Source of the DNA: Isoetes taiwanensis
Lineage: Eukaryota; Streptophyta; Lycopodiopsida; Isoetales; Isoetaceae
Length of the DNA: 64,000 bases
Assembly (NCBI GenBank): GCA_021234155.1
Contig: JAJEKV010000035.1
Coordinates: 3,672,224-3,736,223 of the forward strand
Direction of reading: 5' to 3'
In this document: piece after piece, positions 1 through 64,000 of the stretch
How the letters are laid out: every line of letters starts with the position of its first letter
Position numbering within the stretch: position 1 is the first letter of the stretch
Program-made: the position numbers and the translations under genes
The notes under the pieces: generated by a model
Database searches by the model: none
The model's input: the letters and a program-made list of their open reading frames with translations, nothing else
Told to the model about the DNA's origin: nothing

Positions 1-251
1 AGTCAAAGGAGGCCAGGGACCTTGCGTAAATCCTCACAAGAGGGGAGCTTCGACCCCGTGAGGCGGGATCCAAAAGTTCCCGAGGCAGCCCTTTCCCGAC
101 GGCGCCCCCCCCGGGGGGCCGACGCTAATGACCACCCTCCCGAGCCCTGTTCCCCTATCCGGCCCGTTGGATCCTCCGCTTCGTGGGCCCCTCTTCGAAG
201 GCCCAAAAGATTCCGTGATCGGCTGGGAGAACTTGTCAAACCGCGGCCCCG
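1..251. repeat. GC-rich dispersed repeat, copy 1
   Basis: This GC-rich block matches the block at 1159-1412 in the same orientation, with many substitutions and small indels. Both begin AGTCAAA, carry a GAGGGGAG motif near the start, and end near GTCAAACCGCG. It is open in more than one frame, but no protein family is recognisable and the openness follows from base composition. It may be part of a larger repeat cut by the window edge. Confidence 0.6.
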
Positions 252-1158
252 AGGTCGGCCTTTGTAGAAACCGCAGTGTTTTGTCGTTCGGGCATCGGGG
301 AGGCTACGGAATGGCCTTGGCTGGCTGGACCTTGACTTGGAATTGACCTTGGCTGGCTGGACGTTATACTTGGTCTAAGATTGCATTGAGAATATAAGCA
401 TCATAACTACTAGAATGAAGATAAATGATTACAGAAAAGCAAAAGTCAGTTAGACTGCGGGTGGGGAGGGGGGGGGAGAGGTTATCGCCTGACTGGAGAT
501 GGGTCTTGGACACTCATGCTAGACACCGTTTCTGGCGCGTGGAGCCTCCCTCACCGTCGCGACACGGTGCACAGTCCTGGTTGGATCTCACCCAGGCAAG
601 GGTGCTCTTCTCCATCCAAGAGCGGTAACAAGAGTCTTTCAGGTAGTACCAGTAACATTTTTAGAGTTTTTGCTCTTTGTTTAGATTTGGTTGCTTGTGA
701 TGATGGTTGTGTTTCAGTATCAAGGTGTATGGATAGAGAGAATGCCCCTGTTCAACGGATCCCTAAAGCTATTTGACATGGATGGCACTAACTTGTAATG
801 AACTGGTTTGTTTTGTTTCTCAGAAACAATTGTACCTTGATGAAAGATTGCTTCATAGTTTCTAAGTGGAACTTTTTTTAATGTGTCCGCACCACCTTGT
901 TGCCCCCTGGTCAAAGACTCGCCTTTTTTCGATGCACACTCTTTTAGTTATGCATTTTATTGCATTTATGCTTCATAAATTCGTAGTGTACACATGGCAT
1001 GGAATTAAATTATGGTTTTTGGTCAGCTGGCTTCCAGGGTCATCGTCAGCGTACGGGAAAATTTCCAAAATTTTCGGATAAGGTCCAGACCCAAGCGTTG
1101 GGGTTAGAACGGTCCGGGCAGCCCGTCGTTGGGCAAGCATGACTGGCACCCTTCCCCA
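252..1158. other. Interval between the two GC-rich repeats, no gene recognised
   Basis: No convincing coding region. There is a G-rich run near 460-478 and otherwise ordinary AT-rich sequence. It could be the interior of a small element bounded by the flanking direct repeats, but no primer-binding site, polypurine tract or target duplication was found. Confidence 0.4.
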
Positions 1159-1412
1159 AGTCAAACAAGGCCAGGACTTTGAACGGCCACCTCACTAGAG
1201 GGGAGAGTCCCGTCCCCAGGAGACGGACCCCAAAAAAGTTCTCGAGGCAGCCTGTCCTGGCACCGCCCCCTGGGGGACCGTATGCTAATGAACACTCTCC
1301 CGAAGCTCAGTTCCACTATCCGACCGTTGAATCCTCCGTTCAAGGACCCAGCTCCGAGCAGGACCAAAAAAATCCAAGATCGGTTCGGGAGAACCTGTCA
1401 AACCGCGAAGCG
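1159..1412. repeat. GC-rich dispersed repeat, copy 2
   Basis: Diverged direct copy of 1-251. After it, 1413-1654 has no gene. A 14-bp tandem duplication (ACGATATTTCAGAG-like) lies at 1481-1508. Confidence 0.6.
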
Positions 1413-1654
1413 TCCTGCAGGCGACCGTCCCCAGGAACGACGATTCGACTTCGCTCATACAAATAATTGTTCTTTTCATGACGATATTTCAGAGACGATA
1501 TTTCAGAAAACCAACTTCACGTTCTGGTGGATATATTTAGGCCACTAAAATTTTTGCTGGTAGTAATAGAATCCGGAATGTGATTGACTGCATGCATGCC
1601 TCAGGACTGTCTAAATAAGCCTAGGGACAAACTTTAATGAGCATCACATTTAAA

Positions 1655-1900
1655 AAAAACGTAAAAAAAAAAATATAAAGTCCATAATGTCGCTATAACA
1701 AAATAAAATCCGTGACGCCGTGATGCGGCAGTAAAACCGTGTATGTATACCGTTTTGAAATAACGTCGCATGCGGCGTGGCGCCACATCTTGACGCCTCC
1801 CGTAATTTTTTTCAAACCCAGCACGGCGGCTTTTCGAACTTTTTTGATGCTTCTTCTTCGAGCTTTTTTGGGCGATCTGCGACGCTAGTACCCTGATCGA
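1655..1900 (+). other. Candidate left subterminal region of a CACTA-like element
   Basis: An A-rich start with CACATTTAAAAAAAACG is followed by CG-rich short repeats, including ACGTCGCATGCGGCGT near 1762. The near-identical palindrome ACGTCGCATGCGACGT occurs twice at 19205-19325, on the far side of the En/Spm-like gene. Short repeats at both ends are typical of CACTA elements. The terminal CACTA motif itself is not clear, so the boundary is uncertain. An exon-like segment ending in a GTTAGT donor near 1922 could be a 5' untranslated exon. Confidence 0.35.
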
Positions 1901-2002
1901 CCTGCAAGCAACTATTCTAAGGTTAGTACATCATATTTTTAGATTGAATAGGTTTTTTGGATTGAAAGATGCATGCCTAACCTAGATTTCAATTGTTTTT
2001 TG

Positions 2003-2785
2003 TGTTTTCTTCATTTTTCTTCTTCCTCCTTTTTCTTTCTTTCTTTCTTTCTTTTTTTCTTTCCCCTTCCTTTCTTCTTCCCTCCTTCGTGTCCCCTTCT
2101 CTTCTTTCCTTCTCTATTTTTTCGATAGGACGCTGCCTTGTGGTGTGACGTTAAAATCTCTTCTTCTTCTTCTCTTATTTTTTTCCTCTTCTTTCCTTCT
2201 CTTATTTTTCTCTTCATATTTCTTTTCCTTCCCTTCTTCCCTTCTCTTATTTCTTCCCTTCTTCCTCCTTCTATTCTTTCTCTTCCCCTTCGATTCTATT
2301 CTTCTCTTCTCTTATTCTATTCTTCTCGATTCTATTCTTCTCTTCTCTTCTCTTATTCTATTATATTCTTCCTCTCCTCTTATTCTATTCTATTCTTCTC
2401 CTCTCTTATTCTCTTCTCTTATTCGATTCTATTCTTCTCTTCTCTTATTCTATTCTTCTCTTCTCTTCTTCTCTTCTTCGATTCTATTCTTCTTCTCTTT
2501 TTTTTCTCTTTTCCTTCCCTTCTTCCCTTCTCTTATTTCTTCCCTTCTTCCTCCTTCTATTCTTTCTCTTCCCCTTCGATTCTATTCTTCTCTTTTTTTT
2601 TCCTCCCCCATCATTTCTTCTTCTCTCCTTTGTGCTTTCCCTTCCCATCTTCGACCCTTCCCTTATTTCTTCTCCCCTTATCTTCTTCTTCGATTATTTT
2701 TTTCTTTTCTTGATTTTCTATTTTTTCCACTTTTATTTTTTTTATTTTTTTCGATCTTCTTCTTCTTTTTTTGTTCTTATTCTTT
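2003..2785. repeat. Long polypyrimidine (C/T) tract, low complexity
   Basis: About 780 bases are almost purely C and T on this strand, built from TTCTC/TTCTT-type units, with a short mixed break near 2123-2155. An 80-bp block at 2228-2311 recurs at 2513-2593, showing internal duplication. Open frames here (Ser/Phe/Leu only) are artefacts of composition. The tract lies between the candidate CACTA-like left end and the minisatellite. Confidence 0.9.
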
Positions 2786-2963
2786 TAACTTTTTGTTGCA
2801 GGTTTGGCAGCTGTCCTTTTTTATTTGGGCCCGGCAGGATCTTGTCTGCACACGTTCTTCATTTGGTAAGTTCATCACACTTGCATTTTTTTATAGCTTT
2901 AAATAGGTTAAAAAAAATTGACGGAGTGGCTTGTTCAAGGGCACGGGTCGGCTCCACCTAGAG

Positions 2964-2980
2964 TGGAGAGGACCATGTGT
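2964..2980. repeat. LINE target-site duplication, 3' side
   Basis: The 17-bp TGGAGAGGACCATGTGT is repeated exactly at 8669-8685. Here it directly abuts the poly-T (the minus-strand poly-A) at 2981-2991. The last T is ambiguous with the tail. Confidence 0.92.
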
Positions 2981-3043
2981 TTTTTTTTTTTGAGGGACGT
3001 CAAGAATTTATATTATGTAAAGAAGAAAATACACAGGGAAGGA

Positions 3044-6000
3044 TTAGATGAGGTGGAAATAATCCCCCCAAATCCTATCCTTCTCCTCACCTGGTAAGTT
3101 AGAGACTTGAAATTGATTATATAGCCTAGACTTGACTTCTTGGAGCAAAGATTGAGCAGTAGAGAACTTCCCATGAAAGATGACCTGGTTCCTTCTCTTC
3201 CAGATTACCCAACAAATGATAGCTCTACAAATGTTGAAGGCGACCTTCTTAACACGAGGCCAATTAGTTGGAAGAAGACCCAACAATACTTGTTGGCTAC
3301 TAAGGCGATGTCGAAAACATGACCGTGTCCATGCCCAAATACATTGAATGTCGGCACAAAGGTAGAAGCAATGCTCAATGGTTTCCGGGCATACAATTAC
3401 AAACCCCAGCAGAGTGGGCTTATTGTCGGCTTGAATGAGTGAACTTTAGTATTCGGCCCTAAGTGCACGATCGCGCACCGCCAGAGAAGAACCGACCGCT
3501 TGGGAGGGATACTCTTACACCAAATGGAGCTCCAAACCTTCACATATTGATCCTCTTCCACCCTAAGCCGCCATGGGAAGAAGGCTGCCAGGGCCTGAAG
3601 TCGCCGATATGCATAGCTACTCTTGACAAAGTTTTTGCCAAACAAACCGGCAGGGGTAAGCACCAAACCTTCTCCGTAGCAAAATTGGGGACCCGGAGGA
3701 ATGTTATCCGCAATCGCTTCCCGCATTGAGAAGTCGCACCAACGCATGCCAAACTTACGACCAAACCATCCCATGAAAGGAGACGACCATTCTCATACCA
3801 CGCCTCAAAGAAATGACTCCAAAGCCCTCCATCTACGCTTGGGTAGCAGGGTGCATAGTAGCAAATGATGGGGAGATGAGGCATGGGAACCCACAAGAAA
3901 GGAGAAGAGGTCCGGGACCAATTGGCGTGATGAAGGGAAATGAGAGGCCTAACTGCATCCCAAGCTTTAAGCAGTCCTTCAATAATGGAGAGGCCTCGAG
4001 GAGTGGGAGCAAGGGGATACAATAAAGCCCAAGGCAAAGGGGGTTCAATACCTAGTTTACCAAGAGCTCGTGAGTGCTGCAGAGACTGAGCAATAAGACG
4101 TGTGCCTGAAGACTGATGATCATTGCAAATAACTTGCCGATAAGTTTAGAAGCCAAAGAGCTTGCCATGTAGAGCTAGATCAAGCATCCCCAAGCCGCCA
4201 TGGTTCTTAGGGCGGACACACTTACTCCATGCAACTTTAACTACCGCCCCCAACTCATTACCGCCCCATATGAAATTACGCACAAGTGCAGCCATCTCCT
4301 TGAACTTACTAGCGGGTGCAAGAAGCGCGGAGACCGCATAAATGTGAGTACTGCAGAGCACTGACTTAGCCACCTGTATCCTGCCTGCCATTGACAAAGA
4401 AGCTCCTCGCCACCATAGGAGGTGCCTCTGAAGACCCAATAAGACTTGATCCCATGCCTGGGCTAGAGAAACGTCCATACCAAAAGGGATTCCGAGTAAT
4501 CTAGTCACCTCCCCAGCTGGTATGACTTGCCATGGGTAGCAGTACAAGCAATTGGGGGGAGGAGTGTCTAGAGCCCAGATCGCACTACATTTTTGCCAAT
4601 TGAGCAAGCACCCTGAAGCCAGAGAGAAGATATCCAGGAGCTGCTTAGCTTTATCAAGGTTGTCCTCATTAGCCTTTAGTAAGAGAAATGTGTCATCTGC
4701 AAACTGATTACAGATAACTTGAGAACCATCCGCCAACTGCAAACCCTCAATGAGGTCATCATTTAAAGCACGACGAAGAAGCTGAGATAAACCTTCAGCC
4801 ACAATGGTAAATAGGAATGGAGCTAGGGGGCAGCCCTGCCTAATGCCCCTACTCACAGAAAATATCCGCGAAGGCTCACCCTGGAACAGGACCGCTGCTT
4901 TGGCAGAACATAGGAGCTTCCACACAAGAGAGCAAAAGGATGGTCCAAAACCCAACCTAGGCATGATCCTCAAAAGAAAATCCCAGGAAACACTGTCATA
5001 CGCTTTGGCAAAATCCAGTTTCAGATATGCGACCTGTTGCTTGGAGGCACGTGCCCAATACATTCCCTCATACGCTGTTGCAACATTGTTCAGTATGTGT
5101 CTGCCTGGTAGGAAACCTGTTTGCTCCTCACTGATTGAAGTGCCAAGAATAGCTTTGAGTTTCTCAGCATAAGCTTTAGCAATAATCTTGTAAACTACTG
5201 GCAACAAAGTGATCGGCCTCCACTCAGATATATTTCGAGGCTCCTTAACCTTAGGGATGAGGGCAATTAAGCCAGTGTTCAAAATTCTATCCAATTGGTG
5301 AGACTGCAAGAGCTCCTGATATGCTTGCCAGACTAGAGTTGATGACCATTCCCATGAAGCCTTGAAAAACTCAACTGGAATACCATCCATACCTGGACAT
5401 TTGTCGTTAGCCATCATTTCTACAGCAGATTGAAGATTGTCAAGGGTGAGAGGAAGCTCCATCTCTAGTTGCTGCGTTGGGGAAATAATAGGTTGGAGCT
5501 TGGAAAGAACGATGCTCTTCGCTTCCTCCTGGAAAGGTAGGTTCTTTTCTTGAAAAAAGTGAGCAAAGTGTTCTGCTAAAAAAGTTTTAAGCTGGTTTGG
5601 ATCAGTCACGCATTGACCATCAGATAATTGAATAGAGGATAGAGCTGATCTTTGACGTTTCAAACGAGTAGCTCGAAAGAACATTTTGGAACACCTATCT
5701 CCTTCTTTCAACCAAGCCAAGCCAGATTTGACCTTGTCTTGTGTCGTGCTAACAGCTTCAAGATCCTGAATTTCCCGGACAAGCTGAGCCTCTTGTGCAT
5801 GCATGCTACCAGAGATCCTAATCTGTTTCAATTCAGCATACTTCTGTGAAATTAACTCTCTTTCACGAGTAACCCGTTCTCGACCCCATTGTTTTGCAAA
5901 AGCTTTAACAGATGCAAGGGCTGAGATCAGAGTTCTCATAGCACTATCAGAGGGAGGTGAGGAAAGCCATGCCGCCTGGCAGCCACGAAGAAAGTCTCTA

Positions 6001-6774
6001 TCTTTTAAGTAACGAGAATTTAACTTGAACACAGACCTGCTAGCAGAACGTGCTGGTATCTCCTGAGTCCGGATAATCTGAGGGTTATGATCAGACACTG
6101 TTTGCAAGAGGTAATTGTTGCGATACAACCCTGGTTGACGTTGTTGAGCAAACATGTTTGCATAGCACCTGTCATGCCTTGCCGCTGCACGTGCTGTCCC
6201 CTGCGCACCATTGCACCATGTGAAGCCTGCATCACCTGTCACCTCTAAGAAACCGTGCTCCATCAACAACTGGTCCCACTGCTCCTTCTCAAAACCAGAA
6301 ACTGTCTCACCTTGTCCCAGACGATCAACAGGCATTTCCACCATATTAAAGTCTCCTAACAACAACCAAGCAACCTGATCCCCCCACTTTTTCATTTTGT
6401 TTCGTATGGACGCCCATAAGGATGCACGTTTGCGGGCGCTTAGGAGCATAGACATTTACAATGCCCCACTCAAACCCATCTTGGATCCACTTGATAGCAG
6501 TCCACCTACCCCATTTATCTTTGCACGTGAAAGTAACACTGACATCTAAGGACCAAGAGATAAAAGAACCTGCACGAGGGCGTCCTGACACACTCAGCAA
6601 ACCCACATGCTGCTGACCCATAATATTCAACAGTCCGGTTACTGCACCTGGAGTACACTTATGTTCTTGAAGACATAGAATCTGTGGATGAATCCTACGA
6701 ACCTGCGCTGCTACTCTAGCCCTCTTTGTGGGGGAGGACTTCAACCCTCTAACATTCCAGCTAAGAATATTCAT
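3044..6774 (-). pseudogene. LINE ORF2 polyprotein (AP endonuclease, reverse transcriptase, zf-RVT), frameshifted
   Basis: It starts at 6774 with MNILSWNVRG, the usual L1-type endonuclease start, followed by CLQEH and GIVNVYAP. A one-base frameshift near 6440 separates this from the rest of the endonuclease (LLLGDFNM, and SDHNP in place of SDHxP). The reverse transcriptase follows in the long frame 6455-4146: WRPITLLPVVYKI, GFLPGRHI, LDFAKAYDSV, RGIRQGCPLAP and the catalytic FADD. The frame stops at 4146 just after HGGLGMLDL. Homology continues in other frames down to a zf-RVT region (VWSSIWCKSIPPKRSVLLWR near 3500) and a C-terminus ending at 3044, with at least three more breaks. Motif order and total length match plant LINE ORF2. 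The domains would nick target DNA and copy the RNA, but this copy cannot make a full product. Confidence 0.92.
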
Positions 6775-8654
6775 CCTATAGGTTGTGACTGTACAATGCT
6801 CCTTTTCTTCCTACGTTTAGGAGATTTGCTCACACCACAAGTGGGTACTGATGGGTCATAAAGTACCATGGATTTGGAGTCTACTGCAACATCCATGCTT
6901 TCCACAACATCCATGTTTACATCCGTGTCCCCATGGGAAACACCAGGGACCATTTCCGGGTTCTCATCCATTGATCCCTCATCTATAGAACCTGATACCT
7001 CTTCATTCCCATATATACCAGGCATGTCATCACCTAGTTCATCCGCCCGCCTCTGAGACTGTGCACGTTTGTTTCTTTTTGTGGTCACCATGGTCCATTG
7101 GTTCGGGTTCTGATCAGAGGGGAACTGCTGAGATGGGATAGGAGGAGAAGTAGCTTGAACTGTAGTAGCAAGAGAGTCAAGGGGAGCAAATACAGGGGTC
7201 ACAGTAGGTGGGTGAGAAGTATGCGACTCTGGGACATTATGGGATAATGGAGGTGGGGTGGGAATACTCTGGGATAATGGTGAAGGTGCAGGTGTTGCAA
7301 AAGAGGGAGCAAACTGAGGTGGAGTAGGGTTACATGAAACCTGAGGGTCCACGCCAATGGGTGACATGGGAATCTTGGCAGAGGGGTACCAACGACGAAG
7401 GTCAGCAGCATTTAGCAACTGAAGATTGCAGCATGAGTAAAACTCTCCGCTCTTAATTACAACATCCTTAGGCAACTGCTTATCCATGGGAAGTCCCACA
7501 CAAATTTGTGCACCTCTAGTAATAGAGTGGGCGATGTAGATGCCCAAAGCTTTAGCAACAGAAATCATAAACTTGGGAATAAGAAGGTCCGGAGGCAAGT
7601 CTTCAAGCTGGAACCAGCATGGAAGCTTAGCTTTAAGAGGTAGATTGATGGAGAAACCAGGATAATAGTTTTGGAAGAGAACGGGGGTACCACCCATGGT
7701 ATCCACACCACGCGTAACCAATTTTTCAACATCTTCCTCATTCTTGAACATGATCAAAAAGAAGCCCTTCCCCAGTGCCTTAATGGACTCATAAGGACGA
7801 ATGTGATTACGCCTAAGAAGGGCCCCCAACCAATTAGAAATCTTTCTCAAGTCAAAAAACTCACCTGTCCAATACGCCACTACTGAGTAGGCAACGAGGT
7901 TTGAAAGATATCGACAGTGCTCTGACTGATCGACCTCCACCACCACCTTATCTGCCAAGCAGTTCTCTATAGAGATGCTGTTAGCAATTGGCTTACCTCG
8001 GGCATCGCTACTCAAGCGCTCTACCAGATCCGCTTTATTACCCCTCCGTACAAAATCCAGGGCTTCTGCCACCCTATTACTTTGTTTGGGAGCCAGGTCT
8101 TTTTGAATCCACTCACTAAAACGCTGCTGGGACACTCGCTTCACTGAATCATTAGATTTCCATGCAGATTGTCCTGGAGCAGCCCTGTTTGCCGTAGATG
8201 AGCCCACTGCCTCAGAAGCTTTGAGAGCACTTTGTCCACTATCACAAGCCAGAACAGAAATTCTACTTCCTTTTCTTCCGTTATTGTTCCTTTCCATCTC
8301 AGCATCAATAAACACAGCACTATCCTTGGCACTCTTCCTTGTCTGCAGCTCACCTTTGATAGCTTTGATAGCGATTCCATCTGCAGAGTCATCCTTTAGG
8401 CCTCCATCAGCCAAATTTGTCCCTGTTTCAAGAATCGGGTTCTGGAAAAAAAAAATTTGGCTGCCCAATCCTTCTCCGAAAGTTGGGGCTTTTGCAACGG
8501 ATGCATTCATCACTGGTTGTGACAGCGTTGGACGATTTTTGGGGGCATTACATGGGCCCCCTCGATCAGAATCAGTCCCTGCAGCAGCTAGCCGAGCAGC
8601 AGTAGCGGCCGCCCATTCCTCCGCTTGCGCCAAAATTGCCACGTCAGCATCCAT
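6771..8654 (-). CDS. LINE ORF1 protein, DUF4283-like RNA-binding protein
   Basis: A continuous 627-residue frame. The open frame runs upstream to 8681, but an ATG there would lie inside the target duplication, so I chose the ATG at 8654 (MDADVAILAQAEEW). Residues about 255-375 look like the DUF4283 domain of plant LINE ORF1 proteins, with LGKGFFLIMF, NYYPGFSINL and the typical PCWFQLEDLPPDLL strand. A proline/serine-rich stretch follows (about 440-510). Two basic clusters, KRNKRAQSQRR and SPKRRKKR, could act in nuclear import or RNA binding. The CCHC knuckle usual after DUF4283 is not visible. The stop overlaps the ORF2 start as ATGA, which suggests coupled translation or reinitiation. This family binds element RNA to form the transposition particle. 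Confidence 0.8.
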   Translation of the reverse strand: MDADVAILAQAEEWAAATAARLAAAGTDSDRGGPCNAPKNRPTLSQPVMNASVAKAPTFGEGLGSQIFFFQNPILETGTNLADGGLKDDSADGIAIKAIKGELQTRKSAKDSAVFIDAEMERNNNGRKGSRISVLACDSGQSALKASEAVGSSTANRAAPGQSAWKSNDSVKRVSQQRFSEWIQKDLAPKQSNRVAEALDFVRRGNKADLVERLSSDARGKPIANSISIENCLADKVVVEVDQSEHCRYLSNLVAYSVVAYWTGEFFDLRKISNWLGALLRRNHIRPYESIKALGKGFFLIMFKNEEDVEKLVTRGVDTMGGTPVLFQNYYPGFSINLPLKAKLPCWFQLEDLPPDLLIPKFMISVAKALGIYIAHSITRGAQICVGLPMDKQLPKDVVIKSGEFYSCCNLQLLNAADLRRWYPSAKIPMSPIGVDPQVSCNPTPPQFAPSFATPAPSPLSQSIPTPPPLSHNVPESHTSHPPTVTPVFAPLDSLATTVQATSPPIPSQQFPSDQNPNQWTMVTTKRNKRAQSQRRADELGDDMPGIYGNEEVSGSIDEGSMDENPEMVPGVSHGDTDVNMDVVESMDVAVDSKSMVLYDPSVPTCGVSKSPKRRKKRSIVQSQPIG

Positions 8655-8668
8655 CCTGCGAAATTCCA

Positions 8669-8685
8669 TGGAGAGGACCATGTGT
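8669..8685. repeat. LINE target-site duplication, 5' side
   Basis: Exact 17-bp partner of 2964-2980. The minisatellite resumes with ACCCGGGTTCGAAG immediately after it. Confidence 0.92.
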
Positions 8686-9308
8686 ACCCGGGTTCGAAGT
8701 CCACTTCCACTATGATCAAATTTTATTTTCCTAGGTTAAGGAGTGGCTTGTTCAAGGGCACAGTCGGCTCCACCTAGAGTGGAGAGGATCACGTACCCGG
8801 GTTCAAGTCGACTTCGACTTGTTATTTGTTAGGTCTAAAATAAAATTGTAGTGGCTTGTTCAAGGGCATGGTCGGCTCCACCTTGCGTGGAGAGGACCAG
8901 GTGTCCGGGTCCAAGACCACTTTTCTTCTCATTCTTAGGTAGATGTGGCTACGGCAAGGACATGGTCGGCTCCACCGCGAGTGGGGGGGACCAGGTGTTC
9001 GGGCCTTAGTTCACGTTTATTGTCAGTTTTAGCTAGAGGTAGCTAGGGCAAAGATATGGTCGGCTCCACCATGAGTGGAGGGGACCAGATGTTCGGGCCC
9101 TAGTCCCACATTTCTTATTTTTTTTTTTAGGTAGAGGTGGCTAGGGAAAGGGCATGGTCGGCTCCACCATGAGTGGGGAGGACCACGTGTTCGGGTCCTA
9201 ATCATACTCTAGCCTAATCCAAATTGATCTAATCTAGTCTATCTAGCTTATTCCATCAGTCCAAAGCCTCCTCTATTATCTAGCCAAATCTAGCTTTTGA
9301 TCCGAGTA

Positions 9309-9752
9309 AGGGTCTATTCGCACCCATGGTCAAGTTTAGTTAAGTTATTTTTATCGTTAAGTTAAGTTAACAGTAACTGGATGATTCCCTTCACACCAGT
9401 GCTAGTTAAAAAAAATAGGTTAGGCTAACTTAATGTAATACTATTTCGCACTAAAAGCTTTGGTAAAAAAATAACTTAACTAATGAACTAAATTATTTCG
9501 AACATGTCTAGTTAAGTTAGCCAAAGGCATAAAAAATTATAAGCACAATTAACTAAACTTAAAGTGACCTCTATGGGGTGATTTAACTTTTAGTGCTAAT
9601 TTCTAATTTAGTTAATTTTTAGTTAATTTTGCTAACTAATCCGAACAAGGTGCGAAGATAAGTTTAGGTAGTGTTTTTGTTTAAAAAAGTTAACTAAATT
9701 TCGGGACTATCTGCTAACTAATTAACTAGTAATACGAATGTAAATTGACCCT
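9309..9752. mobile_element. MITE-like foldback element
   Basis: About 444 bp of AT-rich sequence with imperfect terminal inverted repeats: AGGGTCTATTCGCA at the left, and AGGGTCAATTTACATTCG read inward from the right. The interior is full of GTTAAGTTAACTAA-type motifs that can pair between the halves. There is no coding capacity. I could not define a target duplication, so the superfamily is open. The remainder to 9985 is AT-rich with a 13-G run near 9821-9833. Confidence 0.5.
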
Positions 9753-10110
9753 GGGTCTGAATACCCTAATCTAACCTATTTAGTTTTTCTTGTTTCTTCT
9801 TCTTCTTTTTTTTTTGCTTTTGGGGGGGGGGGGGGATCGGATAAGGTATTAGTCGCCATAGGGCGTGTTATAAGTAATGATTATATGGTCTGCATACATG
9901 TTTGATATTGTCGTATTATGTTGCATTTACTTTATGCATGCTTGGCTTTTGTATTCATTATTTTGTTTTGTTTGTAGGCATAAAAATGGCCTCAGTAAGG
10001 ACAGAGATGCTTAGTGAAATTAGGCGCATTCTCATCAATCAAATATGCGCCTGATCCAGACCGGAACGACATATGCAAACCGATGATCAATTAACCGCTT
10101 TGTAGCATCG

Positions 10111-11507
10111 TTGAGAAAGAATGTCGGTCCCGAAATTATGTGGGAGGTGGCGAGCATGAGTCCGAAAGTTGGAAGATATGATGAGAAAGAACTTAAAGTC
10201 TTGGGTTTGCAATCCCGAGCGAAATTGAGGATGCTACTTAAGTATAAAGTTCCACTTATGAGTCCCGATGCTGAGGCATATGTGGGACGATGGGCTAATT
10301 CGTGGGCGGTGCAAAGGTCCGGCGCAAAAGATCACAAGGTGGCCAGATTCTGGTCTCAAAGATGAACAGGTGAAGGAGTTAGATAGTCTTATCCATGGTG
10401 GGAGCTCTATTGGTGCAGGGGCTAGATTATCATTACATGCTCATGATAAATATGTTGCATTTATTGACAGCATTCCTGTGGATGCTGTTGGAGTTGTAAA
10501 GTGCATTGGTAGTAAACAAGACTGCCAGATATACCAAATCCAGATCTTGGGAACCCTATACTTTAATCAAGATGACTATTATACTGGCATTGTGTGGAGA
10601 GGCCAAGATAGAGCCGCATCATGGTTGTTGGTCGAAGTATATATCCGTTTCAAGAGCCCAAGTCCAAAGATTGGCCACACCCTTGGACTTGCCCCCGAGG
10701 TCTTTTGTGGAGATGAGCCACAGGGACCAATGGTGTCTTGCCATTCATGAATGGAGGAACCTTTGCAGAATTACTTGACCATCTTCCGAGCCAATTCTCT
10801 TCTTCTAGGAGATGGTCAAATGCAATGCATAGTGCTCCAAGAAGGGCTGATATGAAGATAAGTGCGGAGTGGAAAGCCAAAATGAGACTCGTGTATAAGT
10901 ACGTCCCAGAAATAGCTCTCGCTCTTGCGTAAGGAGTCTATGCCATCCACGTTCGTGTTGGACACACACAAAGCTCAATTGCAAAAGGGTCAAACTCCAT
11001 TTTGATGACTCCCTTACAAATGTGTGGGTGGCTATTGGTGATTGGGACACGGCCCTCCATTTTTTTTGCAAGGAGCGAATGCCCAAGTTGAAGAGCCGTT
11101 ACACACTACAAGATGGAACGGTGCGATATCCTTGGTGGGAGAAGAGAGTTTTTACATCATCATCAGATGACCAAGCATCATGGAGGCATGAGATATCTGA
11201 CATATATTCCCTGGGCTGCATTTACGAGATGCTCCTTGATTTTGTCCAGGCAATGCGGCTTACGGGGTTGTGTGTTGAGATAAACCCAACCGACCGATAC
11301 TCTAGCACATTGGACATCATCCAACATATGAAGGTCCAAATGATGATGGATAGAGAGCTGGTGCACATGGATCGCCCATCTATTGTTCGCGTCATCGATG
11401 TGTTCAAAACAACAGGGCTTTCTTCTGATATAGTTGTGAGAGAGAGACGACATATGAAGTGTGGTGATCCACTTGAGATGGCTAAGCTACTGTTAAATGG
11501 TGATTAA
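10111..11507 (+). pseudogene. Protein kinase-like gene fragment, decayed
   Basis: Three frames carry parts of one protein. Frame 10268-10750 is unassigned N-terminal sequence. Frame 10738-10932 has PFMNGGTFAELLDHL, like the hinge and helix D of a kinase, and ends in EIALALA. Frame 11022-11507 has VWVAIGDWDTA in the DFG position, then SDIYSLGCIYEMLLDF, like kinase subdomain IX, and NPTDRYSSTLDIIQHM, like subdomain XI. It ends at a normal stop. DFG reads DWD and no HRD catalytic loop is visible, so the product would probably be catalytically dead even if the frames joined. Two frame changes may be mutations or unrecognised introns. A 22-residue open stretch at 9986-10054 follows an acceptor-like TTTGTAG and could be an upstream exon. 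A fragment captured by a transposon is possible. Confidence 0.5.
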
Positions 11508-12238
11508 TATAATTTTATCTTCCTATTTGAGGCTTGTTGCAACAAATAAATGTTTTTTATTCAAAATTACTAATGAAACAAGGTGCTGCGCACAGAGGGT
11601 TGCCCTCCATGGCCGGAGGGTGGAGTGTCTTAAATCGTAGTTCAAAGTCATGTTTTGACAATTCATTCAAATTGCTACTTGACAATAGAATACTTGGTAC
11701 CATAAGCATTAGTAGCATGGTGTTGTTCCATACAATAGATTATAAACAACAGAGTTAAATATTAGACAAATATTGTCCATTCCAGTATTTAAAGTGTACT
11801 CTCCAATGTCACATCATGAAATTGACTAAGACTATTTTATGGCATTAGAAAGGATTGATTAATCCTAAGTGAATAGTAGTTGTATTTGGTGAACAGTACT
11901 TCCATCTCTTTATCTAATTATAAGAGAAAATATGGCTAATGGGTTGTTGAATAGCAAATACTCTTATCCCTCCCGTTTGGCAATGTCCCAAGATAATCAA
12001 TAGTTCAACATAAGCTATTGATCCTGCATACATGAAGTTAGTTATGTTTTTGCATAATTAAAAAAGAAAGAGCAAATATAGAGATCATATAGATTATATC
12101 ATTATTTCCATCCATAGACGTAGTCGAACATTTGAGTTAATAGTAAACCTAATGCTAGACACGCATTTTTCAGATTCGGGTTTAAGTAGTCGAGATATGG
12201 CAAAATGCATTTGTCGCTCTAATTTTACAGCAGATTAA

Positions 12239-12310
12239 TAGTAGGGCCATAACTTTTTTGTTTCTCAAGCATGATAGTAGGGCCATAACTTTTCTGTTTC
12301 TCAAGCATGA
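12239..12310. repeat. 36-bp tandem duplication
   Basis: Two adjacent copies (12239-12274, 12275-12310) of a unit beginning TAGTAGGGCCATAACTTTT differ at one base. No known function. Confidence 0.9.
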
Positions 12311-12456
12311 CCATACACTAGAAGCATACAAAACGACGCAATCAACATAAGAAGGTTATTTACATCAGTTATCCAAAATGCTCAAACTAGATCACTACTG
12401 ATAGAAAGGCAAAAAAGCCCAACCATATAAGTTAGTCAATAGCCTCACAGAAAATC

Positions 12457-12590
12457 AATCAACCACAAAGAATAGAGTAAAACATCATGTCAATCGATGA
12501 ATGGACCTCCTTCAATTGACCTCAATCAACCACAAAGAATAGAGTAAAACATCATGTCAATCAATGAATGGACCTCCTTCAATTGACCTC
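12457..12590. repeat. 67-bp tandem duplication
   Basis: Two adjacent copies (12457-12523, 12524-12590) beginning AATCAACCACAAAGAATAG differ at one position. This indicates a recent local duplication. Confidence 0.92.
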
Positions 12591-12890
12591 CTGCTCGTTA
12601 ATGTGGTAAGTGCTTAAGTTCTTTTCCACTATTGGCTTGGATTGCAACAATAAGACAATTAAAATGAGAATCCTTCATAAAAATTATCCGTTATGAGACA
12701 ACCTACAATGTTATATTGAGCTTATGTAAACTTTTATAGAGTAAAAATGTGCTGCCAAAGATTTATTCTTGTTACTTTGGCAGTATAGACATAGCTAAAA
12801 CCTATCAAGCTCATTGCATGCAATAAATAAATTTCCCGACTAGAAAATATTACCTCCTTTCAGGTGCTCACCTCCTGCCATAGCTATCTA

Positions 12891-12929
12891 TTCTTGCACT
12901 GCGACTCGCATGAAACCAACAAAGCGCCC
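12891..12929. repeat. 39-bp repeat A, copy 1
   Basis: TTCTTGCACTGCGACTCGCA and the next 19 bases are identical to 13578-13616. The second copy directly follows repeat B copy 1. Confidence 0.9.
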
Positions 12930-13088
12930 ATAGATAGGCTTCTCATTCATCTCATCAGATTTCTACAATGGTGGACAGTGGATAGCCGCACACATGCGAA
13001 CTATCCACAAAAAATAAAGGGAAAATCCAATTATATCACTTGGACCCCAAAACAAATACAATGCTAATAGATGAGTGGCTGATGTACC

Positions 13089-13169
13089 TGCCGAAAGCTT
13101 ATCACCGGGATTAAAAAACCCCGCCCTTTCGGGTTTTCGAGGAAAAACCCTAGTGATAAGCCTTCGGCA
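13089..13169. repeat. Compact foldback hairpin
   Basis: The arms TGCCGAAAGCTTATCAC (13089-13105) and GTGATAAGCCTTCGGCA (13153-13169) pair over 17 bp with one mismatch. The loop contains a smaller hairpin (AAAACCC...GGGTTTT). It may be the stem of a tiny MITE or a precursor-like RNA hairpin. There is no transcript evidence. Confidence 0.6.
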
Positions 13170-13385
13170 AGGGGCTTAGACAAACGTAAGGCATAGAATC
13201 GCTCCCAAAAACCCGCGCATGGAGAAGTCAAAACGGATGGCGCTCGCCAACCTGTACCTGCACATCCCCAACCAAAGAATAGCATCACCCAGTGGGTGGA
13301 AAAAAAGCATCACCCACCGGGTGGAAAAACATGATAAACAGAACTTGTACAAAAAAGAATAAACAAAGAAGGGGGGGAGGGTGGG

Positions 13386-13578
13386 TTCAAAGAGAAAAAG
13401 GTACTGCTGAGAGAAGAGGAAGCGCCGATGAAACGCCGATGAAGAATTCCGCAATAAGTAGCAAACGCCCAACCTGACGAACGGCCCAAAACGCATGCGA
13501 TGCATACATGCGACGCATGCAATGCATGCATGCTCGTCTTGAGCAAGAATGCCGATTCGCTACGCGAATCGACGACAT
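13386..13578. repeat. 193-bp repeat B, copy 1, rich in GCATGC
   Basis: It matches 13760-13952 over the same 193-bp length with few substitutions. Near 13493-13536 it contains a dense run of GCATGC/CATGCA motifs. It ends in a palindrome around GATTCGC-TAC-GCGAATC, flanked by GCAAGAATG and CATTCTTGC (13548-13589). CATGCA is the RY motif bound by plant B3 factors, but function here is speculative. Confidence 0.85.
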
Positions 13579-13616
13579 TCTTGCACTGCGACTCGCATGA
13601 AACCAACAAAGCGCCC
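13578..13616. repeat. 39-bp repeat A, copy 2
   Basis: Identical to 12891-12929. It abuts repeat B copy 1, so the order is A, B, A, B with unequal spacing. That suggests more than one duplication event. Confidence 0.9.
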
Positions 13617-13759
13617 GAATACCAAAGGACTTCCTTAACAAACTAGGATCGAGGACGAAGGTCACAGGATGAAGGCTAAAGGCCGGAAAAGACAGGAGGA
13701 AAGCAACGCCAAATTGGCCAAACCAGGCAGGAAGAAGCCCCTCCCCTGCCTGGAAACAA

Positions 13760-13952
13760 TTCAAAGAGAAAAAGGTACTGTTGAGAGAAGAGGAAGCGCC
13801 GATGAAACGTCGATGAAGAATTCCGCAATAAGTAGCAAACGCCCAACCTGACGAACGGCCCAAAACGCATGCGATGCATGCATGCGACGCATGCAATGCA
13901 TGCATGCTCGTCTTGAGCAAGGACGTCGATTCGCTACGCTAATCGACGACAT
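13760..13952. repeat. 193-bp repeat B, copy 2
   Basis: Second copy of 13386-13578, with the same GCATGC-rich run. Its end palindrome has one arm changed (GCTAATC for GCGAATC). It is followed by unrelated AT-rich sequence, not by repeat A. A 22-bp duplication (AGAGACAATCTATAATT) lies just downstream near 14044-14085. Confidence 0.85.
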
Positions 13953-14295
13953 AGTAAATGCATAAAGGTATGCTGCTTCCAAATGTGTACGGAAATTTCA
14001 ATATGTAATCCGTCATGAACCTTGAAGCTGAGCATTCTATGCCATAGAGACAATCTATAATTCTGTAGAGACAATCTATAATTTTATTTCCAGTTTTTGA
14101 AAGTCCTGATAGACTAATGCAGCATGATGCCAAGCATATATTCTCTCTACTCCCAAGAATTCTTATGAACACATCATGAGAAATGTGATGATGACGAAAG
14201 TCCATTTCTATATCCTAGCAGAAGCACAAAAAAGTGAATTCCATATGATTTTGGTTCCTGCCTTGATTTATTGAACACTGCCTTGATCTATTGAG

Positions 14296-14608
14296 CTATT
14301 TAGACTGGGAATTTGGAAAATACCCACCTAGTAATACTTCTAGGCATTTGATTAACCTTTCCCATGCTCGGGTGTTTCAATGCAAGCAGAGATACTATCT
14401 ATTAGATACAGTCATTCCCCCAATCTGCTGTAAATTCAGAACAAACAAACTATTTGTCTCATTTAGACATATTTAGACTACAAATTTGAAAAAGGTCCAT
14501 CTAGTAATACTGTTAGGCATTTGATTAAGCTTTGTAATGCCTATTGTTTCAAGGAAAACAGAGATACTGTCTACTAGTTATGGTCATTTTCACAATCTGC
14601 TGTAAATG
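14296..14608. repeat. Diverged tandem duplication, about 150 bp
   Basis: 14296-14442 and 14463-14608 share ordered blocks: ATTTAGACT, CTAGTAATACT, TAGGCATTTGATTAA, GAGATACT and CAATCTGCTGTAAAT. Many substitutions lie between them. Not coding. Confidence 0.75.
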
Positions 14609-15736
14609 GTATTCTAGTTGTGTAAGCCTATATGAAACCTATCTCCTCACATTATTAGTATCTACGAGCAGGATATGCTTCAAGAACACTAATAAAAGCA
14701 ACATAATCTCCATTTTGAACACATACAATGGAAGTCCAAGGCCTTACAACTGTTTTGCACATTCTAACAGATACTATACTAATAGTTAATGTAAAGATTA
14801 AGCAAGTGAATGAATTTACTCTCTGCTAAATGCATATTTCCTACGTATAAGGACGTTGATAAAGATAATGGTATCAGATGTCATACTTTCCATTTGCATT
14901 TGATGTAGCAATTTCAAGGCCTCCACGACACGTCCCTGCTTCACATATCTAGAATTCAGAGCATTTTTTAAAACTAAGCAATACCTCAAAAGAACTCTGT
15001 GTGTCCAAGGTGAAAGACGAAGATGACTATGCAGAAAATGATGTGATCAAAACCATGACAGTGCATCAGCATAGCATGCCTAGACCATGAGGAATACTCA
15101 CAACCTGAATTAGCAACTCAACTCCTTCTGTGAGATAAACCCTCAAGCAATCAACCCACGAGCCATGTTTGGGCCTTCACTGCTTCAAGAAAGAATTTGT
15201 AGACTCACAACTGATGTGGTATCCGCTGTAACTCCAAAGAATACACAACAGATGAATCTTTCTCTTCTTTCGATGTAGCGATTTGCAAATTCAGGCAAAG
15301 ACAACCTGTTTTAAGACTGAACCAAATATTCGATCAAAACCTAGAGCCTGCACATGGCCCATGCTTGCCGGATTTCTATACGGCACCACTATCTTCTGGA
15401 TTCCTACACCTTATTCATCTGCCTAACTAGGGGCGAGGCAAAATACGAAGGGGCACAGGAAGTGGGCGCCTGCTGGAGCACCATAACTCTGCCGTCCGAC
15501 AATCTACTGGAAATAAGTGATGGAAATAAGTGAAGCACGGCCATTCGAACAAGTCAGAAGCACTGTAGTTATTATATATTGCAAATGAAGCACAGATCTT
15601 CTAACATTCATACTTGTAACAGAGCATTAGATCAGATTCTGCGTATTCCACGCATGGCATCAGATGCAATCTCTAATTGAGAGATGTGGCTAACTGATAG
15701 AGGCCGGATTTCTTGCAAAAGCAGGATGAGCATTAC
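14609..15736. other. Interval with no gene recognised
   Basis: AT-rich sequence with only short frames. It may hold introns or the 3' region of the minus-strand fragment ending at 15737, but I cannot place further exons. Confidence 0.4.
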
Positions 15737-15919
15737 CTTTTAAGGAAGAATGATCGGAAGGAGTGGACCATTTGTGAGGATGCCGTAATAAAAACCCCAA
15801 TCCGGAAGAACAACAACAAGGGTTACAATAACTCCGGCGCTGTACACAGAGAAGGCAGTCTTGAATGAAGCGGAAACAATGTCGGATTTCCAAGCAAGAA
15901 TCCGAGGTGCAGAAGCCAT
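15737..15919 (-). pseudogene. Possible signal peptidase complex subunit 1 (SPC12)-like exon fragment
   Basis: Reading down the minus strand, MASAPRILAWKSD is followed by a hydrophobic stretch, FSVYSAGVIVTLVVVLPDWG. This resembles the second membrane segment and PDW motif of the small ER signal peptidase subunit SPC12. The homology seems to continue one frame over as FLLRHPHKWSTPSD, close to the family's FxxRHPxKW, so there is probably a one-base frameshift. The exon ends at a good donor (AAAAG|GTAATG). The upstream exons expected for the gene were not found, so this looks like a captured or decayed fragment. The assignment rests on a short motif read by eye. Confidence 0.35.
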
Positions 15920-16184
15920 AGCCAAGTCCGGCGGATAGCGTTTGTGTAGCAGGCTGATAATGGGGCTGGATGACCGACCATTTACAGGCAGCAGCCAGTT
16001 TTTAGCAGTCATCAGCATATGCCAGGTATATGCCAGCATATACTTGAATATGCCCACATACCCACATAAACGAGGGTTTGCCCCCCTAGGGGCAACCCAA
16101 AAAGTAATTTATTAATCAAAAAAATTATTATTAATGGTAAATAAATTATTAATCATAACTTGTAGATAAAGTGTCGCTACAGAC

Positions 16185-16475
16185 GTCAAACCCTAGGTTT
16201 TGTGTGCTACATCATCAAACCCTAGATTGTAAATGCCATGTGGCACAATCTAGGGTTTGATGATGTGGCACCCGCAAGCTAGGGTTTGATGACATGGCAC
16301 TTACTATGATGTGGCAATACGAAGTCGCCACATGACACAACCTAGGGTTTGATGATGTGCCACACGCAATGTAGGGTTTCATGATGTGGCACTAAAAATG
16401 CCACGTGGGATAATTTAGGGTTCGGTGTATGACATGATACATGGCCTGGTAATATGGCAACTTAGAGTTTGATAT
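16185..16475 (+). repeat. Short repeat cluster upstream of the En/Spm-like gene
   Basis: The motif CTAGGGTTTGATGATGTGGCA and variants occur about six times (near 16251, 16277, 16340, 16372, 16416, 16463), with reverse-oriented copies near 16190-16225. Repeated motifs close to the promoter are typical of CACTA elements, where the element's own small protein binds them. That makes them candidate binding sites for the gene that starts at 16903. Confidence 0.6.
16204..16271. repeat. Near-perfect 27-bp-arm inverted repeat
   Basis: Arms 16204-16230 and 16245-16271 pair with a single mismatch around a 14-base loop. The innermost 21 bp are perfect. It is built from opposed copies of the AAACCCTAG/CTAGGGTTT repeat described for this cluster. 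The resemblance to plant telomere repeats is superficial, because the unit is longer. Confidence 0.85.
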
Positions 16476-16483
16476 GCACCCCA

Positions 16484-16493
16484 TATATATATA
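16484..16493 (+). promoter_or_regulatory. Probable TATA box
   Basis: TATATATATA stands about 35-40 bp before a purine-rich start region near 16520-16530, downstream of the repeat cluster and about 120 bp upstream of the first ATG. It fits a core promoter for the En/Spm-like gene. Confidence 0.45.
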
Positions 16494-16615
16494 CGAGATA
16501 CTTTTCTAATATAAATAAGAAGATAAGAATATAAATTTAGGTATTTATTCAAAGACACTTGTTCAAAGCTTTTCTCTCGCTAATTCTCGTTATGTTCAAA
16601 TTAATATATATAGTC

Positions 16616-16732
16616 ATGGCGGAGGCTCAATTCTTAGCGGTTTTCCTCATTGTGGCCCTCTTTCTGCTGATGCAATATTCATGGCATTATGCGTCCCCCC
16701 CTCCGCCCCCGGTCAAGAAGGTCAAGACTGCA
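16616..16732 (+). other. Upstream exon or small ORF with a membrane segment
   Basis: The ATG opens MAEAQFLAVFLIVALFLLMQ, a clear hydrophobic segment, followed by a PPPPP run. A GTAAGT donor follows at 16733. Spliced to the acceptor at 16882, the frame stops after seven codons, so it does not join the main protein in frame. Unspliced it would end near 16808 after 64 residues. It is either a separate small peptide or an upstream ORF in the first exon of the downstream gene. Confidence 0.4.
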
Positions 16733-16902
16733 GTAAGTCTGCCGGGGCTCATTGGTAGCACATTTCAAACCATCAAAATACTATTTATATATCATCTGTA
16801 TGGTTTGTAAGTATCATTCTATTATTGCAACCATATCATTCATGGTTATCAAATGTTTCTCTCATAATTTCTTTTGATCTAGGTGTGCTATTTTTCTCGG
16901 CG

Positions 16903-18942
16903 ATGAATAAAGGTAATCGCAATCGTACGGAGAATGACGAAGACGAAGGTAAGTATTTATATAGTTTTTATACGCTTTACCCTCTAATTAGGTATGTAAG
17001 TTTATGCATGGAGTTTTAATTTGTTGTGTAGAGGAAAGGGAAGAGTTTAGACAAAATAGGAGGAGGACTCCACGAGGTAGGGGCAATCGTGCTGATGTTC
17101 GAAGCAACCAACCTCCACCTGTCACTACAGCAGCAGGTTTGGGTATTAAGATAGTTTTTATAAAAATAATAAATAAATGGATTATTTTTTGCGTGATATT
17201 TGTGCTTCTGCAGCTCCTCCGCCGCTCCCCGCCTTCCTCGCAAACATGTCTCCCGCTGAGAGAGAACAAATTGCAGCATATTTTGCCTCTTTGACACCAA
17301 CGCCAGTTAGGCAGCCTCCCGCAGACGTTCCAATTCCTATTCCCCATCGACATAGTGTTGATTATCGGCCTCCACGTTCTCGCGAGAATATCGAGGTCGG
17401 TAGATGTAGTATGGACTCCCGTTCTAGGCAAGAGACGGGAATAGATTTTTCTGGTGCAAGGAACTTGGAGGGAGATTTCAACAGGTAAATATATATCCAC
17501 TACGTATCAAACATTTCTTTGGTTGCAGCTCATTACTTCCCAGGTCAAGAAGTAGTGGAGCAACGGACTCACAACGTTCAAGATCGCGACGACGACATGA
17601 ATCATCACAGGGTTCAGGATCCCAAGAACATCGTGAATCGCCTGACTTGGAGAGGTCCGGATCCCGACGACGTCGTGTCACTGAAGAAGAGCGTCCATTT
17701 CGCTTTGTTTTAGACACGTAAGTCTGCGGGTGATTTGGCCCCGAATATACCCGACTATCATAATAATAATAATTTTTTGATGAAAGTTATGTGAACATAT
17801 TATTTAAGATATCAACCTTAAATATTAGTACTTTGTCATCTAAATTTGTTGTTTTGTTCATTCTCTTCACTTAGAATAAATTGTAAAGTGCTCAAAAGTT
17901 TCCTATCGGGACGGGATATGTATATTGACGATAAACATAAACACGCTTTTATATACCCACCATTTATGCTTCAGGGACGATCTTCCTAAGAGGGATGATG
18001 AGGGAAGTGTCTTTTATACTACACTGAGGGACGCGGTCTCAAATAATATCTCTCGTTTATGGCCTCCCCACAGTATAGGGGAGTGGCCTGGCGCTTATGA
18101 CCAACGCGAAATAGAGAGCGTCAAAAATAAAATGAAACAGAGTTTCCCAGAGATAGAAAAAGCAAAGAGGTTTAACTGGAAGAAGCTCACTTCGATGATG
18201 GGCGAGCTTCTACGAAAAAGGAGGTACATGACCTAGTCATAGTCTTGTTTTTATTATTTTAATATTGCGTTGATCTATCGATTTATGTCAAAGGCAAAGA
18301 GTGGTCAGTGAACTGAAGACGACTTGCAAAAAAGTTGGAGGCGATTGGTCAAAAGTCCCTAAACCACTTAATCTCCACAAGGAAGATATCAAGGTATTTC
18401 TTATTTTTTTTGGCCATTCGTTCACTTTAACTTGTGATAATGTTGTGTGCCTTGCAATCAGATTGCATTCGAACATGCAAAGGATCCAGAACAGAAACAT
18501 AGAGCTCAGACTGACAAAGCAACTGCAAGTGAACGAACTCCGTCTCATTTGGGCTCCGGCGGTCGGAAAGGGTTTCACCATAGATTCGTAAGAGCTATAT
18601 TAGTTCACATTAATTTTAATAAGAACTTTAAATGTCATTAGCTAATACTCGTCATATTGTCATAGACCTGGCTATACGGGTTTCCCCCTAGCAAGGATCA
18701 CGTACAAATAGCCACTAGTCGTGGAGCTATTTATCTGTATCAACAGTTATACGAAGAGGGAACTGTCCCACATCACGGGAATGCCAATGTGCATTGCAGA
18801 AAATTATTATAATTCTATGAACTACATTAATGCCATATTCTTTTGGTTTTTATAGGAAGCAGTGGAGGAGATGAACCAAGCCCTAGACGAGGACGTGGGG
18901 CGGGGGGTCGGCAAGGGATCTGCCATCCAATCGCAACCCTGA
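16903..18942 (+). CDS. Ptta/En/Spm (CACTA)-like transposon protein, nine exons, intact frame
   Basis: Nine exons join in one frame of 431 residues: 16903-16948, 17032-17136, 17214-17484, 17529-17717, 17975-18223, 18294-18393, 18462-18587, 18666-18788, 18856-18942. Every intron is GT-AG and all phases agree, which is strong support. The N-terminal half is basic and low in complexity, with an Arg/Ser region (RSRSRRRHESSQGSGSQEHR) in exon 5. Exons 6 to 9 carry the part resembling the plant Ptta/En/Spm transposase-associated family: WPGAYDQREIESVKNKM, FNWKKL, DWSKVPKPL, then ASERTPSHLGSGGRKGF, which parallels the family's NRASxxGxxHxxGS block. The exon 9 donor (AAT|GTGCAT) is the least certain. 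In CACTA elements such proteins bind subterminal repeats and assist a separate catalytic transposase, which I do not find in this window. Repeats lie upstream (16185-16475) and downstream (19202-19330). A domesticated gene is the alternative. Confidence 0.75.
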
Positions 18943-19201
18943 AGCTGAGGGTCAGAGGGGTCCTCAAACTACTTACTCAGATGACTACTCCACCGAATCT
19001 GACAGAGATTAGCTCTAGGCTAAAAGGGTGGATACTCCCCTTTAACGAGTCTTTTGTGATTATTTAAAAATATAAATACAATTCACGATTTGCAATTAAA
19101 AAAGAAGGTGACATGCCCTTTTGCTTCTTGTACATCAAATTGTTATAATTATCTAAGCCAAACATTTTCTTTATTTTTTTTATTTTTTTTTTATTTTTTT
19201 C

Positions 19202-19330
19202 CCTAGACGTCGCATGCGACGTATCCACGTGGCCTTTTTATTGCCACGTGGATTTTGAATTACACGTGGCTTTCTTTAATTACACGTGGATTTTCAATTT
19301 TTCTTTACTTGACGTCGCATGCGACGTATA
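19202..19330 (+). other. Candidate right subterminal region of the CACTA-like element
   Basis: The palindrome ACGTCGCATGCGACGT occurs at about 19206 and 19311. Between them lie four copies of CACGTGGCTT/CACGTGGATTTT-like units. A poly-T-rich run precedes it. No terminal CACTA or TAGTG is seen: at 19330 the sequence switches abruptly into Helitron interior, so this end is probably truncated. Confidence 0.45.
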
Positions 19331-19974
19331 CACAAGGTTGGAGCAAGTAGCTGGACATTATTGAGAATATAGCAGTTGCTTGGGAGCCTAAATCCAGCTT
19401 CTGGTAGATAATCACATCTATGGCAGTGGTATCATTTGGCGTTACTATCTGCACTACTACAGTTCTTCTGAGTTGGATAGGTAGTGCTACGGCAGAAGTA
19501 TGATTTGGGGTGCATCATTGGAGAAGAATCTGTGCTGTTATACCCAAGGATCACATCATTTTTCTATGAAGTTCTTGGATGTGAATTTTACTTGGTGGTG
19601 AATTCCATAATCATGTTGGATAGAATCTTTAGCAGGTCCATTTTTGAAGGCCCATATAAATTTATGCTATTACTTATGTGCAGCAACACTGAGCACACGT
19701 TTATTAGGGTGATACCTTGAGCATAAGTTTTGGATCTGTCTTTCTAAATTTTCGACTTTAGAGGTAGATTTAACTGCCCCCCACATTCCTTACAAAGCAG
19801 TATTTTTTTACTAAAATCCATGTACGCATAGTTAATACATTTGTGATACTGAATTAGACAAGTTCAATAACAAGATAATTACAAAAATAAATAATATTCA
19901 TTCTTACAAATATCAATATGCATTATTGTCGAAGTTGCACATATGGACATTAAAGGCTGAGGTTGCATTACTAG
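19330..19974 (+). mobile_element. Helitron unit 0: truncated, internally deleted, lacking the end hairpin
   Basis: The sequence from ACACAAGG matches the interior of the complete units (for example from about 29214). After GTTCTTGGATGT (about 19581) it jumps to the GGTGGTGAATTCC block near the 3' end, a deletion of about 1.6 kb. The 3' end keeps TTACTAG but has lost the GCCCGGC-AAC-GCCGGGC hairpin and neighbouring bases: AAAGGCTGAG runs straight to GTTGCATTACTAG. The next unit follows directly at 19975. Confidence 0.85.
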
Positions 19975-22917
19975 TCTACTTATTTAAAAAGTTTTTGGGG
20001 TGGGGTGTCTCCCTTTTTTCGGCCGCCGATAACACTCCATTTTCCGGCCAAAAGCGTGATTTTGGAATCGGAATTGGCACGGAATTATTTTTGGACGACG
20101 AAGCTTTTCCCCATACCCTAAAAATGCTTTTCCTTTACTTCTTTGCATGGCGACCGTTTCAGTCCTCCCCGAAAAATGATTCTTATGGGCGGAGGGTTTT
20201 AGTCCCAATGATTTTCAAAGGATTTATGTAGTCGCCAATCGCCTTCATCTTCAAACGGTTCCCAGTTCAACGATCTTTCGACTAGACATGTGCTTCAATT
20301 GGAGGCAATTGTTGGGCACGTTCTAAATCCTGATTCAAGGATCAACCCATTTTGCGGGTAGTACAACAACTAAATTATTTTCATCGGCTTTTGCAACTCT
20401 TTGGATTGCCTTTGTCCAAGATATGGCATGGGATTGTCCTCTACTTTCCATCTATTGTTTTTCTTTTCTTTTTTTTAAAAGATGGTCTCAGAAATTGCGG
20501 TAGAAATTGGAGGAGCAGATCCAGGGGAAATCGTCACATCCATCGGGCATTCTTATTTCCGGAGGGATCGCCAAGCAGTTCCGCCTAAACCATTACCATC
20601 CTTCTATTCTATATCATGCTTATCGATGGAGAAGAACACAAGGAGGCCGGAGCCGCTCACCAAGTGCCATTTCATTCTCTGCTAATCTCACTCTCATTCT
20701 ATGTAAGGGAAGGCCATAGCAAGCGGTTGATACGGTGCCATTAAGTAGAGTTCTAGACCATTGTTATTCATAATCGCCTGTGGTTGGTGCATATAACATT
20801 CTGTCTAGATCTGTACCTTTAAAGTGTGGTCACATCTTCTTTGAAAGTGGATACCATATTGTGATGTTAGGGCCTGGAGGAACCAGGAGTTGCAATATCA
20901 AAGCTAGATAGCAAAGATCGTGCAAAGCAAAACGCATGCAAGTTTGAGTCCATATAACCATTTATATGAATAAACAATATGGATTTTGTGGCCTTATTCC
21001 TTTGAAAAGTCACGATAATGTTTATTATTGCATCTTGCAATCCTTCATTACAATAGTTGATGTCCATTGCTATGCATATGTAGGCCCTCCTAATAGGAAA
21101 TGCTATGCATATGTAGGCCCTCCTAATAGGAAAGTAGAGCTAGCAAGCAAGCGGCAAGAGATTTCACTAAATCAAAGGAGCTTGGAGATGGAAAAATCGC
21201 TGCACTTTCCTTATATAATTTTTCTTCTTTATTTGTTGTATTTTTCGAGAAGGAAAGAAACCTAATGTTTTCCTCGATCATGCGTAAGCAAATGGATCCT
21301 TCTCGAGGGTTTTTTTTTTTTCAAATCATTGGGAGCTTGGGTTTGGAAATGGGAATGCTTCTTGCTTCTTGCTTCCTTTTGATCAGGGGTCAGTATGTTT
21401 CGACGTTTTTGGATTTTTTTTCTCTCTTTTAAGAGTTTTTCTTTGCCCAGGTTACTTTGCTCGGGAATCATTTGAAGCTTCTTACCATGATATGATTACC
21501 ATTTTCCATCGTTTACTTTCCCGAGAGCAATGGCTAATTTCTTGGACTTTTTTTGGCCGCCAGAAAGCACTTGGCTCCAAACAGAGCATCCTAGAAAGCA
21601 TCTACATGCTTCATTTCTTCTATTGAGCACTCGTTCCAGATTTGAGCTTGATGATTGCGTGTAAATTTTGTAAGGACTTAAAAGAAGTGCCATACTTTGC
21701 TCTAAAGCATTCACTTTTTAATAAAGGTCCGCAAATTTGATTCCCGAATTACGTGATTACGCTTTGCAAAAATCCAATAGTTTAATTGTGGCAGGAGTCT
21801 GGGCTCGTGCAATTCCGAAGATGTTGGGACACAAGGCTGGAGCAAGTAGCTGGACATTATTGAGAATATAGCGGTTGCTTGGGAGCCTAAATCCAACCGG
21901 GTAGATAATCACATCTATGGCGGTGGTATCATTTGGCATTACTATCGCACTACTACTGCTTCTTCCGAGTTGGATAGGTAGTGCTACTGCTGAAGTATGA
22001 TTTGGGGTGCATCATTGGAGAAGAATCTGTCTGTTATACCCAAGGATCACATCATTTTTCTATGAAGTTCTTGGATGTATACAATCGGTGTGTGCAAATC
22101 TTTGGAAATTGTCCATACTATGGTTTGATTCTCGTACATACAATAGGTATGATATACAATTTTGTTTTCCGGTGCTTTTGGAGGATTTTCGGTCGTTAAT
22201 TTGCATTTATTTACTTGGTTGCGAGGGAATAAGACCGGAATGCCGGACTAAAAAAAATTCATGTTGCCGGGGAGGATATCTTTACTTCACGCTTCTTCTT
22301 TGAGATTGTGGCAAATGCTAACATATAGAATGAAGATCAATATCTTGAGCAATTGTTCATCAATTGAGTCTATCAATTGTTGTTTTTGAAGCGAGATCAA
22401 TTTCGAATTGTTCATAAAAAAACCCAACATCATGGTTGCTTCAAGATATCGGCATTCAAATGGCATTTCAAATCAAGGTAGTCTTGGCCTTTTTCTTGCA
22501 CTTCATTTAGCCATGTCAAATTTATATGGTTAGTAAACCGATCTAGCCCATATGTTGAAAGAGTATTTAGGTTGTTTAAGGAGCCGTTATTCTACTGATG
22601 ATTGGTATCATGAATGTTCATGTCCGTTAAGCCACATTTGTACCTTTATTTAAAGCCACATGTAAGAGTACATCTCAAACCAGCATGCACACACGGGGCA
22701 AGATTAAATATCTATATGCTTGGAAAAAATGACATATCTAGGATGCATCATGTTGTAGGTGTGACAATGTTACACTGCACATATGAATATTATGATTTAC
22801 TGGATTCCATATACTTACAGAAATGGATCTTGCAGTATTTGAGACACGGTGCTTGCAAAAAGCAGATTGAAGAAGTTAGCAAAATTCCTGGGCAACAAAC
22901 GTTTTATAAGTTCTAAG

Positions 22918-23364
22918 CAACCAACATAACTACTATTAACATTAATTAACACAAACCATTACATTCAACATGTTTAAATTAAAATCCCCCTAAAACCCCC
23001 TTTGGTTTGGGTGCATATTCACACGGGGGGTGACTCCGGGCAACGAGAGCTGTTGGATAGGCATATTCATCCCTTATTCCTTAATCTACACCGTACACAA
23101 AGTTCCTCATTTGTGGGGTATAGATGTACAAAATTTGCTATACTGTATAACAAGATTCGCAAAATACTATAAGATTTGAGATAATATACTATATGGTGTT
23201 GATTTTGTACATGCAAAACATAATTATAGGGGCTCTCGCTCTCCCCCACGTCACCCCCGTGAAATATGCACCCAAACCAAAGGGGGTTTTAGGGGGATTT
23301 TAATTTAAACATGTTGAATGTAATGGTTTGTGTTAATTAATGTTAATAGTAGTTATGTTGGTTG
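22918..23364. mobile_element. MITE with ~115-bp terminal inverted repeats
   Basis: The left arm starting CAACCAACATAACTACTATT is the near-perfect reverse complement of the right arm ending at 23364. Differences are limited to a few positions near the inner end (CACGGGGGGTGAC versus CACGGGGGTGAC). The centre is about 215 bp with no gene. It sits at the left junction of the extra cargo of unit 1. The target duplication is unclear. A GGGCCC-TTC-GGGCCC hairpin follows at about 23385-23400. Confidence 0.85.
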
Positions 23365-23642
23365 TTACATTAAAAAAAAATTTTGGGCCCTTCGGGCCCC
23401 AAAAGAAGCAAACATAAATAAACTTTGAGGTAAACAAGAAAATAAAAATACAAAATAAACTTTGAGGTAAACAGGAAAATAAAAATACAAAATGAATGAT
23501 GTGTTATTGCAAACCATATATTTTAAATTGCCACATGTGATGAGAAGTGTCAACTGAGTTAGCCAATAGCGACGAAAGCTTCGACATCATAATTTGCCTC
23601 ACGCTAGTATATTGCATTCTAAACTGATGATAATAATAAAGA

Positions 23643-23848
23643 TCATTTGCAGCCCTTGCTTGTGCACTTGTATACTTTTGAAAAGAATAATTTCCGTGAG
23701 ACCATTCGACCTTTCCATCGGTATTCTGATCAGAATAGAAAGTCATCATTTGCAGCCCTTGCTTGTGCACTTGTATACTTTTGAAAAGAATAATTTCCGT
23801 GAGACCATTCGACCTTTCCATCGGTATCCTGATCAGAATAGAAAGTCA
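23643..23848. repeat. 103-bp tandem duplication in the unit 1 cargo
   Basis: Two adjacent copies beginning CATCATTTGCAGCCCTTGCT (the first with GATCATTTGCAG) run to AGAATAGAAAGT. In reverse they encode an open stretch with HGNYSFQKYTSAQARAAND in each copy, so part of an unrecognised exon is duplicated. A 37-bp tandem duplication (AATAAACTTTGAGGTAAACA) lies just left, near 23413-23488. Confidence 0.8.
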
Positions 23849-23989
23849 CAGCTTTTAAAGAAAATCTTTCTGAAACAATGTTATCAGGCTCTGCCTCATG
23901 CCCATAAACTCTTCCAACATCTCCAACTTGCCTCATTTTTATCTACATCGCCATACTTGAGAGAGGAATCAGCCCTTCAATCCAAATAT

Positions 23990-26049
23990 ATTTAACCATA
24001 GCACTTTGCAATGCAACAAGGAGCACAGCTACCGTAAATTCTGCGACTTGAATTGAATCTGAAATATTTCCAAAAAGGCCTGCTTCTTTGTACATTTCCA
24101 GCACAAAGGCTACACAGGAACCCAATCATCCTTTTCAGGTATGGTGAGAATTTGTCCAAACGAAACACCGCACATCTCACCTTCTTTAATTATGTCAGGA
24201 AGATATAGTCCCTGATTGAAACAGCAGAACATAAGCAATCAACATAGTACTATAGGACTGATGCTGTAAATGAAGGCATGTAGCACCTCTGTCCCAGTCT
24301 TTTGTTAAGAGCCTCATTCCACATATTCGCTGCATAATGAGGTTGCAACCGGGTCGACGCAGAAGAAGCCTGAGGGCAACCCGAAAAAAATGAACTCTAT
24401 AAATGCGGGTATACGATCATATTTTACTACACTCGTTTATTAAAAACCCGAAAGTATAAAATCGATATGAAAAAGAGGTATTTTACCAAGTTGGAATCCA
24501 AGGGAGACGGGTAGTTGCCATCCAAAGTGTCAATCCAAAATAAAGATCATATTATGATAACCATAAGGTTTGCCATCCATGCTACGTGCATATTGCCGGC
24601 AAAGAAATATGATTAAACTTTGCCCTCAAATCAAACGTAGTAGTAATAATGCAACATGAGAGTCTCGGGGATCATTGACTTGTTGAGTCCACCAATCGTC
24701 CCTAGGATAGAACCGCAATTATTTTTTCACCCTTCACATGTGACAAATGAAGATTAAAGACGGATAAAACGTGAGAACCAAACTTCTTTTGTCTATGCAA
24801 TACTTTTCGTTTCTCCAACCCGAGGTTTCCATCTTCATCTCTCGAGGCACACTTGCTGTCCCGCATATGCACCAGGTCACCCATTTTTCTAATGTTTCAA
24901 ACCCACCCCAAATGCCTCAGTATTTTAGACATGGCGAAAAGTCACCGGATGAATATCGGCGGCCGCTATAATTGGTTCTGAGTTGTGGGCGTTTCTCAAA
25001 CGAGGCACCCGTATGCTTTTTCAAAACTCAATGTTGGCGGTTTCTCCCCATCCAATTATTAGAAAAGATAGGTAATGCATCCCAAAGAGCCACTAAAGTA
25101 CCCAACATCCCCTTTCTTTCATCAAGAATATAGAAATGCCTTTACGCTTCACACTGCCTGAAAGTGGCGATTTTTCGATGACTGATGATAACAAATCTTA
25201 AACATTGATGAGGAGACCACTCATTCTCTCCTTCTTGCCATTCTTTGATGGAAAATGAGTGCTTGCATGCGATGAAATAATAATCCCGGCTCACACGATA
25301 TGGTGTTGCAAAATGTACAAGTCCATGCAAGTCCGGCTATGAGGCTTATTAGTGTGCAAAAACAAAATGTTTGTAAGCTTGTGAATCCTTACATAGTATG
25401 GCCTAAAACGAATTGACCCCAGTATTAGGGAAAGTCAATACTTGAATTAGAAACTAGCTTTTGTGTGGCGACAAAAAAATAAAAGTTTATGAAGCCCACC
25501 AGATGTAGAGAACTCCACCACCGGTTTAGTTGGCACTTCGGGTTGGTGAATTCCATCCAAGCCCGATTCTCGTAAAAGCACGCACCTTTCCATTCGTTTG
25601 AACTATTGTTCTTCTCATCATCAGAAACCGCAGCCAGAAATTGAGGCAATAAATCCAAAGCACTGTGCAATTTATTTACAAGGGGCCAAGAGACGGAGTG
25701 AGACAAAAGGGGCAATACATACATCCCGGGGATGGAAGAGGTAGGGCAATTCTGTTTCAAAACCAAGTCCAAGGACACAAAAAGGCAAAAGTATTGGGAA
25801 GGCTAATATGATCACAAGACCTGGTCGCGCGCCATAGCCAGGTCTTGCTTGAATGGATCTCCGCTTCCATAGCCAGGAAGTTAAGGAATATTCAGGCGAA
25901 CTAGGAGACGTCGGGGATCCGTGTGGGGGACGGTTAGGATGGCCCGTTGAATAGCTTGGAGTGTGTTCAACGATTGAAGATGCTTTATTTTTGTCCACCC
26001 ACCACAAAAACGCCTCCACCACAGGATTTGTCCCATTTTCTAAAATCAA
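23990..26049 (-). pseudogene. Captured gene: conserved plant membrane protein of unknown function, frame-broken
   Basis: Minus-strand pieces lie in order over 2 kb. Near 25850-25690 is a hydrophobic N-terminal segment (GLVIILAFPILLPFCVLGL) leading to SHSVSWPLVNKLHSALDLL and FLAAVSDDEK. Near 25590 is NEWKGACFYENRAWMEF. Near 25325 is FATPYRVSRDYYFIACKHSF. Then come SIFLM (25140), a WGGFETLEKWV-like block, DEDGNLG, and DGKPYG. After an intron-like gap with a GTAAAA donor and a CCCTCAG acceptor come YAANMWNEALNKRLG (24335-24290), CGVSFGQILTIPEKDDW, and CVAFVLEMYKEAGLFGNISD. I recognise the block order as that of a conserved, widely distributed plant protein of unknown function but cannot name it. 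Several frames are needed to read through. Many breaks fall where CAG or CTG would be expected, so some may be sequence errors. It is present only in Helitron unit 1. Confidence 0.65.
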
Positions 26050-27321
26050 CGGCTAACAAAAGGGTGCACTCTAGAAATACTATTTAGTACGCCTGGATGA
26101 ATACGGCCACCAAATCATATGAAAACCTTAGAGAAAACAGTATAAAAACAGAAAAAAACCCCCTGTTATAATGCTACATATTATAACAAAAATTAGATTG
26201 TTTATGGCATGTGCCACCTTCGTATACTTGCAAAGGTTGCAAAGGTTAGAATATATGGTGGATTGTCTATGACAGATTGTTTGCTACATGGACCCTTTAC
26301 TACAATTACTTCATTCCTGTATTCAAATACCCCCATATAGAAACTAATGTCTTACTTGGGTCTTACTTTTGGTCTTACTTTTGTTTGTATGTTTAAATAT
26401 GCAATACCACATCTCCTTTGCATTTATACGACTATAAGCGTTGAATCCGTAAACCTATATGGGCAAGGATACAGAATGCTATGATAAGTACAGAATAATG
26501 ATGTGCGGATTATTTTGTGATGTGTTCACTATTTTGTGATGTGTGAATGCCCATGTGCCATTACGGCCGATGATTGCACATGGTTTGTGGCGAAAGGGTA
26601 TCACAATCGTTACTGGCCAGAAGGGTATTACAATCGTTACTGGTTGGAATTGGTATGAGAAAGAAGAAAGAAATTGATGGTGCATATAATGCACATGTCT
26701 TGCAAGGTTTTGAGATGCTTTATGTCTATATTGACCTAAGAGGGGTCCTAATGACATTTGCTTACTATAGATACAACAACTAACCTTTATAGATCATGGC
26801 CCCAATCCACACCATTACAATCAAAAGCGCATTACAATTGACAAATATCACTTTATATTTTATGCACGAAACTCTCGAATACAAAAAGATTGGCAACTTA
26901 TGGTACAAGACTCACAAGTGCAAGTTTTTGGTGGTGAATTCCATAATCATGTTGGATAGAATCTTTAGCAGTCCATTTTTTTGAAGGCCCATATAAATTT
27001 ATGCTATTACTTATGTGCAGCAACACTGAGCACACGTTTATTAGGGTGATATCTTGAGCATAAGTTTTGGATCTGTCTTTCTAAATTTTCGACTTTAGAG
27101 GTAGATTTAACTGCCCCCCACATTCCTTACAAAGCAGTATTTTTTTACTAAAATCCATGTACGCATAGTTAATACATTTGTGATACTGAATTAGACAAGT
27201 TCAATAACAAGATAATTACAAAAATAAATAATATTCATTCTTACAAATATCAATATGCATTATTGTCGAAGTTGCACATATGGACATTAAAGGCTGAGTA
27301 AAAATAGATGACAGAACATTA

Positions 27322-27338
27322 GCCCGGCAACGCCGGGC
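27322..27338 (+). other. Helitron unit 1 terminal hairpin
   Basis: GCCCGGC-AAC-GCCGGGC, a 7-bp perfect stem, ten to thirteen bases before CTAG at 27348-27351. In Helitrons this hairpin is thought to signal termination of rolling-circle strand transfer. Confidence 0.9.
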
Positions 27339-27351
27339 ACACGTTTACTAG

Positions 27352-30300
27352 TCTACTTATTTAAAAAGTTTTTGGGGTGGGATGTCTCCCTTTTTCCAGC
27401 CGCCGGTAACACTCCATTTTCCGGCCAAAAGCGTGATTTTGGAATCGGAAATGGCACGGAATTATTTTTGGACGACGAAGCTTTTCCCCATACCCTAAAA
27501 ATGCTTTTCCTTTACTTCTTTGCATGGCGACCGTTTCAGTCCTCCCCGAAAAATGATTCTTATGGGCGGAGGGGTTTTAGTCCCAATGATTTTCAAAGGA
27601 TTTATGTAGTCGCCACCGCCTTCATCTTCAAACGGTTCCCAGCGCTGATCTTTCTGACTAGACATGTGCTTCAATTGGAGGCAATTGTTGGGCACGTTCT
27701 AAATGCCGGATTCAAGGAGCATCAACCCATTTTGCAGGTAGTACAACAACTAAATTATTTTCATCGGCTTTTGCAACTCTTTGGATTGCACTGTCCAAGA
27801 TATGGCATGGGATTGTCCTCTACTTTCCATCTATTGTTTTTTCTTTCTTTTTTTGTTAAAGATGGTCTGTAAATTGCAGGTAGAAATTGGAGGAGCAGAT
27901 CCAGGGGGAAATCGTCACATCCATCAGGCATTCTTATTTCCAGAGGGATCGCTGCGCAGGTCTGCCTAAACCATTACCATCCTTCTATTCTATATCATGC
28001 TTATCTGATGGAGAAGAACACAAGGAGTGCTGGAGCCGCTCACCAGTGTGCCATTTCATTCTCTGCTAATCTCACTCTCATTCTATGTAAGGGAAGGCCA
28101 TAGCAAGCAGTTGATACGGTGCCATTCGTAGAGTTCTAGACCATTGTTATTCATAATCGCTTCAGGGTTGGTGCATATAACATTCTGTCTAGATCTGTAC
28201 CTTTAAAGTGTGGCTGCATCTTGCTGAAAGTGGATACCATATTGTGATGTTAGGGCCTGGAGGAACCAGGAGTTGCAGTATCAAAGCTAGATAGCAGCAT
28301 CAGGCAAAGCAAAACGCATGCAAGTTTGAGTCCATATAACCATTTATATGAATAAACAATATGGATTTTGTGGCCTTATTCCTTTGAAAAGTCACGATAA
28401 TGTTTATTATTGCATCTTGCAATCCTTCATTACAATAGTTGATGTCCATTGCTATGCATATGTAGGCCCTCCTAATAGGAAATGCTATGCATATGTAGGC
28501 CCTCCTAATAGGAAAGTAGAGCTAGCAAGCAAGCGGCAAGAGATTTCACTAAATCAAAGGAGCTTGAAGATGGAAAAATCGCTGCACTTTCCTTATATAA
28601 TTTTTCTTCTTTATTTGTTGTATTTTCGGAGAAGGAAAGAAACCTAATGTTTTCCTCTGATGCAGAAGCAAATGGATCCTTCTGAGGGTTTTTTTTCGCA
28701 AATCATTGGGAGCTTGGGTTTGGAAATGGGAATGCTTCTTGCTTCTTGCTTCCTTTTGATGCAGGGCTGTATGTTTCTGACGTTTTTGGATTTTTTTTTA
28801 TCTCTCTTTTAAGAGTTTTCTTTGCCCAGGTTACTTTGCTCAGAATCATTTGAAGCTTCTTACCATGATATGATTACCATTTTCCATCGTTTACTTTCCG
28901 GAGCAATGGCTAATTTCTTGGACTTTTTTTTGGCCGGCAGAAAGCACTTGGCTCCAAACAGAGCATCCTAGAAAGCATCTACATGCTTCATTTCTTCTAT
29001 TGAGCACTCTGTTCCAGATTTGAGCTTGATGATTGCGTGTAAATTTTGTAAGGACTTAAAAGAAGTGCCATACTTTGCTCTAAAGCATTCAGCTTTTTTA
29101 ATAAAGGTCTGCAAATTTGATTCCTGAATTACGTGATTCTGCTTTGCAAAAAATCCAATAGTTTAATTGTGAGCAGGAGCTGGGCTCAGGCAATTCCAGC
29201 ATGTTGGGACACAAGGCTGGAGCAAGTAGCTGGACATTATTGAGAATATAGCAGTTGCTTGGGAGCCTAAATCCAGCTTCTGGTAGATAATCACATCTAT
29301 GGCAGTGGTATCATTTGGCATTACTATCTGCACTACTACAGTTCTTCTGAGTTGGATAGGTAGTGCTACGGCTGAAGTATGATTTGGGGTGCATCATTGG
29401 AGAAGAATCTGTGCTGTTATACCCAAGGATCACATCATTTTTCTATGAAGTTCTTGGATGTATACAATCAGTGTGCAAATACTGGAAATTGTCCATACTA
29501 TGGTTTGATTCTGTACATACAATAGGTATGATATACAATTTTGTTTCCCAGTGCTTTTGGAGGATTTTCAGTCGTTAATTTGCATTTATTTACTTGGTTG
29601 CAGTAGGAATAAGACCGGAATGCCAGACTAAAAAAAATTCATGTTGCCAGGAGGATATCTTTACTTCACGCTTCTTCTTTGAGATTGTGGCAAATGCTAA
29701 CATATAGAATGAAGATCAATATCTTGAGCAATTGTTCATCAATTGAGTCTATCAATTGTTGTTTTTGAAGCAGATCAATTTCTGGAATTGTTCATAAAAA
29801 AACCAGCATCATGGTTAGTTCTGAAGATATCGGCATTCAAATGGCATTTCGTCAAGGTAGTGCTGGCCTTTTCTTGCACTTCATTTAGCCATGTCAAATT
29901 TATATGGTTAGTAGACTGATCTAGCCCATATGTTGAAAGAGTATTTAGGTTGTTTAAGGAGCCGTTATTCTACAGACTGATTGGTATCATGAATGTTCAT
30001 GTCCGTTAAGCCACATTTGTACCTTTGCGAAAGCCACATGTAAGAGTACATCTCAAACCAGCATGCACACACGGGGCAAGATTAAATATCTATATGCTTG
30101 GGAAAAATGACATATCTAGGATGCATCATGTTGTAGGTGTGACAATGTTACACTGCACATATGAATATTATGATTTACTGGATTCCATATACTTACAGAA
30201 ATGGATCTTGCAGTATTTGAGACACGGTGCTTGCAAAAAGCAGATTGAAGAAGTTAGCAAAATTCCTGGGCAACAAACGTTTTATAAGTTCTAAGCAATT

Positions 30301-31485
30301 TAGTTGCAAGGACACTTAATATAACAAAAATTAGATTGTTTATGGCATGTGCCACCTTCGTATACTTGCAAAGGTTGCAAAGGTTAGAATATATGGTGGA
30401 TTGTCTATGACAGATTGTTTGCTACATGGACCCTTTACTACAATTACTTCATTCCTGTATTCAAATACCCCCATATAGAAACTAATGTCTTACTTGGGTC
30501 TTACTTTTGGTCTTACTTTTGTTTGTATGTTTAAATATGCAATACCGCATCTCCTTTGCATTTATACGACTATAAGCGTTGAATCCGTAAACCTATATGG
30601 GCAAGGATACAGAATGCTATGATAAGTACAGAATAATGATGTGCGGATTATTTTGTGATGTGTTCACTATTTTGTGATGTGTGAATGCCCATGTGCCATT
30701 ACGCTGATGATTGCACATGGTTTGTGGCCGAAGGGTATCACAATCGTTCTCGGCGTAAGGGTATTACAATCGTTCTTGGTTGGAATTGGTATGAGAAAGA
30801 AGAAAGAAATTGATGGTGCATATAATGCACATGTCTTGCAAGGTTTTGAGATGCTTTATGTCTATATTGACCTAAGAGGGGTCCTAATGACATTTGCTTA
30901 CTATAGATACAACAACTAACCTTTATAGATCATGGCCCCAATCCACACCATTACAATCAAAAGCGCATTACAATTGACAAATATCACTTTATATTTTATG
31001 CACGAAACTCTCGAATACAAAAGATTGGCAACTTATGGTACAAGACTCACAAGTGCAAGTTTTTGGTGGTGAATTCCATAATCATGTTGGATAGAATCTT
31101 TAGCAGGTCCATTTTTGAAGGCCCATATAAATTTATGCTATTACTTATGTGCAGCAACACTGAGCACACGTTTATTAGGGTGATATCTTGAGCATAAGTT
31201 TTGGATCTGTCTTTCTAAATTTTCGACTTTAGAGGTAGATTTAACTGCCCCCCACATTCCTTACAAAGCAGTATTTTTTTACTAAAATCCATGTACGCAT
31301 AGTTAATACATTTGTGATACTGAATTAGACAAGTTCAATAACAAGATAATTACAAAAATAAATAATATTCATTCTTACAAATATCAATATGCATTATTGT
31401 CGAAGTTGCACATATGGGCATTAAAGGCTGAGTAAAAATAGATGACAGAACATTAGCCCGGCAACGCCGGGCACACGTTTACTAG
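27352..31485 (+). mobile_element. Helitron unit 2 (4134 bp)
   Basis: It starts with TC immediately after the CTAG of unit 1 and ends with an intact hairpin (31456-31472) and CTAG. The first 3 kb keep CAG and CTG trinucleotides at many positions where units 1, 3, 4 and 5 have altered bases. This unit is therefore the best guide to the underlying sequence, although it has its own altered site near 30753-30775. No recognisable protein. Confidence 0.92.
31456..31472 (+). other. Helitron unit 2 terminal hairpin
   Basis: Identical 17-base hairpin to that of unit 1, followed by ACACGTTTACTAG and directly by unit 3. Confidence 0.9.
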
Positions 31486-34400
31486 TCTACTTATTTAAAA
31501 AGTTTTTGGGGTGGGGTGTCTCCCTTTTTCCGGCCGCCGATAACACTCCATTTTCCGGCCAAAAGCGTGATTTTGGAATCGGAAATGGCACGGAATTATT
31601 TTTGGACGACGAAGCTTTTCCCCATACCCTAAAAATGCTTTTCCTTTACTTCTTTGCATGGCGACCGTTTCAAATCCTCCCGAAAAAATGATTCTTATGG
31701 GCGGAGGGGTTTTAGTCCCAATGATTTTCAAAGGATTTATGTAGTCGCCACCGCCTTCATCTTCAAACGGTTCCCAGCGCACGATCTTTTCGACTAGACA
31801 TGTGCTTCAATTGGAGGCAATTGTTGGGCACGTTCTAAATGCCTGATTCAAGGAGCATCAACCCATTTTGCGGTAGTACAACAACTAAATTATTTTCATC
31901 GGCTTTTGCAACTCTTTGGATTGCAATCGTCCCAAGATATGGCATGGGATTGTCCTCTACTTTCCATCTATTGTTTTTTCTTTCTTTTTTGTTAAAGATG
32001 GTCTCAGAAATTGCGGTGTAGAAATTGGAGGAGCAGATCCGGGGAAATCGTCCACATCCATCGGGCATTCTTATTTCCAGAGGGATCGCCGCTTGTGTCC
32101 GCCTAAACCATTACCATCCTTCTATTCTATATCATGCTTATCGATGGAGAAGAACACAAGGAGTGCCGGAGCCACTCACCACTCGTGCCATTTCATTCTC
32201 TGCTAATCTCACTCTCATTCTATGTAAGGGAAGGCCATAGCAAGCGAGTTGATACGGTTGCCATTCAGAGAGTTCTAGACCATTGTTATTCATAATCGCC
32301 TGTGGGGTTGGTGCATATAACATTCTCGTCTAGATCTGTACCTTTAAAGTAAGTCGATCTTCTTGAAAGTGGATACCATATTGTGATGTTAGGGCCTGGA
32401 GGAACCGAGGAGTTGCAATATCAAAGCTAGATAGCAAAGATCGTGCAAAGCAAAACGCATGCAAGTTTGAGTCCATATAACCATTTATATGAATAAACAA
32501 TATGGATTTTGTGGCCTTATTCCTTTGAAAAGTCACGATAATGTTTATTATTGCATCTTGCAATCCTTCATTACAATAGTTGATGTCCATTGCTATGCAT
32601 ATGTAGGCCCTCCTAATAGGAAATGCTATGCATATGTAGGCCCTCCTAATAGGAAAGTAGAGCTAGCAAGCAAGCGGCAAGAGATTTCACTAAATCAAAG
32701 GAGCTTGAAGATGGAAAAATCACGCACTTTCCTTATATAATTTTTCTTCTTTATTTGTTGTATTTTCTGAGAAGGAAAGAAACCTAATGTTTTCCTCCCG
32801 ATGCGTAAGCAAATGGATCCTTCGAGGGGTTTTTTTCGCAAATCATTGGGAGCTTGGGTTTGGAAATGGGAATGCTTCTTGCTTTCTTTTGATGCGAGGG
32901 GTCAGTATGTTTCGGCGTTTTTGGATTTTTTATCTCTCTTTTAAAGAGTTTTCTTTTGCCAGGTTACTTTGCTCGAGAATCATTTGAAGCTTCTTACCAT
33001 GATATGATTACCATTTTCCATCGTTTACTTTTTCGAGCAATGGCTAATTTCTTGGACTTTTTTTTTGCCTAAGAGAAAGCACTTGGCTCCAAACAGAGCA
33101 TCCTAGAAAGCATCTACATGCTTCATTTCTTCTATTGAGCACTCGTTCGTTTGAGCTTGATGATTGCGTGTAAATTTTGTAAGGACTTAAAAGAAGTGCC
33201 ATACTTTGCTCTAAAGCATTCAAATTTTTTAATAAAGGTCTGCAAATTTGATTCCCGAATTACGTGATTCTCGCTTTGCAAAAATCCAATAGTTTAATTG
33301 TGAGCGGAGTCGGGCTCGAGGCAATTCCAAAGATGTTGGGACACAAGGTCGGAGCAAGTAGTCGGACATTATTGAGAATATAGCGATTGCTTGGGAGCCT
33401 AAATCCAACCGGTAGATAATCACATCTATGGCAAGTGGTATCATTTGGCATTACTATCCGCACTACTACGCTTCTTCCGAGTTGGATAGGTAGTGCTACT
33501 GGCTGAAGTATGATTTGGGGTGCATCATTGGAGAAGAATTGCGTCTTTGTTATACCCAAGGATCACATCATTTTTCTATGAAGTTCTTGGATGTATACAA
33601 TCGATTATTGCAAATATCGAAATTGTCCATACTATGGTTTGATTCTCAGTACATACAATAGGTATGATATACAATTTTGTTTCCCGGTGCTTTTGGAGGA
33701 TTTTCACGTTAATTTGCATTTATTTACTTGGTTGCAGTGGGAATAAGACCGGAATGCCGACTAAAAAAAAATTCATGTTGCCGGGAGGATATCTTTACTT
33801 CACGCTTCTTCTTTGAGATTGTGGCAAATGCTAACATATAGAATGAAGATCAATATCTTGAGCAATTGTTCATCAATTGAGTCTATCAATTGTTGTTTTT
33901 GAAGCAGATCAATTTCTGAATTGTTCATAAAAAAACAAAGATCATGGTTGCTTCAAGATATCGGCATTCAAATGGCATTTCGTCAAGGTAGTCTTTGGCC
34001 TTTTCTTGCACTTCATTTAGCCATGTCAAATTTATATGGTTAGTAGACCGATCTAGCCCATATGTTGAAAGAGTATTTAGGTTGTTTAAGGAGCCGTTAT
34101 TCTACTGACCGATTGGTATCATGAATGTTCATGTCCGTTAAGCCACATTTGTACCTTTGCGAAAAGCCACATGTAAGAGTACATCTCAAACCAAAGATGC
34201 ACACACGGGGCAAGATTAAATATCTATATGCTTGGGAAAAATGACATATCTAGGATGCATCATGTTGTAGGTGTGACAATGTTACACCGCACATATGAAT
34301 ATTATGATTTATTGGATTCCATATACTTACGTAAATGGATCTTGCGAAAGATTTGAGACACGGTGCTTGCAAAAAGCAGATTGAAGAAGTTAGCAAAATT

Positions 34401-35592
34401 CCTGGGCAACAAACGTTTTATAAGTTCTAAGCAATTTAGTTGCAAGGACACTTAATATAACAAAAATTAGATTGTTTATGGCATGTGCCACCTTCGTATA
34501 CTTGCAAAGGTTGCAAAGGTTAGAATATATGGTGGATTGTCTATGACAGATTGTTTGCTACATGGACCCTTTACTACAATTACTTCATTCCTGTATTCAA
34601 ATACCCCCATATAGAAACTAATGTCCTTTTGTTTGTATGTTTAAATATGCAATACCACATCTCCTTTGCATTTATACGACTATAAGCGTTGAATCCGTAA
34701 ACCTATATGGCAAGGATACAGAATGCTATGATAAGTACAGAATAATGATGTGCGGATTATTTTGTGATGTGTTCACTATTTTGTGATGTGTGAATGCCCA
34801 TGTGCCATTCTGGCCGATGATTGCACATGGTTTGTGGCCGAAGGGTATCACAATCGTTACTGGCCAGAAGGGTATTACAATCGTTACTGGTTGGAATTGG
34901 TATGAGAAAGAAGAAAGAAATTGATGGTGCATATAATGCACATGTCTTGCAAGGTTTTGAGATGCTTTATGTCTATATTGACCTAAGAGGGGTCCTAATG
35001 ACATTTGCTTACTATAGATACAACAACTAACCTTTATAGATCATGGCCCCAATCCACACCATTACAATCAAAAGCGCATTACAATTGACAAATATCACTT
35101 TATATTTTATGCACGAAACTCTCGAATACAAAAGATTGGCAACTTATGGTACAAGACTCACAAGTGCAAGTTTTGGTGGTGAATTCCATAATCATGTTGG
35201 ATAGAATCTTTAGCAGTCCATTTTTGAAGGCCCATATAAATTTATGCTATTACTTATGTGCAAAAAACACCGAGCACACGCGTTTATTAGGGTGATATCT
35301 TGAGCATAAGTTTTGGATCTGTCTTTTCTAAATTTTCGACTTTAGAGGTAGATTTAATCACCCCACATTCCTTACAAAGCAGTTTTTTTTACTAAAATCC
35401 ATGTACGCGATAGTTAATACATTTGTGATAATGAATTAGACAAGTTCAATAACAAGATAATTACAAAAATAAATAATATTCATTCTTACAAATATCAATA
35501 TGCATTATTGTCGGTTGCACATATGGACATTAAAGGTCGAGTAAAAATAGATGACAACATTAGCCCGACAACGCCGCACACACGCTTACTAG
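31486..35592 (+). mobile_element. Helitron unit 3 (4107 bp)
   Basis: Same order as unit 2. A short deletion near 34624 removes one of the TTACTTTTGGTC-type repeats. The terminal hairpin is damaged (GCCCGACAACGCCGC at 35563-35577), and the end reads ACACGCTTACTAG. It carries many altered CAG/CTG sites. Confidence 0.92.
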
Positions 35593-38500
35593 TCTACTTA
35601 TTTAAAAAGTTTTGGGGTGGGGTGTCTCCTTTTTCCGGCGGCCGATAACACTCCATTTTCCGCCAAAAACGTGATTTTGGAATCGGAAATGGCACGGAAT
35701 TATTTTTGGACGACCAAGCTTTTCCCCATACCCTAAAAATGCTTTTCCTTTACTTCTTTGCATGGCGACCGTTTGATCCTCCCCAAAAAATGATTCTTAT
35801 GGGCGGAGGGTTTTTAGTCCCAATGATTTTCAAAGGATTTATGTAGTCGCCACCGCCTTCATCTTCAAACGGTTCCCGGCCACTGATCTTTTCTCGACTA
35901 GACATGTGCTTCAATTGGAGGCAATTGTTGGGCACGTTCTAAATGCCTGATTCAAGGAGCATCAACCCATTTTGCGGGTAGTACAACAACTAAATTATTT
36001 TCATCGGCTTTTGCAACTCTTTGGATTGCCTTTGTCCAAGATATGGCATGGGATTGTCCTCTACTTTCCATCTATTGTTTTTCTTTCTTTTTTTTTGTTA
36101 AAGATGGTCTCAAAATTGCGGGTAGAAATTGGAGGAGCAGATCCGTGGGGAAATCGTCACATCCATCGGGCATTCTTATTTCCGGAGGGATCGCCGCTGC
36201 AGTCTGCCTAAACCATTACCATCCTTCTATTCTATATCATGCTTATCGATGGAGAAGAACACAAGGAGTCTTGGAGCCGCTCACCACTGTGCCATTTCAT
36301 TCTCTCGCTAATCTCACTCTCATTCTATGTAAAGGAAGGCCATAGCAAGCGGTTGATACGGTGCCATTCGTAGAGTTCTAGACCATTGTTATTCATAATC
36401 GCCGGGGTTGGTGCATATAACATTCTGCCTAGATCTGTACCTTTAAAGTAAGCCGCATCTTCTTTGAAAGTGGATACCATATTGTGATGTTAGGGCTGGA
36501 GGAACCCGGGAGTTGCGATATCAAAGCTAGATAGCAGCATCAGGCAAAGCAAAACGCATGCAAGTTTGAGTCCATATAACCATTTATATGAATAAACAAT
36601 ATGGATTTTGTGGCCTTATTCCTTTGAAAAGTCACGATAATGTTTATTATTGCATCTTGCAATCCTTCATTACAATAGTTGATGTCCATTGCTATGCATA
36701 TGTAGGCCCTCCTAATAGGAAATGCTATGCATATGTAGGCCCTCCTAATAGGAAAGTAGAGCTAGCAAGCAAGCGGCAAGAGATTTCACTAAATCAAAGG
36801 AGCTTGAAGATGGAAAAATCACTTGCACTTTCCTTATATAATTTTTCTTCTTTATTTGTTGTATTTTCTGAGAAGGAAAGAAACCTAATGTTTTCCTCGA
36901 TCACGAAGCAAATGGATCCTTCTCGAGGGTTTTTTTCGCAAATCATTGGGAGCTTGGGTTTGGAAATGGGAATGCTTCTTGCTTTCTTTTGATGCACGGT
37001 CAGTATGTTTCGACGTTTTTGGATTTTTTTTATCTCTCTTTTAAGAGTTTTCTTTGCCAGTTACTTTGCTCGGAATCATTTGAAGCTTCTTACCATGATA
37101 TGATTACCATTTTCCATCGTTTACTTTTTTTCTGAGCAATGGCTAATTTCTTGGACTTTTTTGCCCTGAGAAAGCACTTGGCTCCAAACAGAGCATCCTA
37201 GAAAGCATCTACATGCTTCATTTCTTCTATTGAGCACTCGTTCCAGATTTGAGCTTGATGATTGCGTGTAAATTTTGTAAGGACTTAAAAAGAAGTGCCA
37301 TACTTTGCTCTAAAGCATTCAGCTTTTTAATAAAGGTCGCAAATTTGATTCCCGAATTACGTGATTCTCGCTTTGCAAAAAATCCAATAGTTTAATTGTG
37401 AGCGGGGGTGGGCTCGAGCAATTCCGAGATGTTGGGACACAAGGCTGGAGCAAGTAGTTGGACATTATTGAGAATATAGCGGTTTGCTTGGGAGCCTAAA
37501 TCCAACCGGTAGATAATCACATCTATGGCGGTGGTATCATTTGGCATTACTATCCGCACTACTACAGTTCTTCGAGTTGGATAGGTAGTGCTACGGCTGA
37601 AGTATGATTTGGGGTGCATCATTGGAGAAGAATCAGTGCTGTTATACCCAAGGATCACATCATTTTTCTATGAAGTTCTTGGATGTATACAATCGGTGTG
37701 CAAATCTTGGAAATTGTCCATACTATGGTTTGATTACGTACATACAATAGGTATGATATACAATTTTGTTTCCCGTGCTTTTGGAGGATTTTCAGTCGTT
37801 AATTTGCATTTATTTACTTGGTTGCGATGGGAATAAGACCGGAATGCCGGACTAAAAAAATTCATGTTGCCGGGAGGATATCTTTACTTCACGCTTCTTC
37901 TTTGAGATTGTGGCAAATGCTAACATATAGAATGAAGATCAATATCTTGAGCAATTGTTCATCAATTGAGTCTATCAATTGTTGTTTTTGAAGCGGATCA
38001 ATTTCTGGAATTGTTCATAAAAAAACCAAAGATCATGGTTGCTTCAAGATATCGGCATTCAAATGGCATTTCGTCAAGGTAGTCTTGGCCTTTTCTTGCA
38101 CTTCATTTAGCCATGTCAAATTTATATGGTTAGTAAACCCATCTAGCCCATATGTTGAAAGAGTATTTATGTTGTTTAAGGAGCCGTTATTCTACTGACT
38201 GATTGGTATCATGAATGTTCATGTCCGTTAAGCCACATTTGTACCTTTTTGAAAGCCACATGTAAGAGTACATCTCAAACCAAAGATGCACACACCTAAG
38301 CAAGATTAAATATCTATATGCTTGGAAAAAATGACATATCTAGGATGCATCATGTTGTAGGTGTGACAATGTTACACCGCACATATGAATATTATGATTT
38401 ATGGATTCCATATACTTACGAAAATGGATCTTGCAAGATTTTGAGACACGGTGCTTGCAAAAAGCAGATTGAAGAAGTTAGCAAAATTCCTGGGCAACAA

Positions 38501-39553
38501 ACGTTTTATAAGTTCTAAGCAATTTAGTTGCAAGGACACTTAATATAACAAAAATTAGATTGTTTATGGCATGTGCCAGCTTCGTATACTTGCAAAGGTT
38601 GCAAAGGTTAGAATATATGGTGGATTGTCTATGACAGATTGTTTGCTACATGGACCCTTTACTACAATTACTTCATTCCTGTATTCAAATACCCCCATGA
38701 ATAATGATGTGTGGATTATTTTGTGATGTGTTCACTATTTTGTGATGTGTGAATGCCCATGTGCCATTACGCTGATTATTGCACATGGTTTGTGGCCAGA
38801 AGGGTATCACAATCGTTACTGGCCAGAAGGGTATCACAATCGTTACTGGTTGGAATTGGTATGAGAAAGAAGAAAGAAATTGATGGTGCATATAATGCAC
38901 ATGTCTTGCAAGGTTTTGAGATGCTTTATGTCTATATTGACCTAAGAGGGGTCCTAATGACATTTGCTTACTATAGATACAACTAACCTTTATAGATCAT
39001 GGCCCCAATCCACACCATTACAATCAAAAGCACATTACAATTGACAAATATTACTTTATATTTTATGCATGAAGCTCTCGAATACAAAAGATTGGCAACT
39101 TATGGTACAAGACTCACAAGTGCAAGTTTTTGGTGGTGAATTCCATAATCATGTTGGATAGAATCTTTAGCAGGTCCATTTTTGAAGGCCCATACAAATT
39201 TATGCTATTACTTATGTGCAGCAACACTGAGCACACGTTTATTAGGGTGATATCTTGAGCATAAGTTTTCGATCTGTCTTTCTAAATTTTCAACTATAGA
39301 GGTAGATTTAACTGCCCCCCCACATTCCTTACAAAGCAGTATTTTTTTACTAAAGTCCATGTACGCATAGTTAATACATTTGTGATACTGAATTAGACAA
39401 GTTCAATAACAAGATAATTACAAAAATAAATAATATTCATTCTTACAAATATCAATATGCATTATTGTCGAAGTTGCACATATGGACATTAAAGGCTGAG
39501 TAAAAATAGATGACAGAACATTAGCCCGGCAACGCCGGGCACACGTTTACTAG
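35593..39553 (+). mobile_element. Helitron unit 4 (3961 bp)
   Basis: It matches unit 2, but with about 160 bp missing near 38697, where CAAATACCCCCAT runs straight to GAATAATGATGTG. The terminal hairpin at 39524-39540 is intact and CTAG abuts unit 5. Altered CAG/CTG sites are frequent. Confidence 0.92.
39524..39540 (+). other. Helitron unit 4 terminal hairpin
   Basis: Intact GCCCGGC-AAC-GCCGGGC followed by ACACGTTTACTAG. Confidence 0.9.
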
Positions 39554-42500
39554 TCTACTTATTTAAAAAGTTTTTGGGGTGGGGTGTCTCCCTTTTTCCG
39601 GCCGCCGGTAACACTCCATTTTCCGGCCAAAAGCGTGATTTTGGATTCGGAAATGGCACGGAATTATTTTTGGACGACGAAGCTTTTCCCCATACCCTAA
39701 AAATGCTTTTCCTTTACTTCTTTGCATGGCGACCGTTTCAGTCCTCCCCGAAAAATGATTCTTATGGGCGGAGGGGTTTTAGTCCCAATGATTTTCAAAG
39801 GATTTATGTAGTCGCCACCGCCTTCATCTTCAAAGCGGTTCCCAGCCCGATCTTTTCGACTAGACATGTGCTTCAATTGGAGGCAATTGTTGGGCACGTT
39901 CTAAATGCCCATTCAAGGAGCATCAACCCATTTTGCGGGTAGTACAACAACTAAATTATTTTCATCGGCTTTTGCAACTCTTTGGATTGCCTTTGTCAAG
40001 ATATGGCATGGGATTGTCCTCTACTTTCCATCTATTGTTTTTCTTTCTTTTTTGTTAAAGATGGTGCATGTAAATTGCGGGTAGAAATTGGAGGAGCGGA
40101 TCCGAGGGGAAATCGTCACATCCATCATGCATTCTTATTTCCGGAGGCATCGCCATTGCTTGAGTCTGCCTAAACCATTACCATCCTTCTATTCTATATC
40201 ATGCTTATCGATGGAGAAGAACACAAGGAGTCTTTGGAGCCGCTCACCCGGTGTGCCATTTCATTCTCTGCTAATCTCACTCTCATTCTATGTAAGGGAA
40301 GGCCATAGCAAGCGATTGATCTGATTGCCATTCGTAGAGTTCTAGACCATTGTTATTCATAATCGCTTTAGGGTTGGTGCATATAACATTACGTCTAGAT
40401 CTGTACCTTTAAAGTGTGGCTGCATCTTCTTTGAAAGTGGATACCATATTGTGATGTTAGGGCTGGAGGAACCCGGGAGTTGCGATATCAAAGCTAGATA
40501 GCAACATCGGGCAAAGCAAAACGCATGCAAGTTTGAGTCCATATAACCATTTATTATGAATAAACAATATGGATTTTGTGGCCTTATTCCTTTGAAAAGT
40601 CACGATAATGTTTATTATTGCATCTTGCAATCCTTCATTACAATAGTTGATGTCCATTGCTATGCATATGTAGGCCCTCCTAATAGGAAATGCTATGCAT
40701 ATGTAGGCCCTCCTAATAGGAAAGTAGAGCTAGCAAGCAAGCGGCAAGAGATTTCACTAAATCAAAGGAGCTTGGAGATGGAAAAATCGCTGCACTTTCC
40801 TTATATAATTTTTCTTCTTTATTTGTTGTATTTTCGGAGAAGGAAAGAAACCTAATGTTTTCCTCGATCAGGAAGCAAATGGATCCTTCGAGGGTTTTTT
40901 TTTCGCATATCATTGAGAGCTTGGGTTTGGAAATGGGAATGCTTCTTGCTTCTTGCTTCCTTTTGATCTGTTGGTATGTATGTTTCGGCGTTTTTGGATT
41001 TTTTTCTCTCTTTTAAGAGTTTTTCTTTGCCAGTTTACTTTGCTCGGAATCATTTGAAGCTTCTTACCATGATATGATTACCATTTTCCATCGTTTACTT
41101 TCCCGACAATGGCTAATTTCTTGGACTTTTTTGGCCCGGCCGAGAAAGCACTTGGCTCCAAACGAGCATCCTAGAAAGCATCTACATGCTTCATTTCTTC
41201 TATTGAGCACTCTGTTCCGTTTGAGCTTGATGATTGCGTGTAAATTTTGTAAGGACTTAAAAGAAGTGCCATACTTTGCTCTAAAGCATTCAGCTTTTTA
41301 ATAAAGGTCACGCAAATTTGATTCCCCTAATTACGTGATTACGCTTTTGCAAAAATCCAATAGTTTAATTGTGGCGGGGAGCTGGGCTCGAGCAATTCCA
41401 AAGATGTTGGGACACAAGGCTGGAGCAAGTAGGCGGACATTATTGAGAATATAGCGGTTGCTTGGGAGCCTAAATCCAAATTTCCGGTAGATAATCACAT
41501 CTATGGCGGTGGTATCATTTGGCATTACTATCTCTGCACTACTACGGTTCTTCCGAGTTGGATAGGTAGTGCTACTTTGAAGTATGATTTGGGGTGCATC
41601 ATTGGAGAAGAATGCGTGGTTTGTTATACCCAAGGATCACATCATTTTTCTATGAAGTTCTTGGATGTATACAATCGATTATTGCAAATCTTTGAAATTG
41701 TCCATACTATGGTTTGATTACGTACATACAATAGGTATGATATACAATTTTGTTTCGCAGTTGCTTTTGGAGGATTTTCAGGTCGTTAATTTGCATTTAT
41801 TTACTTGGTTGCGATAGGAATAAGACCGAATGCCGGACTAAAAAAAATTCATGTTGCCGGGAGGATATCTTTACTTCACGCTTCTTCTTTGAGATTGTGG
41901 CAAATGCTAACATATAGAATGAAGATCAATATCTTGAGCAATTGTTCATCAATTGAGTCTATCAATTGTTGTTTTGAAGCGGATCAATTTAAAATTGTTC
42001 ATAAAAAACCAAAGATCATGGTTAGTTCTCAAGATATCGGCATTCAAATGGCATTTCGTCAAAGGTAGTCTTGGCCTTTTCTTGCACTTCATTTAGCCAT
42101 GTCAAATTTATATGGTTAGTAGACTGATCTAGCCCATATGTTGAAAGAGTATTTAGGTTGTTTAAGGAGCCGTTATTCTACGGTGATTGGTATCATTTAT
42201 GTTCATGTCCGTTAAGCCACATTTGTACCTTTGCGAAAAAAGCCACATGTAAGAGTACATCTCAAACCAAAGATGCACACACGGGGCAAGATTAAATATC
42301 TATATGCTTGGGAAAAATGACATATCTAGGATGCATCATGTTGTAGGTGTGACAATGTTACACTTTGCACATATGAATATTATGATTTCTTGGATTCCAT
42401 ATACTTACGAAATGGATCTTGCAATATTTGAGACCGCGTGCTTGCAAAAAGCAGATTGAAGAAGTTAGCAAAATTCCTGGGCAACAAACGTTTTATAAGT

Positions 42501-43689
42501 TCTAAGCAATTTAGTTGCAAGGACACTTAATATAACAAAAATTAGATTGTTTATGGCATGTGCCACCTTCGTATACTTGCAAAGGTTAGAATATATGGTG
42601 GATTCTCTATGACAGATTGTTTGCTACATGGACCCTTTACTACAATTACTTCATTCATGTATTCAAATACCCCCATATAGAAACTAATGTCTTACTTGGG
42701 TCTTACTTTTGGTCTTACTTTTGTTTGTATGTTTAAATATGCAATACCACATCTCCTTTGCATTTATACGACTATAAGCGTTGAATCCGTAAACCTATAT
42801 GGGCAAGGATACAGAATGCTATGATAAGTACAGAATAATGATGTGCGGATTATTTTGTGATGTGTTCACTATTTTGTGATGTGTGAATGCCCATGTGCCA
42901 TTACGCTGATGATTGCACATGGTTTGTGGCCAGAAGGGTATCACAATCGTTACTGGCCAGAAGGGTATTACAATCGTTACTGGTTGGAATTGGTATGAGA
43001 AAGAAGAAAGAAATTGATGGTGCATATAATGCACATGTCTTGCAAGGTTTTGAGATGCTTTATGTCTATATTGACCTAAGAGGGGTCCTAATGACATTTG
43101 CTTACTATAGATACAACAACTAACCTTTATAGATCATGGCCCCAATCCACACCATTACAATCAAAAGCGCATTACAATTGACAAATATCACTTTATATTT
43201 TATGCACGAAACTCTCGAATACAAAAGATTGGCAACTTATGGTACAAGACTCACAAGTGCAAGTTTTTGGTGGTGAATTCCATAATCATGTTGGATAGAA
43301 TCTTTAGCAGGTCCATTTTTGAAGGCCCATATAAATTTATGCTATTACTTATGTGCAGCAACACTGAGCACACGTTTATTAGGGTGATATCTTGAGCATA
43401 AGTTTTGGATCTGTCTTTCTAAATTTTCGACTTTAGAGGTAGATTTAACTGCTTCCCACATTCCTTACAAAGCAGTATTTTTTTACTAAAATCCATGTAC
43501 GCATAGTTAATACATTTGTGATACTGAATTAGACAAATTCAATAACAAGATAATTACAAAAAAAAATAATATTCATTCTTACAAATATCAATATGCATTA
43601 TTGTCGAAGTTGCACATATGGACATTAAAGGCTGAGTAAAAATAGATGACAGAACATTAGCCCGGCAACGCCGGGCACACGTTTACTAG
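39554..43689 (+). mobile_element. Helitron unit 5 (4136 bp), last of the array
   Basis: Complete unit with TC start, intact hairpin (43660-43676) and CTAG at 43686-43689, followed by T, the expected 3' base of an A-T insertion site. Sequence beyond is unrelated to the unit, so the array ends here. A 6-9 bp loss near 42585 shortens the GCAAAGGTTGCAAAGG repeat. Confidence 0.92.
43660..43676 (+). other. Helitron unit 5 terminal hairpin
   Basis: Intact hairpin marking the right end of the tandem array. Confidence 0.9.
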
Positions 43690-44177
43690 TATATGGGATG
43701 ACGTTGGGAACCGTGCCTGGGAACGCCGCATGTTACGCCGCATGACATCTTGCGGTCTCTTGCAGGACGCGGGCTGGCAGCATTGATGGTCAGTTTTTGA
43801 ACTGGCCGAGGTTTGAATGCTGCGATATTCGGGAATAGTAATACGAATTATCCCCTGCTCTGCTCACGATTTATGGCGCTCAAGATCTCTCACGATTTTT
43901 TGACGCCCAAAGCTTGAGTGGGACGATTTTTTGGTGCTCAAGCTTGAGCTGGGTCGGTTGCCTTGGTTTGTATCAGACATTGGCAAAACCGTGATGGCAT
44001 CAACTGGGAAACTAACAAGCCTCAGTTCTTTTACCAGGCTAGCTTCTGCCAGAACCAAGGCCTCTGGATCTCTTCTCGACAACTGGGCAGGATTTTGCTG
44101 GGCAACTGGCCACGATTTCCAGCCGTGTTTGGTAAACCTCAAGCGTACGCTACCGTTTTCTTCATATGCTGCTAAGA
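43690..44177. other. Spacer between the Helitron array and Helitron 2
   Basis: About 490 bp without a recognised gene. It contains imperfect repeats of GCTCAAGATCTCTCACGATTTT / GCCCAAAGCTTGAGTGGGACGATTTT near 43878-43950. This is the only DNA separating the two Helitron insertions. Confidence 0.4.
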
Positions 44178-44491
44178 TCTATTTATTTAAAAGAGTCCAA
44201 TACTGAAAATGCAGATGAAAGTCATGCTTACATGCAGCTGGATTTAGACAAGCACATTGGTAAGAAGCTAAATGCATATACCTAAATTTCTTTCTTCTTC
44301 ATATATAACTCTTTTATGGCTAGATTGGATGAGAGTTGGAGCATTTTACTGTAGCTCAAATGAACTATTCAATACAGAGTGATTACAAGAGCCCAATCTT
44401 TCTTCGAACCTAGAAAATGACGAATCATCCTCTAATATCTGTCATATTCCGATGTTAAACCCGGCATTTGGATAGTAGGTCAGTCAACAGT

Positions 44492-46961
44492 TGTGACGGG
44501 CCTGTCCAGTTAACCTCTCGGTAACTGGAGATCCCATCGATCTCTACCATTGGATCTATTTAACCTTTGCAACTCAAGAAATTGATACATGCATACTTAG
44601 GTAAAGAATTTAATCTTTATACATGCTCTAAGGACCCAAAAATTCTGTACTTGCCATTGCTCGGCAAAAATCCCACACAACAACCAAAGTTTACAAATAA
44701 TTATAGTTTAAGCCGATCCATAATGATAATAATAATATTAAGCAAATATATTGTCTAGCAATCCACACACTTCTACTCTCGCCTTTCCGAAACTTGGCTA
44801 CTTTCTGGAGCATCTCGCACTTCTGCTTACACCATTTAACCACGGGGTTAGTCACACGGACTAAGTGGGGATCGGGGATTTAGAATATATCAAGCATCAA
44901 TTACCACAAGCATTAACTTAGAACAATAACTTAGCCTTACCATAACCTCGCCCCTGCAATCCAAGTTACTAGTCCAACCAACATAAACACAATGCATAAT
45001 TATGCTAAGCACAACCATTGCAACTTGATTCCAGCATTAAAAACCACATATACACTAGCTAAGCAACCATAGCATCAACATTGCAACCAATATTCCTCTG
45101 GGTCTGAGCAAGGTCAACTCGGCTGATCAGGCCAGTGACATAGAGGCGGGGTAACCACGTGTGTACACACCCTTCCACGATGCGTCCAGCATTGGAGGAC
45201 CACTTACTGTGCATGACGTTGCACCATACGGTACCAAAGCCCGATGTTCAAATATTACCATTTACATAGCACTGTGCAAACCGTGAGTCTAGACCATCGC
45301 ACCTAGACTCCGGCCCCAGAGGTTTATATCAAAGAATTTCACCATAGACAATTACATACAATTCACCATTATTATGCCCATGCCCTTGCCCTAACAAGCT
45401 TACATTCCGTAATTCCATAATATACACTTCATATAACAAGAGAAAGCCCAACCATAAATCAGTAATTAAAATAACCCCAATCATGCAATATGCAACCATC
45501 ACCATTAAATAACAGATAAAAATGTCTACACCTTAACAAGATTTACTAACTCCAGGTTAATAACTATATTTAAGACTTTAATAATGTTTAACCTATAGCA
45601 TTTAAATATCGTTATGGTTCCTTTACCAATTTCCTCTATACACAATACATGTGCTTGTTTTTTTTACATAATATTACTTTAACTAATTTCCAAAGGTTTT
45701 TTTTGTCCTTTAAATATATATAACTAGATAACTTGTTAGTCTTCTCATGTCGTTATGACTATTAGTATAAACCCGCCTTAACAAGGGCCTCCAGCTTAAA
45801 TATATTAACAACTCAACCTTGATATTTTAAGATAGAGCCTTAACTTAAACCTTGAACTTTATTATATTACTTCCTTTACTAACAATTAACTAAATCGTTA
45901 ACAATTTTTATTTCCTAACCTAACCCTAACTGCGTTACAGGTGCGACCTCGGCCTGCTGCTGCCGGATATGGCCTCCAGGCCATCGAACCCATGCCAAAT
46001 CTTCCTTAATCCCTTCGATTCTGGCTTTTACAGAGATTTCACATTCTAATCTTACTGTTTGTGGCCGTAGAAATTAATTCTAACAGGTTTTTCTTCTTGA
46101 TAGAAATCAGACCAACAGATGCCAGATCTGGCATCCAGGCCATTGATTCGGCTTGGAAAGCCCATAAAGCTTCCTGATTTCACTGCCAAAGAGGGTTCTA
46201 AGCCATTTCGGCCAGCTTGTGGCCCTAATCCGGCCATTCTGGATCAGTTTCTTGGCATGCAGACGGAGTTAAAAAGGCAAACTTTTGCTGCCGAATCTCA
46301 TCCTTATTATTCTGAATCAATTTCTTTGATCAAATCGGCCATCCCAGATTCCAAATCGGCCCATTCCATGTTTGTTCCATGACTTTTTTTTGAAGCATTC
46401 AGACACCAACAAATCCCATGCTTTTCTGCCCAATTTCTCATTTCTTATGATGTTTCACCTCATCTCCATATTGATTAAATCTCATAAATTATATCTGAGT
46501 TCAAGAACTTCCCTAATTCAGAGATGTAGAATGATCTCAAATAAAGAGTTCATAAACATGCAGTCTTACTCCCAGCTCAAGATAAGACATGAGTAAATTC
46601 CAAACTTATGTAACAAGAACAACCATCACTCTACTCAAATCACAACTTAATCAAGCACCAAAACCCCAGGTGTAAGTCTTGATCCCCACCTGGAATCCCG
46701 CTTGTTGCTTCTTCTGCGCTCCAACACGCTCCCGGAGCTCTGCACGCGATTCGCTCCTTCAGCAATCCCTCTGCAATCAATCTTTTTCCAAATGCTTTTC
46801 TCTGTACTTATATTTATTTTTAACCACCAGTATTCCATCCGTATAATTTCTACATATACGACGTATTAATTCTGGATGTGTAGTATTTTAATTATTATCC
46901 CCTTTTGCATCTTTTAATAAAATAATTCCACAATGTACCTCAATATCCTAGGTCCGTTACA
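44492..46961. mobile_element. Solo LTR (2470 bp)
   Basis: It begins TGTGACGGGCC and ends GGTCCGTTACA, so the ends form a short inverted repeat (TGTRACGGRCC). It is flanked by the 5-bp duplication ACAGT (44487-44491 and 46962-46966). Duplication unit 2 lacks it, confirming the exact boundaries. The interior has only short frames and no retroelement domains, so it is a recombined solo LTR. The family is unknown. Confidence 0.88.
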
Positions 46962-47754
46962 ACAGTTTTAGGTATATTGGCATTTCCAAGTAGAATAAGT
47001 TGTGATTAAAATGATGATGGATAATTTTTTGGTGTATTATATGGCATTTATCTAGGCATCAGAGATTTAAGGTTTTGTTTGTTAATACAGGAACAATGCA
47101 AACGTTGGATGCAAGGGTCAATGAAAATCTAATACTTCTAAGAGCGGTTATGTGGTAAGATCAGACTTATTACCCTAATCATATATATGATGGATTAGTT
47201 CTGACAAGGGGGAGAAATTGTGCAATGCATAGGTGAACTTCTTTCGGTTGCCATCTGATTGTACAAAGCAACTGAAGATCTTATATTATCCATTGTTTTT
47301 TCATGTAACCCATGGTGGAATAGGATGCGAGCACAAGTCTTTGCATCTAAGGTAATTTCTCTACCATAACTAAGTACTATTCATCCGATGATTAGATCAC
47401 TGAAAATCGTTACGCAGGCATAATTGTGAAGTATTCAGATGCATTAGAAGAATAAAAGGTTATCTTTGGTGGCACAATAAGTATGTTATTAGGTGCAATT
47501 TTAACTATATTTAGCTAGCTAAGTTTTGGACAATGGCATCGATTCCATCTATTTGCTAAAAGAACATATCTGAAGGTGTGTCTATCTTCAAAGTTTTTTA
47601 CCCTTTCAATTTCTAAGGAGTGTTGTCCATCATAGAAGGTAAACTCTAATTGTTGTGTTGGATTCATTAATTTAATCCAAATCAGTGATATAGGCTGTAA
47701 TGAAGTATGCACTTAAAGAGCTGTTGTGCAATACTTTCTGTTATGGTCAGGACC

Positions 47755-48290
47755 CTCCCTGACGAAATCAATGTCATTAGGGTCTTGGTCCCAATGAAAT
47801 TTTATCTCTATCCTCTCAGATACCCCTGGATCTGGTACCAAATGATCAGGCATACTCCAACTCTTATCCAATGCAGGAAAAAGTGGTTGGGTTGCCCTTG
47901 GGATGTAAACCCATCCAGCAGTCTGAGATAACTTCTAAGGAGATTGAACAACATTCTGATTCAATGTAGTATTCTTATTGCCTAAACTGCGCAATCCGTC
48001 AGCTATGTGGGATATGGCAGAGCCCCCACTTTTCTCCTTCATATTTAGCTTTTCTATTTCATTTTTATTTCTTTGCCTGCTTGCTTCTCCATCGTTTTGA
48101 CATCTGACTGCACTCCTATGCATTATTACGGTATCATCTTTGTCCTTTTCATTTTCTATTTTTTTCCTCATAATCAATTCCTGATTCTTCCAGACATTTC
48201 TATGCCTTAATATAGCATCTTCTTTATCTAAATTTCCTTGCTGAGGCTATTGCATGGAAGAAGTCTTACCTGGTGGTGGTCGTGATCCCG
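47755..48290 (-). pseudogene. Unidentified captured exon, copy in unit 1
   Basis: On the minus strand, a charged stretch (LIMRKKIENEKDKDDTVIMH, QRNKNEIEKL) leads to WVYIPRATQPL-like and LVPDPGVSERIEIKFHWDQ segments, in two frames. It is the same protein segment as at 49190-49734. The family is not recognised. Acidic/basic composition suggests a flexible or coiled region followed by a compact part. Probably a fragment of a host gene carried by the Helitron. Confidence 0.4.
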
Positions 48291-48319
48291 CTTTAACAAA
48301 ATTTTGCCTTTCGAAACTG

Positions 48320-49741
48320 GGCATTTGGATAGCAGGTCAGTCAACAGTTTTAGGTATATTGCCATTTCCAAGTAGAATAAGTTGTGATTAAAATGATGGT
48401 GGATAATTTTTTGGTGTATTATATGGCATTTATCTAGGCATCAGAGATTTAAGGTTTTGTTTGTTAATACAGGAACAATGCAAATGTTGGATGCAAGGGT
48501 CAATGAAAATCTAATACTTCTAAGAGCGGTTATGTGGTAAGATCAGACTTATTACACTAATCATATATATGATGGATTAGTTCTGACAAGGGGGAGAAAT
48601 TGTGCAATGCATAGGTGAACTTCTTTCGGTTGCCACCTGATTGTACAAAGCAACTGAAGATCTTATATTATCCATTGTTTTTTGATGTAACCCATGGTGG
48701 AATAGGATGCCAGCACAAGTCTTTGCATCTAAGGTAATCTCTCTACCATAACCAAGCATTATTCATCTGATGATTAGATCACTGAAAATCGTTACACATG
48801 CATAAGTATGAAGTATTCAGATGCATTAGTAGAATAAAAGGTTATGAATTGTTTGCTATATAGCTTTCTACATCTTTTGAACTCCTTTAGAGGATGGATG
48901 AATGCTTAGTTTGGTGGCACAATAAGTATGTTATTAGGTGCAATTTAACTATATTTAGCTTGCTAAGTTTTGGACAATGGCATCAATTCCATCTATTTGC
49001 TAAAAGAACATATCTGAAGGTGCGTTTATCTTCAAAGTTTTTTTCCCTTTCAATTTCCAAGGAGTGTTGTTCATCATAGAAGGTAAACTCTAATTGTTGT
49101 GTTGGATTCATTAATTTTATCCAAATCAGTGATATAGGCTCTAATGAAGTACGCACTTAAAGAGCTGAGCTGTTGTGCAATACTTTTTCATGGGTCGGGA
49201 CCCTCTCGTGAAAAATCAATGTCATTGGGGTCTTGGTCTGAAGGAAATTTTATCTCTATCCCATCAGATACCCCCGGATCTGGTACCAAATGACAATGCA
49301 GAAAAAAGTGGTTGGGTTGCCCTTGGGATGTAAACCCATCCAGCAGTCTGAGATAACTTCTGAGGAGATTGAACAACATTCTGATTCAATGTATTATTCT
49401 TATTGCCTAAACTGCGTAATTCGTCAGCTATGTGAGATATGGCAGAGCCCCTGCTTTTCTCCTTCATACTTGGCTTTTCTATTTCATTTTTATTTCTTTG
49501 CCTACTTGCTTCTCCATCATTTTGAAATCTGACTGCACGTCTATGCATTATTACAGTATCTTCTTTATCCTTTTCATTTTCTATTTTTTCCCTCATAATT
49601 AATTCCTGATTCTTCCAGACATTTCTACGCCTTAATGTAGCATCTTCTTTATCTAAATTTCCTTGCTGAGGCTGTTGCATGGAAGAAGTCTTACCTGGTG
49701 GTGGTTGCAATCCCGCTTTAACAAAATTTTGCATTTCGAAA
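48320..49741. repeat. Tandem duplication unit 2 in Helitron 2
   Basis: Direct repeat of unit 1 from GGCATTTGGATAGCAGGTCAGT to CATTTCGAAACT. It has scattered substitutions and one extra block near 48843-48898 relative to unit 1. It retains the uninterrupted CAACAGTTTTAGG target into which the solo LTR went in unit 1. Confidence 0.88.
49190..49734 (-). pseudogene. Unidentified captured exon, copy in unit 2
   Basis: The longer version of the duplicated segment: MQNFVKAGLQPPPGKTSSMQ, then a highly charged region (NVWKNQELIMREKIENEKDK), then SHIADELRSLGNKN, LSQTAGWVYIPRATQP, and after a frame change LVPDPGVSDGIEIKFPSDQ and DPNDIDFSREGPDP. The protein is not recognised. Conservation of the frame in both duplicate units suggests a true former exon. 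Only 156 residues are continuous. Confidence 0.45.
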
Positions 49742-51749
49742 CTGAAATAGATATTGTCTCTGTTGCATTGCTAAACTGATATTCTTTTATTGTTATGACA
49801 AGGAGAAATATACAAATCCTTCAATGGCGATGTATCTACTGAACCCCATTTCTCATGTTTGAGGAAGCTAGAAGAATTCATGGAGGATGGTGTCAGGAGC
49901 TGCATCGTAGTCTTGGAAGTTGGTGTAACCATACTCGGATATATTTTTATGTTTATCCACAGTTGGTGAAAATATTCTATCCCATATAAAACCCCTAGGC
50001 TTTATTATGATGAAAATGCTTAGTCTTATTATCTCCGGCTTTTTCTATTGTTTCTATGGTCTGCTAGGTGTTGTAGGGTTTTGAACAACCAGGTTACAGC
50101 TCACTGTCTCAATGTTTGCTACATGGACCTTCAACATGGTTTCATATGCAGGAGTTCTATGAATGCCAATAGGATGGAATTTCAACAAGGGACTTCACTG
50201 CCAGAGCATATAATTTCAATAAGGGGCTTCAATCAGAGTAGCAGCCATCTGCGCAGGCATGGTTTAGAAGGTCCCATTTTTGCTTGCAAGTGTAGGTAAT
50301 GTAAGCTACAATGCTACAACTACCCTTTGCTATTTTTTGTTTGAGTGCTTAATGAAAAATCAATTTGCACCAGTATGTTGAGGCCCTGGATAAAATACAG
50401 TTGGAAGCCAGAGTTGGCTTTTTTTATGTGTAGTTAGTTTTTAGGCATGAAAGAGTTTGGATATATCCATAGTGGACAAGAATATGTATAAGTAGTTTGC
50501 AAGGCAGATTCTACATCCCTAAGTAGTGCCTCTGATATAAAAGTGCTTTGCCTAACTGCTGAACAAGCAAGGTTGGCACGTCTCATTACTGCCTTTGCGT
50601 ACAACCCAATTTGGGATGACGTGCCATTAGACCATCTAGCTGCAACTTGTATACAACTTAGATTTGAAGCAATGTTAATAGTTGATTATTTAGACGTGCC
50701 TTGCTCATTCTGTTGTTTCATTGTTTGTAATATCTTGCCTTCGACTTTGTTAAATTTTGACATTCATGACCATTCTGCAGGAGTACTCTTTTTGCATTGA
50801 AGATCTTTGTTGGCCTTGGAGATTTGTTGAACGTTTTCTCTTCTTTGGCATTACATTGCCATTGTTATTTAGAGTTTTCACAAATTTTCATGCCAAAAGA
50901 TAATTTTGTAATGATCAAGTTGGTACCTATCTATTTGGAAGTGACAGGCTTGCTAAGAGTGCTTGAATTACACCCCAAAATATATTGTGAGCATCATGAA
51001 TAACGGTGGTAGCCAGAAAATCTTGGGTCGTAAAGAATGGATGCAGACTTGAACAACTCTAGAAATAGCTCCTTAAGGTAAACAGAGTTTTAAATGATAA
51101 CGTAGTCATTGCTAGCTTGGGACACCACAAGGCTTCAACCAGCAATCAAGCATAAGTTTATGTAAACAAGCAATATCGAAATAGCACATATAAGATTTCC
51201 CTTTCTTCAATTATAAGTCATAATTGCAAGGGATAACAATACATGGCACACATCCGAAAAATCTCTGAATATTTCACTTATGATTTGAGATTATATTTTT
51301 GAAAAGGTTATGCAAGAGATTCTTGGCTCCCATGCATAGTTTGTAATTCACATGGTCTATATGTTATTCATATACCTAGAACCACACATTTATAATGAAC
51401 CACTCTAAATCTCACAGGACCACATTTATTCCAAGTAAACTTACTCCTTTCAAGATGATTCAATTCCAGAAACCTGACTTCCCACTCCAATATTCCACCA
51501 ACAGTCTAATCGCAATTGTGTTGATTACACTAAGATCTACTATCTTTCACAAAATCCTAAACCATTGTAAGCACCAACAAATTGTATGCAAACCATGTCG
51601 TCTAGCCTATTCCACCCAATGCATTCCATTATTCCTACATGTTCCGCGGAGCATAGTTAATGCTCGACTTTCTTAAATTGACCTAACATTTTCACAAATT
51701 GGGCTCCATTACAACTAAGAACACCATTACATTTAAATCTCTTTATTCC
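49742..51749. other. Helitron 2 distal interior, no gene recognised
   Basis: Short open frames (for example 50048-50299 and 50543-50800) without recognisable domains. Exon-like segments after CAG acceptors occur near 50153 and 50780. It may be captured exonic and intronic sequence. Confidence 0.35.
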
Positions 51750-51856
51750 ACCTACAAATACCATTATGTCAATCCAGTCTATGCGTCCACGACTAATGCC
51801 CACACCTACAAATACCATTATGTTTATCCAGTCTATGCGTCCATGACTAATGCCCG
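51750..51856. repeat. 54-bp direct repeat next to the Helitron 2 end
   Basis: Two copies (51750-51803, 51804-51856) of ACCTACAAATACCATTATGT ... GACTAATGCCC. They differ at a few bases, and the second runs directly into the terminal hairpin. Confidence 0.88.
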
Positions 51857-51868
51857 GCATCGCCGGGC
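51852..51868 (+). other. Helitron 2 terminal hairpin
   Basis: GCCCGGC-ATC-GCCGGGC. It has the same stem as the array units with one loop base changed, and is followed by ACACGTTTCTAG. Confidence 0.9.
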
Positions 51869-51880
51869 ACACGTTTCTAG

Positions 51881-54064
51881 TTAGGTTTCTATTTGTGGAG
51901 TTAAGGGCACATCATGTGCTTCCTAGCAAATAGCTACAATCATTTTTTATTTGTTCCAACACGATATTGCAAGGACGATACAATATGTCATAAGTTACCA
52001 TGTGACGATGCTAGAGTAATCATATTTGGGCTGCAAAATCCACCTGTTTGTACTAAAGATGCTTGCTTCATGTAAAGTACTTGTAAAGTACTTAGATTAA
52101 AATTGGCAAGGTATACAATTGCCTCATTTTTCGGAGAACCAATTGGCTCGTCCACCATGGAAGGGGAGAATGGTCATCATGTCTTTCACTATTGCTCTTT
52201 ATGTGATAGCATAGCTAGAATTCTAAGAATGATATCCTCGAATAGTCTTCCATCTGAAGGTCATTTTAAAACATTTCTTTGTCACTACGAAGACATTTGC
52301 AACTTGCAAGTATGGCACTTGATGACCATTCGATTGAAAGTTGCCCTGTGTAAGCCCATGTTGCATGTATTCTCTGTTTGTTAAAAAATGCCCTCTAAGC
52401 TTGCTCTTTTTAGTCGTGTTGTCATTATCTCAAGAAAACTTGGCTTATTATTGTCTGAGGTTTATCCTTAAGCATGATGTTTTAAACGCCATCCTTCTGC
52501 CAAGGCGGCCATGTGTTGTAATAATACTGAGTGCCACATATAAAACAGCTGTGAAATAAGCCACAGAGATAGATAAAAGCTTATACTATATACCTAGGCA
52601 TTGCAACAGGGTAAAAGATTTTTATTGATAAAAGCCCCTACACACTTAGATTCGAAGATCATCCATTCGTACCTGGAGGGTCTGCCTGTAGCCTCCAACG
52701 GAGACTCAACCGCAATACTGCAGCCGATTGCAACAAACGACACAGCTTCTTTCTTGGTCCTCATAACATAAGTTACTGGATCATCCGTTTGTTGGCAAAT
52801 CCAATATCAGAAACTTCAACTTGCAGAATTCTACGCAAAAAAAAAGGTAAAGAACAAAGACCCTTTCAAATCTAAAGGCATCACTCAAGAAATTTGCAAA
52901 TACCTTGCCTCAATTGGCGCCTTAAGAATGGCCAAGAGAAATAGAAACAAAGAGGAAGCAGCCACATAAGTTATGAGAGATGTGAATGGGACAGTCCAAC
53001 AACCACGAAATAGCCACAGAATACTGAATCGACAGCTCTTGACAACTGGGTTTAAGCAACTTCAAGGAATTCGCACAGAAAAATCGTGCCCCGTCACACT
53101 TCTTTTAATTTGAAAGTAAGAAGCTCCTATTTCTTTTGCACAGTGACTAAATCTCCTTTCACAAATCATGACAACAGCCAGTTTCATCAGGTAAGGATTC
53201 CTCCCAGCTACGTCACCCACTGAATGAAATAGAGCTACACCTGCAAATTTGGTTGCCATGACAAAATCGGAAGACAATGTTTTGTTTTACAATAGAGAAA
53301 TGATTCAAACCCCAGTTCAAAAGCTTAGCTATGAAGTAAAACCTCCAAAGACTGTCGAACTGTTGCTAACGGGTATGAAGCCAAAAATAAACCATTGCTT
53401 CAAATTTCAAGGTATGTACAGAACTTTCTTAACTGTAGCGCTGATCAAATCAGAGCTTTGTAATGCCTTCCTAAACTTGAATGAAAAAAATGCTCAAAAC
53501 AGACATAACATGAATGCCGATTAGACTAAATCATGCCGTTTATCCATGACTGGTACATCCGGACATGGTCGCCTACAACGGTGCAATGTTGATTTAAGCA
53601 GCACCCATTATATATGAAGCCAAAAAATAGGCTGGTGAATTGGCTGGAAACTTCGAGAAGGGAAATAAAAGCTTATCGAACACCATACCGCGTTCTAGTT
53701 TATGTCACATGATCGAAACTTCCAGAAAGAACTACCGCCTTCCAAACTTTTTCTGTGCTCACACGTGTCCAATTTAATTCATAACTTTCCATAAAAAATA
53801 CAGGCAGCTAAGCTGCCCCCTTACCTTCCCTATTACAATTATATATTAGAGATATAAAGCTTTCCGAGAGACCTTACTAGGAATACTTAAATGGGCTATA
53901 TTTGATTAGGACTTGATTAGGACTTGAGGGTTTTTGTTGCTTTCCAATCAGTGAGTACTATATTTCTTCATATAACTATTCAATCAAAGCTCTACTTTAG
54001 ATAAGATTAGCGCAAATGGAGAGCTATTTCAGAGATATCTTAGCCAAGATTTGAGGGAGAAACT
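51881..54064. other. Spacer between Helitron 2 and the gypsy element
   Basis: No confident gene. The plus-strand frames at 52103-52384 and 53249-53524 show no known domain. The minus strand holds several exon-like pieces, the best of which is listed separately. Confidence 0.4.
52599..52797 (-). other. Unidentified open exon-like segment, possible host gene fragment
   Basis: It reads continuously for about 66 residues without an ATG start: TDDPVTYVMRTKKEAVSFVA, then IGCSIAVESPLEATG, then YEWMIFESKCVGAF. Upstream on the same strand, at about 53020-52905, is a membrane-like stretch (FTSLITYVAASSLFLFLLAIL). At 53277-53062 there is another open piece with AKEIGASYFQIK. Together these could be exons of one membrane protein gene, but I do not recognise it and cannot fix the splice sites. 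Confidence 0.3.
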
Positions 54065-54069
54065 AATGA
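54065..54069. repeat. Gypsy element target duplication, left
   Basis: AATGA, matching 63638-63642. The 5-bp length is usual for Ty3/gypsy integration. Confidence 0.9.
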
Positions 54070-54783
54070 TGTTATGCCCAAATATTCTGCAGACCATTGT
54101 TCTAAAATTTGCATGCATTATGGGCGAACAATAATGATTTAATGCGGTTGGCATTAGAATTATGGTCGCATGTTTCCTAGTCCTAGGATTATGGTGCACC
54201 TGGTAGATCTTAGGCTAAGGGAATCAACCGAATGTTTAATAATGTAAACGGGGTTGCTAAGTTTGCCTTGGGGCATTGTGATAACAATGTAATTAAAAAG
54301 GCAAACATTTAATTGGTTAATGGTCTAATAACTGTTGAAGAAAAGGTGAGCACCCTGAAATCGGGTGCTCACTATCGACCTGCTATAAACAAGGGATGGG
54401 CAGTGTGAGTTGCTGGATTAGTATCGGCTATTGTCGATTTACCTCTCGGTGAGGATCGACTGTTGTTGGGTGGTTGCCACCTGGCTTTGCCACGTTGGCA
54501 TGGTGCCAGCAGGAGGTGCCAGAATTGGCCCAGCAGGCAGCCAGAGTTGATACAGGGAAGAATCGTCTGGCCATTAATTGTTTGCCATGGGCATTTGCCA
54601 GGGTGGCAAGGGTTTAAGGTAGGCAGGCGACATAGTCTGTGAATTTGTGAGGGAGAAGCTGGAAAGCTGCAGAAGGAAGGGAGGTCCAGTTAAGGAGCAA
54701 ATTGCCAGAAGTATCTACAAGGTTTCTATTGTTGGAGTAGAGGGAGAGCTTGGTGTTCCAGGTAAGCCACGAAAGGCTGAATC

Positions 54784-54792
54784 CTTATGGAT
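54784..54792. repeat. Target duplication of the Mutator-like element, left
   Basis: CTTATGGAT, repeated at 56385-56393. The 3' LTR has the single uninterrupted site. Confidence 0.92.
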
Positions 54793-54831
54793 CGATACTT
54801 CAAATGGCTCCCGAAACTAACTTCGCAAACC

Positions 54832-55134
54832 AACCGGTTTCGTTTGGGCGAACCCCAAAAATTCGCCCAGGCGAACCCACTGGATTCGCCCAGGCGAACC
54901 CGCACCCCTGACGTGGCGGGAGCGTCGCGGGGGCAGGACCTGCGTGGCATCAGCTACAGGGTTCGCCCAAGCGAACCCAAACCCAGGTTAGATGTACGTG
55001 TGATGGCCCTGCCACAATAAATGCCCTGCCGGGTTCGCCCAAGTGAACCCCGTGCTTGGCGGGCCCATTAGCACGTGTGGCAGTCGGGTGGCAGACGCAA
55101 TAAAAGCGCCCTGCCGGGTTCGCCCAAGCGAACC
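54832..55134. repeat. Palindromic 20-mer cluster, left arm
   Basis: Six copies of GGGTTCGCCCAAGCGAACCC or close variants, near 54832, 54860, 54885, 54960, 55030 and 55115. Each is itself an almost perfect palindrome. Confidence 0.88.
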
Positions 55135-56063
55135 CCCTGCTCGGTAGGCCCATTGGCACGTGGGGGTGGGAGTGTGACGAGTGCCAATACTTCCAGTTCT
55201 CAATGAGGTGAGGATTCCGCCGCCATAGCCCATAGAGGTAAAGCCTTAATGGCTTGGCCTCTGTCTGCTCTGTGCGCCGTTGCTGGCCTATCTATGAATC
55301 CATACCTCAATGCTCCACTCCCCTGCAAAAGGCAGACAAATTTATAGGCTTTCCTTATTTTCCCCCTTCTTCCCTCTGCTGGATTTGAAGCTCTAATCCC
55401 TGCCGATTTAAGAACAAACATGAACCAATTTACCCTTTGTAACAACGGCCAAGAATAGAGACAGTCCAACTACTCACATTCTTTCTGATCAGTGCAGAAG
55501 TGAGTGGTTTTTTCTTGATCAAGCCGACATTATACTAGATAATAGAGAATTCGCTGCAGCATAGAAAATTCTGGCTAGAGAAGCCAGAGCAATCAAACAG
55601 TAACGTTTGGCACTCTGCCACAGATTCTGGGAGCAAACCGTCAACACGGTATGGAGCTCTACCACAGATCCAAACTCAGTCTGACTCTTAGCAGCCTCCG
55701 GCTTTTGGGTATCCCAGCAACCAGTCGTTCTTTGGCCCTGCACGCGGCAATCCTGGCTGCGATTCAGATCCCATGAGCACAAGCTTATCTACTGCTGAAT
55801 CTCGATGATACCCACCGGCGTTTCTATTTCACAGATTCCCCAAACTCCTTCTTTGCAAATCCCGATCATGCCCCTTCAGGTATAAGGCGGATTCAGTCAC
55901 AGGCATTCAGCCACAAGAGGTTCTTCACGTGGACTCAGCCACAGGCGGTTCTTCACGCCTCTCTTACTCAATCAACTCTGATGTCTTCTGTATCAATCAA
56001 TCCGGCCCTCTTCCTTTTAGTCTCCCTGTGCTTTCGATCTCCCTGTGCTTTCGGCCGCCATGG

Positions 56064-56339
56064 GGTTCGCCCAAGCGAACCCGGTAGGTCGTGATGTAGC
56101 CCTGTACCGCCTGTACCGCACTGTCCCGTCAGGTCGCACGCCGGTGGGTTCGCTTGGGCGAACCCGGTAGTCGACTCCGCCATCGGGCCCCGCGATCTGC
56201 CATGACAACCTAACCCGGGTTTGGGTTCGCCCAAGCGAACCCGGTAGGAATGCCACGCAGGCATCCCGCGCCCTCGACCGTCCCGCCACGTCGTCCGCGG
56301 GTTCGCTTGGGCGAATCCGACGGGTTCGCCTGGGCGAAT
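56064..56339. repeat. Palindromic 20-mer cluster, right arm
   Basis: Five copies near 56064, 56148, 56223, 56300 and 56320, in either the CCCAAG or CTTGGG orientation. Several lie outside strictly paired TIR positions, so the motif has multiplied within the element. Confidence 0.88.
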
Positions 56340-56384
56340 TTTTCGGGTTCGCGAACTTCGTTTCGGGAGCCAATAAAGTGCGCG

Positions 56385-56393
56385 CTTATGGAT
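56385..56393. repeat. Target duplication of the Mutator-like element, right
   Basis: CTTATGGAT, exact partner of 54784-54792. The LTR sequence resumes with GGTAGAGCC. Confidence 0.92.
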
Positions 56394-57346
56394 GGTAGAG
56401 CCATAGCGGTGGTTGGCTATAAAAGAAGCTAGCCTTAAAACAACTAGTGGATTAAACCGTGAAGCTCTTATTTAAGTCTTGTGGAGATCTTCCCTGATAC
56501 GAATAGAAGGATTTGCCTTAATTTGATGCCGTCTAATGAATTGCTCCTTGAGGCCTTATAGAATTGGCTTGAGATGTTGCTCAAGCTGGAAACTAATGGT
56601 GCCTTAAGGCATCAGTATTGGCTCTGGCTCCTGCAAAGGAATTGGTATGAAGCCAAGCTGCTGTAAGGTCATGGTCCCCTTAATGACCCATTCCTTCCAA
56701 AAAGATAATCTTTGCTTATCTTTTTTAGATCGCGTAAGTGCTAATGAGATAGTATGCGGGATTAGTATGGGACAATACCATAGGCTATGAACAGTCTAGT
56801 GAAAGTGTATTCTTAGTTAATTATTCCAGAGGATTGTATGCAAGTGTTATTAGACGAGTGGAACCTGTCTAGGGGGAACTTAGTTACTAGTGAGGTGCTG
56901 CTTCCATCGGTATGGGATGGTGGGGGCACGTCCCAACAGTCTAGTAGCTAGCGGTTCCTACAGTGCTTGCAGTTTATTCCTTACACTGGACCCACCAGCG
57001 CGAGGGTTCTAGACGACATACTGTCTAGATATGGTGGGGGGCATCTGCTTGGTAGATGTTATGGTGCGTGTGGTGGATTCCATATGCATGTTCTTGCAGT
57101 CCGTCAGTCATCGCTTCATATTGAGATAACTCTTATGCATATTACTAACACGTGGAAGCTTGTGCAGGTTGTTTGATAGCTAGCGGAGCATACGTGTGTA
57201 TACAGTTATCTATGTCATCTTGTTATCTGTATACATGGCTTTCATGTATATAGCCTTGTGGGAGGCAGTACTTGTTCTGTGTACTCTGATGGTTTGATGT
57301 GAATACAAATCGAAATTTTTGGTACTAAAATTTTGGTTCGTAACAC

Positions 57347-57359
57347 TGGTCTCAGAGCC
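57347..57359 (+). other. Primer-binding site (initiator tRNA-Met type)
   Basis: TGGTCTCAGAGCC begins two bases after the 5' LTR. It differs by one base from TGGTATCAGAGCC, the site complementary to the 3' end of plant initiator tRNA-Met, which primes minus-strand synthesis in many gypsy elements. Confidence 0.85.
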
Positions 57360-57447
57360 TGAGTTGCGGCTTCGACCTTGAGTACCTGAGATAGAGCACG
57401 ACGAGACTAGTGCAGGCGCACATACTATAGGGGGATAGGCGACTCCT

Positions 57448-58848
57448 TTGGAGGAGGAACCTGATGTACGAGGGTTGGCTTCTCACGTACAAGAAACCCA
57501 GAAGAACCTGGAGACCATGCCGACGAAGTGGGGTGAGGATTTGCTGCGTGAGAGCCTCAAGGCAGTATTAGACACTCAGACTGCTATGAGAACTGTATTG
57601 GAGACCCTTGCTGGCACGGATGACCATGGGAAGTCTGTCGAGAAGGGGAAGCCTTCGGCAGTAGTGGTGGTGGACCCGGATGTACATGGTACTAGTGCTA
57701 CTGTGGAGCAGTCACTGAAGAGTTCCAGATTGAGCAAGAAGGACATACGCCGTCTCGAGCGCACTAAGATCCCAGATTGGGATGGGAAAGGCACTGCTGA
57801 GGAGGCGATGGTTTGGATTAATAAGCTTGAGACCTTTTTTGAGGCTATCAATAAAAGTGATAAGGCGCGGTTGTTCATTGCGCAGATGCGGCTGAAATCG
57901 AACGCCTATAGTTGGCGGAATGTTCCTACCGTGAAGAAAGAGGTGAATACCTGGTCCGATTTCAGGAAGTACTTTATTGGGGAGTATGCACCTCAGCATG
58001 ATACTCGTGATGCACTTGAGAAGCTGCAATACTGTAAGCAGACAGGTTCTCTAAGTGCTTATATCAACAAGGTACGGGGTTATATCCACAAGGTTGGAGA
58101 TTTATTCGAAGCTCGGCAGATTGATTTCTCCCTAGGTAGTCTATCCAGTATTGCTCTCAAGAAGCAGATAATCGGGTTGAAGCCTGAGGATTTTGAGAGG
58201 GTGACGATGTTGGCCCCTCAGCTTGGGGAAGAGGATGAGTCCTTTAAGAGGACATCTCAGAAGTTCTTAAAGAAGAAAAACAGGTTTTTCAAAAAGAAAA
58301 AGCCTGAACAGTCTAAGCCTAAGCCTGTAGGTGGAGAGTCCAAGAAGCGTAAGGCGGACTCTAAGTCCAGTGGTCCCAAGAAGGGGATTTTCTGCTATAG
58401 GTGTGGGGAGCCGGAGCACATTAGTCATGAATGCTCTCAGCCACAGAACAAGAAAGCTAATAACAAGAAAGCAAACGTGATTAAAAAGGTTGAAGAAGTA
58501 TTGGAATCTAAGACGATTTCAACCATTGCCATGGAAGAGCTGTGCGCGGTGGATAAGCACGCAAGCAAGGACATTATGGAAATGTTTTCTGGACGGGTTA
58601 TTAGATTCTTGGGCAGAATCATAGGCCGAAACTTTAAAGTATTATTGGATTGTGGCTCTTCGGACATGTTTGCCTCTTCTAAGTTGGTAAAAGAACTGCA
58701 CTTACCTTGTGTAAAGACTAATAAGTACAAGGTAGATGGACCTTTTGTGAACGATTCTCAGGTGGAGGATCGTAAAGCTGTTGAGATGCCCTTGAATATT
58801 CAAGGCTACCAGGAAAAGCTTGATTTTGACCTCTTGGATGTTGGCTGA
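57448..58848 (+). pseudogene. Gypsy gag with zinc knuckle, running into protease
   Basis: An open stretch of 466 codons. No upstream in-frame ATG is seen. The first in-frame ATG is at 57517, so the original start may be lost. A retrotransposon gag core lies around residues 100-260 (IPDWDGKGTAEEAMVWINKL, FRKYFIGEYAPQ). A Lys-rich linker follows, then the CCHC knuckle CYRCGEPEHISHEC near residues 317-330. After it comes an aspartic-protease-like segment, VLLDCGSSDMF, in which the usual DSG reads DCG. The TGA at 58846-58848 falls inside the protease, and the homology continues in the same frame (YDVVMRITWLQWV), so it is a nonsense mutation. Gag would form the particle and bind element RNA. Confidence 0.9.
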
Positions 58849-61470
58849 TATGATGTGGTGATGAGGATAACATGGTTGCAGTGGGTTAAACCTACTACAA
58901 TAGATTGGAACACTCACCAAGTGACGCTGATGAGAGACGCGAGATCTATCTGCAAGGGAGTCCTTTGACGGGAGCTTCCAAGTCGCTTCAGGTCAAGAAA
59001 CTTGTACGTAAATCTTCCAATCAATGTTTTCTTCTATTTATATATGAGTGTTGATAGAGAATTCAAAGGGCCAAAAAGAGTTGCAGGATCTGTTGTGTGA
59101 ATTTCAGGATGTGTTCCCTGAGGAACTACCTGAAGGCCTTCCACCTAGTAGATAGATTGAACATGAGATTGATTTAGAGCCTGGATCTAAATCTGTGTTT
59201 CATTGCCCTTATGGATTGTCCATATTGGAACAAGAGGAGGTAAAGGAGCAGCTTCACGAGTTGTTAGCCAAAAGGTTTGTGAGGCATAGCAAATCCCCTT
59301 ATGGTGCTCCTGTCATTCTAGTTAAGAAAAAGGACGGTTCAATGCAGATGTGCATTGATTATCGTGCCTTGAATAAGATCACGATCAAGAATAGGTACCC
59401 CTTACCTAGGATTGATGAGATCATGGATAGACTAACAGGAGTTAAGTATTTTTCTAAGATGGATTTGCGCAGTGGTTATCACCAGATAAGGGTAAAGGAG
59501 TTGGATGTACATAAGACTGCCTTCAAGACCACCTTTGGTCATTTTGAATTTTTGGTGATGCCTTTTAGACTAACAAATGATCCTGCTACTTTTTCCAGAA
59601 TGATGAATGAGGTTTTTGTAGGATGTCTTGATACTTTTGTTGAAGTATTTTTATATGATATCCTGGTGTATAGTAAAACCTTAGATGAGCATTTGGATCA
59701 TTTGCGTTCTGTGCTAACTCTGCTCGGACAGCATAAGTTATATCCAAAGATGTCAAAGTGTGAATTTCTGAAAGCACAGGTGGAATCTTTGGGCCACATT
59801 GTATCTGCAGAAGGTGAAGCTGTAGATCCCAAGAAGAGGGAGGCAATTCAGTCTTGGCCAATGCCAAAGAATGTATCTGAGTTGCGTAGTTTCTTGGGAT
59901 TGGCCAGTTACTATCACAGATTTGTCTGGAAGTTTGACAAGATTGCAGCTGCTTTGACTATGTTATTGAAAACTAATGTCCATTGGCAATGGACCCAGCA
60001 GTAGGCAATGGATATGCTGAAGAGGGTGTTGATCTCAACGTCTATTCTGTTGATTCCAGACACGGGTAAACATTATAAGATTTACATGGATGCATGTGGC
60101 TATGCCATTGGGGCCGTTCTCATGCAGAGTGGTGGCTTATGAAAGTCGCCAATTCAATGCTGCTGAGAAGAACTATTCCACCTATGAGCAGGAGTTACTG
60201 GTGATGGTTCATGCGCTCAAAGCCTGGAAACATTATCTCTGCAACAAGTGTGAGTTTGTGGTCTATACCGATCATAAACCGTCGAAATTCCTGCAAAGCC
60301 AGGCTGAGGTAAGTCCAAGGCAAGGTGGTTGGACTTTCTTTCTCAATTTCATTTTTCTGTTGAACATCTTCCCGGGAAAAAGAATCCTGTTGCTGATGCT
60401 CTTTCTAGGGTTCAAGAAGTAAATGTGATAGTTCAATGTGAAATTGCTTTGGTGTCATAGATTAAACAAGCATATGACTTGGATACCTATATTTTGAGTA
60501 TGCAGCATCTATCTAAGTTACCTGATGCTTGGGATATCTAGGATGGACTCTGGTATCATAAGGAACATATTTATGTTCCTACTGTGGACACTTTGCGAAA
60601 GCATTTATTGAGCGAATTTCATGATGCACCTTATGCTAAGTATGGTGGTGAATGAAAAACATATGAATCGCTCAAAAGAATGTTTACTAGCCTAGTTTGA
60701 AAGAAGATGTGCATGAATATGTGAAAGTTTGTGAGACTTGTCAGCAGGTTAAAGCAGATCGAGGCAAGACTCCAAGACTATTGCATGTGCTGGAGGAGAG
60801 GTGGAGTGAAATCTCTATGGATTTCTTGGGAAGTTGCCCCATACTATGCATCACTATATCCAGATACTTGTCATTGTGGATAGATTGACGAAGTATGCAT
60901 GCTTTATACCTCTGACAAAGAATGTTGATGGCTTGGCAGTGGCCAGGGCTTATATGCAGCATGTATTCCCTATTTTTGGATTACCCAAAGCTATTGTAAG
61001 CGATCGAGATGTGAAATTCACTGGGAATTTCAGACGGGAATTGTTTTCTGCAATAAAATGCACTCTTCAGTTCTCTAGTGGAGATCATCCTGAAACGGAT
61101 GGGCAAACTGAAAGAGTGAATCAGATTCTGGAGGATATGAGAAGATCTTATGTGGCCACGCAGCAATCCAGATGTGAGGACTATTTGCCGATTGTAGAGT
61201 TTGTTTACAATAATGGGTTCCAACAGAGCTGTAGTCTTTCCTACAAATCTGAAAAGAAAAGCAATATTACCACTGCTTGCAGGGAAGAAACCAAAGCTCT
61301 CCCCAAGATACAGTGGTCCTCACGAGATTTTGAAGAAATATAATGACGTTGCCTTCAAGTTGCAACTTCCACCGAATATGGACATTCATCCAGTTTTCCG
61401 TGTGAGGACCAGCTCTGGGGAAAGCTGTGAATGTTGTGCCTTCTCAAGAACACATGGTGGAATTGGATAG
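58849..61470 (+). pseudogene. Gypsy pol: reverse transcriptase, RNase H, integrase, multiply broken
   Basis: RT is the longest piece (59195-60004): [49 protein letters not shown]. The catalytic YxDD region reads [10 protein letters not shown], so one catalytic Asp is lost. A stop (TAG, 60002-60004) precedes ISTSILLIPD and the RNase H part YMDACGYAIGAVLMQ, then after a frame change VVAYESRQFNAAEKNYSTYE and YTDHKP. Integrase follows in pieces: CETCQQVKADRGKTP (from 60730), DRLTKYACFIPL, VSDRDVKFTGNF and ETDGQTERVNQ, then a C-terminal block PRYSGPHEILKKY ... LPPNMDIHPVFRV near 61300-61410. At least five stops or shifts prevent a functional polyprotein. Confidence 0.92.
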
Positions 61471-61647
61471 AATCCCTACCTCTGAAAGAATTTTGAATTC
61501 CCGGATAGTGCGGATCTGCCAGAGAGGCCAGATGAAATTTCTAGTAAAATGAAAACATAGATCTGTCTCAGAAGCGACATGGGAGAGCCGAATATCTGAA
61601 TGTTATGGCTCAATGGTCTGAAGCCGATTCTTGAGGACAAGAACCCC

Positions 61648-61660
61648 GGGAGGGGGGTAA
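61648..61660 (+). other. Polypurine tract
   Basis: GGGAGGGGGGTAA directly precedes the 3' LTR, the expected position for the plus-strand primer. Confidence 0.88.
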
Positions 61661-63637
61661 TGTTATGCCCAAATATTTTGTAGACCATTGTTCTATAATT
61701 TGCATGCATGTTTGTTATGGGCTAACAATAATGATTTAATGCGGTTGGCATTAGAATTATGGTCGCATATTTCCTAGCCCTAGGATTATGGTGCACCTAG
61801 TAGAGAAGCAACCGAATGTTCAATAATTTAAACAGGGTTGCTAAGTTTGCCTTGGGGCATTGTGATAAAAATGTAATTAAGAAGGTTTACATTTAATTGG
61901 TTAATGGTCTAATAACCATTGAAGAAAAGGTGAGAACCTTGAAATGGGGTGGCTCATCATCGACCTGCTGTACGCAGTCGGATGGGCAAAGTGAGTTGAT
62001 TGGTATCGGCTACTGCCGATTTACCTCCTGGGTAAGGATCGACTGCTGTTGGGTGGTTGCCACGTGGCTTTGTCATGTTGGCATGGTGCCATCGAAGGGT
62101 GGAGGCGACAGATCCAAGCTGATATCAGGAGGTGCCGGAATTGGCCCAGCAGGCTGCCGGAATTAATTCACAGAAGAATCGTCTGGCCACTGATTATGTG
62201 CCACGGGCATTTGCCAGGGTGGCATGGGTTTAAGGTAGACAGGCGGCATAGTCTATGAGGGAGAAGCCGGAAGGCTACAGAAAGAAGGAAGGTCCGGCTA
62301 AGGAGCAAATTGCCAGAAGTATCTACAAGGTTTCTACTGTTAGAGTAGAGGGAGAGCTGGGTGTTCCAGGTAAGCCACAAAAGGTTGAATCCTTATGGAT
62401 GGTAGAGCCATAGTGGTGGTCGGTTGTAAAAGAAGCTAGCCTTAAAACAATTATTGGATTAAACCGTGAAGCTCTTATTTAAGCCTTGTAGAGATCTTCT
62501 TTGATACGAACAGAAGGATTTGCCTTAATTTGATGCCTTCTGATGAACTGTTCCTTAAGGCCTTATAGAATTGGCTTGAGATGTTGCTCAAGCTGGGAAT
62601 TAACAGTGCCTTAAGGCATCAATATTGGCTCTGGCTCCTGCAAAGGAATTGGTATGAAGCCGAGCCGCTGTAAGGTCATGGTCCCCTTAATGACCCATTC
62701 CTTCCAAAAAGATAATCTTTGCTTATCTTTTTTAGATCGCGTAAGTGCTAATGAGATAGTATGCGGGATTAGTATGGGACAATACCATAGGCTATTAACA
62801 GTCTAGTGAAAGTGTATTCTTAGTTAATTATTCCAGAGGATTGTATGCAAGTGTTATTAGACGAGTGGAACCTGTCTAGGGGGAACTTAGTTACTAGCTC
62901 CTGCAAAGGAATTGATATGAAACCGAGATGCTCTAAGGTCATGGTCCCCTTAATGATGCATTCCTTCTGAAAATATAATCTCTGCTTATTTTTTGAGATT
63001 GCGTGAGTGCTAGTGAGATAGTGTATGGGATTGGTATGGGACAATACCATAGGTTATTACCAGTCTAGTGAAAGCGAGATCTCAACTACTGAGCTATGCT
63101 TAGTTAATTATTTCAGAGGATTGTATGCAACTGTTATTAGACGAGTGGAACCTGTCTAGGGGGCACTTAGTTACTAGTGAGGTGGCGCTTGCCATCGGTA
63201 TGGGATGGTGGCGGCACGTGCCAACAGTTTAGCAGCTAACAGTTCCTATAGTGCTAGTTTATTCCTTACACTGGATCCACCAGCGCGGGGGTTCTAGACG
63301 ACGTACTGTCTAGATATGATGAGGAGCATCTGCTTGGTAGATGCTATGGTGCGTGTGGTGGATTCCATGTGTGTGTTCTTGCAGTCTGTCAGTCATCGCT
63401 TCATGTTGACACTATTTGATAACTCTTATGCATGTTACTAACACGTGCTTGTGCATGATGTTTGATAACTGGCGGAGCATACGTGTGTATATAGTTATCT
63501 TGTGTGTCATCTTGTTATCTGTATACATGGCTTTCACGTATATAGCCTCGTGGAAGGCAGTACTTGTTCTATGTACTCTGATGGTTTGATGTGAATACAA
63601 ATCGAAATTTTTGGTACTAAAATTTTAGTTTATAACA
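61661..63637 (+). repeat. 3' LTR (1977 bp) with internal duplication
   Basis: It matches the 5' LTR from TGTTATGCCC to TAACA and lacks the Mutator-like insertion. A block of about 265 bp (about 62633-62897) is repeated immediately after (about 62898-63160). The second copy is more diverged and has a short extra segment near 63078-63100. The 5' LTR has only one copy. Confidence 0.93.
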
Positions 63638-63642
63638 AATGA
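63638..63642. repeat. Gypsy element target duplication, right
   Basis: AATGA, partner of 54065-54069. Confidence 0.9.
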
Positions 63643-64000
63643 ATTTCGTGCTAAACTTCCACACATGAAAAGTTATCACGAATAGAGCTATTAGAGAAAT
63701 ATAGCAATACCACCAAATGCTAAGGGGATGTAGGCACATATAACAATGAAAATTCTAGGAGCAAATCTATCGGGTTAGTAAGACATTGAAGCTCAAATCA
63801 GGTAGTAATACACTTAAAAGTTGTCTCCTTTTACATAAAACAATGGGCCAACAATTCTTTACAACAAACTACTGTAGTGGCTAGCTCCATCAGCTTTCAA
63901 GGTGGCAATCTGGTTCTACCATGGGTGTCAGCTACCACCACCGGTGAAAAAATACAACAAATAAGTAGTAGAGCGGCTCTATCCTGTTAGCTATCAGCAG
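63643..64000. other. Flanking sequence to window end, nothing recognised
   Basis: AT-rich DNA without a gene, repeat or element end that I can support. Confidence 0.5.

Follow-up and report, generated by a model that had tools for sequence, protein, structure and literature searches.

The 64,000-bp window of Isoetes taiwanensis DNA analyzed here (G000:C1040:3672224-3736223, from a 1.66-Gb genome; unit coordinates are counted from the window start) contains a head-to-tail array of Helitrons that abut one another at exact CTAG|TC joins. We lean towards reading this array as a stack of separate non-autonomous Helitrons of one young subfamily, in which the founding joins would have been made by serial, strand-specific insertion at the ends of resident copies, followed by local recombination. 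More tentatively, the family as a whole might target itself, through a transposase that prefers the ends of resident copies in a strand-specific manner; roughly one in four of the family's 5’ ends lies directly behind another, often unrelated copy.

Structure of the array and apparent divergence of its units

The preliminary description of the window reported five consecutive units that follow one another without a spacer, preceded by a truncated unit. Reading the sequence, we found all five exact CTAG|TC joins at the places claimed, with no base between units, and the upstream truncated unit was borne out as well, being decayed and internally deleted. The features of the array are:

19330..19974, + strand: U0, decayed Helitron unit, starting at about unit position 1858, with an exact join to U1
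19971..19976, + strand: join U0|U1, CTAG|TC, boundary 19974/19975
19975..27351, + strand: U1, full-length non-autonomous Helitron (TC...CTAG), 7377 bp, or 4122 bp without its foreign insert
22921..26175, no strand assigned: insert in U1, 3.26 kb, in place of 15 bp of the unit
27348..27353, + strand: join U1|U2, CTAG|TC, boundary 27351/27352
27352..31485, + strand: U2, full-length unit, 4134 bp
31456..31472, + strand: 3’ hairpin of U2, GCCCGGC-AAC-GCCGGGC, 13 nt before the CTAG end
31482..31487, + strand: join U2|U3, CTAG|TC, boundary 31485/31486
31486..35592, + strand: U3, full-length unit, 4107 bp, with a 26-bp deletion
35589..35594, + strand: join U3|U4, CTAG|TC, boundary 35592/35593
35593..39553, + strand: U4, full-length unit, 3961 bp, with a 156-bp segment missing
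39550..39555, + strand: join U4|U5, CTAG|TC, boundary 39553/39554
39554..43689, + strand: U5, full-length unit, 4136 bp, ending in CTAG, then host T at 43690

U0 carries a large internal deletion and its 3’ hairpin is gone, although the terminal TTACTAG is retained. The host boundary 5’ of the array was lost along with U0.

The units have the ends of canonical Helitron1-like Helitrons, TC at the 5’ end and CTRR at the 3’ end: U1-U5 and about 1000 copies begin with TCTACTT... and finish with ...CTAG. The GC-rich hairpin that canonical Helitrons carry 10-15 nt before the 3’ end is also present: in U2, it consists of a 7-bp stem and an AAC loop (-9.6 kcal/mol folded as DNA, z -4.7), and the identical hairpin occurs in U1, U4 and U5, whereas that of U3 is degenerate. 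Judged from the bases flanking occupied sites, copies insert between A and T and produce no target-site duplication. No recognized domain is encoded by the units: six of the longer ORFs from U2 and the U1 insert yielded no Pfam match, and no Rfam family or tRNA was found. Helitron_like_N (RepHel, PF14214) domains were located, by domain position only, 3-6 kb from ends of the same family at several loci, including C974, C1055, C1071 and C1080, and share the strand of these ends; at C1055, two such domains lie in successive units. The U1 insert (22921-26175), among whose longer ORFs no protein family match was detected, contains internal 103-bp and 37-bp tandem repeats, and a target-site duplication is not evident.

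The raw identity between units is only about 96%, but this apparent divergence of ~4-5% is largely attributable to errors of the assembly at CG/CHG sites. In the unit alignment, 24% of the columns near CG/CHG motifs are variable, compared with 3.4% elsewhere, and in clean columns, more than 4-6 bp away from these motifs, the units are 99.3-99.8% identical. The differences come in clusters, as scrambled bases together with 1-bp indels, and fall at motifs that are the same in all units while the changes themselves differ per unit. Indels and three-state columns would not be expected from deamination; we infer long-read basecalling error at methylated cytosines that was left in the assembly, for which the platform is not stated. 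Unit ages derived from the raw identity were therefore rejected, and so was a stretch at unit positions 1024-1244, 100% identical among the units, as a candidate conserved element, given that it is simply poor in error-prone motifs. The real differences are few, comprising private indels of 15 bp (U1), 26 bp (U3), 9 bp (U5) and 3 bp (U4) and about 1-4 SNPs per unit. The apparent divergence of repeats in such an assembly can thus reflect basecalling error at methylated sites and is unfit for dating.

Frequency, orientation and partners of joins across the genome

The search for the same junction elsewhere, which the preliminary description had put forward as a check, returned 255 exact CTAG|TC joins genome-wide and none for the pattern controls; with up to 3 mismatches allowed, there are 406 joins, the control again being 0. 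Random A|T insertion would be expected to produce about 0.003 joins, taking AT to occur with a frequency of 0.09 per base, compared with the 255 exact ones, and the joins are thus far above chance. Among 952 exact 5’ ends in the 1.66-Gb genome, 672 follow A, 255 (27%) follow CTAG and 25 follow another sequence, such that 672 of the 697 ends not after CTAG are preceded by A. The expectation that Helitrons usually occur as single copies accordingly holds for most of the family but fails for roughly one 5’ end in four (255/952 joined). At the other end, 1082 of 1143 exact 3’ ends precede T and 61 do not, at most 23 of the exact 3’ ends having A next. When up to 2 mismatches are tolerated, the family comprises ~1100 5’ ends and 2040 3’ ends. 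In a sample of 30 5’ ends drawn in contig order, A precedes 19 and the final G of a CTAG or similar end precedes 11, and all 30 sampled 3’ ends precede T. Joins spaced by an A (CTAG-A-TC) numbered 0 in 98 loci. Separately, we observed a cluster of seven 3’ ends within 37 kb (C1059:2613794-2650317), all on the - strand and all with A in place of T, which is probably another tandem repeat containing the Helitron 3’ end.

These counts bear on whether the array is real. The many errors in repeats of this assembly, together with the close similarity of the units, would be in keeping with an array that had been expanded or misjoined from fewer true copies. We consider such an artefact highly improbable: individual units carry real private changes (indels of 15, 26, 156 and 9 bp and the 3.26-kb insert), and the exact join is found at 255 places spread over many contigs, in many cases with different elements on its two sides.

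All joins run in one direction. No head-to-head joins were detected genome-wide at up to 3 mismatches, versus 406 head-to-tail joins at the same tolerance. The AT dinucleotide is palindromic, so random use of A|T at a resident 5’ edge should yield the two orientations of join equally often. Long inverted repeats, when perfect, can vanish in cells or assemblies, but such loss should not erase every head-to-head case, because most neighbors have only their ends in common. The joins arise by a strand-specific process.

We compared joins at ~50 distinct loci over 1.5 kb per side, dividing them into same-subfamily and mixed-subfamily cases. Where elements of unrelated subfamilies are joined, they have little in common beyond the terminal tens of bases. 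Five junction pairs have the same left element with different right elements, four have the same right element with different left ones, and three are alike on both sides, one of these being 98% identical through the join and unrelated beyond +1182. This pattern of sharing implies that the joins are mostly combinatorial and that some dimers were moved or duplicated whole.

Unit lengths at other loci, derived from junction coordinates rather than from unit sequence, are equal in some arrays (4204, 4190, 4209 and 4204 bp at C317; 3473 and 3473 bp at C1053) and unequal in others (3972, 4442 and 4482 bp between host A and T at C638; also C907). Junction spacing on the - strand of C209:23375-72461 suggests alternating units of ~3.87 and ~4.92 kb (ABABAB), and one B apparently has an A-type copy inserted within it that points the other way (61829-65696, +). 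Join clusters recur with a period of ~30 kb at C1018:23411680-23475602 and of ~21 kb at C2:101892-127186, each a higher-order duplication spanning several units.

Unit ancestry and the probable origin of the array

The units of the array differ in ancestry. A 156-bp segment is present in U1, U2, U3, U5 and a dispersed copy on C1063. U4 lacks it, and so, at the identical place, do two dispersed copies, one on C70 and a more distant one on C952. U4 and the C70 copy additionally have ~10 SNPs in common, 4 of them at strictly clean sites. The C1063 copy, which directly follows an element of another subfamily, shows 0-3 clean differences in ~850 sites from U1, U2, U3 and U5, compared with 1-5 among those units themselves. 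Instead of being relatives of independent origin, the C70 or C1063 copies could themselves descend from units of the array.

These relationships bear directly on the proposal, made in the preliminary description, of rolling-circle read-through past the end hairpin. In its full form, a Helitron circle carrying the CTAG-TC join would be replicated by the rolling-circle mode past the 3’ end, and the multimer would be inserted in a single event. Helraiser indeed produces circles with exactly this join (PMC4778049), and a concatemer predicts the head-to-tail orientation that is observed and accounts for the restriction of the array to one subfamily as well as for the equal spacings at C317 and C1053. 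However, the 156-bp segment and SNP state of U4 set it off from its neighbors and are common to dispersed copies, a dispersed copy is as near to the units as they are to one another, and joins between different subfamilies are common. The ancestry of U4 and the closeness of the C1063 copy do not fit the pattern expected of one concatemer, so that the array is probably not a single rolling-circle concatemer that diverged later. As the sole source of the joins, read-through is disfavored by the distinct ancestry of U4 and by the many joins elsewhere that link unrelated subfamilies, and we regard the single-multimer explanation as quite unlikely.

Another alternative is that one or a few founding joins were multiplied by unequal crossing-over, or by homologous recombination of circles with resident copies, into near-identical units. 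Both routes would produce exact joins in one orientation, and the units are 99.3-99.8% identical in clean columns. U3 looks mosaic: its 5’ part has a 7-bp deletion and a SNP in common with U4, it is U4-like at unit positions 1244-1436, and further 3’ it resembles U1, U2 and U5, a small number of sites that suggests exchange between neighboring units. The 3.87/4.92-kb alternation at C209 and the periodic clusters on C2 and C1018 would fit as well. Nevertheless, recombination is unable to create joins between unrelated subfamilies and leaves the genome-wide commonness of joins unexplained, and we find it unlikely as the main explanation.

Serial insertion, the reading that we prefer, resembles the second proposal of the preliminary description, namely, repeated insertion exactly at the CTAG|T of an earlier copy. 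This idea fits the data better than read-through, but CTAG|T is not the only possible site, as host A|TC gives the same join. The Rep transposase of an autonomous relative would cleave or recognize the ends of resident copies and insert new copies precisely there, with a single strand orientation. The target could be the resident 5’ edge: insertion at host A|TC follows the A|T rule of the family and would yield an identical CTAG|TC join; since this A|TC edge would be re-made with each insertion, the stack could go on growing there. The alternative target would be the resident 3’ edge, CTAG|T, and solo insertions outside A|T are rare (25/952). Near-identical neighbors may recombine afterwards, and some dimers may move or be duplicated together. 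Homology-driven amplification probably added units where neighbors are alike, and may have done so in this window. The private changes per unit show no gradient from which a direction of growth could be read, the informative sites being too few.

Several observations count against serial insertion. All five units come from one rare subfamily, which would not be expected from random serial insertion out of ~1000 mixed copies unless this subfamily transposed in a burst. The arrays with equal (C317, C1053) or AB-alternating (C209) units point to local amplification, three junction pairs match on both sides, the 5’ host boundary, where an A would be expected, is lost, and the possible derivation of the C70 or C1063 copies from the array would weaken the case from ancestry.

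Head-to-tail Helitron joins were already known from maize and bats; what is added here is their frequency, their one-way orientation and the mixing of lineages. In maize, a pair of two different elements is joined exactly at CTAG|TC (G/T) with no A between, and consecutive insertion was inferred because the two elements differ; GT and AT (host A plus the T of TC) were proposed as target readings, and lines with the left element alone exist (Du et al. 2008, PMC2267711). The Isoetes joins are of the same sequence and present the same two target options, but where maize offers one pair, we find five full units at one locus and 255 exact or 406 near-exact joins, none of them head-to-head. In Myotis lucifugus, tandem Helibats likewise have full ends in perfect head-to-tail joins and were read as rolling-circle tandem repeats (Pritham and Feschotte 2007, as recounted in PMC2267711); in contrast, unit ancestry and mixed joins in Isoetes speak against a single concatemer. 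Plant Helitrons in tandem also form centromeric arrays, which the account in PMC12628747 describes as rolling-circle-amplified and composed of units that are truncated, many of them having several 5’ ends but a single 3’ end (Xiong et al. 2016), whereas U1-U5 have both ends and, in four of the five, the full hairpin (degenerate in U3). The circles of Helraiser are an extrachromosomal intermediate, and local hopping was not seen in that system (Grabundzija et al. 2016, PMC4778049); their junction has the same CTAG-TC sequence, which here occurs in a genomic array instead.

Whether tandem Helitrons originate as concatemers or by consecutive insertion has been a question ever since they were described in bats and maize. 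The exact joins of this family, which number in the hundreds, lack any head-to-head case and often link subfamilies, make target preference, strand choice and the side of growth countable in one genome. The arrays also illustrate a route by which non-satellite DNA can become tandem and then, through recombination, enter higher-order repeats.

Other elements in the window

Outside the array, the window contains a non-LTR retrotransposon (LINE-like; 4146-8681, - strand) with a 769-aa ORF containing a reverse transcriptase and a 636-aa ORF containing DUF4283. By the 5’ end of this element lies a tandem repeat of a 94-bp unit in 3.6 copies (8861-9200). The remains of a Ty3/gypsy-type retrotransposon, with a gag containing a zinc knuckle and a reverse transcriptase, occupy 57448-60004 on the + strand.
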